From assembly GCA_900208305.1 (NCBI GenBank), contig OAPG01000013.1, positions 124,001 to 188,000 on the forward strand: a stretch of DNA of 64,000 nt. Reading direction: 5' to 3'. Position 1 is the stretch's first letter; each line of letters opens with the position of its first letter. Positions 1 to 64,000 of this stretch are shown piece after piece. The notes beneath the pieces are model-generated. The model did no database searches, was not told the DNA's origin, and saw nothing but the letters and a program-made list of their open reading frames with translations. The position numbers and the translations under genes were made by a program. The DNA comes from Melanopsichium pennsylvanicum (Eukaryota > Basidiomycota > Ustilaginomycetes > Ustilaginales).

Positions 1-792
1 TTTGTATCCCTGTTGACCTCCGAATTCTTTTTTCAACCTGATCGCGTTACTGATGAGCGTTTCACCATCCATATTATCCAACATGACAACATCTGCACCT
101 GCCTTGATGGCCTCAACCGCCTCTTCATAAGTCTGCACCTCTACGTCGATACGTAGGGAGAAACCGCAAACGGACCTCGCAGCATGAACGGCATTTGTGA
201 CCGAACCCGTGCTCCAGATGTGATTATCTTTCAACATGACCATCGAAGAAAGATCGTATCGATGCGGATCGACTCCACCAACAAGCATTCCGTATTTCTC
301 CACATCGCGAAAACCTGGAGTGGTTTTACGAGTTCCTGCTACGATACCTTTATACCCAGCTTGGCGCGCTGTTTTCAAAAAAACATGACTTGCTGTTGCA
401 ATTCCAGAACATCTCGCCAACGTATTGAGTGCGACTCGTTCACCGAGCAAAATCTTTCGAGAGGGTCCAGTGACGGTGGCTACGGGGATCTTGAGCTTTC
501 CAGCACCAGAACCAGGGGGGGAAGTGAGGAATTGTCCTTCAGTATAGTTCCATTCGACTTTGCAATCGAGTTGAGTGAACACTTCGTTGAAGAAGGGAAC
601 ACCGGCGAGAATTCCTTCCGACTTGCAAAACAGGGTGGCACGTTTGGGTGTCTCAGCCACAACGAATCCTCCCCAATCGAAAGAGGGACAGTCTTCCTTG
701 AGCCATTCCGAGATCTTTGTTTTCCAAGATGGGGGTAGGAGGTTTGAGTAGACCGGAATAGGCGGATTGGGGGATGCGTTCGAGGTCGACAT
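1..792 (-). CDS. BNA6: Quinolinate phosphoribosyltransferase (partial)
   Basis: The enzyme converts quinolinate and PRPP to nicotinate mononucleotide, CO2 and PPi in de novo NAD synthesis from tryptophan. The frame is open from the ATG at 792 to base 1 (264 codons), so the C-terminal end lies outside the window. Family landmarks are clear: the helix segment with N-T-L-A-R-x-S-G-I-A-T at residues 123-133, the signature [10 protein letters not shown] at 153-162, a KDNH motif shortly after, and a barrel segment reading VEVQTYEEA followed by DVVMLDN. There is no leader or transmembrane segment, as expected for a cytosolic enzyme. The start was chosen because it is the first ATG and leaves a normal N-terminal domain. 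It is divergent from the chitinase gene. No intron is seen. The family call is secure; the symbol follows the yeast name. Confidence 0.95.
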
Positions 793-2464
793 GGTTCGAT
801 TGACTGATTCAAAGTCGATAGGATAAAAAAAAACAGGTGGATGGTTGAGTTTATACTCAATCGAGATCAAGAGGCTAACTCTTAAGGTGCGAAGAGCGCG
901 TCACAAAGTCTGCGTTAAATTGTGGAGAAGAGAGAGGTAGACCATCAGATCCGATCTCGCCGAAAGGAGGAAAAGGGTCCTTTTTTGGTCTCCACTGCAA
1001 GAAGCTTCGCAGGTTGCCGCGCACCTTATCCGACGTTTGTCGAGGGAGTGAGTACCTTTTCATTCTAACCGGCCGGAATAGAATATATATATTTATTGCT
1101 TGCTAACATTTTGCTACATCTTAACAAAATGTAGAGTAAATTTTCGAGTTGTATCGAGATGAGGAGCAGTGTGTTTGTCTCACCACTTTTGAGAGGATTG
1201 ACTTTGCATGCGAGAGGAGCGAGGTGCAGAGTAAGTTAAGCATTTGTCAAGATAATAGACGTACAAGTAATGTAAGGTAGAGTTGAAGCCAAGGCAGTCG
1301 GAGCTGCAATATGCTATGCCGATCGCTCTCTTTGTTTCCTTGTTTCCCAGGCCAAAAGCTTCTTCGCACGCCTATGCTTCCGTAAGAAGTGAAGGCCTTT
1401 TTTTTGCCGGCCAACACGCTCTGCATAGAGGTTACAACTATGCTGCTTTGGATCTTTTTGAACAATATCGAAGATTATATCTCCACGACAAGGTTTGCTC
1501 GGTGGCATAAACTCGAAATAATGCTATACCGTAAAAGCTGCGGTTCGTGATGTTGAGCTTGTACGACAATTTGACTCAAGCTGTTAGGGTTGTGGGAGAG
1601 AGCAAGTATAAATGTTGGACACAATGATTGAGCGCATACAGTATGAGCTAGCTTGAAGGCAGCTTTGTAGGAGCATGTGCGTGAGTGACGATGACGAGCG
1701 GCCTTTTTCCTAGTTAGGAAAGTCTGACACAGGGGGGTTTGCAAGTAAGAGGAAAATCCAAATACAAAATTAAATTCTCGTTGTTGTTAATGTTGTTGTT
1801 GTTGTTGTTGTTGTTGTTGTGAGTGTTGGTCGATTTGCAGCTGCTGCAGTTGCAGACTCATACACCACAGCTTCTCGTCTTTACCGTTATGTGGGCTGTC
1901 CAAATGTGCGATTGCCAAAATGCAAGTTGGAGCCAAGAATCACAATCACTTGGAGACCGAGCAAAGCTGAGTCTGGGTAGATTTTCACTCGAGCGCTCAC
2001 TCTACTCTATAGAGTGTATTGTACAGTACATGCAGTCGCTGCACAAGCGGAAACCGTAGATATCATCTTCTTCCTCTCTCCCTCTAACACACACATGCAC
2101 ACACGCTCTGCACATCTCTTCTTTGAGCGCTTCAACTCGAAAGGACCCACAGCCTAACTGCGCTGCATCGCTTGCTGCCAAAGTCAGACACTGGTTAGGG
2201 CTCCGCTTGTATCCTATTTACACAGTTCCGTTTTCTGTATTCGCATCCTCACATTCAATCCCTCACAGACTACTCGTTCAACCACAAACACCATCGCTAA
2301 TCTCTCATTTACCTTCGTCGTCACCATCGTCAAACATTTTCCATACCTAATATTGTAGCTACGCTTCCGAGCTTGTCTCTCTCTCTCTCTTACACACTCA
2401 CACACCACAACTCCTCACTGCATCGTCGACACCGACGTAAAGTCTTCGTTTACCACTGGTGATC
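793..2464. promoter_or_regulatory. Divergent intergenic region (QPRT / chitinase)
   Basis: This 1.67-kb spacer separates two divergent start codons and must hold both promoters. Short ORFs on both strands lack homology-like features, and I see no gene. An AT-rich stretch lies near 1078-1135, and pyrimidine-rich tracts with CA/CT runs lie at 2065-2420, just upstream of the chitinase ATG. A trinucleotide repeat is listed separately. Confidence 0.6.
1780..1820. repeat. (TTG)n microsatellite
   Basis: A run of TTG/GTT triplets with one interruption (TTAATG). It is non-coding and lies in the divergent spacer. Confidence 0.9.
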
Positions 2465-4055
2465 ATGCCTATCCTTGCACGTAAGTGCATAGCACATTCA
2501 AACTTTAGCGCCGAGCTTTCAATCATGCTGACTATCATTCTCATCCTGTTTGCTCGTCTACATTGCAATTTTAGGCCTTAAAAACAAGCTCTCTCGACGA
2601 TTCGACGAGGAAAAGGCATCATTCTCTTCCGCCTCTTCCTTGCCTCCTTCCCCTGCCAAACCTAGTGCATACACCACCTCTCGCGCATCCGCAGCTACCA
2701 CACCCACCACCTCTGCACCTTCTGCCCAACCAGCCGAGCCCATCGCCACAACTCGTGCCATCAACACGCCTTCCACCACGACTTCTCCTACAACCACAAC
2801 CACTACAACCCCCGCCACTTCACTTACCGACGCCGAGGTTGACAGCGATGGTCACACTTTCGAAACCAACGGAGCCGTTGTGCCTAGAGTCAACCTAGCC
2901 TATTTCACCAACTGGGGCATCTACGGACGTAAATACTTCCCCTCTGACGTACCTCAATACAACCTCACTCACATTTTGTATGCATTTGCCGACGTCAACC
3001 CCGACACTGGCGAATGCTTCCTCACTGATCTATGGGCGGATGAACAGATCCATTACACTGGTGATAGCTGGAATGATACTGGTAATAACCTGTATGGCAA
3101 CTTTAAACAATTTTTACTGCTTAAGAAGAAGAATCGAGCACTCAAACTCATGCTAAGTATCGGAGGATGGAGTTTTGGACCACACTTTGCACCCATGGCA
3201 GCAGATGCGAAGAAGAGGGCTAAATTTGTTCAAACAGCCATCAAGATTTTGGAAGATGATGGTTTGGATGGTTTGGACATTGATTGGGAATATCCTGCAA
3301 ATGCTAGTCAGGCTAGTAATTTCACCACGCTTCTCAAGGAACTTCGTGCCGGTTTAACAGCTCATCAAAAAAAGAAGAACGATAGTGTACCTTACCTTCT
3401 CTCCATTGCTGCACCTTGTGGAGCCGATCATTACAAAGTACTCGAGGTGAGCAAGATGGATCCGTATTTGGACTTTTGGAATTTGATGGCGTACGATTTC
3501 GCTGGTTCTTGGTCTTCTGTTACTGGTCATCAAGCTAATCTTTGGAACATCAAAGGTAATCCACCTTCTGCTGATGATGCTGTTAACTATTTCATTGCAA
3601 ACGGTGTGGTTTCCCACAAATTAGTGCTTGGTATTCCACTTTATGGTCGAGGTTTTGAAAACACTGATGGACCTCAACAACCTTACAATGGAACCGGTCA
3701 GGGAACTTGGGAAGCAGGTAATTGGGATTACAAATTTCTTCCTGTTAAAGGAGCCAAAGAAATGATCAATACCAAAATCGCAGCTTCGTGGTCGTACGAT
3801 AGTGCCAAAAGGGAATTTATCAGTTACGATACTCCTCAAAATGTACTTTTAAAGTGTCAGTACATTAGGAACAAGAGACTTAGGGGTGCAATGTTTTGGG
3901 AACTTAGTGGAGATGCGACCAAAACCCAAGGTGGTGCAGATAGAAGTTTGGTTGCACTCACCTCAAAGAATATGGGAGTTTTGGAAACTACTTTGAATCA
4001 TATCAGCTATCCGTTTAGTAAGTGGGATAATGTCAAAGCTGGTATGCCACAGTGA
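2465..4055 (+). CDS. cts1: GH18 chitinase, Cts1-like, leaderless
   Basis: Two exons: 2465-2480 and 2575-4055 (498 aa). The donor GTAAGT follows the sixteenth base, the acceptor is TTTTAG, and the split codon (C|GC) keeps frame, giving MPILARLKNK as the N-terminus. The catalytic motif DGLDIDWEYP lies near residue 240, and the SIGGW strand precedes it, so this is an active-type GH18 endochitinase. Residues 20-100 are Ser/Thr/Pro-rich. There is no hydrophobic signal peptide. Ustilago maydis Cts1 (about 500 aa) is likewise leaderless and is exported unconventionally during cell separation, so I infer the same here. An upstream in-frame TTG is not a credible start, and the spliced ATG start is preferred. 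Transcription is convergent with UTP15. Confidence 0.92.
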
Positions 4056-4544
4056 AACGGTGGGGATGTATATTATAGAAAGAAAGAGAGAGAGAGAGAG
4101 AGACCTCAGAAACTTTTTTTATTCTTTTTTCTTTTTTCTTTTTTCTTTTTTTTTTCATTCATCGTAAACCCCTTTTCATCACTTGATCGTTATGCATGTT
4201 TCACGATTTCCACCTTTGTTTACCTTGCCCTCTTTCTGGCAGTGCAACATCTGCACGAGACTGGTTTGTTTGCTTATGGACAATGCACCCAATCTTATCA
4301 CTCTTACACAAATCTGGTCTGTGAATTGAATTACCCTTAAAAAAAACAAGTTTGAATTGGAGAAACTTTTTACATCTCACATCTGTCGTACATTTTTACA
4401 TTCATCATCCCTCACCCACCCTGTTAAACACAACCAACTACACTATCACTTGAAGTTCAAATCAAAATAGTTTGTAAGAACGGTCATGAATTGGCAACGT
4501 TAGAAACAACCGCAATGAAACATGATTACGCAAAACAAGAAAGC
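4056..4544. other. Convergent 3' spacer with GA and T tracts
   Basis: The spacer lies between the tail-to-tail chitinase and UTP15 genes. It has a GA microsatellite at about 4078-4102 and T-rich tracts (TTTTC units) at 4115-4156, and no gene is seen. It presumably holds both 3' UTRs. Confidence 0.7.
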
Positions 4545-6257
4545 CTAAACAGCACCTAGAGCCGTTGCTGAAAGAATCATCTCCAAACTACCCCTAACCT
4601 GCATGAGATCGCTTTGCAATCTCAACTCGTCGGCTACCTTTGCCCAAATTCTCCCAAATACATCATCAATCAAAGGACTCTGTCCAATCACACTTGCATA
4701 CGTATCGACGATAACGTTGAGCGTATCGCAGACCAGATCGACATAATTAGGGTTGGCCGCATGCCTGAGCAAGAACCTGAGTATTGGTTCCAAGGTCACA
4801 TCATCCCGACCCACAATTGCTCTCCTGAGTCCATCTGCTGAGCCACGCGGAGATCGATGAATAAGTTCCAAAATGAGACCAAAAGTGACGGTAGGACTGA
4901 CACCTTTACGAAGCGACGCATCAAGAGCATCGCCATACCTGAAAGCTTTGAGGAATCGATCGTAATCCTGAAGCTTTCGTTTCCTGACCGAATCAACACG
5001 AATATCGTCGGTAGCGCGTCTGGCGTTGACCTTGCCTGGCTGGTTGGATGAAGCTGCTTTGCCGTGCATGAAGAATTCGTACGCTCCTGCATTCATAGCC
5101 GCTCTCTCTCTCTCCCTCCTTTCCAACTCTCCCGCCTTGACATCCCTCTTTCGTACACACAAAGTACCATCCGCCATACCGACAGCAATGTGACTCTCAT
5201 CAGTTGAAACCGCCATACTCAAGATCGGACTTGGGTACCTCATGGTATGAGTAACCTTAAAGTCTTGTGCTGGATCGTACACCTTGACTAAATGATCCAA
5301 TCCACCTGTCAAAATCCTCATGCCACCGATGCTATCTGTGTTAGATGAAGAGTAATCTGCGCCCGAGTTGACGCTGAGAGCGAGAGAAGTGATGGTCTTT
5401 TGATGATTCGAGATGCTTGCCATACATCGACCGCCCATCATCAAATCCCACGTTTTCAGTACAGGTCCACCCACACTGAGCGCCACACCTCCTGCACCTG
5501 TTGGATACACCAATACATCCTCTACTGGTGCACCATGGTTCATGGTGATTGCGCACGCTCCGATCCTCGCATCCCAGAGTTTGACAGTGGAATCGTACCC
5601 TCCGGTTAGCATGAGCGCTGGATTGTCGGGACTAAACACGCCGGATCGAACATAATCTTGATGTGCCTCGAAAATGTGTACTGCCTTTTGCTCTGGTACG
5701 TCCCACAATCGTACCGTTCTATCGTCACTCGCAGACATGATTTGCGTGCCATTGGGAGAAAATCTGGTCACGTGTACAGGTGCAGAATGACCTTTCAAAG
5801 TCCTCAAAATTGCCCTCGAAGTGGTATCGAACACTTGGATGTTACCACCATCATCACCAGCAACCATAAGTCGACCATCACTGCGAAAGTTGGCACTTCT
5901 AGCCACGTCTTTAAATCGAGAAATGGTTTTGGATACACGACTGTTGCGCATCGAGTAAATCTGCACGCGTGCTCCCGTGGTGACTGCAAACTTTTGACGA
6001 GCAGACACCGAGGTGGGTTGAGTTGAGGTAGAGCCAATTACGGAAGATGTTGCTGGAACATCAGGAGCTGAATAAGAGTTGGGATCATGGGTCGAGTAGA
6101 CGGAGACGGGGGGAACAAAGTGAATCGAAGTGATGGGGGCGAGCTCCTTGACGAATACGGGGGAGCGAAAGGTGCGCCAGTAATGAGATTCAGGTGAGCG
6201 TGATGACGATGGACGAGAGTTTCGCTCGATTATAGGACGAAGGGATGTGTATTCCAT
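4545..6257 (-). CDS. UTP15: U3 snoRNP / SSU processome protein UTP15
   Basis: An uninterrupted 570-aa ORF, close to the yeast protein (513 aa). Residues about 75-380 form a WD40 propeller with repeats ending in motifs such as VRLWDV and VKLWDA. The C-terminal third (about 430-565) is helical and matches the UTP15 C-terminal domain, with DALDASL and a stretch ending in LRLQSDLMQVRGSLEMIL. UTP15 is part of the t-UTP/UtpA complex that starts 18S pre-rRNA processing and supports rDNA transcription in the nucleolus. The N-terminus is basic and Ser-rich (MEYTSLRPIIERNSRPSSSR), and the first ATG is used. No intron is visible. It could in principle be another nucleolar WD40 protein, but the C-terminal domain argues for UTP15. 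Confidence 0.88.
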   Translation of the reverse strand: MEYTSLRPIIERNSRPSSSRSPESHYWRTFRSPVFVKELAPITSIHFVPPVSVYSTHDPNSYSAPDVPATSSVIGSTSTQPTSVSARQKFAVTTGARVQIYSMRNSRVSKTISRFKDVARSANFRSDGRLMVAGDDGGNIQVFDTTSRAILRTLKGHSAPVHVTRFSPNGTQIMSASDDRTVRLWDVPEQKAVHIFEAHQDYVRSGVFSPDNPALMLTGGYDSTVKLWDARIGACAITMNHGAPVEDVLVYPTGAGGVALSVGGPVLKTWDLMMGGRCMASISNHQKTITSLALSVNSGADYSSSNTDSIGGMRILTGGLDHLVKVYDPAQDFKVTHTMRYPSPILSMAVSTDESHIAVGMADGTLCVRKRDVKAGELERRERERAAMNAGAYEFFMHGKAASSNQPGKVNARRATDDIRVDSVRKRKLQDYDRFLKAFRYGDALDASLRKGVSPTVTFGLILELIHRSPRGSADGLRRAIVGRDDVTLEPILRFLLRHAANPNYVDLVCDTLNVIVDTYASVIGQSPLIDDVFGRIWAKVADELRLQSDLMQVRGSLEMILSATALGAV

Positions 6258-9200
6258 TGTATTGTGGACTGTGCTCCTGAATGGAGCTAGTGTGGTGGCT
6301 TAAAGGGTTTCGCACAATGCTGAGTTGCTGGTTTGGGTGGATGAAGATATTGACTGAAACTCGATGTAAGCCGGCGTTGCGATATTGTACGATATTTTGA
6401 GTTGATGTATACTTTGTGAAGCTATTCAGATAGGGTTGATCAAGCAAACCGTAGGGTAGGTTGAACAGCATCAAAACCAGTGTCAAGCTGGAAGAAAGTT
6501 GGTGGGTAGCAAATTTCAGTTTAAACTATAATACAGTAAATTGGAGCGTCGCTGCGTGAAAAAAGAATTTATTTTTCCTCATCCACTGGAAAAATCTGTG
6601 TGCAGCCAAAACCTCGTCTTTATCAAAGCTCAAATCCAAGGACCCTGTGTGCATCACGTGAGTTTCCAGAACAACATGATTAGTGTTAGCATGAGGGCCT
6701 AACAAACTTGTTTTTTCTGATTTTCTGATGCGTCTGACATTTTTGACGTGCAGAGAAAACCAGACACGCACAGGCCATACACAATCACAACAGGTGTTAA
6801 TCACGCACTCAAGCGAGCCCTAACATACCAATCGTATTGGCGCCAATGCTTGGCATTCGGGCTCACCGTACTCAAGCCATATCGCGAAAATCATCACTAC
6901 TTGCACAATCTTCTCAAGGCAAGAGTAAAAGTGGGCGGGGTGCGAACATCCGATGGGCAAAACAAACATTACCGTGCGTTGATCCAACTCCAACCCGAAT
7001 CATCTCTTGCAGATCTCTTCTTCCCACCTGTTGGCTCCGACCTAGATCGGGAGATCACGCTCTTCCTGAATTTGCTCAATAGCATGCTACTAATTGTAAG
7101 TTGTACAGTATCTGATCATCTGATAGCGCATAGATGTATTCGTTGTGCGTTTCCGAAGCAAGCAAGCGAAGAGAATTGATGCGTCGTGCAGCCCCGGCGC
7201 TGCTACAAAGGCGTTTGAAGGGGAGGTGGCACATTGCTTAAAAATTAGAGTAGCGTGTGGTCAAGCTTGACTCGTACGAAACCTCACCGAATGAGCTGAG
7301 TGGGTGTGAAAAATACAAAATGTGTGTAAGCGATATGCAGAGGGAGCTCGCTTGATCAAGCGCGATGGCATCAGTTTACTACGATTCTTGACTGAAACTG
7401 AACCCTTTCTTGTGGTGTGCGTGTGTTTGTGCGTGTGTGTGTTCTTGATGTCGCAGATCATCTGTCACGACAAGCAGATCTTGATCATTTTAAAAAATGA
7501 CAGTCTTTTCGAGGCCTGACAGGTAATTCTCTCCTTGCCTTGATTCTCTGTGCCAGCAAAACACAGACTCAATCCCTTCCCCCTCTCGTCCTTGAGCTGT
7601 CTGAGAACAAAAGAGGGGGAGGGGAAACAGCAATGTGAAACAAACACAGAATGCACATATTAACCTTGCTGCCTTTCCTCTACACCAGTGCACTAACTTA
7701 TACGCGACAACATCTTATCCTTTGTCTTTTAGCCTGCCTTGCGCGATCAACCAAGCTGCAGCCAAGAGAGAGCCAAGCATCCAAGGTTCATACAGCCAAG
7801 GGGCTTAACTGTGATCTAGTCACCTTACTGACGCTACATTAAAGCTCATCATGCTGTTGTATCTCCAATGTACACAATGGCCTCTCATGCGTGTACCTCT
7901 CGCTTTCATTTTTGCTGCCTATTCCACAGCTCTGACAGCACTATAACTCAATTGATGGCGCCAACTACACTCTGCAGCTGTACAGATTCATGCGTCGACG
8001 GATGAGACACCTCTTGTTTTGCTTAGCCAGATCAAGATGAAAACAAAAGAGAGAAGAGACGGGGTATATGCAACTAATATGCGGGCGTGCATTCCGTAGC
8101 GTACGGGTAACTTAGCGCCTCAAAACGCCCATTCTCCCACTGCATTCAATTTGAGGTTGACAAGTGTGCCTCCCTTTTCTCTCTATCGTAAAAGACTTGC
8201 AACATTCTTTGCTCGTAGTGCTCTCTGCTCGACATCTTTTGCTTCTTTTTTCACCCAGTTGGCACGTACATTAACCAAATTACATCAAGGGTGTTGTGGT
8301 TTTTTGTCGTGGTGACTCAACCTTCTTCACTGCCCTTTTGACGTGTGATGATCATGTGTCGTTGTGCGACAAGATCAAAGCATTTGGTTCCGTACCTTGT
8401 TGACCACAGCTTCTTACAGCATCAACTTAGCCCAAGTGGTTCCGACTTTCATCAAAGAGCGCTGTCCCCGCATGCACAAGCGATATGCGCGACCAAAGTT
8501 CGGCACGATGAACTTTCCAACTGCCTTAATCTACCGCTATGAAACTCAGCTAGCATTTTACAGGCATGTCATACATTCTGAGCCCTAAAGCTACAGCCCC
8601 CCTCCCTCGTATGATCTAGACGTTCAATTGACCTGTCCCTTCAGCTCTCTTTCTTGAGTAGTTTCAATCTCCGCACGCATCTCGCCTGTCAACCTTCGCC
8701 CCCCTTGTTCTCTTCCGCAGCACTATTACCCCCCTCCCGCCTCCCCAGATCGAATTCAAGCGTCAACGGCCATCACTGCCTTTCGACAAGATCTATCATT
8801 ACCCCCTTTTCCTTGATTCCTACCATATCGTTATCACACCCTCTCTCTCCACTCTGTCCAAAACACATGATCCTTTTCCCAAACCACCTTGCTCACTCTT
8901 GTCTCTCACAATCATATATAAGTCCTCGTGTCTCTCGACTAGATCACACTCTTTTGAACCTCTCGCCAATCCATTGCATTTGAACACCGAGCTGCCGCGC
9001 CGTCAACCACATCACGCTCTTTTGACAACTCAGAAACTTGGCTAAAGCGTGATAGCAGCAGCTACATTTACCTGTGCTTCACCGCTGTCGCCACATCAAA
9101 GCTCAGCCAACAACACACTTGAGCTCTCTTCGAATCCTTCTTTGCACACTTCCACATCTTGCTCTTACAGCAAAGGGCATTGAAACATTTGCATTTCATG

Positions 9201-9373
9201 TCATTTGCCTGCCTGCCTTGCTTGTTTATCATTCTTAGATTCGAGTAGCAACACTATCACGAACACGGTTGCTTCTTGGTGCTGATCAGCATAGTATCGC
9301 ACCGACGCGACATCGCTTGGGTCCACCCGACTGGCTGATATAGCAGATTGTTGATTAAGCTCTTTCAGCCACA
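6258..9373. other. Gene-free 3.1-kb spacer
   Basis: The spacer lies between divergent UTP15 and the ThuA gene. ORFs up to 143 aa occur (6748-7179) but show no domain, low-complexity signature or partner exon. GT-rich runs lie at about 7414-7442. The last 700 bp are strongly pyrimidine-rich, with a TATA element. I see no tRNA, snRNA or repeat. It is probably an extended promoter and 5' leader region; an unrecognised non-coding RNA cannot be excluded. Confidence 0.55.
8915..8922 (+). promoter_or_regulatory. Candidate TATA box of the ThuA gene
   Basis: TATATAAG sits in a CT-rich context about 450 bp upstream of the ThuA start codon. If used, the 5' leader would be over 400 nt. This is an inference from sequence only. 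Confidence 0.4.
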
Positions 9374-10525
9374 ATGATCTCGACACGACGCACATTGTCA
9401 ACACTGACATGTGCAGCATTAGTCGTTGTGCTCAGTGTACTCCCTTGGTCAGTATCTGCCAACAAAAAGATGCTCATCTATACGTATACGCAAGGTTTCC
9501 ATCACTACTCGATTCCCACGGCCACCAAAGTAGTGCAGCAGCTTGCCAAAGACGCCAACATCGATACGGTGCACTCGGACGACCCGAACGACTTTGAAAA
9601 GAAGAACTGGCTATCACAGTTTGACATGCTCATGTTCATCTCAGTGTCTGGTAAAGCGCTTTCGGATGATGGAGCTGAGGCGATGCGACAATACATTGAA
9701 GCAGGCGGAGGTTATTTAGGCGTGCACGAGGCATGTGACGCACTGTACGAGCATCACTGGTACGGTCGTTTGGTGGGAGCATACTTTAACTATCATCCAC
9801 AAATTACGCATGCTACGTTGAATATCATCAACCGCACGCATCCTGCCACCGAACACCTCAATTCGACATGGCGAGTGTATGACGAAATGTACAACTTCGA
9901 CTCGGACCCGTCCAAATGGGATAAGCAGTACCTCATCACCGCCGACGAATCATCGTACAACGATCCAGTGGAGACCAAGGCACAGCGTGCGTCTGAACAA
10001 GGCTCACCTCATCCAATCGCATGGTGGAAAGAAGGGAATCAACTCAAGTATAATGCTCATGTGAAAGTTGGAGGGGGTACGGATCCGACCAAGGCAGAGA
10101 TCCGATCGGGTACGGCAGGAACGGGTGGACCAGGGAGAAGTTTTTATACCGCATTGGGTCATACGAATGCCATGTGGAACGACCAAGATTTCCAATTGCA
10201 CATTATGGGCGCGGTTAGTTGGTTGATGAATTCGCCCGTTTTGAGGTCTTGTTCTGCCAATCCATCTCAAGATGCTGTTGGATCCGATTACGATCCAACC
10301 AAATTTGCCACATCCACCACGAAGAAATCGTCCAACAATGGCTCAGACTCAGCGTCAGGGTTGAGCACAGCATTGGATGCGCATTCTACACTTGTGTCGG
10401 GAACTCCTATGCCTTACTCTAAATCGGCTTTGTCCACGAGCGATGCGTCTGGAACACAAGCATTGTCTTGCACGTCATTGCTTGTGGCCGTATGGGCTTC
10501 ATTATGGCTTCTTGTTTCTTATTAG
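9374..10525 (+). CDS. Secreted, GPI-anchor-like ThuA-domain protein
   Basis: 383 aa. Residues 1-30 are a signal peptide (basic start, hydrophobic AALVVVLSVLPW, A-x-A-like end at SVSA). Residues about 32-290 match the ThuA-like domain, a flavodoxin/GATase-like fold: YTYTQGFHH, then ISVSGKALSD, GGGYLGVHEACDA, and a late GRSFYTALGHTNAMW. The tail is Ser/Thr-rich (310-365) and ends in a hydrophobic segment (LLVAVWASLWLLVSY), the pattern of a GPI-anchor signal. ThuA proteins were named from bacterial trehalose utilisation; the fungal function is unknown. I infer a cell-wall or plasma-membrane exposed enzyme-like protein. No intron is seen. The domain call is firm; the anchor is likely. Confidence 0.85.
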   Translation: MISTRRTLSTLTCAALVVVLSVLPWSVSANKKMLIYTYTQGFHHYSIPTATKVVQQLAKDANIDTVHSDDPNDFEKKNWLSQFDMLMFISVSGKALSDDGAEAMRQYIEAGGGYLGVHEACDALYEHHWYGRLVGAYFNYHPQITHATLNIINRTHPATEHLNSTWRVYDEMYNFDSDPSKWDKQYLITADESSYNDPVETKAQRASEQGSPHPIAWWKEGNQLKYNAHVKVGGGTDPTKAEIRSGTAGTGGPGRSFYTALGHTNAMWNDQDFQLHIMGAVSWLMNSPVLRSCSANPSQDAVGSDYDPTKFATSTTKKSSNNGSDSASGLSTALDAHSTLVSGTPMPYSKSALSTSDASGTQALSCTSLLVAVWASLWLLVSY

Positions 10526-10704
10526 CGATACCTTCTCCTTGTTCCCCTTTTGTTTTGTTTTGTTTTGTTTTTTTTTCTTTTTGATTCAGGAGCGAGCAGG
10601 TTCTTGGCTCTTTGCAGTTTCAACCTGATTTCCATCCGAAACCGACGGACTGCCGACGGACTGTTGTTGAGCTTTACTCTGGTAGCCAGCGACGTCATGC
10701 TTCT

Positions 10705-10736
10705 TCGCACTATCGCACTATCGCACTATCGCACTA
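10705..10736. repeat. 8-bp tandem repeat x4
   Basis: Four exact copies of TCGCACTA in the 3' flank of the ThuA gene. It is non-coding. Confidence 0.9.
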
Positions 10737-11084
10737 GGCGAACAAAGTGTTGCGTGTGGTGAGGTGGATTTAATTCAGTACAATGTGTGTTTGTGTCTCA
10801 AGTTGGACCGGTAATCACAATGATGTTTTGAACATGTGGACTAGCGTATACAATGAATAAGAATTTAGGTAGAGCGTGGGAAATGTTTGGTTTTACGATG
10901 TTATTGTTGTCATTGTTCGAGTGAGACAAACATTGACCGATGTCTACGTACGATAGTGTATTTATCATAATGTGCGAGCGAGTTCAGGGTTCAATCGGCA
11001 GCTGAGCTTGGTGTTGGCTCATTATGGCCAAATTGGTTTCGTGTCGTGGGAAAGAGTGAGAGAGTGTGAGAGTGTGAATTTCAA

Positions 11085-11116
11085 TTGTGATCCGATTCTA
11101 TTGTGATCCGATTCTA
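11085..11116. repeat. 16-bp tandem duplication
   Basis: Two exact, adjacent copies of TTGTGATCCGATTCTA, about 560 bp upstream of the kinase start codon. It may be a duplicated regulatory site; function is unknown. Confidence 0.85.
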
Positions 11117-11679
11117 TGGGCACGATAACACTACTAATGTACAATATATGGTAAATATCATGTGTACAGTAAAGTACAACGGTACGATACTCTGCTTGCT
11201 GTCTCTTCACATCTCTCTCTGCATCATTCTCAACATCTTATCTTCCACAATACATCTCACACCACAATACATTTCACACCACTTGAATCCGCTTTCATCT
11301 CTCAACCAATCCTTTGCCCGAATGAGTCATTGTCGTCATCCTTATCACATTCAACATCATTCCAGACCCACAACCACCCCAAACACCAGTCACCTTGTCA
11401 TCACCTAAACAATAAACAAGTTCTGCACATCTACCACACCCCTCCTTAGTCACTTTGGCAACTCTTAGCAATTCGTTCATATCGATCCAAATCTTGCTTT
11501 GCTTCTATCTCTCGTATAACCGCCATTCATGAAGATTGCACTACATCCCTGTCAGGTAGAGCAAACCACCACAGTAGCCACCACCTTGAATCAAGTCTTC
11601 CAACACATATACCCACGTCTGCTTCCAACTCTCTATCAGTTTGCATCTCGCTTTTCCTACTTGACCGCGTACAAGCTTA

Positions 11680-14600
11680 ATGAGTGCCGTCACTCCTACA
11701 AGCCCGAGCTTCCCGCTCACCATGGGCACAGGCGCAATGCAATCTCAATTCGTTGGGCCATCCTCCAACGCAGGCAGCCCGCGCTCACGCCCAACCACAC
11801 CGCTCTCAGCAGGCTTCATTCAATCAGCTACTACATACGATGATCTCGCGCGTTGGCAAGATACAGACGTCGCCGCTTGGCTCAACACCAATCGTCTCGC
11901 GCACCATGCTTCCACTTTCGCCGAAAACGACATTCGCGGCTCCATCCTCCTCGATGTGGATCAAGCAGCCCTCAAACACATGGGCATCACCATGGTCAAG
12001 GATCGTGTTCGTATTCACGCCGCCATCAAATTACTCAATAAACGCTGTGCTGACGCCGCCATTGCACGTAGACCCAGCGTTGCATCCTTACCGCCCTTGT
12101 CACCCTTGGCATCCCATCCGCTCTACGCAAATGAGGGCGAGATTGAGTATCTCCAGCACGACCACATATCCGACTCTTCTTCCGAGCTGAGCTTTGGCAT
12201 CAATTCGATGGGCATGCGTCGAGGCCAGATGCGTCCACCACCACTCACTCTCAAACAATCCACCTCGCGTGGCATGCCAGCTCACGCATCACCCGCAAAC
12301 TCACTCAACAACAACCAACGCTTCGCCCCCAGCGCTGCCCGAGGCCTCACTTCCGGTGCGGCTCGTGGCAGCGTATGGAATACCTCTTCCTCCGCCTCAG
12401 CCAAGCCAGGCACTGCAGACGGTGGCGCCCTTCAACGCAAACTCAACGCGATCGGTAGCACGGCTGCTCCCGCAATCGTTGGCGCTTCGTCCTCCCTCTC
12501 GTCCTCACGCCATCCACTCGGTCACAACATTCAGAACGGTCGACCTAGCACTGCCACCGGTGCAAGCGGCTACTCGAGCGCTACAGCATCACATCCATCG
12601 CGCTCCGCTCTCATCTCAAGCAGTCCGACAGCCGCCTCGTTCGGCAGCGCCATCAGCGCCAATTCTGGCCGTCCTTCCACTGCCACGGGTGCACAAACCT
12701 ATTCTACCAGCATGGCCGGTGCAGCCTCTTCAAGCAGAGACGCCTACTCGCCACTCACACCCATCTCCGAATCCAACTCACACGGCACCACTCCAACCAC
12801 ACCCTCCGCCGTCCAGCAACAGCAGCAAGCAGGCTACGCTGTCGGCCGAGGTCCCTTTGCCGCGTCTCAGCGCTACGCCGCTGCTTCTTCGACCTCGTCA
12901 CAGCAGCAATCCTCGTCCGGCGGTGCCATCCGACGCATCGACAGCGGCGAAGGCTACTCCCAGCTTGCTGGCTATCAGAACCCAAACCCGCCAACACTCG
13001 AAGATCTCAAGCGAAGGACCATCAAGTTCATCAGCGAAGAAGACAATACCACGCGCATCGTCAACGTCAGCGACTGCCGCGACGCGTACGATGTCATGGC
13101 TCGTGTGCTCAAGAAGTTCGGCAAGCCACCCAGTGGCAACAGCTACACGCCCACTGCGGATCAGGGTCCCACGGGTGATGAGTTGGGTGCGGTTGAGACG
13201 TGGGGTATCTTTGCCACCAGTGCAGATGGTCAAAACACCAAAGCGCTGTCGGATAACGAGTTGTTGGCAATCTGCCACGCTCCACAGCCACACGATCCGC
13301 TTCGTGAACGTGGACTGACTCTGCGCAGAATTCCCAATCATCTCCCAGGCGAGGATGCACGCAAGGTTCCCGTCAGGTCCGGCAGGAATAGACTCGAAGC
13401 ATTCTTCGGTGAGCGCATGCCAGTCGCTCAGATGCAGCCCGCCGGGCCGGGCTCCGGCACCAACGACGAAGGCGATGCCGGCAGTGTCACTATCAGTGGC
13501 AAGAAGATGAAACGCGCATCCACTGTCAGTATCATGTCCGGTCTTGGAGTGGGTCCCTTCAGCAGCAGCAGTAGTCACAACAATTCCAACCATGGTAGCG
13601 ACAGTCACAGGGACAGCCACAAGGCCGAGGGAAAGCATGCTTCCTCCAAAAAGGAGTCCAAGCACCTCTCGCCGACAGCCATCACCAGCAAACCCAGCAA
13701 AATCCGCAATTTCTTCGGTCAACGTCCTCCTTCCGAGCTCATCAACACCAACTTGGCAGACTTCTTCCCGTCAACTGACTCTAAAGCTTTGCAGCGTACA
13801 GCGAGAAGGTCGATCTATGGTAGAGCATCGGCTAGCACTCGGTCAAAGCGCAATAGTACTTGGAGCTTCGTTGCCGATCCAGATGCGCCGCCTTTGCCAA
13901 ACAAGGAGTCACTCGATGGACACATGTCGAGCCAGACACCGCTCGATCGTTCGTCTGCTTCCACGAGAGAACACCGAGGAACGACGCCCGTCATTCAAAT
14001 TGGCTACGATTCGAGATCGGAAGACGACCACTCGAGCCATGCGCACAACAGACTGTCTGCCTCACCGTCACATCTCCAGCAGCCACTTACCGGACCGCCC
14101 ACACTGCCACCCGTGGTCGGACGGGACAGCCTGGACGAGTGGTCTCGGGATCTCAAAGCGGTTGGTTCGCCCGTATCCGAGTTCAGCTCGACTTTCCAGT
14201 CCAGCAAGCATGGTTCTGGATCCTCTCAACAGCATCACCAGGGGATGCAGCACAGCATTGGACATCCAAGTCGGCCGTCGATCTCACGCCGCGCATCCGG
14301 CGAAAGCGCACGCAGCCGACGCAGCCTGGCGTCTCAGGTACGACACGGCCTCAGCGCCGCCCGAGAACGCAACGCCGACGCTGCCTCCCTGCTCACCGTG
14401 GACGAGATCACGCAAGAGGTTGAAAACCGACGCGAATCTATTTCCCTTGCCGGCGCCGGCGGCGGATGGGTGGTCGATGAAGATGGCGTTCCCATTCCTA
14501 TCCCGGGAGCTGCCTATTCTGCTCGATCTTCCTCAGCGGCTGCTTCCACTAGTCCTTCGAGCCGAGTCTCAAGTTCGTACATCCACAGCAGTCACGTCGG

Positions 14601-16368
14601 ACATATCGGACACGAGGCAGATAGCGATTCGGATGAGGAAGCCAACCAGAGCTCCGACCTCGAAGGACCGCCACGCACGACCAGAGCTCGAACTATCGCA
14701 TCCAAAGCGCCATCCATCCACGCCGCCGCTCCCGACTCCGCTGTCCTCCAAGCACCCGGTGACGAATCCGACCGTCATCTTGGAGACCCTATGGCTGTCA
14801 CCCGCTCCACCACTTCGACGGCCAGCAGTGTTTCCGAATTGAGAAGGTCCATCGATGACCATGCTGCTTACAGTACGGGTTCTGGGTCAGAATACACAGA
14901 TTCCGATGCATCCTCCTCTGGCTCTGAGACAGACGATGACGACGAGCAGGGTTCTGATGTCTACCTTCCCTCCGCCAACAAGCCGCCCATCAAATGGCAC
15001 AAGGGAGCTCTCATCGGTGCTGGCTCTTTCGGAAACGTATTTTTGGGCATGAACGCCAAGACTGGTCTGCTCATGGCTGTGAAGCAGGTCGAGCTGCCTT
15101 CTGGTGATTCGCACTTGGATCAACGCAAGAAGGGGATGCTCGATGCGCTCGAACGCGAGATCAAGCTTCTCAAGACGCTCGAGCACGAAAACATTGTGCA
15201 GTATCTCGACTCTTTCGCCGATGGAAGTCATCTGAACATTTTCCTCGAGTACGTTCCCGGTGGATCCATCGTGGCCTTGCTCAGAAATTATGGTGCATTC
15301 GAAGAGCCCCTGGTGCGAAACTTTGTAAGGCAGATCGTCAAAGGCCTCTCTTTCCTCCACAACCGGGGAATTATGCATCGTGATATTAAAGGAGCCAACA
15401 TCCTCGTTGATAACAAGGGCGGAATCAAGATCTCCGATTTCGGTATCAGTAAAAAGGTCGAAAGTGATCTGGTCCTTGCAACTAACAAAGGCGCTCAAGG
15501 CGGGGCAGCCGGAGGACAGAGACCTAGTCTCCAGGGAAGTGTGTTTTGGATGGCACCCGAAGTGGTCAAGCAGACATCGTACACGATCAAAGCAGACATT
15601 TGGTCGCTCGGCTGTCTGGTCGTAGAGATGATCAGCGGAACGCATCCATGGGCAGAGTTGAATCAGATGCAGGCACTGTTTCAGATCGGCATGGGTAGGA
15701 AACCTAGTCTACCCGATGAGATCAGTAACGAATGCCGAAATTTTCTTGAAAAGACGTTCGAGCTGGATTACAACAACCGACCTTCTGCGGACGAGCTGCT
15801 CAACCATGCGTTTATGGGTAGCGAGATGACCTTCCCCACTCCACCCGCAGGTCCTGCGGGTGGAACAGGGGGTGGTGGTGGTGGTGGTGAAGAGAATGAG
15901 GATGTGGGCCATGTCACAAATGGAGGTGAGGAGGGTGGTGGGGAAGTGTTGAATATGACAGTGGATACGACAGCTGACACCGAGACGAATGCAACGTCTG
16001 GGAGGGAGACGAAGGAAGGCAAACGACCAACTCGATCCAAATCGACAAGAAGATTGGAGAGGGAAAAGAGACATAAAGAAGCCGCCGCCGCTGCTGCTGC
16101 TGCTGCGCAAGCAACGACGGCAGCCGATTTGGGTACGCCAAATACTCCTACTTCCAATGTTGCACCTAGTGTTGGGGAGGGGTTCGCAGCTTCGACTACG
16201 GATGTACATGACGTTTCCCCAACAACGTCCAAAGTTGCATCAGCAACAGGCACAGGAGGAATGGTTGAAAGTTTCTCGACCAGTTCGATTGCTACAGCTC
16301 GTGGCCATTCAAACACAAACGATACGGTAGATTCCAGTATGGATGAGGGAGTGGATATACGTCCGTAA
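11680..16368 (+). CDS. kpp4: STE11-type MAPKKK, Kpp4/Ubc4-like
   Basis: 1562 aa in one exon. A SAM domain spans residues 55-118 (WQDTDVAAWL ... MGITMVKDRVRIHAAI). A Ras-association-like domain spans about 445-548 (RTIKFISEEDNTTRIVNVSD ... LTLRRIP). A STE11-class kinase domain spans about 1104-1378: P-loop GAGSFGNVFLG, lysine in AVKQVEL, HRDIKGAN, DFG and APE motifs all present. The regions between are Ser/Pro-rich, and the C-tail has Gly and Ala homopolymers. Order and length match U. maydis Kpp4/Ubc4 (about 1566 aa), the MAPKKK of the pheromone pathway needed for mating and plant infection, acting upstream of a MAPKK and Kpp2/Kpp6. The start is the first ATG, close upstream of the SAM domain. 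The 3' end lies only 194 bp from the retroelement nest. Confidence 0.92.
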   Translation: MSAVTPTSPSFPLTMGTGAMQSQFVGPSSNAGSPRSRPTTPLSAGFIQSATTYDDLARWQDTDVAAWLNTNRLAHHASTFAENDIRGSILLDVDQAALKHMGITMVKDRVRIHAAIKLLNKRCADAAIARRPSVASLPPLSPLASHPLYANEGEIEYLQHDHISDSSSELSFGINSMGMRRGQMRPPPLTLKQSTSRGMPAHASPANSLNNNQRFAPSAARGLTSGAARGSVWNTSSSASAKPGTADGGALQRKLNAIGSTAAPAIVGASSSLSSSRHPLGHNIQNGRPSTATGASGYSSATASHPSRSALISSSPTAASFGSAISANSGRPSTATGAQTYSTSMAGAASSSRDAYSPLTPISESNSHGTTPTTPSAVQQQQQAGYAVGRGPFAASQRYAAASSTSSQQQSSSGGAIRRIDSGEGYSQLAGYQNPNPPTLEDLKRRTIKFISEEDNTTRIVNVSDCRDAYDVMARVLKKFGKPPSGNSYTPTADQGPTGDELGAVETWGIFATSADGQNTKALSDNELLAICHAPQPHDPLRERGLTLRRIPNHLPGEDARKVPVRSGRNRLEAFFGERMPVAQMQPAGPGSGTNDEGDAGSVTISGKKMKRASTVSIMSGLGVGPFSSSSSHNNSNHGSDSHRDSHKAEGKHASSKKESKHLSPTAITSKPSKIRNFFGQRPPSELINTNLADFFPSTDSKALQRTARRSIYGRASASTRSKRNSTWSFVADPDAPPLPNKESLDGHMSSQTPLDRSSASTREHRGTTPVIQIGYDSRSEDDHSSHAHNRLSASPSHLQQPLTGPPTLPPVVGRDSLDEWSRDLKAVGSPVSEFSSTFQSSKHGSGSSQQHHQGMQHSIGHPSRPSISRRASGESARSRRSLASQVRHGLSAARERNADAASLLTVDEITQEVENRRESISLAGAGGGWVVDEDGVPIPIPGAAYSARSSSAAASTSPSSRVSSSYIHSSHVGHIGHEADSDSDEEANQSSDLEGPPRTTRARTIASKAPSIHAAAPDSAVLQAPGDESDRHLGDPMAVTRSTTSTASSVSELRRSIDDHAAYSTGSGSEYTDSDASSSGSETDDDDEQGSDVYLPSANKPPIKWHKGALIGAGSFGNVFLGMNAKTGLLMAVKQVELPSGDSHLDQRKKGMLDALEREIKLLKTLEHENIVQYLDSFADGSHLNIFLEYVPGGSIVALLRNYGAFEEPLVRNFVRQIVKGLSFLHNRGIMHRDIKGANILVDNKGGIKISDFGISKKVESDLVLATNKGAQGGAAGGQRPSLQGSVFWMAPEVVKQTSYTIKADIWSLGCLVVEMISGTHPWAELNQMQALFQIGMGRKPSLPDEISNECRNFLEKTFELDYNNRPSADELLNHAFMGSEMTFPTPPAGPAGGTGGGGGGGEENEDVGHVTNGGEEGGGEVLNMTVDTTADTETNATSGRETKEGKRPTRSKSTRRLEREKRHKEAAAAAAAAAQATTAADLGTPNTPTSNVAPSVGEGFAASTTDVHDVSPTTSKVASATGTGGMVESFSTSSIATARGHSNTNDTVDSSMDEGVDIRP

Positions 16369-16562
16369 GCCTCCACCTTTTTTGTGAATTGAAAATTTGG
16401 ATACAATGAAGGGTGAAATTACTTAGAGGGTGGGGAATTTTTAAACAAAAAAAAATGTTTGTGTTTGACATTCTGAGAAATGATAATGATGATGGTGTTC
16501 AACAAGTAAATCAGATGAACCTCCTTGCCACTTTTGTGCTGCTTGTCCTGCACTCGACTAGC
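16369..16562. other. 3' flank of kpp4 and TSD of element A
   Basis: This is the short 3' untranslated flank of the kinase gene. The last five bases (CTAGC, 16558-16562) are the left target-site duplication of element A; the right copy is 60061-60065. Confidence 0.9.
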
Positions 16563-16994
16563 TGTTAGTGCCTACCAACCGGAGTCCAAAGAGGGGGTGC
16601 TCGGCCCCCCTCCCGATTGAGCGATCGTTGTGATTGGGCCCCGACCGACCCTCTCCGGACCCCTCGCAGCGGAGCGGTCGGCCTGACACGATCCTCCTAC
16701 CGCCCAACCGCGGCTGGCCCCTCCGTACGTAGAATACGGCTGTCGGCAACCTAACATTGTAACGCCGCGGTGGGAAGTGACCGATAGCTCCTGTACCTTA
16801 CCACCCCGCCCCCCGCCTGACATGAGGTTGCCTCCGGACCTCGTCGCATGTATTACTTAGTTAGCTCTATAGCAACGCAGTAGTGTGCTCTGACCCCCGA
16901 CCGCCTGTGTCGCCCCCGCCTACGACCTCTCCGTACCCGTAGACTCCATCCCGGCTGTAGCCGCCCGCGGTATCTAGACCCTACAGCCTTAACA
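16563..16994 (+). repeat. Element A 5' LTR
   Basis: 432 bp, TG...CA ends, 5 mismatches to 59629-60060. It contains GTCGCATGTA at 16843-16852, complementary to the PBS (see that entry), which should mark the transcript start if priming is Tf1-like. Confidence 0.97.
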
Positions 16995-16995
16995 T

Positions 16996-17005
16996 TACAT
17001 GCGAC
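16996..17005 (+). promoter_or_regulatory. Element A self-primer binding site
   Basis: TACATGCGAC begins one T after the LTR end and is the exact reverse complement of GTCGCATGTA inside the LTR. It does not start with the TGG expected for a tRNA-primed PBS. The same T-plus-10 geometry with an unrelated sequence occurs in C, E and F. Confidence 0.75.
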
Positions 17006-17033
17006 CTCCCCACGGGACGACGTCGTAACCAAG

Positions 17034-18269
17034 ATGAGTACACGCTCCAACCGACGAAACCAAACAGACGCCTCCCCCCAAGCGGAGGGAGACGCTCCCA
17101 CCATCTCCCCCAGCGGAGACGAGCCCGCCAGCGTCGTTGCACCCTCGGGCGAACCGCCCGCCGCCCTGACCACCTTGGTCCAAGGGCAAGTGGATATCCT
17201 GGCGCTTCTGCGTGAAACCTCTGAACAACAGCGGCGCATTACCGCTCTGTTAGAGGCCGCCTTCTTCCCCAGGGAGGATCAACCTAGACCGGAGTCTTCC
17301 CAGCACTACCAAGGAGCAACCGCTGCCCAGGTTCCCCCGCCAACCGTAGCCCCCGTCTACGTGGAGGCCGCGCCCCGCAAGCCAGAGATTCGACTCCAGG
17401 CTCCGGAGTGAGACGGCAGCCAAGACAAACTGGAGGACTTCTTGGATCAATGCAAACTCAACTTTGAGGCTAATCCCTCCAAGTTTCCGACGGATGCCCG
17501 TCGCATCATGTTTGCCATCGGCAACATGACGGGCAAACCACGAACCCGCATTTGCAATGTGCAACAACAGGAGGGGGAGGATCCGCCCTGGATGAGCTCC
17601 TGGAGGGCCTTCTGCGCCGACCTCCGTTGCGTCCATGGCGATCCCGACCCCAGCTACACCGCACGCCTCCAACTGAATGCCCTCCGCCAGAAGGGATCAG
17701 TATCGGAGCACGCGGCGGAGTTCATGTTGCTGACGGCCAAATCGCACCTGACCGACCAGCAGCAGGCGTTGATGCTGTTCGAACAAAGCCTCCGGCCGCG
17801 CCTACGGGAAAAGCTCACCCACGTGCCGATGATCGACATCCGTGACTTCATCAACGCCGCCATTGTCACGGAGCGCCGGATGCAGGTGATACAGGAGGCC
17901 ACGACAAGACCCACGGAGTCACAGCTGCGACACCGACCGCCCCTCCCAGCCGTGACGGCCAAACAAGAGCCCCCGGAGGGACCCCGCAAAATGGAACGAC
18001 CTCCACTACCGGCCAAGGACCCTACGCGTGATGCGGCGGAACGCCTCCGCCAGCACCGACGGACCAACGGGCAGTGCTTTGGCTGCGGTGGCAGCGACCA
18101 TTTGGCCCGTGACTGCCCGAAGGCGCCCCAAACACAAACTCTCCGGGCACATGCTATTTCATTCGACAACGATTCCGGGACTATACTCGTCAACCCCATG
18201 GATGACGGGTCAGCCTCCAACCCCGACAGTGACCTATCGGATTCGGAGGATCCCCCGGAGGGAAACTAA
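17034..18269 (+). pseudogene. Element A gag (in-frame stop)
   Basis: The ATG at 17034 opens a 412-codon frame interrupted by TGA at 17409-17411 (codon 126), exactly where the retrotransposon capsid domain begins (after it: DKLEDFLDQCKLNFEANP). The rest is a normal Gag: a capsid-like helical region, a basic Pro-rich stretch and one CCHC zinc knuckle, C-x2-C-x4-H-x4-C (CFGCGGSDHLARDC), near the end. A CGA-to-TGA change would explain the stop. The true terminator TAA is at 18267-18269, inside the frameshift signal. Gag forms the virus-like particle that packages the RNA. Confidence 0.88.
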
Positions 18270-18360
18270 GGGTCGATGGGTTCCTTCGGTCCGAACCCAT
18301 CGACAACCTAAGCCAGCTCCGGGTGCTCGCCGCAGCATTCTGGGCAGCCCACCGGACCGA
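18260..18360 (+). promoter_or_regulatory. Programmed -1 frameshift signal of element A
   Basis: The slippery heptamer G GGA AAC (18260-18266) lies in the gag frame directly before the gag stop. After a 5-nt spacer comes a perfect 12-bp hairpin: GTCGATGGGTTC (18272-18283) with GAACCCATCGAC (18293-18304) around a 9-nt loop. Loop bases TCGGTCC (18286-18292) can pair with GGACCGA at 18354-18360, which would make a pseudoknot. The pol frame is exactly -1 and open from before this point. Confidence 0.85.
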
Positions 18361-19052
18361 CACTCCCGTCGTGGAGCAAGAGGGATCCGTTCTCCGGATC
18401 CATCGACACCCTACCTTACCAACCTACAAATGCTTGGTAAGCGTCGGCGACACGCAAGGCCTTGCCTTGCTCGATACCGGCGCCACCGCTTCTTTCATTA
18501 CTCCCGAAATGGTCGCAACGGCCAACATTCCTACCCACTCCCTCCGTAAATCCGTCCACGCCACATTCCTCCAGGGCATGTCGGCCGCCATCAGTCGCCA
18601 CGCGGCGGTGGATATCATCATCAACAACCACTGCATCACCTCTCGCCACCGACTCTTCATCACCCCCATGACCTCCCACAACGTGCTGTTGGGAATGGAT
18701 TGGATCGAGGCCGCCAGGCCGGAGCCAAACTATACCCTCCGTACGTGGGACCTCCGGGTCCCCCACACCGTCACGGTGCCCTCCAACCCCAAAATCGAAA
18801 AGAACAAACTCCACAACTTGGTCGGCCGGCGACAGCTGGTCTCCACTGAGGAGGACCTGCTGGTCCTCCCAGAACCGGAAGAGGAGCTACTGCCCCTCCA
18901 AGCTTCCGCGACCGACCTCGCCGTCCTACCGCCAGAGTACCGCGAGTACGCCGACGTCTTCGACGCCGAGAGGGCCGACCAATTGCCTCCCCACCGCCCA
19001 CACGACCACGAGATCAACCTGGAGGCTGGCAAAACCCCTCCCTACGGCGCAC
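18266..19052 (+). pseudogene. Element A pol, part 1 (protease to RT edge)
   Basis: The pol frame after the -1 shift. The aspartic protease motif LLDTGATASFI lies at about 18467-18499, and the flap and helix end in HNVLLGMDW. It ends in the conserved lead-in to RT (ADQLPPHRPHDHEINL ... TPPYGA), where element B is inserted. The frame rejoins part 2 (from 46097) without a shift once B and one TSD copy are removed. No ATG is needed; it is expressed as Gag-Pol. Confidence 0.88.
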
Positions 19053-19196
19053 TGTAGCAAGTCGCGCTTATTCTGGCCTCTCGGCCGGGATATGTGCGAC
19101 CACGACAAGATATCTTCTCGTCGTCGTCGTCATCCTTGTTTCCTGGAATGGATCATCTGTTCACCGCCACTCTCGACTGACCGTCTAGTCAGTACA
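19053..19196 (+). repeat. Element B 5' LTR
   Basis: 144 bp, very short for a Ty3/gypsy LTR, with TG...CA ends. The two differences from the 3' copy are both at CpG. Confidence 0.95.
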
Positions 19197-19679
19197 TGGT
19201 GACAAGAGGAGATCATCACGCGCTCGCTACCGACCCATCTTTGCCTTCTTAAATCCCAACGTTCCTCATCGTCACACCTCCTCGACGTCAACAAGCACTT
19301 CCACAACCCAGCTAGCTCGCCGCAGGATTGTGAAAGCTTCAACTTACTCTCGCTGACCCAACTTTAACTCTCTCACGGCTTCCTTCCAATCTTCGCTACA
19401 CCCTGCTTTTTGACAAGTTCTCACGCGCATTCAGCCATCTTGCTGCAGGCTCGTGTAAGCTTCGAGCTAACTTTGTCGAACATTCACGGCATCCTCGCTG
19501 CATTTGTGTTTCGCCCGGCACCTCCATTTCCACCTCCCCACCTTCTCTTAAGCTCGTTTACATCCACTTCCTTACAAACGACATCTTCGTCAATATCCCC
19601 GCCTCTCGCCTTCAACCGTTCGTCTTCCTACCGATCTCAGTGCGCATACATACCACACATACAAACACATCCGTGCAAC
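19197..19679 (+). other. Element B PBS and leader
   Basis: The PBS begins directly at the LTR end with TGGTGACAAGAGG, the TGG start expected for tRNA priming; I cannot name the tRNA. The remaining 470 bp up to the gag ATG is CT-rich with no convincing ORF of its own. Confidence 0.6.
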
Positions 19680-21197
19680 ATGGTCCACACTCGCCTGGGC
19701 ACAGACGTCACTCCGCAAGGGGGGGAAGCAGCAGCCTCTGCTCCAATCTTGGCTTCTCCAGAAGTCGTCACTTCCCCTCTCACCATTGAAGCCATCATCG
19801 CCGCTATGGACAAGAAGCTCGACGAGCGCCTCAAGGAGTTCGCCGACCGACTCCCGACTCAGACTCAATCTCGACAAAGCAAGTCCGAATCCCAGCGACA
19901 ACAACGTCTGGAGGCCGAGGCGGCCAAAGAAGCAGAGATTGCTAAAAAGCGCTTCCTTCGTCGCCACGGTATTGGCATCGGCATCGACGACAACACCATC
20001 CCTGCCGACTCCGATGTCTCGCCTACCCCCGCACCTCCCTCAGCAATCGTCTCCACCAGTTCTCGCCGCCCTTCCGTCAAGCCTGAAGACATTGGAACGT
20101 ACGACGGCAGTTCCGACTTACTCGAGTTCTTCCTGGGCAGAGTCGCTGCCCTCGTCGAGAGCAGGCAGGACCCGGCTTGGGAGTCCGCTATCATCGAGGT
20201 CCTCCCTCTCTGCCTCCGCAAGACTGCGTCCCAATGGTACCAGCTCCTTGGTTCGCCCACCCGCCGCAAGCTCAACACCAGCTGGGCCAAATGGGAAACC
20301 GCCTTGCGCAATGCCTTCCAGCCCGACGCCAGCGAGATCCGCCGTCTGGCTGATGAGCGTCGCTGGGACTGGACTAAAGAGTCTATTGCCGCGTACTTCT
20401 ACGCGAAGCTCTCTCTCCTGCGCGCCGCGTACCCCACCCGTGTTGAGGGTGATCTGCTCCACAAGATTCGCCTTGGCCTGCCATCCTCACTACAACTGGA
20501 CGTCAGGTCGCACATGGCCGCCATCCCGAACATGGACAATCTGCTGATCGAGCTGCGCAACCTTGAGGGTCCATGGCGAGCGACACTCAAGTCCAGTAGT
20601 AGCCACAGAGCCGGGCAGCGCAACGAGGTTGCACCTCAGCAGCAAGCTCAGCTGCGATTTGGTCCCCCTTTTCTCTCATCCAGCAACCATCTCGGCATCC
20701 AACGCCAGGACATGGGTCCACGAGCCCCCACGCCAACCCGCTCCGAGGCCAACAACAGGCTCCCGGCGCCAGCTGGCCTCTCAGCTAGCTACAATCCGGC
20801 CAACATCTCGTATATCCACAAGGATGGCCGCAACATCCGGGCCTACAAGCTGCCGAGCAACGGTCGACCAATCTACCTTTCCCGCTCTTGCCGTGTCTGC
20901 TCACAAGATCACTTCGGCTTTGAGCATGAGTTCCTGTCGCGTCAACCAAAGGCAGAGGCTCACATAGCACAAGCCGAACTGGAGCTAGCTCAAGCGTACG
21001 GTTACCCAACAACCTGCTTCGAGCCCATCTACATCAGCGACGACGACTCTAACAGTCCGGACACTTCCTTCGCGTCAAACAGCTCCCACTCCCTTAGCGA
21101 CACAGACACCAGCGGATCGGGCTACTCGTTTGTCCTTCCTTCCTCCACTGCAGGCGCTCAGTCGGGGAAAGGGAGGACCGCAACGTCGCAAAACTAA
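19680..21197 (+). CDS. Element B Gag
   Basis: 505 aa from the ATG at 19680, after an A-rich context (CAACATGG). Residues 35-95 are predicted coiled coil (DKKLDERLKEFADRL, EAEAAKEAEIAKKRFLRR). Residues about 140-300 match a retrotransposon Gag capsid (TYDGSSDLLEFFLGRV ... WYQLLGS ... AYFYAKLSLLRAAYP). The canonical CCHC knuckle is absent; near residue 405 there is CRVC followed by two His (QDHFGFEHEF), perhaps a different zinc site. The C-terminus is acidic and Ser-rich. The gag stop (21195-21197) is followed by pol in the -1 frame; the bases before it (GCAAAAC) are a weak slippery site. Confidence 0.88.
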   Translation: MVHTRLGTDVTPQGGEAAASAPILASPEVVTSPLTIEAIIAAMDKKLDERLKEFADRLPTQTQSRQSKSESQRQQRLEAEAAKEAEIAKKRFLRRHGIGIGIDDNTIPADSDVSPTPAPPSAIVSTSSRRPSVKPEDIGTYDGSSDLLEFFLGRVAALVESRQDPAWESAIIEVLPLCLRKTASQWYQLLGSPTRRKLNTSWAKWETALRNAFQPDASEIRRLADERRWDWTKESIAAYFYAKLSLLRAAYPTRVEGDLLHKIRLGLPSSLQLDVRSHMAAIPNMDNLLIELRNLEGPWRATLKSSSSHRAGQRNEVAPQQQAQLRFGPPFLSSSNHLGIQRQDMGPRAPTPTRSEANNRLPAPAGLSASYNPANISYIHKDGRNIRAYKLPSNGRPIYLSRSCRVCSQDHFGFEHEFLSRQPKAEAHIAQAELELAQAYGYPTTCFEPIYISDDDSNSPDTSFASNSSHSLSDTDTSGSGYSFVLPSSTAGAQSGKGRTATSQN

Positions 21198-23840
21198 GGC
21201 CTCCACCCTCGACAAGCAACGGAGACCGTGGTGAAAGCGCTGCATGCAATCCGACAACGTCAGACAACACTCACCACGACGTCAACAACAAGCCGTCACC
21301 ATCCTCCTCTTCCGTCTTCCTCCTTGACCCGACTCTCCTCTCCCGATCCGTCCAACCTCTGCGTCGTCGGAAAAACCCGGACTCCACAGCAGTCCACTTA
21401 CCTCCGGCGCACGCAACCGGCTCCGGCCAGGCCTTTGCCGGCCACATTCCCACCACCGCCTTCGTCAGTCTCGCCGACACCGAACCTCGCTTGTCTCTCC
21501 TAGACACGGGCGCCACCCTTTCCATCGTAGATGAGCAAGTTGCGCGCGAGCTTCATCTCCTTCCCCTCAACGGCCCTGGCATCCGCGTCAACGGCGTCGG
21601 TGAGGACAGGTCGCTGGGGTTTGTAACTCTCGATCTCTCCATCCAAGGTCGCAGAGACAACAAAGCAACGCATCTTCATTCTTCGGCTGACTTCCACATT
21701 TTGCGCGACTTCAAGCCAGGAGTTCTATTAGGGCTCGACGTCATCCGATCATGCGGGATCGTCATCGACGTCAAGTCAGGGAGAGCCACGGTGGGAGACG
21801 TCTCCTTCCCCGTCTACGACACGCGCGGCAAAGCGATGTCAGCCAAGAGCGTCAGCAGAGCAATTGTAGCCAAGGCCACCACCATCATCGCACCCCACAG
21901 CCACACCTTGGTACCAGTGAATCATCACTTGCTGGAGGGAGTGCAGTACGTCATGGACAGTTCCCTGTGGACGGCACCAGATGGCACAGGCCCTTTGGCC
22001 CTCTCGGCCGCAGTACTCGACTCTAGGACCGCCGGCATTTGGGTCTCAAACTTTGACGCCACCGCCCTGGAACTTCTGAGTGATGCGAGGCTGGCTGACG
22101 CCATCCCGCTGGCACCTGACGACCTGGCAGCCTCGGCAGGATCATTCCAGCTAGACGCGCACCAGATCGAGGCAGACCCACGTCCCGCGTTGCGTCACGA
22201 AGAGAAACAAATGGATCGGCCAGATCAATCCGATCACCCGATCGACAAGACTCGCACAGTTCAAGATGGACAAAGAAATTTGGGCATCGGCCAAGGCGCG
22301 TCAAACCCTCGGAACGCGGATCCGAGGGTTCCCTCTCCAGCAGCAGCACCTCGGCCGACCCAGCGTCGTCGTACTGTCTCACTGTCGCTTGACGCAGAGA
22401 AGTCCGTTGGCGCCTGGCCACGCGCATCCTCCTTCGACGACCACTGGCCCCGGCTTCCCTTCGCCTTCCCGACTCTGTCGCAAAGCATCGACACGGCACA
22501 ACCTCTCGACTTTTCCAACGATGAGCTCGCAAACAGTCCAAAGGCAGACGAACTCGAATCTGTTCTTGTCGATGACTGTTTCAACGTCGGCAAAGACGCT
22601 CACGGCCAGCCCCACACATCCATCGTCGCCGTCCTTTGCAACAATGTGGACGCATTCTCCCTCGACGGTCGGCCGGGCCACGTAAAAGGGGCAGGAATGA
22701 GGCTGGATCTCAACAACGCCGACGCCCTCCGACCTGAGGCCCCTCGCCGAGTCAGTCCTGACAAGCGGCGCGTCATTGACGAATCACTGGATCAGCTTTT
22801 GGACTGGGACGTCGTGGAACCCTCTTCCTCACCGGTGTTGTACCCAGTCCTTCTAGTGAAACAGGGCAAGAAGTGGAGGTTCTGCGTGGACTATCGCGGC
22901 CTCAACACAGCCACAGTCGCAGACCGGTACCCTCTCCCCCGCATCGATGACGTCTTCCAGGCCTTGCGCGGTCATAGGTACTTCTCCGGATTGGACGCCA
23001 TCCGAGGTTACCATCAGATCGACATCGAGCCGGAAGATCGTTGGAAAACTGCATTTGTGTCTCACCGCAGGCTGTATCAGTACAAGCGAGTCCCCTTCGG
23101 TCTGAAAAATGCTCCCGCGTTCTTTCAGCGATTCATGGACCACCTTTTAGGCCACATGCGCTGGACCGAGGCCGTCGTCTACCTCGACGACGTCGTAATC
23201 TTCTCGCCTACTCTCGACCAGCATGCAAAGTCGCTCGACTGCCTTCTAAAGGCGGCCCACAAAGTGGGACTCAAGTTTTTGCCATCAAAGTGTCACTTCG
23301 CCCTATCCTCGCTCAAGCTCCTCGGACGATGAATCTCCACACAAGGAATCTCTGTCCTGTTGGATCGAGCACAAGCCGTCCGCCAGCTTGCGCCGCCGTC
23401 AACGCTGCAAGACCTGTACCATGTCGTCGGCCTGTTCAATTACTACCGCGACTTCATTCCACGGTATGCAGGTCTGGCAGCGCCCCTCACCAATCTCCTT
23501 TGAGGCCACAAGTACCGGCGAGCTGAGGATGGTAAGTGGCACTTGGTTGACACTGACGGCAAACGCACGAATGCGTCCACGATCAAGATCGAGTGGGGCC
23601 CTCCGCAAGATCAAGCCTTGGAGGCACTCAAGACAGCCCTGTCATCTCCCCCGACGTTAGCCTATCCAGACTTCGCTCGTCCCTTCCTCTTATACGTCGA
23701 CGCCTCCAAGCAGGCCTTCGCCGCCGCTTTGCATCAATGTCTCCCTGCGACTCCATCCACGCCACCAGCAGTTGCCGCGCTAGCAGGATCAGACGAGGTG
23801 AGACCCTCCCCTACGTCGTCGTCAGAGCAACGGAGTGACC
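21194..23840 (+). pseudogene. Element B pol, part 1 (PR, RT, start of RNase H)
   Basis: The frame is open in -1 relative to gag from 21194. The protease motif LLDTGATLSIVDEQ starts at about 21497. RT spans about 22780-23330, with CVDYRGLN and the catalytic YLDD at about 23180. In-frame TGA codons interrupt it at 23330-23332 and at about 23502-23504; the reading frame resumes after each. RNase H begins with the first catalytic Asp in LLYVDASKQAFAAALHQ (about 23689-23739), but the rest of that domain does not follow. Instead a Ser/Pro-rich linker reaches the insertion point of C, and the pre-insertion frame runs straight into integrase. Confidence 0.88.
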
Positions 23841-23899
23841 TGTCACGGGAGTGGGTCCCAAGGAAGAGGTCTGCGCAGACCAGAGATGTTGAATCGGCT

Positions 23900-24079
23900 G
23901 AGATCCGGTGGGAGAGCATGTCTCGACGGATCTCAGGGAGATCTGGTGGATATTGGTGGGCTCATGGGATTTAAGGTTAGCGCAGGACCGAGAAGTTGAA
24001 TCGGACAAAATCCGGTGAAAGAGCAGGTCTCAACGGATCTTACGGAAATTCGGCGAGTGGCAGTGACTCGCCGGATATC
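23900..24079. repeat. Dyad repeats, LTR 5' cluster (C)
   Basis: Palindromic 35-bp units, each 13-bp arm, 9-bp spacer, 13-bp arm. Unit 23900-23934 has arms GAGATCCGGTGGG and CTCGACGGATCTC. Units 24007-24041 and 24045-24079 are 3 bp apart; the last has arms GAAATTCGGCGAG and CTCGCCGGATATC. A degenerate unit starts at 23938. The first pair and second pair are a diverged duplication about 107 bp apart. The same cluster occurs in all four C/F LTRs. Confidence 0.85.
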
Positions 24080-24712
24080 GAAGGTATCGATGGCGAGGGG
24101 GGTATCTGCCACGGCGGCGACCAATGCCACGCCGGAACGACACGTGGGCCAATCGACGCCCAGGGAGCAACGGAGAGGGAGCACGCGGGCGTGCTCGGAA
24201 GCACCCTGCCGAAGGACTAGGGGGCAGTCTTATCGGGCGGGGGTCCAAGCTCGACGCACGCAGGTCGTACAGTACCGATGGACCTCGCACACGATACATA
24301 TATATAAATACTCTGTTCCCCGCTATCGGATGAGCGGAAGCTCATCCACTCTATCTTATATCTCAGTCACACATAGTTATCAGTACGTCGTACTTATCAT
24401 ACTCTTCACACGTCGCACATCGCAATACCATTCATTGCAATCCATATAGTCTGTGTCCCCGTCGGTGAACGGAGAACAACGTATAGACGTCGTCGACACC
24501 ACAATCGACGCTGTAGCACCTCCACTACAGGCGGAACCTCAACCGCGGGCCTGGCACCACAACCAGTCCCTCATAACTCCACCGACAACGACGGCTGAGG
24601 TCTAACCCAGCCATCGGCAGTATCCCGTCGACGTCGTGACACTCGCGTTGACCGAATACCCCGTCCGAGCTTGCCGCGTTACCTCTGTACGGAGTGTCAC
24701 CAGCGGTCAGCC

Positions 24713-24825
24713 GATATCCGTCGAGAGATCGCCACTCGCGGGATTCTCTTCGATATCCGTTGAGGCCAAGCTTAACCGCCGGAATTCACTGAAATCCGGC
24801 GAGTCGCGCTTTCTCACGGGAATTC
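24713..24825. repeat. Dyad repeats, LTR 3' cluster (C)
   Basis: Three tandem units starting at 24713, 24752 and 24791 (period 39), left arms GATATCCGTCGAG, GATATCCGTTGAG and GAAATCCGGCGAG, right arms ending CGGGATTCT, CCGGAATTC and CGGGAATTC. It lies within 30 bp of the LTR end. Confidence 0.8.
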
Positions 24826-24852
24826 GGATCTCTGGCACGCGACCGCTGACAT

Positions 24853-24862
24853 TAGAGTGGAT
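24853..24862 (+). promoter_or_regulatory. Element C self-primer binding site
   Basis: TAGAGTGGAT starts one T after the LTR and is complementary to ATCCACTCTA at 24344-24353. It is identical in F (54711-54720, minus strand) and in E (36829-36838, minus strand). Confidence 0.78.
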
Positions 24863-24891
24863 CGTACAAGCGACGCCCCAAGTTCACCAAG

Positions 24892-25476
24892 ATGGCCGAC
24901 TCTGCACTACATGACAGACTCGACCGCCTCATCGCCCTCCTTGAGCAGCAGCAGGTAGACAATGCCGCCCTCAAGGCTCGGCTTGACCAACAGGAGACTC
25001 CATCCCCTGGTCGACAAGCTAGGGAGCATGATCTAAGCTCCCCGACCCGTCGAGCCTCGCAGCAGGTGGATGAGTCCTACCTCGGTGGTCTCGAGACACC
25101 CACGCCTGCGACTAGACCACACCCTCGGTCCGTCACCTTCGACATTCTCGACCGACGAGCGTACACCGACCAAGAGAAGTATGCTACGCCTACTGGACCT
25201 CGGTATGTCAAACCGGTGACCCCGGAGGCATGGACCGGCACTGGCAGTGAACAGGATACTCAGCCCCACGCTGCCCTCAAGACTCCATTCCCCAAGCTCG
25301 ACACTCGCGACATCGATATCTTCATTCTCGAGGCCGACGCTTGGTTCAAGGCTAATGGTGTGTACGACCATACTTCGATGATCTTACACACGGCAGCCCA
25401 GCTCGAGGGCACCGCTCGAGAGTGGTGGAAGGGTAAGCTCCGCGTCGATCGGCATCGTCAAGGGATGCTCTTCCAT
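24892..25476 (+). pseudogene. Element C gag, N-terminal part
   Basis: Starts at ATG 24892 and matches the first 195 residues of F Gag almost exactly: an N-terminal coiled coil (LIALLEQQQVDNAALKARL) and the first half of the capsid (FILEADAWFKANG ... EWWKGKLRVDRHRQGMLFH). The frame then enters the terminal repeat of element D and stops after 27 foreign residues. The capsid C-half and zinc knuckle are missing from C. Confidence 0.93.
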
Positions 25477-25593
25477 CAACAGTCTCAGTCGCCGAGCCTC
25501 CAAGCGCAGCCAGAACACAACCAGGACAATAAGGGAAGAAACATATATTTTGCCTAACTCGAGGGAGTCGCTTGCGAGCTCCCAGCCGTGGCC
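25477..25593. repeat. Element D terminal repeat B2
   Basis: 117 bp, identical by eye to 25889-26005; begins CAACAGTCTCAG and ends CAGCCGTGGCC. It forms the outer 3' end of D. Confidence 0.9.
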
Positions 25594-25888
25594 GTAAGGG
25601 GCACGGTGGTTGAGCGTCGCATGAGAGCGAGGCGGAGTGTGCGCAAGACCTAGCACATGAAAAGAAAAAGAAATCACAAAAAAAAGGGGGACGGGAGGGT
25701 GGGAAAAGCTTTAAACACTGCCTTACGAGGCCAGTGCGTGTGATGATGATGATGGTGAGAGAGTGGAGAGAGGAGAGCGCTAAGCCAGGCTTAGCTATCG
25801 TGCGACGAGACTGCGGCAAGTGCTTGGAAATCACTCGGCCGAGAGAGACTGTTGAAATGATCGCCTGACTAATCAAGCGATTTAACAT
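25594..25888. repeat. Element D repeat unit A2
   Basis: 295 bp between the two B copies. Its partner A1 should sit at the lost 5' end of D. It holds an A-rich tract and an ATGATG run; no gene. Confidence 0.7.
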
Positions 25889-26005
25889 CAACAGTCTCAG
25901 TCGCCGAGCCTCCAAGCGCAGCCAGAACACAACCAGGACAATAAGGGAAGAAACATATATTTTGCCTAACTCGAGGGAGTCGCTTGCGAGCTCCCAGCCG
26001 TGGCC
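25889..26005. repeat. Element D internal repeat B1
   Basis: Second copy of the 117-bp unit, between the recombinase gene and A2. A circular intermediate joined at these repeats is the known integration substrate in this class. Confidence 0.88.
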
Positions 26006-29000
26006 ACATGTTGTGCGAGTGGCGTACCGTAAGGTGTAACGGTCATGAGCTGAGGCTGGAGAGCAGCAAGAGACAAGCCCAGAGTGTAGCAAAACATGTC
26101 AGAAGTTGCGCCAGGCGACGGCGTCAAGATGCAAAGGGGCTGAGGAGTTGACATATAGAGCTGCCTTTGAGGTGGTGGCTCTCTCGGCGGCCGACTTGTC
26201 AACATAGCGGCGGAAGCAATCGCTTCGCCACCTGCCGAGACCACGGATGGTGTCAGCATCAACGCCGTTGGCGGCGGCCCACGTTGCAGCTCCACGGCGG
26301 AAGGAGTGGCCAGAGTAGGAACCGGACGGGACACCACAGACGTCGAGACAGCGCCTGAGCATCGAGACAAAGGAGGAGCGCGTGAAAGGTTGGCGGCCTT
26401 CCAGCGTGAAGAGTGGATCAATGGGGCTGCGACCTGCGCAGATGATCCGGAGAGCCGTGACCGCGCAAGTGCTGAGCGGTACGGCCGGGGCGGTGAGCGC
26501 GACGCTGTGCCTGAAGGGGTCCGTCTTGCTGGCCGGGAGGGTGATTGTGGCAAAGGAGAAGTCCTCGGCAAAGGAGACGGCGGCGACGGTGAGCACATTG
26601 GGGCCTTGCGCTTCCCAAGTGAGCTCACCCGATCGCAAGAAGCAGGCGAAGGCGACGCAGAAGGCCGCTTTGTACATGCGCCGGTCGTGGGGGGAGGGAC
26701 AGGCTGTGTAGAGGGCGCGCGCAAGCTGTCGCAAGAGTGGCAAGGTGATGGGCAGCTTGGCGGATGGGAGGGGTTGGCCGACGACGCGCTTGTATCCGCG
26801 CACCACTCTCTCGAGGCGTTCTGAGTCAAAGGCCGAGGTGGAGAGGCCAAGGTCGACATGCCACGACTTGAGCACGGAGAGATCGCGCTTGAGTGTGTTG
26901 ACTGACTTTTCCGCCATGTGGTGGTGCGCGACCCACTCGATGAGCATGGTTGGCGAGGCAGGGAACGGGTTGGCAATGTGGAGGGTGGCCGTGGCGAAGC
27001 TGGTGAAGTCGGAGCATACGGCTGTGGATCTGGCGCGTGTGCTGGGGGCGAGGCCATTCCAGAGGAGGAGGGCGGCCTGGTTGGAGAGGTCAGAGGCTCT
27101 GGCAAAGCTCTCGGGCGGTTGAATCGCAGCAGAGCGAAGGCTTGAGGGTACTGCTGCTGGATAAAGGAGAAGCGGCGGCAAGAGAGGGCGTCAGCGAGGA
27201 TGTTGGCTTCAGAGCTCACGCGGAATGGGACTAGGTCGATGTGCCGCTGCAGGCACAGCGAGAAGATCTCGCGAAAGAGCGCTTGGGTCTGAGGGTCCCG
27301 AATAGAGCCCTTGCGCAGGCCATACTCCACGTTCTCGTTGTCGACGTGGATGACAACCCGGCGAGGGCCAGGCCAAGAAGGAGAGAAAAGGCGCAAGGCC
27401 TCGAGGACGGCAAGAGCCTCTAGGAACCGGATGTCCTTAGCGCGGTGGCGGCGGGAAAGCTCTTTTGTGAAGGCAGCAGAGGGATGGTCCATGCTGCCCC
27501 AATGGCCACCAATGCTGCGCTTGGAGGCATCGGTCCAGATGTGTTCAATGAGCAGAGGCGAGGGTTGGAGGAGGGAAACACCATCCCAAGACTGGAGTGT
27601 GTTGATCCACCATAGAAGCTCGGATTGCGTGGCTTTGCTGATCCGGCGGCCGTGTGGAGCACTATGGTGTGCCTTGACGGCGTCGTAGATCCGTCGAAGG
27701 AAAGCACGGCCGTGTGGAGCCACTCTTGTGACAAACTGCAAGTGGCCGGCCACCTGTTGTAGCTCTAGCAGAGAGGCACGGCCGCGGTTGACAATGCGTG
27801 AGCACAGCTGGATGATGCGCTGGCTGCGCTGTGGAGTGATGGCGGCGGTCTGAGCAACCGAGTCAAGCTCGATGCCGAGGATCTCAAGCTTGGTGGTCTG
27901 CCAGACCGTTTTCTGCCGGCTGAGCTTAAAGCCGAGCGCCGACGCTGCTATGCTAAGAGCTTGGACTGGGGTGGCGTCGTTGGCCGCGGGGTCGGAAGCA
28001 CCAAAGAAGTCGTCAAGGTAGTGAGAGACTTCGGAGTGGGCACTCGGCGATGGCGACACGGACTGCAGCACAAAGGAGGCGAGCCAGTGCAAGAACTCGG
28101 CAAAAAGGTTGAACAGGAAAGGCGACGAGCGTCCTCCAAACGCGAGTGCGCATTCTTGGTAGTATTGACCGTCGAAGTGGATGCCCATGAGTCTGGCGTC
28201 AGACTTGGCCACTATGACATGTCGAAAAGCATCCTCCAAGTCTGCTTTCCACAGAGAGGCGCTAGGGTGTTCGCGAATGAAATCCATGATTGCGTCAAGA
28301 CTCTCGTAGCGGATGGTGACAAAGGAAGGATGGATACCATCATTGACTGATGGCAGGCGGGAGCCGGGCTTGCGGGGGTGGGAGAGGTGGTAAATGGTGC
28401 GCCTCTTGTCAGAGTGAGGCTTGGGCACCACGCCCACCGGCGAGCAGACCAGTTGGATGCCGTCCGGGTCAACCACATGGTGAAGACGGCCCTCTCGTAA
28501 GCGCGCGTCAATCTCGCGGCGTAGGTGGAAGGTATCATCGGCGTCCATGGGTAGGTTGGCTACCTCTAAGCGTGCTGACGAACGTAGAGGTCCGTCGTAA
28601 CCAAGCTTGACACAGTGACGCAGGGCTCCTCGCAGCTGAGACGCAAAGGCCTGGTCAGGGTAAAGGTCCAGGAAATGGGACCAAAGGTGGAGTTGGAGAG
28701 ATCCAATTGTGGCGGGGACGTCGGCGACGTCGAAGATGGGTTGCCGGCATACGGTATTGGGCCTGGGTGGCGGCGGGAGACCTGTGAGCAGGGGAATAAT
28801 GGAGCTGCTGGCAGAGGCCGGCGACATGTCGGCAATGCCATCAGGGGCAAGGAGGTCTAGAGGACCTAGAGCTATTGTGAGCGGCGCGGGCTGTGGTGAG
28901 GGCGCTGTTGTGGGCGGCGCGGGCGGTGGTGAAGGCGCTAATTGGAGCGGCGCAGGCTGTGGTGAGGGCGCTGTTGTGGGCGGCGCGGGCGGTGGTGAAG

Positions 29001-29265
29001 GCGCTAATTGGAGCGGCGCGGGCTGTGGGAGAGGCGCTATTGTGGGCGGCAAGGTCTGTGTTGATGGCGCTGTTTGGAGCGGCGCGGGCTGTGGTGATGG
29101 CGCCGGTATGAGCGGCGCGGACAGGGGAGAGGGCGCTATTGGGGGCGGCGCGGGCCGGAGGTTAGGCGCTGTTGGGGGCGGCGCGAGCCAGGTGGAAGGC
29201 GCTGTTGGGAGCGGCGCGGGCTGTAGACGAGCATGGTCGTCTGAGTGAGAAGGCGAATTCACCAT
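25966..29265 (-). CDS. Element D reverse transcriptase-RNase H
   Basis: The ATG at 29265 lies two bases after the gag stop (TAA CC ATGG), suggesting reinitiation. An N-terminal Pro/Ala repeat region (about 130 residues) is followed by a DIRS-type RT: SPVGVVPKP, LWKADLEDAFRHV and the catalytic YLDDFFG. RNase H follows: WTDASKRSIGGHWG, EALAVLEAL, VIHVDNENV and ADALSCRR. Recognisable coding ends near 27100. The frame stays open to 25966, but there it overlaps the recombinase in another frame, so the last 380 or so codons are probably just an open GC-rich shadow or a hydrolase-like tail I cannot recognise. Confidence 0.85.
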   Translation of the reverse strand: MVNSPSHSDDHARLQPAPLPTAPSTWLAPPPTAPNLRPAPPPIAPSPLSAPLIPAPSPQPAPLQTAPSTQTLPPTIAPLPQPAPLQLAPSPPPAPPTTAPSPQPAPLQLAPSPPPAPPTTAPSPQPAPLTIALGPLDLLAPDGIADMSPASASSSIIPLLTGLPPPPRPNTVCRQPIFDVADVPATIGSLQLHLWSHFLDLYPDQAFASQLRGALRHCVKLGYDGPLRSSARLEVANLPMDADDTFHLRREIDARLREGRLHHVVDPDGIQLVCSPVGVVPKPHSDKRRTIYHLSHPRKPGSRLPSVNDGIHPSFVTIRYESLDAIMDFIREHPSASLWKADLEDAFRHVIVAKSDARLMGIHFDGQYYQECALAFGGRSSPFLFNLFAEFLHWLASFVLQSVSPSPSAHSEVSHYLDDFFGASDPAANDATPVQALSIAASALGFKLSRQKTVWQTTKLEILGIELDSVAQTAAITPQRSQRIIQLCSRIVNRGRASLLELQQVAGHLQFVTRVAPHGRAFLRRIYDAVKAHHSAPHGRRISKATQSELLWWINTLQSWDGVSLLQPSPLLIEHIWTDASKRSIGGHWGSMDHPSAAFTKELSRRHRAKDIRFLEALAVLEALRLFSPSWPGPRRVVIHVDNENVEYGLRKGSIRDPQTQALFREIFSLCLQRHIDLVPFRVSSEANILADALSCRRFSFIQQQYPQAFALLRFNRPRALPEPLTSPTRPPSSSGMASPPAHAPDPQPYAPTSPASPRPPSTLPTRSLPRQPCSSSGSRTTTWRKSQSTHSSAISPCSSRGMSTLASPPRPLTQNASREWCADTSASSANPSHPPSCPSPCHSCDSLRAPSTQPVPPPTTGACTKRPSASPSPASCDRVSSLGKRKAPMCSPSPPSPLPRTSPLPQSPSRPARRTPSGTASRSPPRPYRSALARSRLSGSSAQVAAPLIHSSRWKAANLSRAPPLSRCSGAVSTSVVSRPVPTLATPSAVELQRGPPPTALMLTPSVVSAGGEAIASAAMLTSRPPREPPPQRQLYMSTPQPLCILTPSPGATSDMFCYTLGLSLAALQPQLMTVTPYGTPLAQHVATAGSSQATPSS
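26099..27181 (-). CDS. Element D tyrosine recombinase
   Basis: A 360-codon frame with no good initiator at its 5' edge (opens at TTG), in the -1 frame relative to the RT ORF, so it is probably made as a frameshift extension or a processed product of that ORF. A core-binding helical domain (about residues 40-150) precedes a catalytic domain with the expected conserved residues: Arg in CFLRSGELTW, the H-x-x-R box in GHSFRRGAATWAA, and a C-terminal RW...RRYV with the likely nucleophile Tyr. It would insert a circular cDNA by strand exchange instead of a DDE integrase. Confidence 0.85.
   Translation of the reverse strand: MPPLLLYPAAVPSSLRSAAIQPPESFARASDLSNQAALLLWNGLAPSTRARSTAVCSDFTSFATATLHIANPFPASPTMLIEWVAHHHMAEKSVNTLKRDLSVLKSWHVDLGLSTSAFDSERLERVVRGYKRVVGQPLPSAKLPITLPLLRQLARALYTACPSPHDRRMYKAAFCVAFACFLRSGELTWEAQGPNVLTVAAVSFAEDFSFATITLPASKTDPFRHSVALTAPAVPLSTCAVTALRIICAGRSPIDPLFTLEGRQPFTRSSFVSMLRRCLDVCGVPSGSYSGHSFRRGAATWAAANGVDADTIRGLGRWRSDCFRRYVDKSAAERATTSKAALYVNSSAPLHLDAVAWRNF
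28870..29230. repeat. Pro/Ala-coding tandem repeats in element D ORF2
   Basis: Degenerate 36-bp units containing GGCGCGGGC, with one 72-bp block present twice nearly exactly (about 28897-29040). They encode PAPLQLAPSP-type repeats at the N-terminus of the RT protein. Confidence 0.8.
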
Positions 29266-29267
29266 GG

Positions 29268-30327
29268 TTAAGGCGCCTTTCTGGTGGAGATGTTGTTGGG
29301 GAAGGAGGAGTTCGCTGTCCGGTTGGAGGCAAATCCTGGGCAGCTCGAGAGGCTGTGAGGACCTCTGCAATGGATGCAGATGTGAGGGCGCGTGCAGTTT
29401 GTGCAAGGTTGGCCGGCGTTAAAACGCTTGCACGGATCTCCTGTTGAGGGGTTGGCGGCGGAGCGCTGAGAGCGGCCAATTCGGAGCGAGGGTGCCGGCT
29501 GGCGAGAGCCAGAGGCCGAGTCACTACGGGAGCTGGAGGGTGCGAAGGGAGCAGGTCGGAAGGAGGAGACGAGGATCCTGCTGTGGGCCTCGGAGTCTGT
29601 GGTAGCCCACTCAGCAACAACGCCAGTGCCGAAGCGCTTCCTGCAGACGGCGAGATGGTACTCAGCTACTGCGCGCCAGGTGTAGGTGCTGTCGAACTCG
29701 AGGAGATGCTCAAGATGGGCCAAGAGAGCACTATTGAGCTCGATATTTTTAGTGTGGCGCACTCGAATGTCGATGTACGCAAGCCAGACTTGAGCGAGGG
29801 CAGCCACGTTGGGGATCGCCTTGATGAAGGTGGAGGTACGGCCTTCGGCGGTATCCTCGGCGATCTTGAGCTGGCCGTCACTGAGAATGAAGGCCGAGGG
29901 GCGGGAGGGTTCTCTGGAGACCCGGGACTCTGGGTTGCGAAGCTTGGTGAGGAGCTCCGGCTTGAGCTGGTCGTTGGCGACAAGCTCGATCAGGTCCTGC
30001 GAGACCCAGGGGAAGCAGCGCGAGAGGGAGAGGGAGGAGGACTCACCAGCAGTGGAGGTGAGACCAGCAGAGGGGGTTGCCGACGCTACTGCTGGTTGGG
30101 CTGGAGGGGGAGGAGGTGGAGCCTGGGCCGGAGTAGGCGGTGGAACGGCGGCGAGGGGTGGCTGTTGGGAAGCCCGGATGGTATCCAGCAGCTGGCTAAA
30201 CTGCGAATCCAAACGAGACTCCAGGCGGCCAATGCGTTCCTCCACCTGCTGCTGGAGTGCGGCGACGGACACTGCTGTGGCGAAGACGCCAGAGTCACGG
30301 CGCGCTGGAGCAGTTGGTGGAGCAGGG
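29268..30327 (-). pseudogene. Element D Gag-like protein, N-terminus lost
   Basis: The frame is open to the E junction with no ATG (a GTG at 30272 is unlikely to be the start), so the beginning was removed. An N-terminal coiled coil (EERIGRLESRLDSQFSQLL) and a Pro-rich linker precede the body. Near the C-terminus is a Cys/His cluster reading CKRFNAGQPC, then TNCTRPHICIHC and a further GPHSLSSC, the zinc-finger style seen in Ngaro/DIRS Gag proteins. It stops at 29268, two bases before the RT start. Confidence 0.8.
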
Positions 30328-31479
30328 TGTCAGGGGGCGTTGTGCCAAACTCAAGCTTCGCGCCGAGATCCGCTGAAACCGTCTGTTTTAGCGTGTTTGA
30401 GATTGAGACCTGATAAGCAGGCCGGTTCTATTGTGTTTTGCTATGAGACCTGCTGCGCGACTCTTGAGCTGACTGACCACTGTGAACACTCCGTTCAGAG
30501 GTAATGCGGCTCGTCTGTGTGTTGTAAGACCTTCACGATGCACGAGTGCTCTTGATGCAAGTGTTGGTCACCGTCAGGGACTGCTTCGGATGGTCTTGAA
30601 GCTGTCGTGATAATGAATTGGCTACGGTGGAGGTTCCGTGACCGCGGTTGAGGTTCCGCCTACAGTTGAGGTGCTGTAGTGTCAGTGATGGTGCTGACAA
30701 TCGTCGATGAAGCTTGTCTCCTTATACTGAGGAGAACACAGACACTGGATAGCTGCAATACCGTATGATTGCAGCTGCTGACGAGAACTATATACTGAGT
30801 AACTGATAACGACTTGTAAAGTAAAGACTGGGTTAATATAAAGTAGAGTGGATGAGTCCCGCTCCTCCACGACTGTAAAGACTGTGTTCTTATATACCTA
30901 TGGCCCTCCAGGGGCTCCCCTTTGTCCGCTATGACCCTGGTACACCAGAGTATCAATGGCCACCAGAGTTTCGACGTGTCCGCGAGCTTGGGCCCCGTGC
31001 TAATCAATGCCAACTGTCATCAACTATGACAACCACGAGCTTGGGCCCTGTGTTAAACAATGCTGACTGCCCTCAACTATGACAACCACGAGCTTGGGCC
31101 CTGTGTTAAACAATACCAACTGCCAGCAACCATGTCGCCCTTGAGCTTGGGCCCTGTGCTAACCAGTGCTGGCTGTCAGCAACCATGACACACACAGCGG
31201 ACGGTAGCTTGGGCCCCGTGCTAACCAGTGCTGGCTGTCAGCAACCATGACACACACAGCGGACGGTCCTACATCATGTTGCACCCTTCCATCAGGCCTC
31301 CTGTACCAGACGGAGGCCTTGTGTCATCCTTAGTGCCCTGTGTTTCCTCTGCTGGTTGATACCTGCGTCCAGCGGGCGTTGCACTGATATCGGATGAAAC
31401 CACGTGTTCTAGCAGACGTCAAACTGAAACCCGATAGAACACAGTGTTTCACCGGGTTTGAAATCCACCTCCGGTAACA
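30328..31479 (-). repeat. Element E 3' LTR (long subtype)
   Basis: TGTCAGGGG...GGTAACA. It carries an extra block at about 31308-31364 absent from the other LTR. It holds tandem repeats of 53-64 bp and dyad units near 31395-31467. Confidence 0.93.
30984..31270. repeat. Tandem 53-64-bp repeats in E LTR
   Basis: Five units, each beginning (GA)GCTTGGGCCC and containing GTGYTAAMCARTGC, the last two longer and almost identical. The same array is in the other E LTR at 37496-37780. It lies upstream of the E TATA box in the element's own direction. Confidence 0.88.
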
Positions 31480-31626
31480 CTACCCCCCTTCCAAGAACCG
31501 AGCTCCTGCGAGGTAATGAAGTCCGGCGGCGCAGAGAACTTAGCTTCTACCAGCCTTTATCCTTTGTGTACAACTCTTCTTTTGCAATGGTCTTCCTCAT
31601 CTATTCCTATATCGCCACCATACAAT

Positions 31627-33017
31627 ATGCCTCGTTCCGCCGCTGCCGCTCCAACTCGACGTTCTGCTCGCGTGGCCAGCCGTGTTGCGGTTCTTTGTTC
31701 GATGTCCATGCCTTCTGCTCGTTCGACGCCTCCTTGCCGCTGTGCCGGAACTCCAAACCTCTCGGGTGAGTGTACCCCTTCCAACGATATGGTACTGGAC
31801 CCGGCTGTGCTTGCCAACGAGCATTGTCTGACATCGGACGCGGCCGTTGGCCTGGTTTTGTTGGCGCTTAGCCCGGCGCACCGTTCGGCGCCTCTACTCA
31901 ACTTATCTGGCGAAACTCAAGCGGTCTCCCATCCAGTGGGAGAACCTTTATTTCGCTACGTCTCCCCACCGGCCTCTCCTCTCGTGGATTCTGCCGTCGA
32001 AACTACTCCTGAGCGCGATGCTCGTTGGGCCCGCAAACTGGCCCGCAGCATTACACCGTCCCCAATTTTGGACCCAGACGATGTGGTGGACGATTTCCTT
32101 CTCGGTTTCAGGCCTAGGTCGGCCTCGGTGGTGTCGGATGCGTATTTGCGCAATGCTAGGGCTAATCCAGCCTCAGCGATCTCGCCTGAACCTTCGCGGG
32201 TGACACCACCTCCTGCCCGAACCCCTACACCGCCACCTCGACAAGAGCGTTACGTGCCCAATCAGCACAATATTTTGGATTGGTGCAACACCTTGTTGCC
32301 GGTGGTACTGGTCTGTATGGTGGCACGACGATTCTGGCCTGACGAATGGGATGTACCGGCCACTTGGGAACTTCCGGCACGTATGAAACTCAACGTGCTG
32401 TCAAGACTTACCGAAGGCAGTGCCCTGTGGCCGACTTGGACTTGTTTGCCTTTTGCGCGGCTCGACATTCCGTAAGTAGTTTATTGACCTCTCATCGCTA
32501 TTGTAACCCCAACTGACTCCGCTTCCTTACTTTGATTTGTAGTTGCTTTCCTTCGACGTTTGCCGACCCCACCGCTCCACGGGGTCGTGTTTCCCGTAAG
32601 TGTGTTTGTTGTGCTGAGGTGGACCATCGCGACTGTGAGCGCGATAGTCCTTGTCACCCTTCGCACATCTATCGAGGTGACGCTCCCGCACACCTGTTGG
32701 CTCCTGGCGTTCGTGGCGTGGTGAGAGCTCACCTGATTACGCCCGACTCGATGCACGGCTTGGGCTCGATCCGGTCTTGGGATCGTACCGTCGATCCTCG
32801 CGATCGACGTTGGTTCCTTCGAGTGATGGAGAATGTGTGGTACGCCGACCGTACCATTAGTCGTAGACTGGTTATGACAGTCTACGATTTCCTTACTCGC
32901 CGAGCTGACCTCCGTTCCGAACGTGAGCCTTTTGAAAGTGTTGCGGTTGCTGGTGGTGTGCCTGAACCGATTGGCACTCGTATCCCTATCCCCCACGATC
33001 CTCCTGTGCCATCTTAA
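31627..33017 (+). CDS. Antisense accessory gene of element E
   Basis: Opposite strand to E gag-pol. Exons 31627-32471 and 32543-33017 (439 aa); donor GTAAGT, acceptor TTTGTAG, 71-nt intron. The splice falls in the proline codon just before CF-x-S-x-FAD, the same place and phase as in C and F. Conserved blocks with those: RRSAR near the N-terminus, VPN ... PVVLV ... WP, RLTEG ... WPTW, IP|CF, a CX2CX4HX2C motif, GDAPAHLL, RGVVRAH, GLG, SRR and RxPFE. The first cysteine pair is CLPF here, so one Cys of the CX2CX6C motif is replaced by Phe. The start was set at the ATG giving MPRSAAAAPTRRSAR; a longer start at 31516 is possible. Function unknown. It stays intact although the element lost its integrase. 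Confidence 0.72.
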
Positions 33018-33313
33018 TGCAACAGACTCGCCTGTATCATGTTGTAATTGCAATGTCTTGTTCCTTCTTACCATGTTTGTGTTGAAAAGCCTGTGACGTC
33101 GCCAACCGTCGCCTTCCACTTTCAGCCCCAGTGTATGAGATCCGATAGAATTACCACTTTAAGCGGGTTTCAACTGAGATTGGCTGCAGAGGGTTGTTTT
33201 ATCGGATTTCAACTGAATTCGGATAAAACAGCGCGTTTTACTGGGTCTGAGATTCAAACCTAGCTTTCGCGATGCTTTGTCCCAAGGCAATCCGGGGCGG
33301 TTTTATGGTACTT
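33018..33313. repeat. Dyad repeats between E pol and antisense gene
   Basis: Three tandem 13-9-13 units start at 33137, 33176 and 33215 (period 39): left arms GAGATCCGATAGA, GAGATTGGCTGCA, GAATTCGGATAAA; right arms TTAAGCGGGTTTC, TTTATCGGATTTC, TTTACTGGGTCTG; 4-bp gaps AACT. The rest of this stretch is the shared 3' region of the two convergent genes. Confidence 0.85.
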
Positions 33314-35325
33314 CTACGCCGTCCCCCCCTCCAATCGCTCATACTCCTGGATGAGTTGGGGGGCGTTGACCGCCTCTGCTGGTTCCCATGAAGCTGCTTC
33401 CTCGGGATACCCTTTCCACTGGACCAAGTATTCCACCTGGCCTTGTCGCCGACGTATGTCAACAATGGCTTCCACCTCGAATTCCAAGTCCTCATCATGC
33501 AATGTCGGATATGGTTGTATCGTTGAGCGTCAGTCTCTAGGCGAGTCGGCAGATGGTAATTGAAATGCTTGAGTACTCCGGCCGTCGTGAAGGCCTCAAT
33601 GAGCTTGTGGAAAGCGTGTTGGGCATCCTCTGGCAGCTCAAACTTCTTGAACCTCTCCGTCGGCTTGACCAACGAGGTGAGAGGCCTTGCAATTCGTGCA
33701 AAATGAGCAATGAACCTCCTATAGAAGTTGGCAAACCCTAGGAATCGCTGGATATCGTGTATAGAGGCTGGCATCGGCCACTCCTGAATGGTTCGTACCT
33801 TCTCGGGGTCCATTTCAATCCCTCCTGGCTTAATGATGTACCCCAGGAACTCGACCTGATCTGTATGGAAAGTGCATTTTGAGAGCTTGGCAAAGAGCCG
33901 GTTGGCTCGAAGCCTCTCCAAGACCTCCCGGACGTGATCAATGTGCTCCTCCTCATTGTTGCTGAAGATGAGGAAGTCATCCAGATATACGACAACAAAC
34001 ACGCCAATGATGTCTCTATAGATACTGTTGATCAGAGACTGGAAATGCGATGGTGCGTTGGCCAACCCGAACGGCATCACCAAGTACTCGTACAATCCGA
34101 GCTGAGTACCAAAAGCTGTTTTCCATTCATCGCCGTCTGCGATGCGAACCAGGTTATATGCAGCCTTAAGGTCCAGCTTAGTATATACCTTTGCATTACG
34201 GAGTAAGAATAGTTGCTCCTCAATGAGGGGCAGCGGCGCTCTATTCTTAATTGTGATCTCATTGAGACCACGGTAATCGACGCAGAGACGTAGGCTCCCG
34301 TCCTTCTTGGGCACAAACAGGACTGGCGAGCGTGCAGGGCTCTTCGACGGTCGAATGAATCCCTTTGCGAGGTTCTCGTCAAGGTACTTGCGCAGTTCCT
34401 CCATCTCCTTAGGACCCTTCAGATAGAGCGGGCCTTGAGGAGGTTTTGCTCCCGATTCGAGCTCTATCTTGAGGTCGTGTTCGGTCCGGTGGGGTAGCTT
34501 GTCTGCTTCGACCTCGTTAAAGACCTCGGCAAGGTCCTGGTAAGGCTCCGGTACCTGCTCCGGGGGCTTGTCCTTCTCAACTTCCATGTCAACCCCTTTG
34601 TCTGCCCCGGTAGGGACAAACCCAAAGGCTGGCAACGACGTTGCCGGAACTTCGAGAAGCATGAACCCAATGGGTCCATCTTCAACGGCAGCCCTTAGAA
34701 GCTGCTTGGCCGATACAAACTCGTGACCGTGGAGTTTGAAGTCCAGAACCGGCACCCTGTTCTGGCGGGTTTTGGTTGAAATCCGCTGAACTGACCCGTC
34801 CTGTCGGGTCTCGTTTGAAATCCGATAAAACGCGTTGTTTAATCGGGTTTTGTGTGGGGCCCCGGTTTGTGGAGTAAATTCGCAGGGTTCGGCGTTCGTT
34901 GTCATCCCAAACTCCACTCGACCTTCCTCCCAATTGATTGAGGGTCGGAGCTTACGCAGCTGATCATAGCCTATGATAAGGTCATAATCCGCCGCCTCGG
35001 CAACCGCTACTTCCACCTGTCCCAGTGGATAGTGGTCGATACTTACCTGTACAATGGCGGTATGGTCTATGCACATCTTGTGACCCGTTACGCCGTGAAT
35101 CGATCTTGTTTTTGTAGGTTTTGTGGTTATCTTGTGGTCCGAAACAAATGCTTGTGAAAGTATAGACAAGCCAGCACCGGTATCCGCGAGTATGCGAGCT
35201 CCATGGCCCTCAACGGTGCCCTTGAGTTCGAGTACCGAGGAACCCGATGTGGCTGTGAAACAGAATTGGCAATCTTGAGCAATGCATTGCGATGGCATAG
35301 GTGGTCGTAGGGCAAGACACGCCAT
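33314..35325 (-). pseudogene. Element E pol (PR-RT, deletion, chromodomain)
   Basis: The ATG at 35325 overlaps the gag stop (TGATG). Protease ADTGAGLSI, then the RT-lead ADKLPHRTEHDL, RT with CVDYRGLN and VVVYLDDFLIFS, ending after the first RNase H Asp (RLETDA at about 33550). The next codons are out of frame: a deletion of about 1.8 kb relative to C joins RNase H to the sequence just before the chromodomain. The chromodomain is readable in another frame at 33314-33502 (LEFEVEAIV ... YLVQWKGYPEEAASWEP). Both sides share bases around GCGCTC/GACGCTC, so a microhomology deletion or template switch is likely. The E pol frame runs on to 33238 as nonsense. Confidence 0.9.
34778..34851. repeat. Dyad pair inside E pol (PR-RT linker)
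   Basis: Two 13-9-13 units, 34778-34812 and 34817-34851, with a 4-bp gap. Arms GAAATCCGCTGAA/CCTGTCGGGTCTC and GAAATCCGATAAA/TTAATCGGGTTTT. They lie in coding sequence, at the same place in Pol as the pair in F (52810-52882). Confidence 0.85.
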
Positions 35326-36803
35326 CAGTGTGCTGCCCCACTCTCGTTTCCCTGCCTGTCGTCAGGATCTCCTTCGGGGTTACTCGTGCCTTTGTCGTCA
35401 TAGACTGCGGCTTCTAGGTCCAGCTGGGGCTCGCCCTCGTAATTGGCCTCCTGAGGTTCCTGCTGTATATCCTCCCTGCCTTCCTCATCTGCGATGACAA
35501 CGTTCGCTCCCACACGGGGTCCTGATGGCCTGACGACCGCATGAGTTGTCTTTTGAGGACAGTTGTTGGACCAGTGGCCTGGCTTCTTGCAGATGTAGCA
35601 AGTGTCACTCCCCACGGTTGTGGGTCCAGCTCGAGCAGGGGTGCGTGGAGCCAGGTGGGGAGGCGGCGCCCGATTGGCAATTGGTATACCCTGAGGGGTA
35701 TAGCTGCCCCTTGGAGCTTGCTGGGCTGGCTTGGGCGTGGCCTGGAGTCCTCCAACGGGTCTGTTAACGGCCATCGGTGGGCCAGATGGCATGTATGCCG
35801 GCCTGGACAACTCCGTTGGTGGAATCGAGTGCCATCGTTGGGCTTGCTGGTTTACCACCCGCTGCCGGTCGATGGCTTCAACCTCGGCGTACCACTCCCA
35901 AAGCGATGGGGGTGGGCTTCGCTCGAACTTCTCCTGCAGGCTGCGAGAGAGTCCCGATCGGAAGTAGTACTTTGCGAGCTCCTGGTCGCCGATGTTGGCT
36001 CGGCCTTCAAGGTCCCTAAACCGTTCAAGGTACCTGGTGGCCGTGCCGGGACAGTCGTCCTGCATACGCAGCTTCTGAAGCTCCGTGATGGCCTCAAGCC
36101 TCAGGTCTCGCTGTCCATATTGTTCCTTGAGTCTCTGTGTGAACATATTCCAGTCGTTGAAGAGGATGCCTTGCTGTTGGCGGTCGGCCCTTAGCTTAGA
36201 CTTCCACCATTCTCGAGCACTGCCCTCGAGGAACTGACTGGTGTAAGCGACCATCTTACCATGGTCCCGGATACCCTTCATTCTGAACCACCACTCAGCC
36301 TCGATGAAGAACATGTCCATATCCTTGAGGTCCATCTTCGGGAACGGGGTCTTGAGTTCCGTTGGCCACTTGGCCTCCTCGTCGTCTTTCGACTGCGGGG
36401 CTGACTCTCCAGGCGGCCTACTTACCACTGCTTCGGTGGCCAATCCTAAGGCCAGGGGGAGTTCCGTGGGCGCGACCTGTCGTCTAGCCCCGGTTGGGGT
36501 AGAGTAGAGCTCGTACAAGCGAGCTCTGTTGCCCTCGTTGTTGTCCGGCCGGTTTCGGGCCGTAGGCGTCGGTGTCTCCGGCTCCGGGCGGTATGATACC
36601 TCCAGGCGGACGAGCACACGTTCCACCAACGACTGGAGTCTGTCGATGCTCTGGTCCGTCCTCTTCTGTCGGGCTTCGACTTCCTCGATGTGATTCTTGA
36701 AGTCTTTCATCTTTGTCAGTAATTGACCCGTGGTGTCATAGAGCGTCTGGAACAGGGGTCGTCCCGTCTGCTCCGGAGTCCGGGGTTGGGATTCGTCTGT
36801 CAT
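35325..36803 (-). CDS. Element E Gag
   Basis: 492 aa from the ATG at 36803 (MTDESQPRTPEQ). An N-terminal coiled coil (about 35-75), a capsid domain (about 170-330: FFIEAEWWFRMKGI, EWWKSKLRADRQQQG, RLKEQYGQ, YFRSGLSRSLQEKFER) and a CCHC knuckle C-x2-C-x4-H-x4-C (CYICKKPGHWSNNC) near residue 415. The C-terminal tail is acidic. It is clearly homologous to F Gag through the capsid. The stop TGA overlaps the pol ATG as TGATG, pointing to termination-reinitiation. Confidence 0.93.
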   Translation of the reverse strand: MTDESQPRTPEQTGRPLFQTLYDTTGQLLTKMKDFKNHIEEVEARQKRTDQSIDRLQSLVERVLVRLEVSYRPEPETPTPTARNRPDNNEGNRARLYELYSTPTGARRQVAPTELPLALGLATEAVVSRPPGESAPQSKDDEEAKWPTELKTPFPKMDLKDMDMFFIEAEWWFRMKGIRDHGKMVAYTSQFLEGSAREWWKSKLRADRQQQGILFNDWNMFTQRLKEQYGQRDLRLEAITELQKLRMQDDCPGTATRYLERFRDLEGRANIGDQELAKYYFRSGLSRSLQEKFERSPPPSLWEWYAEVEAIDRQRVVNQQAQRWHSIPPTELSRPAYMPSGPPMAVNRPVGGLQATPKPAQQAPRGSYTPQGIPIANRAPPPHLAPRTPARAGPTTVGSDTCYICKKPGHWSNNCPQKTTHAVVRPSGPRVGANVVIADEEGREDIQQEPQEANYEGEPQLDLEAAVYDDKGTSNPEGDPDDRQGNESGAAH

Positions 36804-36828
36804 ATTGGCGAGGGGCACTACTTGAACG

Positions 36829-36838
36829 ATCCACTCTA
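36829..36838 (-). promoter_or_regulatory. Element E self-primer binding site
   Basis: On the minus strand TAGAGTGGAT starts one T after the LTR and is complementary to bases 37356-37365 inside the LTR, about 45 bp downstream of the TATA box. The geometry is the same as in C. Confidence 0.75.
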
Positions 36839-36839
36839 A

Positions 36840-37942
36840 TGTCAGGGGGCGTTGTGCCAAACTCAAGCTTCGCGCCGAGATCCGCTGAAACCGTCTGTTT
36901 TAGCGTGTTTGAGATTGAGACCTGATAAGCAGGCCGGTTCTATTGTGTTTCGCTATGAGACCTGCTGCGCGACTCTTGAGCTGACTGACCACTGTGAACA
37001 CTCCGTTCAGAGGTAATGCGGCTCGTCTGTGTGTTGTAAGACCTTCACGATGCACGAGTGCTCTTGATGCAAGTGTTGGTCACCGTCAGGGACTGCTTCG
37101 GATGGTCTTGAAGCTGTCGTGATAATGAATTGGCTACGGTGGAGGTTCCGTGACCGCGGTTGAGGTTCCGCCTACAGTTGAGGTGCTGTAGTGTCAGTGA
37201 TGGTGCTGACAATCGTCGATGAAGCTTGTCTCCTTATACTGAGGAGAACACAGACACTGGATAGCTGCAATACCGTATGATTGCAGCTGCTGACGAGAAC
37301 TATATACTGAGTAACTGATAACGACTTGTAAAGTAAAGACTGGGTTAATATAAAGTAGAGTGGATGAGTCCCGCTCCTCCACGACTGTAAAGACTGTGTT
37401 CTTATATACCTATGGCCCTCCAGGGGCTCCCCTTTGTCCGCTATGACCCTGGTACACCAGAGTATCAATGGCCACCAGAGTTTCGACGTGTCCGCGAGCT
37501 TGGGCCCCGTGCTAATCAATGCCAACTGTCATCAACTATGACAACCACGAGCTTGGGCCCTGTGTTAAACAATGCTGACTGCCCTCAACTATGACAACCA
37601 CGAGCTTGGGCCCTGTGTTAAACAATACCAACTGCCAGCAACCATGTCGCCCTTGAGCTTGGGCCCTGTGCTAACCAGTGCTGGCTGTCAGCAACCATGA
37701 CACACACAGCGGACGGTAGCTTGGGCCCCGTGCTAACCAGTGCTGGCTGTCAGCAACCATGACACACACAGCGGACGGTCCTACATCATGTTGCACCCTT
37801 CCATCAGGCCTCCTGTACCAGACGGAGGCTGTCAGAGGGCGTTGCACTGATATCGGATGAAACCACGTGTTCTAGCGGATGTCAACCTGAAACCCGATAG
37901 AACACAGTGTTTCACCGGGTTTGAAATCCACCTCCGGTAACA
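36840..37942 (-). repeat. Element E 5' LTR (short subtype)
   Basis: 1103 bp. On the minus strand, TATA GGTATATAAG is at 37401-37410 and the self-primer match is at 37356-37365. It lacks the 49 bp net present in the other LTR and ends directly against C pol. Confidence 0.93.
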
Positions 37943-39504
37943 AGCCTCCCACTGCCGTCGAAATCCCAGCCCCGTACTACCCCCTCAAGGATGTATTCGA
38001 CGAGGTCGAAGCGGACAAGCTTCCCCCTCACACAAAGCACGACTTGCACATCGAGCTACTACCCAGTTCGACGCCACCTCAAGGTCCGCTATATCTCAAG
38101 GGACCTAAGGAGATGGCCGAGCTGAGGAAGTACCTCGAAGAGAATCTCGAGAAGGGATTCATTCGGCCCTCAAAGAGCCCGGCGCGATCCCCCGTCCTCT
38201 TTGTGCCTAAGAAGGACGGCGGCCTGCGACTCTGCGTAGACTACCGCGGTCTCAACGAGGTCACGGTTAAGAACCGAGCACCACTGCCCTTAATCGAGGA
38301 GCAGCTGTTCCTCCTACGAAAAGCGAAGATCTATACCAAGCTGGACCTAAAGGCAGCTTACAACTTGGTTAGGATTGCCGACGGGGACGAATGGAAAACC
38401 GCGTTTGGAACTCAACTCGGACTGTATGAGTATCTGGTCATGCCATTCGGATTGGCAAATGCGCCCGCGCACTTCCAATCGCTCATCAACACCATCTACC
38501 GCGACATCATTGGCGTATACGTGGTAGTATACCTTGACGACTTCCTGATCTTCAGCGACAACGAGAAGGAACACATCGAGCACGTCAGGACGGTGCTCAG
38601 TAGGCTCAAGGTATGGCGGTTATTCGCCAAACTCTCGAAGTGCGTGTTCCATACCGATACTGTTGAGTTCCTCGGTTACATCATCAAGCCGTCAGGTATC
38701 GAGATGGACCCCGACAAGATCAGGACTATCAAGGAATGGCCGATGCCGGAGTCTATACACGACATCCAACGCTTCCTCGGGTTCGCCAACTTCTATCGCA
38801 GATTCATCTCTCACTTTGCACGTATAGCGAGACCGCTCACTTCCCCCGTTAAGCCCACAGAGCGATTCAAGAAGTTCGACCTCCCTGACGATGCCCGCGC
38901 TGCTTTCCACAAGCTGGTGGAAATGTTCACCACCGCTGGGGTTCTCAAACACTTCGATTACCATCGTCCTACCCGGTTGGAAACGGACGCAAGCGACTTT
39001 GCTCTCGCTGGAGTACTTAAACAAGAGCACGACGGACGATGGCACCCAATAGCATTCTACTCGCGCAAGATGGCATCGGCGGAGAAGAACTACGAGATCC
39101 ATGACAAGGAACTCCTCGCTGTTGTCGTCTGTCTCAACCACTGGCGGCACATGCTTGCAGGACTACCTAGTCAGCTCATTATTCTCACTGATCACGAGGC
39201 GCTCAAATACTTCAAGTCTCAGCGGAAGATCACAGGTCGGCAGGCTCGATGGTCAGTGTTACTCGCTGACTTCGACTTTGTACTCCAATACAGACCGGGA
39301 GATAAAGCGGGAGAGCCAGATGCGTTGACACGACGAAGTGATATGCAGCCGACCGCAGAAGAAGACCTACACAACGTCCGACAGCTGTTACCGGCACGAG
39401 TATTTGCCGAGGATTTCGAAAACCGCCCGGATTTCACCGAAATTCGCCAAGAAAGAGCTACTCGCCGAATCTCAAATAAATATGCTAAAACCAACAATGT
39501 CTGA
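37943..39504 (+). pseudogene. Element C pol, RT-RNase H part
   Basis: Starts without an initiator at the E junction, in the PR-RT linker (PPTAVEIPAPYYPLKD). RT is complete: CVDYRGLN, KLDLKAAYNL, VVVYLDDFLIFS. RNase H is complete: ETDASDFALAGVLKQ, HDKELLAVV, LTDHEALKYF, PDALTRR. The protease and the pol start are gone. It stops at 39502-39504, where the IN ORF begins. Apart from truncation it is nearly identical to F. Confidence 0.92.
39439..39473. repeat. Dyad unit inside C pol (RNase H-IN linker)
   Basis: GAAATTCGCCAAG, 9-bp spacer, CTCGCCGAATCTC, preceded after a 3-bp gap by a right half-arm CCGGATTTC. It is coding in the RT-RNase H ORF just before its stop. The same unit is in F. Confidence 0.82.
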
Positions 39505-41005
39505 TATTGCGGAGGGAGGGCTGGTCCAACTCGTAAAGACTTTCCAGCCGCTCGATGCCGAGCTTGCAGAGCTTCATCAGAAGCAACCTTTCGAAGTTAG
39601 ACATGGCCTGTGGTATCGCGACGGTCGGCTAGTGGTGCCGCGAGTCACATTACCAGGTAAGAAAGGTCAACGCAACACTCGGAGTGCCGCCGAGGCAAAA
39701 GATCGCTCGCTCTCGGTAGAGCACCTGAGGTACATGGTAATGTCCCAATGCCACGACGGCGCTACCGCTGGCCACGCAGGTCGAGACGCCACCCTCAAGC
39801 TCACAAGGCGGCATTATTGGTGGCCAAATATGGCGGCATGGGTTGCGGACTATGTAGCAAGCTGCCCAGTGTGCGCTCGATATAAAGCACCGCGACACCG
39901 ACCATATGGCCTTTTGCAGCCGCTGTCGACGCCGTCAAGACCCTGGAATTCCATCTCGATGGATTTTATTGAAGGGTTACCTAAATCGGAGGGGTATGAC
40001 TCGATCTTCGTAGTGGTCGACCGGTTGACCAAATATGCCATCTTAACTCCGACGTACAAGACAATAACGTCGGAGCAGACGGCAAAGATGCTCAAAGACC
40101 AGGTTATGTCCCGTTTCGGGGTACCAGAGCACATTGTCTCAGACCGCGGCCGACAATTCGTCTCGGCGGCATGGAAAGAGTTCACCGACAAGCTGGTCAT
40201 CCACCACTCGCTCAGCACAGCCTACCACCCACAGACGGACGGGCAAACGGAGCGGGTCAATCAAGTTGTCGAGCAGTACCTCCGTATGTACTGCAACTAC
40301 GAGCAGGACAACTGGGTAACCTGGCTGCCGATGGCCGGGTTCGTTTACAACAACACGGTCCACAGCAGCATAGGGGTCTCGCCTTTCTTTGCCTGCTACG
40401 GGTGGAATCCAAAGTCACACCCCAATCTCCCAGAACAAGTCGGTGTGCTCGACCCCAAGAGAAAAGAGTTTGCCACCCGAAGAAAAGAATTTACGGAGTA
40501 TCTACAGGAGCAAATCAGGTACGCTCAAAGCCGAACCGTTGAGCAATATAACCGCAAACGGAAGGACATCGAGTTCAAAGTTGGAGACATGGTCTACGTC
40601 AACCGAAAGAACTGGAAGACAGCTCGACCCAGTCCCAAACTCGACACAAGGTTAGCAGGCCCGTTCCCCATCCTCAAACGAATCGGCAGAAGAGCATACC
40701 GGCTCCAACTCCCAGCAAGTTTGCGCGTACACGACGTTTTCCATGTCTCGATGCTCGAACCTCAAAGGGCGAGCTCACTCCCACAGCGCTCCACACTCAA
40801 AGTCACGCCGCCCCTACCGGACGACACTCTAGAATTCGAGGTAGAGGCCATTGTAGGAAAGCAAAAACAGGGTAGGCAAGTGCAATACAAAGTCCAATGG
40901 AGGGGCTACCCCAAGGAGGCAGCCTCGTGGGAACCGACAGACTGTCTCAACTGCCCAGACCTCATCCGGGAGTATGAGGAATTGGCGGGGGGACGGAGAC
41001 ACTAA
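39497..41005 (+). CDS. Element C integrase-chromodomain ORF
   Basis: 502 aa. The ATG at 39497 overlaps the stop of the RT-RNase H ORF (ATGTCTGA); a second in-frame ATG is at 39482. H2C2 zinc domain (GHAGRDATLKLTRRHYWWP ... CPVCARYK), DDE core (MDFIEGLP, VSDRGRQF, YHPQTDGQTERVNQ), GPF/Y-like segment (RLAGPFPILKRIGRRAYRL) and a chromodomain (FEVEAIVGKQ ... VQWRGYPKEAASWEP). The chromodomain probably steers insertion to marked chromatin. The ORF is identical in layout in F, so the frame break before it belongs to the family and is not damage. Confidence 0.9.
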   Translation: MSDIAEGGLVQLVKTFQPLDAELAELHQKQPFEVRHGLWYRDGRLVVPRVTLPGKKGQRNTRSAAEAKDRSLSVEHLRYMVMSQCHDGATAGHAGRDATLKLTRRHYWWPNMAAWVADYVASCPVCARYKAPRHRPYGLLQPLSTPSRPWNSISMDFIEGLPKSEGYDSIFVVVDRLTKYAILTPTYKTITSEQTAKMLKDQVMSRFGVPEHIVSDRGRQFVSAAWKEFTDKLVIHHSLSTAYHPQTDGQTERVNQVVEQYLRMYCNYEQDNWVTWLPMAGFVYNNTVHSSIGVSPFFACYGWNPKSHPNLPEQVGVLDPKRKEFATRRKEFTEYLQEQIRYAQSRTVEQYNRKRKDIEFKVGDMVYVNRKNWKTARPSPKLDTRLAGPFPILKRIGRRAYRLQLPASLRVHDVFHVSMLEPQRASSLPQRSTLKVTPPLPDDTLEFEVEAIVGKQKQGRQVQYKVQWRGYPKEAASWEPTDCLNCPDLIREYEELAGGRRH

Positions 41006-41435
41006 GCTGAAGAGGATCTTGCGAGCCGCGATGCATGCCATCACAGGAGAGTAAGATGGTGAGAAGCTCGACAAGGACGAAGCTCGACAAGGACGATGTC
41101 GAGCGGCGAAGGTAGAAGGTTGCAGGAATCGAGATCCGGACAATGACCCCGACTCAGGGAATTTCCACAAAATCCGCCGAGTACTGCAGAATTCAACGGA
41201 TCTCAGAGAAAAAATTAAAAAAAAAAAAAAAGAGAAATTGCGGGGTAACGAGAACCTAAAAGTCACGAAATTCGCCGAGGAATGCATGATCCAAAGGATC
41301 TCAGGCCTTAATGGGCGACGCAAGTCGACAGGTATATTTCTCACACCGGAAGTCACACAATCAAGCTCACACTGGGATTGGATGGGTAACGAGGCACTGT
41401 CATTGCAACAAGTCAACACAGCCAGCGGGCACAGA
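41006..41435. repeat. Element C 3' spacer with dyad repeats and A tract
   Basis: Between the convergent IN and antisense genes. Dyad units at 41131-41165 and 41169-41204 (3-bp gap) and 41267-41302, with arms GAGATCCGGACAA/CTCAGGGAATTTC, AAAATCCGCCGAG/TTCAACGGATCTC and GAAATTCGCCGAG/TCCAAAGGATCTC. An A-tract runs 41215-41231. No gene. The same region in F is 49138-49566. Confidence 0.8.
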
Positions 41436-42586
41436 CTATTCCGCAGACTCGGGGGCTGACGAAGGCCCAGGCACCGAAGAAGGCTCAAGATCCTCGAAAG
41501 GCGAGCGCATAGACCGCACTCGCCGCTGACGATCGAGATACTCCTCGATCATCGTCAGCACCGGGACTCGCCGACTGCAAGGCGAAGCGGACCAAATGAT
41601 ACGCATCGCGTACGCCCAGTTCAGGTCCTCCACACCGTTCGAGTCACGGTCGAGCCTCCGTACCTCTCCCAATCCTCGACCTCCCGCTCCCGTGACGTGA
41701 GCTCGCTCGACGCCACGCCCGCCTCGATGCAGGTGGCGAGGAGGAGCGTCGCCAGCGTATACCGTCGTCGGCAACGCCCTCGCAGTTCGCACGCACTTCT
41801 TGTGGCCGCCAAGATGGCAGTGCACACAAGCGCGCGGAGTTCTGCCCTTGCCACCGGCAGAAAGTACGTCAGCAAAGGCCGACGCGAAACAACTGGGACA
41901 CAAAAAAGGGGAGAACCAGAGTCAGCAGCGAGTATCAATGGGCAGCGAGCATCGAACGGAGAAGGGGGCAGCAGTACTCACGGTATGCCAAGCTTGGCGC
42001 AGCGGGCGCATTGCCAACTCGGCCAAGGCATGCAGCCCTTGGTCAGTCGAAGGAGGACCAGCCGATGGAGGCGACCAGCCGCCACGGAACCCTCCGATAC
42101 CACCCAAGTAGGGGGCCAGGCCTCGCACGCCACAAACACCAGCAACACCGGAGCGATAACTAGCTCCGCCCACAGCGCGATCTCGAGGTAGTTGGGCACA
42201 TGAGGCCCAACGAGCGGAGCGACAGGGTCCTCCCCGGCCTTGCTCACCCTCCCTACAACCGACTCCTCCACCTCCATTGCCTCCAGCCGCTCTTCCTCCT
42301 CCCCTGCGGCCTCGCTCCCCAGGAACAACGGCTCCAGTGGTGACCGCAACGCGACAAGCTGCTCGGCAGCAACAATTTCGATGGGCTGCTCGCCGGCAGC
42401 AGGGGACGACGAAGCTGTGGCCTCGAGGCCGACAGCCAAAGGTGTTGTCACTGCCCAAGTGGCAGGATTTCGGTTGCGAAGCCTGGCGCTACGGCGCACA
42501 GGCTCTTCTGCCCTGAGGGCAGGCAGTCGTGTCGACGCTGGTCGCGATGACGCAGCGGAAGGGGCACTATTCGAGTGGGTCGACAT
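41436..42586 (-). CDS. Antisense accessory gene of element C
   Basis: Opposite to C gag-pol. Exons 42586-41982 and 41892-41436 (353 aa); donor GTGAGT, acceptor CCCAG, 89-nt intron, phase 2. A candidate TATA (CTTAAATAGG) lies 59-68 bp before the ATG. N-terminal basic RRSARLRNR, acidic middle, a hydrophobic helix (WAELVIAPVLLVFVACEAW), then CX2CX6C (CARCAKLGIPC) split by the intron before its last Cys, a 20-residue linker and CX2CX7C (CVHCHLGGHKKC). The C-terminal half has RGVERAH and RSMRSPFE. The cysteine spacing resembles a Zn2Cys6 binuclear cluster with a long linker, but I do not recognise the family. It is nearly identical to F's gene and homologous to E's. Confidence 0.75.
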
Positions 42587-42688
42587 CTTGATGGTTTGGA
42601 AGGTGCTGTTGGTGGAAGAACAAGTCGGGGGAACACCCGCCGACCCTATTTAAGCCTCAACGGAGCTCGGCTCTCGAAGGGGGGGTAG

Positions 42689-43699
42689 TGTCACGGGAGT
42701 GGGTCCCAAGGAAGAGGTCTGCGCAGACCAGAGATGTTGAATCGGCTGAGATCCGGTGGGAGAGCATGTCTCGACGGATCTCAGGGAGATCTGGTGGATA
42801 TTGGTGGGCTCATGGGATTTAAGGTTAGCGCAGGACCGAGAAGTTGAATCGGACGAAATCCGGTGAAAGAGCAGGTCTCAACGGATCTCACGGAAATTCG
42901 GCGAGTGGCAGTGACTCGCCGGATATCGAAGGTATCGATGGCGAGGGGGGTATCTGCCACGGCGGCGACCAACGCCACGCCGGAACGACACGTGGGCCAA
43001 TCGACGCCCAGGGAGCAACGGAGAGGGAGCACGCGGGCGTGCTCGGAAGCACCCTGCCGAAGGACTAGGGGGCAGTCTTATCGGGCGGGGGTCCAAGCTC
43101 GACGCACGCAGGTCGTACAGTACCGATGGACCTCGCACACGATACATATATATAAATACTCTGTTCCCCGCTATCGGATGAGCGGAAGCTCATCCACTCT
43201 ATCTTATATCTCAGTCACACATAGTTATCAGTACGTCGTACTTACCATACTCTTCACACGTCGCACATCGCAATACCATTTATTGCGATCCATATAGTCT
43301 GTGTCCCCGTCGGTGAACGGAGAACAACGTATAGACGTCGTCGACACCACAATCGACGCTGTAGCACCTCCACTACAGGCGGAACCTCAACCGCGGGCCT
43401 GGCACCACAACCAGTCCCTCATAACTCCACCGACAACGACGGCTGAGGTCTAACCCAGCCATCGGCAGTATCCCGTCGACGTCGTGACACTCGCGTTGAC
43501 CGAATACCCCGTCCGAGCTTGCCGCGTTACCTCTGTACGGAGTGTCACCAGCGGTCAGCCGATATCCGTCGAGAGATCGCCACTCGCGGGATTCTCTTCG
43601 ATATCCGTTGAGGCCAAGCTTAACCGCCGGAATTCACTGAAATCCGGCGAGTCGCGCTTTCTCACGGGAATTCGGATCTCTGGCACGCGACCGCTGACA
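42689..43699 (+). repeat. Element C 3' LTR
   Basis: 1011 bp, six transitions from 23841-24851. Preceded by the polypurine tract GAAGGGGGGGTAG (42676-42688) and followed by TSD TGACC. Confidence 0.96.
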
Positions 43700-45521
43700 T
43701 GACCCTGCCCTGCGCAACATCATTAGCGCAATTGAGGCGGGTCAAACCCGAGTAGGATACGAGCTACAGGATGGCATCCTTGTCTTTGTCGGACCCAAGC
43801 GCATCACACGACGTCTCTGCGTGCCAGTTGCTTCCTTGCCGAAGCTCTTTGCTCAGGCTCACGACAGCTCTGGGCACTTCGGTTTTGCAAAGACGCTTAT
43901 GAGACTTGGCACTGTCCATCACCCTCGTCTTGCAGCGTCCCTGCAGGCCTATGTCGACAACTGTCCTGCGTGCTTGCGCACAAAACTGGGCAAGAGGACT
44001 GGCGAGCTTAGCATCGACCGAGTGTTGGAGGCCAATCAGCCCTTTCACACCATCTTGGCCGACCTGCTTCTAGGCCTGCCCGAGTGCCGAGGATACGATG
44101 CTGCTCTCATTGTCGTCGACACATGTTCTTGCCTCCTGCTCACGGCTCCATGCACAACAAAGGCCACGGCAGCGGAACTCTTTGCCATCCTCACGGATCT
44201 TGTCTTACGCCGCGGGTGGAAGCCCAAAGTGGTCATCACGGACTCGGACAAGCGCTTCGTCGGCGCCGTCGGCCAACAGTTCGCCAAACAGATTGGAGCC
44301 GAACTTCGCCCGTCAGCTCCCTATCACCAACAGGCGAACCCGGTCGAACGCCATATCCAAACGCTCCAAAGGGTGCTCCGAGCCCTTGCAACGGAATCTG
44401 CCGCGGACTGGGTCGACCTCTTACCAGCTGCCGAGTTGGCCATCAACTCGACCCCCTCGCTTGCGACTGGCCACGCACCGTTCGACTTGGTCTACATCTC
44501 CCGTCCCGACGTTGCGGCTCTCCCCTCGGTCTCTCAAGATGGCGCAGATGATCGCCTTGCCGCCGCCAAAGCAAGACTGGAAGAAGCCTGGCGGACCGCG
44601 TTGCAACAGGTGGAGGAACAAAAGGCAAGGTATGACGCCAAGCGCCAGCCCTTGCCCGTGCTGAAGGTAGGCGATCGAGTGTTCATCCGCCTCAAGGACC
44701 GTCCAATCCTCAGCGTTTGCCACCACGCAAAGCTTGATCCCTCGAAGCTTGGTCCGTTCCCCGTGAAGGAAGTTCTGTCCCAACATTGCGTCCGCCTTGA
44801 CCTCCCGCAAGACCTTCAGAGCGACGACCTGTTCGACACTTCCCAGCTCGAGCTCGTCCCCGCCGGTCGTGACCCTTTTGACAGGGATCTAGACGCGCCA
44901 ACAACTTCAACCGGCGCTGACGGTACCCCCGAGTTTGAGATCGAGGCCATCGTAGGCCAACGTCGGTTCCGTGGCTACGTCCAGTATCGAGTCAAGTGGC
45001 GCAACGACCCACGTACCACGTGGGAGTTCGAGGAGGACCTCCTCGAGGATGGCTGCCACGAGATCATCGACGAGTGGCTTCGCAAACAGGCCGCCGCAGC
45101 CCTAGCATTCCCCGGCGCCACCCCACCAGAGCTCGAGGAACGTCCGATAGCGTTCATCTCGACCATTACTTCGCCAGCGGACGCTAAGCTAGTTGGTATC
45201 GAGTTGGAGATCTCCGGCCTTGCTTGGGCAGTGCATCGCCTCCAGCACTTCCTCGAAGGCGCAGTGAAGATCATTGTCATGACCGACCACGCCCCTCTGG
45301 GCGCGGTTCTTCGAAGTGCCTCCCACAGCATGAGGAACTTCACTCCTCGCATCGAGCGGATGAGGGCCTACTTGATGCCGTTCCTGGATTCCATGGAATT
45401 CGTGCACAAGGCTGGACGACTGCACTCGAATGTCGACGCGCTCTCACGACTACCCCCCTGCTCTCACGACGGGTCTCAACAACCCCAGCAGCGAATCGAC
45501 GTAGCGTCGACGCGGCTTTGA
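43700..45521 (+). pseudogene. Element B pol, part 2 (IN, chromodomain, rest of RNase H)
   Basis: Continues the part-1 frame after C. H2C2 domain (HDSSGHFGFAKTLMRL ... CPACLRTK), integrase core (VITDSDKRFVG, YHQQANPVERHIQ), GPF-like segment, chromodomain (FEIEAIVGQRRFRGYVQYRV) at about 44932-45080. Then, after a 25-residue linker, the missing piece of RNase H: RPIAFIS, the Glu in LVGIELEISGLAWAV, TDH and VDALSRLP (about 45140-45450). The frame ends at 45521. In other Ty3/gypsy elements this piece directly follows the DAS motif before IN. No internal stop occurs here, so this half looks maintained. Confidence 0.87.
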
Positions 45522-45947
45522 TGTTGTTTCAACATCGACTCAGCGTCACCTCCGTCACTTTGGTCACTACCGTCACTGCGGTCACTTTCGTCACTACGGT
45601 TACTTCGGTCACCTCCGTCACCACGGTTACCTTGGTCACCGAAATTGGAAGCCTCTGCATTGCTTCGGCGTAGCTTCCCCGTAGCTTCACCATAGCCTCC
45701 GCATTCCACGGCTTACGATCAACGTCACTCTCATCTCTCTCTCCATTCACGCTCTCTTCACTTCTCAGCACTTCGCAAACCCCCTCACACCCCATACCCC
45801 TGCCACCACAGCATGGTTTCTATCTCCGTCATCTCGCAGTCTCGTCGTCATTGTTCCGTCTCTTCATTGTTTAGTTCCTTTTCTTGTTTCGGATCGCATT
45901 CTTGTACTTAGTTCAGACCATCCCTCATCTCTCGCGAGAGGGGGGGA
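45522..45947. other. Element B 3' region with minisatellite and PPT
   Basis: About 45543-45640 is a degenerate repeat of GTCAC(T/C) units spaced 9-12 bp (GTCACTACC, GTCACTGCG, GTCACTTTC...). The remainder is T/C-rich, ending in a purine tract before the LTR. No antisense gene is visible here. Confidence 0.75.
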
Positions 45948-46091
45948 TGTAGCAAGTCGCGCTTATTCTGGCCTCTTGGCCGGGATATGTGCGACCACGA
46001 CAAGATATCTTCTCGTCGTTGTCGTCATCCTTGTTTCCTGGAATGGATCATCTGTTCACCGCCACTCTCGACTGACCGTCTAGTCAGTACA
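45948..46091 (+). repeat. Element B 3' LTR
   Basis: 144 bp, two mismatches to 19053-19196; followed by TSD copy CGCAC at 46092-46096. Confidence 0.95.
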
Positions 46092-46864
46092 CGCACTCTA
46101 CTCCCTGTCGCACCGCAAACAAGAGGAGCTCCGGAACTACCTCCGGAAGATGCAGGCCATTGGCTTCATCCAACCGTCGAGTAGCCAAGCTGCCGCGCCC
46201 CTCCTTTTTGTACCAAAGAAGGACGGTCGCCTCCGGCCGTGTGTGGACTACCGCGCCCTCAACGCCATCACCGTCAAGGATCGCTACCCGATCCCCCTCA
46301 TCTCCGAACACCTTGATCGGCTGGCGACGGCCAAGATCTTCACTAAATTCGACCTGAAGGGTGCCTACAACCTCCTCCGGATCGCCCCCGGCCACGAATG
46401 GAAGACCGCATTCCGCACGCGCTACGGCAGCTACGAATACCTCGTCATGCCGTTCGGCCTCTGCAACGCTCCGGCGACCTTCCAACGGCTCATGAACCAC
46501 GTGCTGTCGGATCTCTTAGACGTGTCCGTCATCGTATATCTGGACGACATCCTAGTCTTCTCCGACAACGAGGCCGACCACCACCACCACGTCTGCCAAG
46601 TGTTGGATCGATTACGGAAGCATCAGCTGTATTGCGCTCCGGACAAATGCGAATTCCACACCGACTCCGTCGAGTTCCTCGGCTACCTTGTCAGTCCCGA
46701 CGGCCTCTCCATGGACCCGACCAAGGTCAGTACAGTCTTGGAGTGGCCGCCACCACAGTCGATCCGACAGATCCAAGTCTTCCTCGGATTCGCCAACTTC
46801 TACCGTCGCTTCATCCGCCACTATTCTCGTGTAGCGGCCCCCCTCACCGACCTCCTGAAAGGAG
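46092..46864 (+). pseudogene. Element A pol, part 2 (RT)
   Basis: Rejoins part 1 in frame. It covers most of [59 protein letters not shown], and the connection start ([17 protein letters not shown]). It ends at LKGG, where F is inserted; no stop or frameshift inside. Confidence 0.92.
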
Positions 46865-47875
46865 TGTCAGCGGTCGCGTGCCAGAGATCCGAATTCCCGT
46901 GAGAAAGCGCGACTCGCCGGATTTCAGTGAATTCCGGCGGTTAAGCTTGGCCTCAACGGATATCGAAGAGAATCCCGCGAGTGGCGATCTCTCGACGGAT
47001 ATCGGCTGACCGCTGGTGACACTCCGTACAGAGGTAACGCGGCAAGCTCGGACGGGGTATTCGGTCAACGCGAGTGTCACGACGTCGACGGGATACTGCC
47101 GATGGCTGGGTTAGACCTCAGCCGTCGTTGTCGGTGGAGTTATGAGGGACTGGTTGTGGTGCCAGGCCCGCGGTTGAGGTTCCGCCTGTAGTGGAGGTGC
47201 TACAGCGTCGATTGTGGTGTCGACGACGTCTATACGTTGTTCTCCGTTCACCGACGGGGACACAGACTATATGGATCGCAATAAATGGTATTGCGATGTG
47301 CGACGTGTGAAGAGTATGGTAAGTACGACGTACTGATAACTATGTGTGACTGAGATATAAGATAGAGTGGATGAGCTTCCGCTCATCCGATAGCGGGGAA
47401 CAGAGTATTTATATATATGTATCGTGTGCGAGGTCCATCGGTACTGTACGACCTGCGTGCGTCGAGCTTGGACCCCCGCCCGATAAGACTGCCCCCTAGT
47501 CCTTCGGCAGGGTGCTTCCGAGCACGCCCGCGTGCTCCCTCTCCGTTGCTCCCTGGGCGTCGATTGGCCCACGTGTCGTTCCGGCGTGGCGTTGGTCGCC
47601 GCCGTGGCAGATACCCCCCTCGCCATCGATACCTTCGATATCCGGCGAGTCACTGCCACTCGCCGAATTTCCGTGAGATCCGTTGAGACCTGCTCTTTCA
47701 CCGGATTTCGTCCGATTCAACTTCTCGGTCCTGCGCTAACCTTAAATCCCATGAGCCCACCAATATCCACCAGATCTCCCTGAGATCCGTCGAGACATGC
47801 TCTCCCACCGGATCTCAGCCGATTCAACATCTCTGGTCTGCGCAGACCTCTTCCTTGGGACCCACTCCCGTGACA
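46865..47875 (-). repeat. Element F 3' LTR
   Basis: 1011 bp; the adjacent PPT reads GAAGGGGGGGTAG on the minus strand (47876-47888). Confidence 0.96.
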
Positions 47876-47977
47876 CTACCCCCCCTTCGAGAGCCGAGCT
47901 CCGTTGAGGCTTAAATAGGGTCGGCGGGTGTTCCCCCGACTTGTTCTTCCACCAACAGCACCTTCCAAACCATCAAG

Positions 47978-49137
47978 ATGTCGACCCACTCGAATAGTGC
48001 CCCTTCCGCTGCGTCATCGCGACCAGCGTCGACACGACTGCCTGCCCTCAGGGCAGAAGAGCCTGTGCGCCGTAGCGCCAGGCTTCGCAACCGAAATCCT
48101 GCCACTTGGGCAGTGACAACACCTTTGGCTGTCGGCCTCGAGGCCACAGCTTCGTCGTCCCCTGCTGCCGGCGAGCAGCCCATCGAAATTGTTGCTGCCG
48201 AGCAGCTTGTCGCGTTGCGGTCAACGCCGCAACCACTGGAGCCGTTGTTCCTGGGGAGCGAGGCCGCAGGGGAGGAGGAAGAGCGGCTGGAGGCAATGGA
48301 GGTGGAGGAGTCGGTTGTAGGGAGGGTGAGCAAGGCCGGGGAGGACCCTGTCGCTCCGCTCGTTGGGCCTCATGTGCCCAACTACCTCGAGATCGCGCTG
48401 TGGGCGGAGCTATTTATCGCTCCGGTGTTGCTGGTGTTCGTGGCGTGCGAGGCCTGGCCCCCTACTTGGGTGGTATCGGAGGGTTCCGTGGCGGCTGGTT
48501 GCCTCCATCGGCTGGTCCTCCTTCGACTGACCGAGGGCTGCATGCCTTGGCCGAGTTGGCAATGCGCCCGCTGCGCCAAGCTTGGCATACCGTGAGTACT
48601 GCTGCCCCCTTCTCCGTTCGATGCTCGCTGCCCATTGATACTCGCTGCTGACTCTGGTTCTCCCCTTTTTTGTGTCCCAGTTGTTTCGCGTCGGCCTTTG
48701 CTGACGTACTTTCTGCCGGTGGCAAGGGCAGAACTCCGCGCGCTTGTGTGCACTGCCATCTTGGCGGCCACAAGAAGTGCGTGCGAACTGCAAGGGCGTT
48801 GCCGACGACGGTATACGCTGGCGACGCTCCTCCTCGCCACCTGCATCGAGGCGGGCGTGGCGTCGAGCGAGCTCACGTCACGGGAGCGGGAGGTCGAGGA
48901 TTGGGAGAGGTACGGAGGCTCGACCGTGACTCGAACGGTGTGGAGGACCTGAACTGGGCGTACGCGATGCGTATCATTTGGTCCGCTTCGCCTCGCAGTC
49001 GGCGAGTCCCGGTGCTGACGATGATCGAGGAGTATCTCGATCGTCAGCGGCGAGTGCGGTCTATGCGCTCGCCTTTCGAGGATCTTGAGCCTTCTTCGGT
49101 GCCTGGGCCTTCGTCAGCCCCCGAGTCTGCGGAATAG
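47978..49137 (+). CDS. Antisense accessory gene of element F
   Basis: Exons 47978-48591 and 48681-49137 (356 aa); donor GTGAGT, acceptor GTCCCAG, 89-nt intron. A TATA-like TTAAATAG at 47911-47918 lies 60 bp before the ATG, between PPT and gene, so it has its own promoter inside the element. The protein matches C's except for a three-residue insertion (STPQP for SP) and scattered changes: RRSARLRNR, acidic stretch, hydrophobic helix, CX2CX6C, 20 residues, CX2CX7C, basic C-terminus. It is convergent with the IN ORF (430 bp apart). A nuclear DNA- or RNA-binding role is inferred only from the cysteine pattern and basic regions. Confidence 0.78.
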
Positions 49138-49566
49138 TCTGTGCCCGCTGGCTGTGTTGACTTGTTGCAATGACAGTGCCTCGTTACCCATCCAATCCCA
49201 GTGTGAGCTTGATTGTGTGACTTCCGGTGTGAGAAATATACCTGTCGACTTGCGTCGCCCATTAAGGCCTGAGATCCTTTGGATCATGCATTCCTCGGCA
49301 AATTTCGTGACTTTTAGGTTCTCGTTACCCCGCAATTTCTCTTTTTTTTTTTTTTAATTTTTTCTCTGAGATCCGTTGAATTCTGCAGTACTCGGCGGAT
49401 TTCGTGGAAATTCCCTGAGTTGGGGTCATTGTCCGGATCTCGATTCCTGCAACCTTCTACCTTCGCCGCTCGACATCGTCCTTGTCGAGCTTCGTCCTTG
49501 TCGAGCTTCTCACCATCTTACTCTCCTGTGATGGCATGCATCGCGGCTCGCAAGATCCTCTTCAGC
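49138..49566. repeat. Element F 3' spacer with dyad repeats
   Basis: Equivalent of 41006-41435 in C: the same dyad units (for example AAAATCCGCCGAG on the minus strand, written as CTCGGCGGATTTC at about 49393-49405) and a T tract at about 49343-49356. No gene. Confidence 0.78.
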
Positions 49567-51075
49567 TTAGTGTCTCCGTCCCCCCGCCGATTCCTCATAC
49601 TCCCGGATGAGGTCTGGGCAGTTGAGACAGTCTGTCGGTTCCCACAAGGCTGCCTCCTTGGGGTAGCCCCTCCATTGGACTTTGTATTGCACTTGCCTAC
49701 CCTGTTTTTGCTTTCCTACAATGGCCTCTACCTCGAATTCTAGAGTGTCGTCCGGTAGGGGCGGCGTGACTTTGAGTGTGGAGCGCTGTGGGAGTGAGCT
49801 CGCCCTTTGAGGTTCGAGCATCGAGACATGGAAAACGTCGTGTACGCGCAAACTTGCTGGGAGTTGGAGCCGGTATGCTCTTCTGCCGATTCGTTTGAGG
49901 ATGGGGAACGGGCCTGCTAACCTTGTGTCGAGTTTGGGACTGGGTCGAGCTGTCTTCCAGTTCTTTCGGTTGACGTAGACCATGTCTCCAACTTTGAACT
50001 CGATGTCCTTCCGTTTGCGGTTATATTGCTCAACGGTTCGGCTTTGAGCGTACCTGATTTGCTCCTGTAGATACTCCGTAAATTCTTTTCTTCGGGTGGC
50101 AAACTCTTTTCTCTTGGGGTCGAGCACACCGACTTGTTCTGGGAGATTGGGGTGTGACTTTGGATTCCACCCGTAGCAGGCAAAGAAAGGCGAGACCCCT
50201 ATGCTGCTGTGGACCGTGTTGTTGTAAACGAACCCGGCCATTGGCAGCCAGGTTACCCAGTTGTCCTGCTCGTAGTTGCAGTACATACGGAGGTACTGCT
50301 CGACAACTTGATTGACCCGCTCCGTTTGCCCGTCCGTCTGTGGGTGGTAGGCTGTGCTGAGCGAGTGGTGGATGACCAGCTTGTCGGTGAACTCTTTCCA
50401 TGCCGCCGAGACGAATTGTCGGCCGCGGTCTGAGACAATGTGCTCTGGTACCCCGAAACGGGACATAACCTGGTCTTTGAGCATCTTTGCCGTCTGCTCC
50501 GACGTTATTGTCTTGTACGTCGGAGTTAAGATGGCATATTTGGTCAACCGGTCGACCACTACGAAGATCGAGTCATACCCCTCCGATTTAGGTAACCCTT
50601 CAATAAAATCCATCGAGATGGAATTCCAGGGTCTTGACGGCGTCGACAGCGGCTGCAAAAGGCCATATGGTCGGTGTCGCGGTGCTTTATATCGAGCGCA
50701 CACTGGGCAGCTTGCTACATAGTCCGCAACCCATGCCGCCATATTTGGCCACCAATAATGCCGCCTTGTGAGCTTGAGGGTGGCGTCTCGACCTGCGTGG
50801 CCAGCGGTAGCGCCGTCGTGGCATTGGGACATTACCATGTACCTCAGGTGCTCTACCGAGAGCGAGCGATCTTTTGCCTCGGCGGCACTCCGAGTGTTGC
50901 GTTGACCTTTCTTACCTGGTAATGTGACTCGCGGCACCACTAGCCGACCGTCGCGATACCACAGGCCATGTCTAACTTCGAAAGGTTGCTTCTGATGAAG
51001 CTCTGCGAGCTCGGCATCGAGCGGCTGGAAAGTCTTTACGAGTTGGACCAGCCCTCCCTCCGCAATATCAGACAT
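49567..51075 (-). CDS. Element F integrase-chromodomain ORF
   Basis: 502 aa starting at the ATG 51075-51073, which precedes the RT-RNase H stop (51070-51068) by two bases: ATGTCTGA. H2C2 zinc-binding region about residues 85-135, DDE core about 155-300 with MDF, SDRGRQF and TDGQTERVNQ, chromodomain about 440-495 (VQWRGYPKEAALWEP; the usual Ser of SWEP is Leu here). The frame is +1 relative to the upstream ORF. It inserts cDNA at chromatin recognised by the chromodomain. Confidence 0.92.
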   Translation of the reverse strand: MSDIAEGGLVQLVKTFQPLDAELAELHQKQPFEVRHGLWYRDGRLVVPRVTLPGKKGQRNTRSAAEAKDRSLSVEHLRYMVMSQCHDGATAGHAGRDATLKLTRRHYWWPNMAAWVADYVASCPVCARYKAPRHRPYGLLQPLSTPSRPWNSISMDFIEGLPKSEGYDSIFVVVDRLTKYAILTPTYKTITSEQTAKMLKDQVMSRFGVPEHIVSDRGRQFVSAAWKEFTDKLVIHHSLSTAYHPQTDGQTERVNQVVEQYLRMYCNYEQDNWVTWLPMAGFVYNNTVHSSIGVSPFFACYGWNPKSHPNLPEQVGVLDPKRKEFATRRKEFTEYLQEQIRYAQSRTVEQYNRKRKDIEFKVGDMVYVNRKNWKTARPSPKLDTRLAGPFPILKRIGRRAYRLQLPASLRVHDVFHVSMLEPQRASSLPQRSTLKVTPPLPDDTLEFEVEAIVGKQKQGRQVQYKVQWRGYPKEAALWEPTDCLNCPDLIREYEESAGGRRH

Positions 51076-53314
51076 CGTTGGTTTTAGCATATTTATTTGA
51101 GATTCGGCGAGTAGCTCTTTCTTGGCGAATTTCGGTGAAATCCGGGCGGTTTTCGAAATCCTCGGCAAATACTCGTGCCGGTAACAGCTGTCGGACGTTG
51201 TGTAGGTCTTCTTCTGCGGTCGGCTGCATATCACTTCGTCGTGTCAACGCATCTGGCTCTCCCGCTTTATCTCCCGGTCTGTATTGGAGTACAAAGTCGA
51301 AGTCAGCGAGTAACACTGACCATCGAGCCTGCCGACCTGTGATCTTCCGCTGAGACTTGAAGTATTTGAGCGCCTCGTGATCAGTGAGAATAATGAGCTG
51401 ACTAGGTAGTCCTGCAAGCATGTGCCGCCAGTGGTTGAGACAGACGACAACAGCGAGGAGTTCCTTGTCATGGATCTTGTAGTTCTTCTCCGCCGATGCC
51501 ATCTTGCGCGAGTAGAATGCTATTGGGTGCCATCGTCCGTCGTGCTCTTGTTTAAGTACTCCAGCGAGAGCAAAGTCGCTTGCGTCCGTTTCCAACCGGG
51601 TAGGACGATGGTAATCGAAGTGTTTGAGAACCCCAGCGGTGGTGAACATTTCCACCAGCTTGTGGAAAGCAGCGCGGGCATCGTCAGGGAGGTCGAACTT
51701 CTTGAATCGCTCTGTGGGCTTAACGGGGGAAGTGAGCGGTCTCGCTATACGTGCAAAGTGAGAGATGAATCTGCGATAGAAGTTGGCGAACCCGAGGAAG
51801 CGTTGGATGTCGTGTATAGACTCCGGCATCGGCCATTCCTTGATAGTCCTGATCTTGTCGGGGTCCATCTCGATACCTGACGGCTTGATGATGTAACCGA
51901 GGAACTCAACAGTATCGGTATGGAACACGCACTTCGAGAGTTTGGCGAATAACCGCCATACCTTGAGCCTACTGAGCACCGTCCTGACGTGCTCGATGTG
52001 TTCCTTCTCGTTGTCGCTGAAGATCAGGAAGTCGTCAAGGTATACTACCACGTATACGCCAATGATGTCGCGGTAGATGGTGTTGATGAGCGATTGGAAG
52101 TGCGCGGGCGCATTTGCCAATCCGAATGGCATGACCAGATACTCATACAGTCCGAGTTGAGTTCCAAACGCGGTTTTCCATTCGTCCCCGTCGGCAATCC
52201 TAACCAAGTTGTAAGCTGCCTTTAGGTCCAGCTTGGTATAGATCTTCGCTTTTCGTAGGAGGAACAGCTGCTCCTCGATTAAGGGCAGTGGTGCTCGGTT
52301 CTTAACCGTGACCTCGTTGAGACCGCGGTAGTCTACGCAGAGTCGCAGGCCGCCGTCCTTCTTAGGCACAAAGAGGACGGGGGATCGCGCCGGGCTCTTT
52401 GAGGGCCGAATGAATCCCTTCTCGAGATTCTCTTCAAGGTACTTCCTCAGCTCGGCCATCTCCTTAGGTCCCTTGAGATATAGCGGACCTTGAGGTGGCG
52501 TCGAACTGGGTAGTAGCTCGATGTGCAAGTCGTGCTTCGTGTGAGGGGGAAGCTTGTCCGCTTCGACCTCGTCGAATACATCCTTGAGGGGGTAGTACGG
52601 GGCTGGGATTTCGACGGCAGTGGGAGGCTCTTCTAGTGTCGTTTCCATCTCTATGCCTTTGTCGCCTCCCGTGGGGACAAAGCCAAACGACGGGAGCGAC
52701 GTTGGGGGAGCGCTGATTAGCATGACCCCTATGGGGCCATCCCGTAGTGCCGCCTGAACGAGCTCGTTGGCGTCGACGAACTCGTAGCCATGTACTACTA
52801 AGTTTGCTCGAGATTCGGCAGATCGGCCGGTCTCGGCGGATTTCGGTGAAATCCCTTGAACGACCGCGTCTGACCGGATCTCGTTGGTTTTTCCGAAATC
52901 GAGCTGTCCAGTATCCCAATGGACCCTTGGCTGTAGGCGTTGTAATTCATCGTACCCCAGGATGAAATTGTAGTCGCTAGCGTCAGCGACGGCGACCTTG
53001 AGCATCCCTAGGTGTTGTCCTCCTATGACTACGTCAACGTCAGCAGCGCTCGTGATCGTGAGGGAATGTCCGGTCACTCCGTGTACAGTTCTGTTTTTTA
53101 TGGGTTTTGTGGTTATCGAGTACTTGCGAACAAACGGAGCTGAAACTATAGACAATGCAGCGCCGGTGTCGGCGAGAATGCTAGCAGGATGGTGGTTGAC
53201 CGTACCTGCTAGCTCGAGTACTGAGGCACCGGAAGCTGCAGAGAAACATAATGAACAATCTTGACATATACAAGGTGATGGCGAAGGCGGTCTTAGAGCA
53301 ATGCATGCCATCAT
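51068..53314 (-). CDS. Element F protease-RT-RNase H
   Basis: 748 aa. The ATG overlaps the gag stop as ATGA. A short Cys-rich N-terminus (CICQDCSLCF), protease motif ADTGAALSIV near residue 48, PR-RT linker with two dyad units (52810-52882), RT about residues 275-470 with CVDYRGLN and VVVYLDDFLIFS, RNase H about 560-690 with ETDASDFA, HDKELLAVV, LTDHEALKY and PDALTRR. Catalytic residues are all present. It ends in a linker that encodes another dyad unit, then stops where IN starts. Confidence 0.94.
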   Translation of the reverse strand: MMACIALRPPSPSPCICQDCSLCFSAASGASVLELAGTVNHHPASILADTGAALSIVSAPFVRKYSITTKPIKNRTVHGVTGHSLTITSAADVDVVIGGQHLGMLKVAVADASDYNFILGYDELQRLQPRVHWDTGQLDFGKTNEIRSDAVVQGISPKSAETGRSAESRANLVVHGYEFVDANELVQAALRDGPIGVMLISAPPTSLPSFGFVPTGGDKGIEMETTLEEPPTAVEIPAPYYPLKDVFDEVEADKLPPHTKHDLHIELLPSSTPPQGPLYLKGPKEMAELRKYLEENLEKGFIRPSKSPARSPVLFVPKKDGGLRLCVDYRGLNEVTVKNRAPLPLIEEQLFLLRKAKIYTKLDLKAAYNLVRIADGDEWKTAFGTQLGLYEYLVMPFGLANAPAHFQSLINTIYRDIIGVYVVVYLDDFLIFSDNEKEHIEHVRTVLSRLKVWRLFAKLSKCVFHTDTVEFLGYIIKPSGIEMDPDKIRTIKEWPMPESIHDIQRFLGFANFYRRFISHFARIARPLTSPVKPTERFKKFDLPDDARAAFHKLVEMFTTAGVLKHFDYHRPTRLETDASDFALAGVLKQEHDGRWHPIAFYSRKMASAEKNYKIHDKELLAVVVCLNHWRHMLAGLPSQLIILTDHEALKYFKSQRKITGRQARWSVLLADFDFVLQYRPGDKAGEPDALTRRSDMQPTAEEDLHNVRQLLPARVFAEDFENRPDFTEIRQERATRRISNKYAKTNDV
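52810..52882. repeat. Dyad pair inside F pol (PR-RT linker)
   Basis: Units 52810-52844 and 52848-52882, both exactly 13-9-13, 3-bp gap GGT. Arms GAGATTCGGCAGA/CTCGGCGGATTTC and GAAATCCCTTGAA/CTGACCGGATCTC. They are coding on the minus strand. Confidence 0.85.
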
Positions 53315-54681
53315 TGCATCGCTCCAAGGTCGTTTCCCTCGTCCTTGTGGTAGGGCTCGCCTGCGTCGTGATCGTCGGCGAAGAGGTTGGGGTCAAAGTG
53401 GTCTTCAAGACCGCCATCGTCTTCGCGATGGTCTTCAGCTCCGTCTCCTTCCTCTGGTGAGCCGTCCTGTGGTTTCTCCGACTCCAACACCACGTGCGCT
53501 CGCATCTGTGGTCCTGACGGTCTAGCCGGGTAAACCGTTGGCTTGGCGTCTGGACAGTTCCGCTGCCAATGCCCGGTCTTGCCGCAGACCCTACAAGCGT
53601 CGCTGTTAAATGTCGTCGGGCCGGGGACGACCCTTCGGTCGTCGCGAGGTCTCGGTGGTGCTTCCCGTACCGGCAGCTTCTGTGCCAGATGAGGGGGCAA
53701 CGGTCGAGAGCCAGTTCTCTGGGGAATGCCCGGTTCGGTATGAGCAGTCCTGATTGCTGGGGTTGGGGCGAAGCGGACAGCATTCTGCTGATGCCGCATA
53801 CGCTGGCGATCAATGTCCTCGACCTCCCGGTACCAGGCCCACTGGTCTTCAGGTGGGTTACGCTCAAACTTCTCCTGAAGTGAGCGAGTAAGGCTCCCTC
53901 GGAAGAGGTCGATGACGAACTCAGGGTCCTCCATGTGGCACTGAGCTGCCAGGTCTCGGAATTGCTCGACATGTCGCGTTGCTGCTCCTGGTGTGTCGGT
54001 AATAAGCCTCAACGCTAGGAGGTTGTTATAGGCATCGACCCTGTCGCTGCGCTGATTGTACAGCTCCCTGAGTCGGGTGGTGAAGTGGCTCCAATCATGG
54101 AAGAGCATCCCTTGACGATGCCGATCGACGCGGAGCTTACCCTTCCACCACTCTCGAGCGGTGCCCTCGAGCTGGGCTGCCGTGTGTAAGATCATCGAAG
54201 TATGGTCGTACACACCATTAGCCTTGAACCAAGCGTCGGCCTCGAGAATGAAGATATCGATGTCGCGAGTGTCGAGCTTGGGGAATGGAGTCTTGAGGGC
54301 AGCGTGGGGCTGAGTATCCTGTTCACTGCCAGTGCCGGTCCATGCCTCCGGGGTCACCGGTTTGACATACCGAGGTCCAGTAGGCGTAGCGTACTTCTCT
54401 TGGTCGGTGTACGCTCGTCGGTCGAGAATGTCGAAGGTGACGGACCGAGGGTGTGGTCTAGTTGCAGGCGTGGGTGTCTCGAGACCACCGAGGTAGGACT
54501 CATCCGCCTGCTGCGAGGCTCGACGGGTTGGGGAGCTTAGATCATGCTCCCTAGCTCGTCGACCAGGGGATGGAGTCTCCTGTTGGTCAAGCCGAGCCTT
54601 GAGGGCGGCATTGTCTACCTGCTGCTGCTCAAGGAGGGCGATGAGGCGGTCGAGTCTGTCATGTAGTGCAGAGTCGGCCAT
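53311..54681 (-). CDS. Element F Gag
   Basis: 456 aa from the ATG at 54681. Coiled coil at residues 5-35 (DRLDRLIALLEQQQVDNAAL), Ser/Pro region, capsid domain about 140-300 (IFILEADAWFKANGV, EWWKGKLRVDRHRQG, HFTTRLRELYNQRSDR, LFRGSLTRSLQEKFER), CCHC knuckle (CRVCGKTGHWQRNC) near residue 385, and an acidic Asp/Glu-rich tail. The stop TGA shares bases with the pol ATG (ATGA). Confidence 0.95.
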   Translation of the reverse strand: MADSALHDRLDRLIALLEQQQVDNAALKARLDQQETPSPGRRAREHDLSSPTRRASQQADESYLGGLETPTPATRPHPRSVTFDILDRRAYTDQEKYATPTGPRYVKPVTPEAWTGTGSEQDTQPHAALKTPFPKLDTRDIDIFILEADAWFKANGVYDHTSMILHTAAQLEGTAREWWKGKLRVDRHRQGMLFHDWSHFTTRLRELYNQRSDRVDAYNNLLALRLITDTPGAATRHVEQFRDLAAQCHMEDPEFVIDLFRGSLTRSLQEKFERNPPEDQWAWYREVEDIDRQRMRHQQNAVRFAPTPAIRTAHTEPGIPQRTGSRPLPPHLAQKLPVREAPPRPRDDRRVVPGPTTFNSDACRVCGKTGHWQRNCPDAKPTVYPARPSGPQMRAHVVLESEKPQDGSPEEGDGAEDHREDDGGLEDHFDPNLFADDHDAGEPYHKDEGNDLGAMQ

Positions 54682-54721
54682 CTTGGTGAACTTGGGGCGT
54701 CGCTTGTACGATCCACTCTAA

Positions 54722-55732
54722 TGTCAGCGGTCGCGTGCCAGAGATCCGAATTCCCGTGAGAAAGCGCGACTCGCCGGATTTCAGTGAATTCCGGCGGTTA
54801 AGCTTGGCCTCAACGGATATCGAAGAGAATCCCGCGAGTGGCGATCTCTCGACGGATATCGGCTGACCGCTGGTGACACTCCGTACAGAGGTAACGCGGC
54901 AAGCTCGGACGGGGTATTCGGTCGACGCGAGTGTCACGACGTCGACGGGATACTGCCGATGGCTGGGTTAGACCTCAGCCGTCGTTGTCGGTGGAGTTAT
55001 GAGGGACTGGTTGTGGTGCCAGGCCCGTGGTTGAGGTTCCGCCTGTAGTGGAGGTGCTACAGCGTCGATTGTGGTGTCGACGACGTCTATACGTTGTTCT
55101 CCGTTCACCGACGGGGACACAGACTATATGGATCGCAATAAATGGTATTGCGATGTGCGACGTGTGAAGAGTATGGTAAGTACGACGTACTGATAACTAT
55201 GTGTGACTGAGATATAAGATAGAGTGGATGAGCTTCCGCTCATCCGATAGCAGGGAACAGAGTATTTATATATATGTATCGTGTGCGAGGTCCATCGGTA
55301 CTGTACGACCTGCGTGCGTCGAGCTTGGACCCCCGCCCGATAAGACTGCCCCCTAGTCCTTTGGCAGGGTGCTTCCGAGCACGCCCGCGTGCTCCCTCTC
55401 CGTTGCTCCCTGGGTGTCGATTGGCCCACGTGTCGTTCCGGCGTGGCGTTGGTCGCCGCCGTGGCAGATACCCCCCTCGCCATCGATACCTTCGATATCC
55501 GGCGAGTCACTGCCACTCGCCGAATTTCCGTGAGATCCGTTGAGACCTGCTCTTTCACCGGATTTCGTCCGATTCAACTTCTCGGTCCTGCGCTAACCTT
55601 AAATCCCATGAGCCCACCAATATCCACCAGATCTCCCTGAGATCCGTCGAGACATGCTCTCCCACCGGATCTCAGCCGATTCAACATCTCTGGTCTGCGC
55701 AGACCTCTTCCTTGGGACCCACTCCCGTGACA
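54722..55732 (-). repeat. Element F 5' LTR
   Basis: 1011 bp. Self-primer match TAGAGTGGAT at 55220-55229 on the plus strand pairs with the PBS at 54711-54720. TATA is at about 55264-55276 (written TATATATA on either strand). Confidence 0.96.
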
Positions 55733-57746
55733 AGGAGGAGCCTCCGGAAAGGTAGATCTGCCCCCGGAAGCAACGGCAGCCTTCAACTGGCTGAAAGAAG
55801 CGTTCACCTCTGCCCCTATCCTCCGGCACTTCTCTCCAACGCTCTACACCGTCGTCGAAACAGACGCGAGCGATGCTGTGGTAGCCGCCGTGCTGTCGCA
55901 GTGGCACCCACAGCCGGGCGCCGACGCGAGCGCCGAGCCCAACAGCCGCTCGCATACCCTCCATCCTGTGGCATACTGGTCGCGAAAAATGATCCCGGCG
56001 GAGCGTAACTACGAAATCCACGACAAGGAACTCCTTGCTATCGTAGACGCCTGCGGCGCTTGGAGACACTACCTCCATGGCCTCACCCGACCGTTCCTCA
56101 TTTACACCGACCACCAGGCGCTCCAGTATTTTCAGACGAAGCGACAACTCAACCGTCGCCAAGCCCGCTGGCAAGCCGACCTGGCTGAGTTCGACTTCGT
56201 CCTCCACTACCGTCCGGGTAAGGAGGCCGTCCGCCCCAACGCTCTGAGTCGCCGGCACGACTTGTTCCCCAACGGACCGTCGCGCCCAGACCCCGCCAAC
56301 CAAGCCACTCTCCTCCCTGCAAACTTGTTTGCAAGGGCAGCCGGCGTACACTCCTTGGACCCCCTGCCTACGGAGTGGATCGAAACCCTCCGGAAAGCGG
56401 CCAACCTCCCCCCAAACGTTGCCGTCCGCGATGGTGTCCCGTACACCACAGAGGGTCACGTCTACCTGCCACCCCAATTACGGGACAAGGCACTCCACCT
56501 ACTGCACGACCACCCTACGGCGGGACATCCTGGCCGCAAGACGACCCTCCATCTCATGCGTCAACGTTTTTACTGGCCAACCATGGTGCAGGACACCGAC
56601 AGCTATGTCGCCTCTTGCGCGGCCTGCCGAAGGGCAAAACACCCCCGTCACAAACCCCACGGCTACCTTCTCCCGTCGGTCCCTCCCGATCGGCCGTGGT
56701 CCACTATTACCATGGACCACATCACTGACCTCCCGCCCTCCCTTGCCAACGGCACCACCTACAACTCCATTCTTGTAGTCGTCGACCGCCTCACCAAGTT
56801 TGTGGTCTTCATTCCTGCAAACAAAACCAATACGGCGGAGACTTTGGCGTACCAGCTCCACCGCTACGTCTTTTCATACTTTGGCCTCCCGGACACCATT
56901 GTATCTGACCGAGGAACCACGTTTGTAGCTTCCGTTTGGACGGAACTCCTCCGGGCCCTCCGGATTAAAGGGTCTTACTTGTCGGCCTACCACCCTCAAA
57001 CAAATGGCCAGACCGAGCGAGCCAACCAGACGCTGGAGTTGTTCCTCCGCTTCTATACGGCCTACGACCACAGCGACTGGGCAACCCTCCTGCCGACAGC
57101 CCAGCTCGCGCTGAACCAAAGACCGTCGGCGACCACAACCATCGCCCCGGCTATAGCTTGCTTCACATTTGCACCTCGGGCACACCCCTCCATCCCCCCG
57201 GCCACCTCCAACGTCCCGTCGGCGGATAAAGTGCGGGTGTGCCAGGACGCCATCGCCAAAGCCAACCTTGCCGTCGCAAAGTGGTTTAACCGTCGCAGGA
57301 GCGACGTCTCGTTCCGCCGGGGGGACCTGGTGCTCCTCCGTACCAAGCACCTCCGCAGCGACCGACCCTCCCACAAGCTCTCCAACCCCCTCGCCGGCCC
57401 GTTCAAAGTCGACGAGGTGATTAGCAACCGAGCCTACCGACTCCTCCTGCCTCCGTCGTGGAAGGTCCACCCCGTCTTTCACGTACAGATGCTGGAGCCA
57501 TACCCCAACGGAGTCAGGGAGTCCAGCGACGCCCCCCAACCAACTACTCTGGAGGACGACTACGCCGATTTCGAAGTCAAGGGCGTATTGGACTCCCGCC
57601 GCCGCGCCGGACGCCTACAGTACAAGGTCTCCTGGGTAGGGTACCCCCCAAGCTGGGTCCCGGCGGAAGACGTGGACCGCGCCCCGGATCTGGTCGCTGC
57701 GTACCACGCCGCGAACCCGACCAAGCCTGCCCCTACCCGGCGCTAG
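55733..57746 (+). pseudogene. Element A pol, part 3 (RNase H, IN, chromodomain)
   Basis: Rejoins part 2 in frame. RNase H: VVETDASDAVVAAVLSQ, HDKELLAIV, YTDHQALQYF, but the last motif reads PNALSR, so the final catalytic Asp is Asn (AAC, one G-to-A from GAC). Integrase: H2C2 (HDHPTAGHPGRKTTLHLMRQRFYWP ... CAACRRAK), DDE core (MDHITDLPP, VSDRGTTFV, YHPQTNGQTERANQ), GPF/Y (LAGPFKVDEVISNRAYRL), chromodomain (DFEVKGVLDSRR ... VSWVGYPPSWVPAEDV). It ends at 57744-57746. No stop codon or frameshift occurs in this part. Confidence 0.92.
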
Positions 57747-57925
57747 GCACGGATACAAGCGACGGTCGCCGTCGGGAGACCCCGCGCCGGAGCCAAAACC
57801 CCTCCGGTCCCCGACCTCTTGGCTAGGAGACCCGGTCGGGCTCCCCTCACCCCCACTCCCACACACGAACACACACACACGCAAGCAACAGAAAAAACAA
57901 ATGCATTCGAATAAGGGCCCCGGGG

Positions 57926-59160
57926 CTAGTCCCTCAGGAAGCCCTCCAACCATGCCCAGACCACGTCCACCTGCTGTCGCGTGTTCTGCGACAGCTGCTG
58001 GATCTCGCTGATCCGGCGGAGCTCTCGCTCGCCGCCGGTCCTCAACGACTCTGCCAGCAACAGCGCAGCCACGTCGGCCAGCCCCTGTTGAAATAACTCA
58101 GTCCCCTCCTGCACCCCGTGGAAGAGGGACTCGGCACGCCTTACGGCCGCACCCAGGTCCCCCAGGCCCGTAGCGGACTCCCCCGGCTGGCCTTGGGCCC
58201 GCGCCCGAGTGCGGCGCCGCTCTCGGGCAGCCTCGGCTGGACGGTCGGGGCGGGACCTAGCTCGCTTGCGAGCCGCCTCCCGCTCCCGACCCACCGCGCC
58301 CACCCGAGCCACCTCCTCCCTCAATTCCTCCTCCTCCTCCGGAATCTCGCCAAGTGTCCTCAGCGACAACCTGACGTTGGGGTGGGGGCGGCGACGCCGA
58401 CCGACCCCTCCGGACCTCCACCTCTCAAGCAAGCACGCGTAAACCCTCATTCGGAGGGGACCTTGGGCGCCGCCAAGTGGGGGGACTGTCGGGGGAAACA
58501 AAAGGAAGAACAAGAGTCAGCCGACCACCCAATACATCGCGACAGACGCCCGACGGAAATACTTACCGCGCATATCCGCGTTGCAGGGTTGCCCGTGCTG
58601 CCCCTGACACCAACGGCAGCGGAGATCGCCTCCCGCCCGCTCACAGGCAACGCCGGCGCATACGCAGGCGTAGCAATCGCCCCACGTCTCGGCCCATAGC
58701 GGGGCAAGATCTGTCGCAGCGGCGACGGAAACACAAACGTCAGTAGCGATCCCAATCAACACAGCAATGGAACAAATACTTACCATCACCAACGAGTTCC
58801 GGAGTGATCTCGATGGGAACCGAAGGACGCGACCACGGCATCGAATTCCGGGGCGCCAGGACAAGGGAAGTGGTGGAGGAAGGATTGACCAACGGATCGG
58901 CAGACTGTTGACGCACAGCGTGCTTGCGACGGCCCAAGTTGGCCCCCCGGGAAAGGTGAGCACGCGGGGAGCGGCGCACCCCCCGGATGGGACCAGCGGA
59001 GGTCTCCGACAGCCGATCTGTCGTAATCGAAACAAGGGGGAGGGAACAAATGTCAGCAACCCATTCTACGGCACCGACCGGTGGTTGTCAGACCCTCTGG
59101 GCCCCCCATCCACAACCGAATCACGACGGAACCACGACCGACTCACCTCCGGAAGCGGGT

Positions 59161-59199
<39 letters not shown>

Positions 59200-59327
59200 G
59201 CTGCTGCTGCTGCTGCCAACGCTGCCGCCGTCGCGGACGTAGGCGATGGTGGGGGAACGGTACTGATGTCGGCCGACGGGTTGTTGGCCGGGGAATCCAT
59301 GAAAGCGTCTGCTGGTGACGACGACAT
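57926..59327 (-). CDS. Antisense accessory gene of element A (four exons)
   Basis: Exons 59327-59147, 59017-58784, 58710-58567 and 58485-57926 (372 aa). Introns of 129, 73 and 81 nt all have GTRAGT donors, AG acceptors after CGACAG/CCGACAG, and CTGAC-like branch sites, and all are phase 1, which is strong evidence for a real spliced gene. TATA GGATATAAG lies 62-70 bp before the ATG. Exon 1 codes an Ala/Thr homopolymer. Exon 3 codes CX2CX6C-X8-CX2CX7C (CYACVCAGVAC ... CRWCQGQHGQPC), the spacing of a Zn2Cys6 binuclear cluster. Exon 4 codes an acidic/basic coiled coil (EEEEELREEVARV) and a helical C-terminus. It is convergent with pol (180 bp). It is too diverged to align with the C/E/F gene beyond position and cysteine pattern. 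Function unknown. Confidence 0.78.
59162..59216. repeat. (TTG)n/(CTG)n in antisense exon 1
   Basis: Trinucleotide run (TTG then CTG on the plus strand) that encodes poly-Thr and poly-Ala in the antisense gene of element A; it stays in frame. Confidence 0.9.
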
Positions 59328-59628
59328 TGCGAAAAGGGAATGGGGAAGAATGGGGGAAATCGAGAAGGAAGACCCGTCGACCCCCATCCTTATATCCCCC
59401 CTCGATAGCTACGCACGAGCAATGGCGCACAGTCAATTCCGCCGGTCCAAGGCATTGTGGGTGGTATTGCCTCATTGCTGCGCATCCGCGATTAAATTGC
59501 CGAGACGAGCGTCGCGACTTGTACAGAGAGGCGTCCCTGGCGCGGATTAAGGTTGAGGGAGTACGACCCCCCTCGCCCTCCTGTCCTATCAGCCGCCTGG
59601 GGACCAGTCGGCCTGAACCGGGGGGTAA

Positions 59629-60060
59629 TGTTAGTGCCTACCAACCGGAGTCCAAAGAGGGGGTGCTCGGCCCCCCTCCCGATTGAGCGATCGTCGTGAT
59701 CGGGCCCCGACCGACCCTCTCCGGACCCCTCGCAGCGGAGCGGTTGGCCTGACACGATCCTCCTACCGCCCAACCGCGGCTGGCCCCTCCGTACGTAGAA
59801 TACGGCCGTCGGCAACCTAACATTGTAACGCCGCGGTGGGAAGTGACCGATAGCTCCTGTACCTTACCACCCCGCCCCCCGCCTGACATGAGGTTGCCTC
59901 CGGACCTCGTCGCATGTATTACTTAGTTAGCTCTATAGCAACGCAGTAGTGTGCTCTGACCCCCAACCGCCTGTGTCGCCCCCGCCTACGACCTCTCCGT
60001 ACCCGTAGACTCCATCCCGGCTGTAGCCGCCCGCGGTATCTAGACCCTACAGCCTTAACA
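59629..60060 (+). repeat. Element A 3' LTR
   Basis: 432 bp, preceded by CCGGGGGGTAA (PPT), followed by TSD CTAGC. Five differences from the 5' LTR, all C/T or G/A at CpG. Confidence 0.97.
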
Positions 60061-60065
60061 CTAGC

Positions 60066-61327
60066 CCCTTGGTGGTCTCTGTTTGAGTGTATCCATCAAG
60101 GTAAGGGTGGGGTGAGATATGATGGTTGTACTCATAGGTATAGGCAGAGGCGACATTTTTCACTTTGTTAGCATAAAGAATGCACATGTGTTCCATTTTT
60201 CTCACAACAACACACGTTTCTTAAGCAAACACCATGATACTTATCAAGATGCAGACCACCTTTTTTTGTTGGGATGACTTCTCACAAATCTGCATCAAAA
60301 CACATTGAGATAAACTCAGTGTCGTTAAAATCGAGGTGTACACACCAAAATTTGATCTGCTGTCAATGGTTTGCATCAGCCAAACTCCTTTGTTTTGCAG
60401 AGAAATTGTAATTGTAATGTGTCCATCCTCCTTTTTTTTTTTTTTTTTTACACTCATAGGATCCTGTTATAGTTATTATCTTCATTCATTCAACTGTACT
60501 TTGGTTTTTCTTTCTCATGAAAATGTACAGGATTACAATCCTTTCTTCATCACATACACCATTATTTTTTATTTTTATTTTTATTTTTGTAACCTATTGC
60601 TTTTCAGGTTGAAAAAGTGATTATTGTGTTTGAAGAGTCACTGTTCACCACAACAGAGGTTAGAGAAGAATCCTCTCTCTCTCTCTCACCAATGAATGAA
60701 ATAGAGTGTGAAAGACCTTGATATTGATTGATTGATTGATTGATTTTTATTAGAGATCATTCTACGATTGGAAAATGTCTGTAACAAACTTGGGTTTTTT
60801 TTTTTTTTTTTTTTTTTTGTAAAATGTTTGAGAATAAACAAAGTTAGTGTCATTATCACCCATTTGTGCGTGACTGAGTTGGACAATGGGAAGAAATGAT
60901 CAACACAAGACAAGTGTAGCAATCACTGTTGCTAACTATTGCATTGCTTACGTGAGTATTGGTCTAGCTTGATCTAGCCATTGAGCTAGCCGGAAAGTCT
61001 TAACTTCCGAACTTTCGAATCTCATTGGTTAAGTCTAAAGATACCTTAAGTTGGACCAGTAGCGGTCGCCTCTGTTAGGTCTTTATCGCTTAATGTTGGA
61101 TTTTCATCACAAACACTCCAACTAAGACTTCTTCTAAACTTCATAATTACTCCAAGTATAAGTATATATGCCTGTGAGCAGTTCCTGAAAATGTAGACAG
61201 CAAAAGTTACACGTGCGCAAAAGAGCTCACCATCGCTTCAATGCTGTCAAACTAAACCGCATTTTCAAGTATGATACATTTCACGCAACAAGACCCATTC
61301 TCATAAATCTTTGAAATGATGAAATCT
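60066..61327. other. Host spacer 3' of the nest
   Basis: AT-rich compared with the retroelements. T tracts at about 60431-60449 and 60795-60818, a (GATT)n run at 60724-60743, a CT run at 60673-60687. Short ORFs are low-complexity artefacts. No gene, tRNA or repeat is recognised. Confidence 0.6.
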
Positions 61328-64000
61328 CTATTGCTCCCGCAGGTGAGCCTTACTTCTCGTCCGAAGTTGCCCAATCATTTCCTCAGCTACAGCAAAGGAC
61401 TGTAGAGAACCCCTCGGACCTTTTGCCACTCGTGGCTGAGCGGGTGCCGACTGAACAGAGTTGGCAGACTCGCTATCGGGCGGTTCAAGCCTCACCGTTG
61501 CCTCCGTTTTCGACGTGAGACCTGCTGAGCATGTTTGCTCGTACTTTGCTGACCGCCTTGTCCTTGTGACAGAGTAAGATTCGGTATCGCTCTGTGCGTA
61601 GCCATTCAAAATCTTGCTGCTCGTCAAAGATGAAAGAGTCGGACCATCTTCTGTCAAAGCAGCAGATTTCCGTCCTCTTTTCAGTTCCCGCTTTGTTTCG
61701 GCTGTAGCAGCGTACGCTGCAGAGTTGAATGAGGTTGAAGACTGCAGGGCAAGAGAGAAACGACTGCGATCGCTCATACTGGCTGATGTGGGCGTAGCTG
61801 CAGCGACTGGAGCCTTCGCTCTCCGGGAAGCTGCATCTCGAGAAGGCGACTCTGATTCTCGATGGCGTGCAGCGTCACTGACGTTTGCTACATCCAAGTG
61901 ACGCGGCACTGAAGCGCTCCTTCGGGAGAAGCTCGGACCTCTCTGAGTCCGGCGACCTGAGCGGACGTCATCACCAATCACCGATATCTGCCCGCCCAAG
62001 GCAGAGTCTAGGTTCGGACTGTCCGAATATGCATGAGGAAGCAATGCAAGACTCGTCTTCGGCCTTCGCACAGGTGTTGTGAATTGCGATGAAGGGCTCG
62101 AGCCTGGCAGACTGCGGAACGGGGATGAAGACTGCACCGCAGCGGGCGAAGAAGATCCTGCAGAGCGATTTGCAGCCGCCGCAGCTGAAAGTGTGCGAAG
62201 CCGCTGCATGCTAATGCTGCCAGCGCCGAATCGTGCTGCCGCTCGCAGCTGTCGCTTGATCTTGCATTTTTCCGTCCAAGCCTGCCAGGTGCATTGCAGC
62301 GTTCGCACTCGATATAGCTTTGCTCCTTGATTTGCGATCTGAGCAACAGGCAGCTTCTTCCGCCAGTATTGAAGGGCCGCACGTCGCAGATTGGCGTTTC
62401 TCATACGGATAGCTGGCAGCATGAGTGTCTGCGATTGCCAGAGATTGAGCGCCCATTGCAGACAGAGCTGGTGGCGACGGATCAGCATGTCGTATTCCTG
62501 TGTTGCCAGCGCACAATCTCTCATCCTGTCCTGCCAGATGCTGAGAGCTCTTGCCAGAAGCGTTTTCTGCGCAAAAGTCTCAAACACGTTGACCTTCTCC
62601 CGCCTCTTTTTTTGCTCGCAGGCAGCGGTATGCCAATGCTGAAACGAGCGCTCTTTGCGCTCTATCTCCTTGATGTCAATGAACCTGTACATCAAAGCGA
62701 GAAGTTCGTCTTGACGCAGGCAGGCTTCAATCCACGCAAAGAATGCGGCCCTAACCAGGCGTCTCTCTCGTTGCTCCTTGACTTCAAGTTCGCGTTCTCG
62801 CACTTGGATGATGCTAGCGACCCATCGACCGAGGTGATGTTGCGCAAGTGTCTCGTTACGCTTGGCGAGCGAATGCTGCAACAATGTGGCTAGATGCTGC
62901 TGCTTTTCTGATCTCGTTTTCCAAATGGTGAAGACTTGGTGCACAAGTCTGTGATTATGTTCCGTCTCCTTGATATCGGCGCGGTGTTCCCGCAGCTGTA
63001 GACGCCATCGCTGAAAGCTTGAACGGAGTATGAAGTAGTCCGATACGGCTGCTGACCTTTGCTGAAGCAGGTGATGCTCGAGTAGCTTGTTGCACCAAGC
63101 GATGAGATAGTCTCTGCAGAGTGATTCATCGCTGCGGGCTACGACTGCCGCCTCCTGCGTCCGCAGTTCACAGGTGGCCTTTCTCCATCGATTCAGGTAG
63201 GTCCGGTAAAGGGTTCGGTTACGACGCTGTGTCATGCTTGATTCACGTTGTTGCAAGCTGACCGTCAATGCAGTATACCGATGTTTCCATTGGTGGAGAG
63301 TGCGCTCTAGCATGCCCGCAGTACGGACCCGGTCGAGCAGCGCGGCACGCGACTGTAGTTGCCAGCGATGAAACACGTCATAGACTTTTTCCTTTGTGCC
63401 GTCTTGTCGCATCTTCGTTGCCTGCCCCTCCATGTTGGTGATTTTCTGCCGGCGATGGTGCCAGAATTTTATAGCGCTCTGTTTGAGACGGCGTGCTCGC
63501 CAACGCGCTGCAATGGCTTCGTATCTCTGACGCAGTCGTCGCTGCTCTAGCGACTGTTTCCATACGTCCAGGGTTGAGAGCTTTAGGCGACGCTCAGTAA
63601 AGGCCAACGACAGTCTAGACAGCACAGCCTTCTGTCGCCAGGTGTCAAAGGCCTTCCGAGCAAGAACACCATTATGATGCTGGCTGAACTGAACCAATGT
63701 TTTGTTCTCTTCATATCGGTCCGCCCATCTATCCCAAGCTTGGGTCAGAATTGAATGATTTCGCTTGATTGCCATAATCTTTCCTCGCGTGTGGAGCTTC
63801 TTGATGTGCGAAGATTTCATCTGCCAAAGCGCAAAGGCACCAGCCTGCAAGTGATGGCGTCGAACTCGATCAGAGATTCGGATTCTGCGTTTGTTCCTCC
63901 AAGCGTGCAGAGCCTGGTCTATGATGCGAGTGTTGACAGCCGATGCTGTTGTGTAGAAAGCTGTACGCATCGATCCTGTCTTGAGTTCTTTCCTGCGTTC
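61328..64000 (-). CDS. SFI1: Sfi1-like centrin-binding repeat protein (partial)
   Basis: The frame is open from 61328 through the right edge; an ATG at 63970 is preceded by ten more in-frame codons, so the N-terminus probably lies outside. About 890 residues are visible. The first 590 or so hold about 19 repeats of 25-35 residues with a central A-x-x-x-W or L-x-x-W core (HAWRNK, DTWRQK, DVWKQS, NRWRKA, QRWRLQ, GRWVAS, QYWRKK, QAWTEK), the Sfi1 pattern. Each repeat binds one centrin (Cdc31) along a long helix in the spindle pole body half-bridge, needed for its duplication. The C-terminal 290 residues are Ser-rich and basic. No intron is visible in this part. Confidence 0.85.
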   Translation of the reverse strand, partial: ERRKELKTGSMRTAFYTTASAVNTRIIDQALHAWRNKRRIRISDRVRRHHLQAGAFALWQMKSSHIKKLHTRGKIMAIKRNHSILTQAWDRWADRYEENKTLVQFSQHHNGVLARKAFDTWRQKAVLSRLSLAFTERRLKLSTLDVWKQSLEQRRLRQRYEAIAARWRARRLKQSAIKFWHHRRQKITNMEGQATKMRQDGTKEKVYDVFHRWQLQSRAALLDRVRTAGMLERTLHQWKHRYTALTVSLQQRESSMTQRRNRTLYRTYLNRWRKATCELRTQEAAVVARSDESLCRDYLIAWCNKLLEHHLLQQRSAAVSDYFILRSSFQRWRLQLREHRADIKETEHNHRLVHQVFTIWKTRSEKQQHLATLLQHSLAKRNETLAQHHLGRWVASIIQVRERELEVKEQRERRLVRAAFFAWIEACLRQDELLALMYRFIDIKEIERKERSFQHWHTAACEQKKRREKVNVFETFAQKTLLARALSIWQDRMRDCALATQEYDMLIRRHQLCLQWALNLWQSQTLMLPAIRMRNANLRRAALQYWRKKLPVAQIANQGAKLYRVRTLQCTWQAWTEKCKIKRQLRAAARFGAGSISMQRLRTLSAAAAANRSAGSSSPAAVQSSSPFRSLPGSSPSSQFTTPVRRPKTSLALLPHAYSDSPNLDSALGGQISVIGDDVRSGRRTQRGPSFSRRSASVPRHLDVANVSDAARHRESESPSRDAASRRAKAPVAAATPTSASMSDRSRFSLALQSSTSFNSAAYAATAETKRELKRGRKSAALTEDGPTLSSLTSSKILNGYAQSDTESYSVTRTRRSAKYEQTCSAGLTSKTEATVRLEPPDSESANSVQSAPAQPRVAKGPRGSLQSFAVAEEMIGQLRTRSKAHLREQ

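What the first reader, a model, noticed from the sequence alone, without database searches (positions are those of the whole stretch)
23900..24079. Dispersed palindromes of fixed geometry (13-9-13, period 38-39) that keep their dyad while the sequence changes between families
About ten units per element lie in the LTRs, inside pol (PR-RT and RNase H-IN linkers) and between pol and antisense gene. C/F units read like GARATCCGNYGAG-N9-CTCNRCGGATYTC with 3-bp gaps; E units like GAAATCCGATAAA-N9-TTWATCGGGTTTY with 4-bp gaps, at the homologous places. Arms changed together, so symmetry is selected. Adjacent arms also form CGGATYTC-N3/4-GARATCCG. This looks like a dimer binding site array, or an RNA hairpin code, that even invades coding sequence. 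I know of no name for it.
Basis: seen in the sequence. Interest (0 to 1): 0.9.

Follow-up and report, generated by a model that had tools for sequence, protein, structure and literature searches.

The report
Palindromic binding-site arrays in fungal retrotransposons
Two related families of jumping genes in a smut fungus carry repeated, two-armed DNA signposts of fixed spacing in their ends and even inside their protein-coding parts; they look like docking sites for a DNA-binding protein, possibly one that the jumping genes themselves make.

Summary
The units are real. The genome is, by protein and contig-length matches, the smut Melanopsichium pennsylvanicum. Two related chromovirus families (C/F; E with its longer form E2) and a decayed third (E3) carry 13-9-13 dyads in short arrays, period 38-40, at corresponding places: LTR start, LTR end, PR-RT linker, RNaseH-IN linker, after pol. 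Genome-wide motif counts are 497 against 11 (F half-site) and 208 against 0 (E dyad), mostly copies made by transposition.

The two arms of a unit are no more alike than arms of different units, so arm-by-arm compensation is not shown. What differs between families is a half-site consensus shared by the arrays. That favours DNA half-sites over RNA hairpins. In the F PR-RT linker adjacent units lie 38 bp apart and are read in different frames.

Best reading: arrays of inverted half-sites for an element-specific DNA-binding protein. The prime candidate is the antisense-gene product (Zn2Cys6-like cysteine spacing, dN/dS 0.22-0.32). A VANC-like regulatory or anti-silencing role would fit. Binding is untested, gene-less E2 copies keep the arrays, and the evidence for selection on arms is moderate. 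New variant of a known kind.

The parts
23900..24079 (.). Element C, 5' LTR, array near the LTR start: four dyad units (23900-23934, 23938-23973, 24007-24041, 24045-24079)
24713..24825 (.). Element C, 5' LTR, array near the LTR end: three units, period 39
39439..39473 (.). Element C, unit in the RNaseH-IN linker (coding)
41131..41204 (.). Element C, post-pol array, two units (one with spacer 10)
   Evidence: end placed by the inverted repeat I1 against F
42748..42927 (.). Element C, 3' LTR, array near the LTR start
43561..43673 (.). Element C, 3' LTR, array near the LTR end
46865..55732 (-). Element F, complete chromovirus by its ends (TG..CA, 5-bp target duplication AGGAG), about 1.01-kb LTRs
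   Evidence: domains
55494..55673 (.). F 5' LTR array (four units); the same array in the 3' LTR is 47637-47816
54748..54860 (.). F 5' LTR end array (three units); the same array in the 3' LTR is 46891-47003
52810..52882 (.). F PR-RT linker, two units 38 bp apart, read in two different codon frames
51099..51133 (.). F RNaseH-IN linker unit
49368..49441 (.). F post-pol array, two units (one with spacer 10)
47978..48592 (+). F antisense gene, exon 1 (two Cys near its end; the third lies across the splice)
   Evidence: spliced models of this and other copies P0127, P0129, P0132, P0134; dN/dS 0.32
48681..49137 (+). F antisense gene, exon 2 (CVHCHLGGHKKC)
   Evidence: dN/dS 0.22
30328..37942 (-). 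Element E, related family, internally deleted (RT to RNaseH start, then the IN C-terminal end); ends approximate
   Evidence: no TG..CA pair with target duplication was found at these ends
37849..37923 (.). E 5' LTR start array, two units, gap 5; in the 3' LTR 31386-31460
36877..36951 (.). E 5' LTR end array, two units, gap 5; in the 3' LTR 30365-30439
34778..34851 (.). E PR-RT linker, two units found by the scan, a decayed third beside them, period 39, one codon frame
33137..33249 (.). E post-pol array, three units, gap 4; the first overlaps the last bases of the pol frame (ends 33238)
31627..32475 (+). E antisense gene, exon 1 open frame (splice site not placed)
32517..33017 (+). E antisense gene, exon 2 open frame (37-40% identical to F; splice site not placed)

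Best explanation
The units are inverted pairs of a 13-15 bp DNA half-site, set in arrays of one to four at five places of the element. They bind a sequence-specific protein as a dimer or larger oligomer. The protein is specific to these elements, and the most likely candidate is the product of the antisense gene between pol and the 3' LTR. Bound near the LTR start the protein could act both on the main promoter (5' LTR copy) and on the antisense gene's own promoter (3' LTR copy); bound in the linkers it would mark the rest of the element, as VANC proteins do on VANDAL transposons. Shown: geometry, genome-wide enrichment, corresponding placement in two families, lack of arm covariation, one coding array repeated across reading frames, purifying selection on the antisense gene. 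Inferred: protein binding (about 0.75), antisense product as the binder (about 0.4), regulatory or anti-silencing effect (about 0.25).
For: Fixed geometry of half-sites found singly. Enrichment: 497 against 11, 208 against 0. All 98 matches to the strict F dyad have spacer 9 although 0-24 was allowed (control 0), and all 8 back-to-back places have gap 3 (control 0); both sets are copies of few units. In F arms are 71% alike within and 68% between arrays while spacers are 36% and 33% alike (arms were chosen by motif, so this is biased upward). Family-specific half-site letters: position 13 is G in 17 of 24 F arms against 2 of 18 E arms, p = 0.00014. Between diverged copies (two pairs compared) arms differ less than spacers plus gaps: 40 of 208 against 31 of 89, p = 0.005. 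Arms of one unit do not covary. The two F PR-RT units lie in frames 0 and 2. The antisense gene has dN/dS 0.22 and 0.32 among 25 of 30 copies. Five of 5 full-length spliced F models looked at (P0127, P0129, P0132, P0134, P0135) have C-x2-C-x6-C-x(17-21)-C-x2-C-x7-C across the exon junction; both halves are present in 28 of 30 F loci and, with all cysteines, in 3 of 7 E-type loci (L032-L034). The '59%' family copy L065 has neither motif units nor a match to the gene.
Against: E2 copies without the gene keep the arrays: 3 of 3 such copies inspected (L064, L068, L069) lack the same stretch that holds the gene in E (about 1294-2654 of E) and keep the post-pol and LTR units. Only 5 of 29 RT copies 79-86% identical to F have an E-type gene close by in the right orientation (counted by eye), so the gene would have to act in trans. 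All families with arrays form one group by RT identity, so gene and array may co-occur by one descent. The antisense protein evolves no faster than gag (37% against 39% identity between E and F). Arms are no more conserved than the surrounding sequence between E and L069 (0.308 against 0.289), and between L064 and L067 arms against the rest of the LTR give p = 0.09. Within F non-CpG diversity is 0.0082 in arms, 0.0092 in spacers, 0.0164 in the rest of the LTR. In 4 of 7 E-type loci the cysteine pattern is incomplete or was not found, the window's own E copy among them. Pfam Zn_clus is below its cut-off (at most 8.6 bits against 21), and the structure model is uninformative (mean pLDDT 32.8).
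Confidence: 0.42

Rival explanations
1. A host DNA-binding protein (transcription factor, insulator or heterochromatin/centromere factor) binds the half-sites; the element has collected sites for it, as Drosophila gypsy did for Su(Hw) (recalled).
For: E2 copies without the antisense gene keep the arrays. One array sits in the upstream part of the LTR, where regulatory sites are expected.
Against: Exact half-sites occur 497 times against about 11 by chance and full dyads 98 and 208 times against 0. I did not map every match, but the listed F dyads are near-identical copies of one LTR unit, so a host factor would have few or no host targets of this kind. The half-site differs between families.
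Confidence: 0.25
2. Old tandem-repeat (minisatellite) remains without function; they spread within the ancestral element and persist because linkers and LTR ends tolerate inserts.
For: Unit gain or loss by 39 bp is visible (E against L069 LTR array). In E the units keep a left-right direction (position 5: left C 7 of 9, right T 7 of 9; p = 0.057), as expected of head-to-tail copies. The places are domain linkers and LTR ends. Evidence for constraint on arms within F is weak. The Ustilago hordei linkers seen lack an insert of this length.
Against: Arms stay alike between arrays while spacers do not, arms diverge less than spacers and gaps (p = 0.005), and units within an array are hardly more alike than units in different arrays, against recent neutral copying.
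Confidence: 0.2
3. RNA hairpins in the element transcript (packaging, translation or dicer signals).
For: Dyads with 6-11 of 13 bases paired and a 9- or 10-base loop recur along the transcript. Mismatches that are A.C on the sense strand would be G.U in an antisense RNA (51 against 27, p = 0.009).
Against: A unit's own arms pair no better than re-paired arms in F and E, also when sense or antisense G.U pairs are allowed; E3 is slightly above but within chance (p 0.2-0.3). No Rfam match at gathering score.
Confidence: 0.07
4. Sites of a tyrosine recombinase (anatomy like loxP or FRT, 13-8-13, recalled).
For: 35-bp dyads with 13-bp arms; a tyrosine-recombinase element is nested nearby (26099-27181, Phage_integrase 26.9 bits, just under its cut-off of 27.1).
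Against: No recombinase domain in the E and F open frames scanned; spacers are poorly conserved between units, unlike recombination sites that must pair (recalled); many sites within one element would delete it.
Confidence: 0.03

Closest known systems
VANC / VANDAL anti-silencing system of Arabidopsis (Hosaka et al. 2017, PMC5735166, passages read; Sasaki et al. 2023, PMC10398659, abstract and outline read)
   Same: An accessory protein encoded by the transposon; short motifs repeated at high density in the element and rare elsewhere; motif units that come and go and diverge together between related families.
   Different: VANDALs are Mutator-like DNA transposons of plants (recalled); their motifs are short, mainly non-coding and arrayed in one orientation. 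Here the elements are fungal LTR retrotransposons, the sites are long inverted pairs of fixed geometry, and some lie in coding linkers. Binding and loss of methylation are shown there, nothing of the kind is shown here.
Drosophila gypsy insulator, an array of Su(Hw) sites (recalled, no paper read)
   Same: A Ty3/gypsy element with an array of sites for a zinc-finger protein.
   Different: One array in the 5' UTR and a host protein; here there are five arrays along the element and family-specific sites.
Tnt1 BII boxes (PMC3316501, two passages read: boxes bind defence-induced factors)
   Same: Protein-binding boxes in the LTR of a retrotransposon.
   Different: As far as I know confined to the LTR and bound by host factors; no coding units and no antisense gene (recalled).
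Fungal Zn(2)-Cys(6) regulators and their CGG..CCG inverted sites (recalled)
   Same: Cysteine spacing of the antisense protein; half-sites contain CCG/CGG.
   Different: No Pfam Zn_clus match above cut-off; the half-site is 13-15 bp, far longer than a CGG triplet.

Membership tests
VANC/VANDAL-type anti-silencing system | Motif repeated in the element and rare elsewhere in the genome | tested here: met
   497 against 11 and 208 against 0 genome-wide; not every match was mapped to an element
VANC/VANDAL-type anti-silencing system | Motif set differs between related families while arrays persist | tested here: met
   Half-site positions 5, 10 and 13 differ between F and E
VANC/VANDAL-type anti-silencing system | Protein encoded by the transposon, under selection | tested here: met
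   dN/dS 0.22 and 0.32; but 3 of 3 gene-less E2 copies inspected keep the arrays
VANC/VANDAL-type anti-silencing system | Protein homologous to VANC | not tested
   No VANC sequence was compared; protein searches returned only Melanopsichium proteins (6 of 6 and 28 of 28)
VANC/VANDAL-type anti-silencing system | Protein binds the motif and removes silent marks | not testable with these tools
   Needs binding and methylation data
Zn(2)-Cys(6) binuclear cluster proteins | C-x2-C-x6-C-x(n)-C-x2-C-x6-8-C spacing (recalled definition) | tested here: met
   F: 5 of 5 spliced models, n = 20 in P0134; E: both halves complete in 3 of 7 loci (L032-L034), Phe for the second Cys in the window's own copy, no first half found in L035 and L036, nothing in decayed L037
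Zn(2)-Cys(6) binuclear cluster proteins | Pfam PF00172 match above cut-off | tested here: not met
   8.6 bits or less against 21
Structured RNA hairpins | Compensating changes between the two arms of a unit | tested here: not met
   Own-arm identity not above re-paired arms in F and E; E3 7.50 against 7.24, p = 0.30
Structured RNA hairpins | Match to a described RNA family | tested here: not met
   0 Rfam matches at gathering score
loxP/FRT-type recombination sites | Cognate tyrosine recombinase in the element | tested here: not met
   No such domain in the E or F open frames scanned
Chromoviruses (Ty3/gypsy) | gag, PR, RT, RNaseH, IN with chromodomain, LTRs with TG..CA and target duplication | tested here: met
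   F:

The most novel reading that the evidence does not exclude
A fungal LTR retrotransposon carries its own sequence-specific chromatin-control system: an antisense-encoded six-cysteine protein that binds inverted half-site arrays spread through LTRs and through pol coding sequence (in F, about 1.6-2 kb apart between the LTR end and the next LTR), counters host silencing of the whole element, co-evolves with its sites, and also serves copies that have lost the gene.
Probability: 0.2. Interest if true: 0.85.

Novelty: new variant of a known kind. Interest (0 to 1): 0.6.

Why it matters
If protein binding is shown, this would be a transposon-encoded binding-site system in a retrotransposon, with sites kept inside protein-coding sequence. 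It would allow a direct test of how a DNA-binding protein and a long dispersed site co-evolve, because two families with different sites live in one genome. It could also offer a handle on how retrotransposons persist in smut genomes.

Tried and rejected
Protein-level repeat: rejected for the F PR-RT linker, where adjacent units are read in different frames; in E the units share a frame. Recombinase sites: no recombinase in the E and F frames scanned. Tremellalean origin, my first guess in the notes: replaced by Melanopsichium. Structure of the antisense protein: model useless, so no fold search was run. Relatives in viral contigs: none for pol; 15 contigs matched the dyad pattern and were not examined further. 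PDB, NCBIfam and Pfam searches with the antisense protein: nothing significant (weakest mentions C1_1 at E 0.053 and Zn_clus at E 2.7). Back-translation test for palindromes in linker peptides of other species: no power, since the F and E positive controls also failed. First alignment of F copies was invalid because minus-strand loci were not turned; redone. Five of 30 copies that aligned badly or partly were dropped (L003, L005, L006, L009, L014). In one search one pair was first aligned in both orientations; only the right one is used. Literature listings: 14 papers, 10, 14 with 12 listed, 5, 5, 1, 13 with 8 listed; titles and abstract starts were seen, plus passages of PMC5735166, PMC9603552 and PMC3316501 and the abstract and outline of PMC10398659. 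In those listings I saw no title or abstract start about such palindromes in smut retrotransposons; this is not a proof of absence.

Full report
WHAT IS THERE. The window lies in a 21.1-Mb genome of 61 contigs. Proteins of the antisense gene match only Melanopsichium pennsylvanicum entries (6 of 6 and 28 of 28), and the contig lengths given for some (923001, 312315, 964126) equal those of G000 contigs C7, C23 and C6, so I take the organism to be this smut fungus (order Ustilaginales). A nest of Ty3/gypsy elements fills about 16.5-60 kb. Element F (46865-55732, minus strand) has TG..CA ends, a 5-bp target duplication, and gag, PR, RT, RNaseH, IN and chromodomain matches. Element C is the same family, split by insertions. 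Element E (about 30328-37942) is a related family with an internal deletion; its longer form is called E2 here (L064). By best local match F and E2 share 88% of RT, 80% of RNaseH, 69% of IN, 56% of PR and 39% of gag residues.

THE UNITS. The finding's coordinates hold four units of the C LTR, one of them weak. In F one LTR plus the inside carries 12 distinct units in five arrays that begin at 60, 873, 2851, 4600 and 6292 of the sense strand; E2 has 10 in five arrays at 21, 1055, 3155, 4956 and 6585; E has 9 in four. The places correspond: LTR start, LTR end, PR-RT linker, RNaseH-IN linker (missing in deleted E), after pol. Half-sites found singly, without asking for pairs, favour fixed distances: facing arms 9 or 10 apart, back-to-back arms 3 (F) or 4-5 (E2). 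Counts exceed shuffles clearly, though the motif was derived from these units. Genome-wide controls do not depend on that choice of region: 497 half-sites against 11, 98 F dyads against 0, 208 E dyads against 0. Most of these are evidently copies spread by transposition, so the independent evidence is the set of distinct units, not the hundreds of copies. The more distant '59%' family (one copy, L065) and three other stretches of elements in the window show none with the same scan. A motif-free dyad count is a weaker witness: 8 against 1.17 in F, but also 4 against 1.33 in L065.

SYMMETRY. If pairing within a unit were selected, own arms should match better than arms re-paired at random within the family. 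They do not: F 8.50 against 8.96, E 7.67 against 8.26, E3 7.50 against 7.24 (units with more than 6 motif mismatches and the second LTR left out). At positions 3 and 9 own arms agree in only 2 of 12 F units each. The symmetry thus comes from two copies of one half-site. The half-site itself differs between families: position 13 is G in 17 of 24 F arms and 2 of 18 E arms, position 10 is C in 12 of 24 and 1 of 18, position 5 is T in 24 of 24 and 9 of 18. In E the half-site seems to run two bases further, into the spacer ends (66% alike between arrays, centre 29%).

DNA, RNA OR PROTEIN. In F the two PR-RT units are 38 bp apart and begin in codon frames 0 and 2, so they encode unrelated peptides; in E the period is 39 and the frame is kept. 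RNA pairing is not favoured: sense-strand mismatches are A.C 51 times and G.U 27 times (p = 0.009), which would suit only an antisense RNA, and the covariation test gives no support for either strand. DNA recognition is the simplest reading.

SELECTION OR DRIFT. For selection: arms are nearly as alike between arrays (0.68) as within (0.71) in F, while spacers are at 0.33-0.36 (arms were picked by motif). In the two pairs of diverged copies compared, arms differ at 40 of 208 sites and spacers plus gaps at 31 of 89 (p = 0.005). Against: arms differ as much as the surrounding sequence in E against L069 (0.308, 0.289); arms against the rest of the LTR in L064 and L067 give p = 0.09; and among 25 F copies non-CpG diversity is low in arms and spacers alike (0.0082, 0.0092; rest of LTR 0.0164). 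Units can be gained or lost whole: one 39-bp step in the LTR array between E and L069.

THE ANTISENSE GENE. It lies between pol and the 3' LTR, in two exons, and begins beyond the 3' LTR array, with a TTAAATA box near 47911. Exon 2 has 33 nearly full-length F-type matches and 6-7 E-type ones. It looks like a real gene: dN/dS 0.22 (exon 2) and 0.32 (exon 1), against 0.27 for IN, in 25 of 30 copies. Cysteines spaced as in Zn2Cys6 clusters are present in 5 of 5 spliced F models, in two halves in 28 of 30 F loci, and complete in 3 of 7 E-type loci, but Pfam does not call the domain. E and F proteins are 37-40% identical, like gag. Many E2 copies appear to lack the gene (5 of 29 related RT copies have one near), and 3 of 3 inspected without it keep arrays. 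So the gene is not needed in cis; a partner could act in trans, or be a host protein.

MECHANISM. I think it most likely that the arrays are docking sites for an element-specific dimeric or oligomeric DNA-binding protein, the antisense product being the first candidate, with a role in control of LTR activity or escape from silencing. The nearest known system is VANC/VANDAL, where a transposon-encoded protein binds motif arrays that form tandem repeats and diverge together between related elements (PMC5735166, passages; PMC10398659, abstract). It may work like that system; it is not shown to be one.

RELATIVES. Among the 120 best pol relatives, the Ustilago hordei linkers printed are mostly short, P0008, P0051 and P0066 have longer linkers of other sequence, and one unnamed metagenome protein (P0009) has a 13-residue periodic insert there. 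A back-translation test could not tell whether that DNA is palindromic.

Corrected on re-reading: the E cysteine pattern, the count of gene-bearing E/E2 copies (5 of 29), the motif-free control in L065, and the CpG ratios.

Noticed in passing
window 47978-49137 and copies L001-L030: The antisense gene is about three times more divergent between F copies than the flanking IN (synonymous differences 0.17-0.18 against 0.054), which suggests exchange of gene versions between copies or old retained versions.
   Followed up: partly
F copies, LTR and coding: CpG sites are more variable than other sites: about 4 times in the rest of the LTR, 7 times in IN, 2 times in the antisense exon 2. In one search, 12 of the 13 interrupted antisense matches have TGA stops only, as expected of C-to-T change at CpG.
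   Followed up: partly
window 30328-37942; C4, C12, C1:2575906: E is an internally deleted form (RT then IN end) and four loci share the same 707-residue frame ending at the same RT position, so it was probably mobilised by proteins of E2.
   Followed up: partly
L064, L068, L069: Three gene-less E2 copies share the same junction (E positions about 1294 to 2654 missing), so loss or absence of the gene looks like a single event that then spread.
   Followed up: partly
window 18271-18305; L065 3172-3206: A near-perfect single dyad (12 of 13 pairs, spacer 9) of unrelated sequence sits between gag and protease frames of the other chromovirus family; perhaps a recoding stem.
   Followed up: no
window 25966-29406: A nested element with reverse transcriptase and a tyrosine-recombinase-like frame (DIRS/Ngaro-like, recalled) and a 33-bp tandem repeat at 28871-29224.
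   Followed up: no
window 30983-31190 and 37495-37702: The E LTR holds a separate 53-bp tandem repeat array.
   Followed up: no
P0009 (unnamed metagenome contig of 6000 bases): The PR-RT linker of this pol relative has a 13-residue period (IGEPSRLGDFGQQ / IGESTPLDDFRIS) at the place of the arrays.
   Followed up: partly
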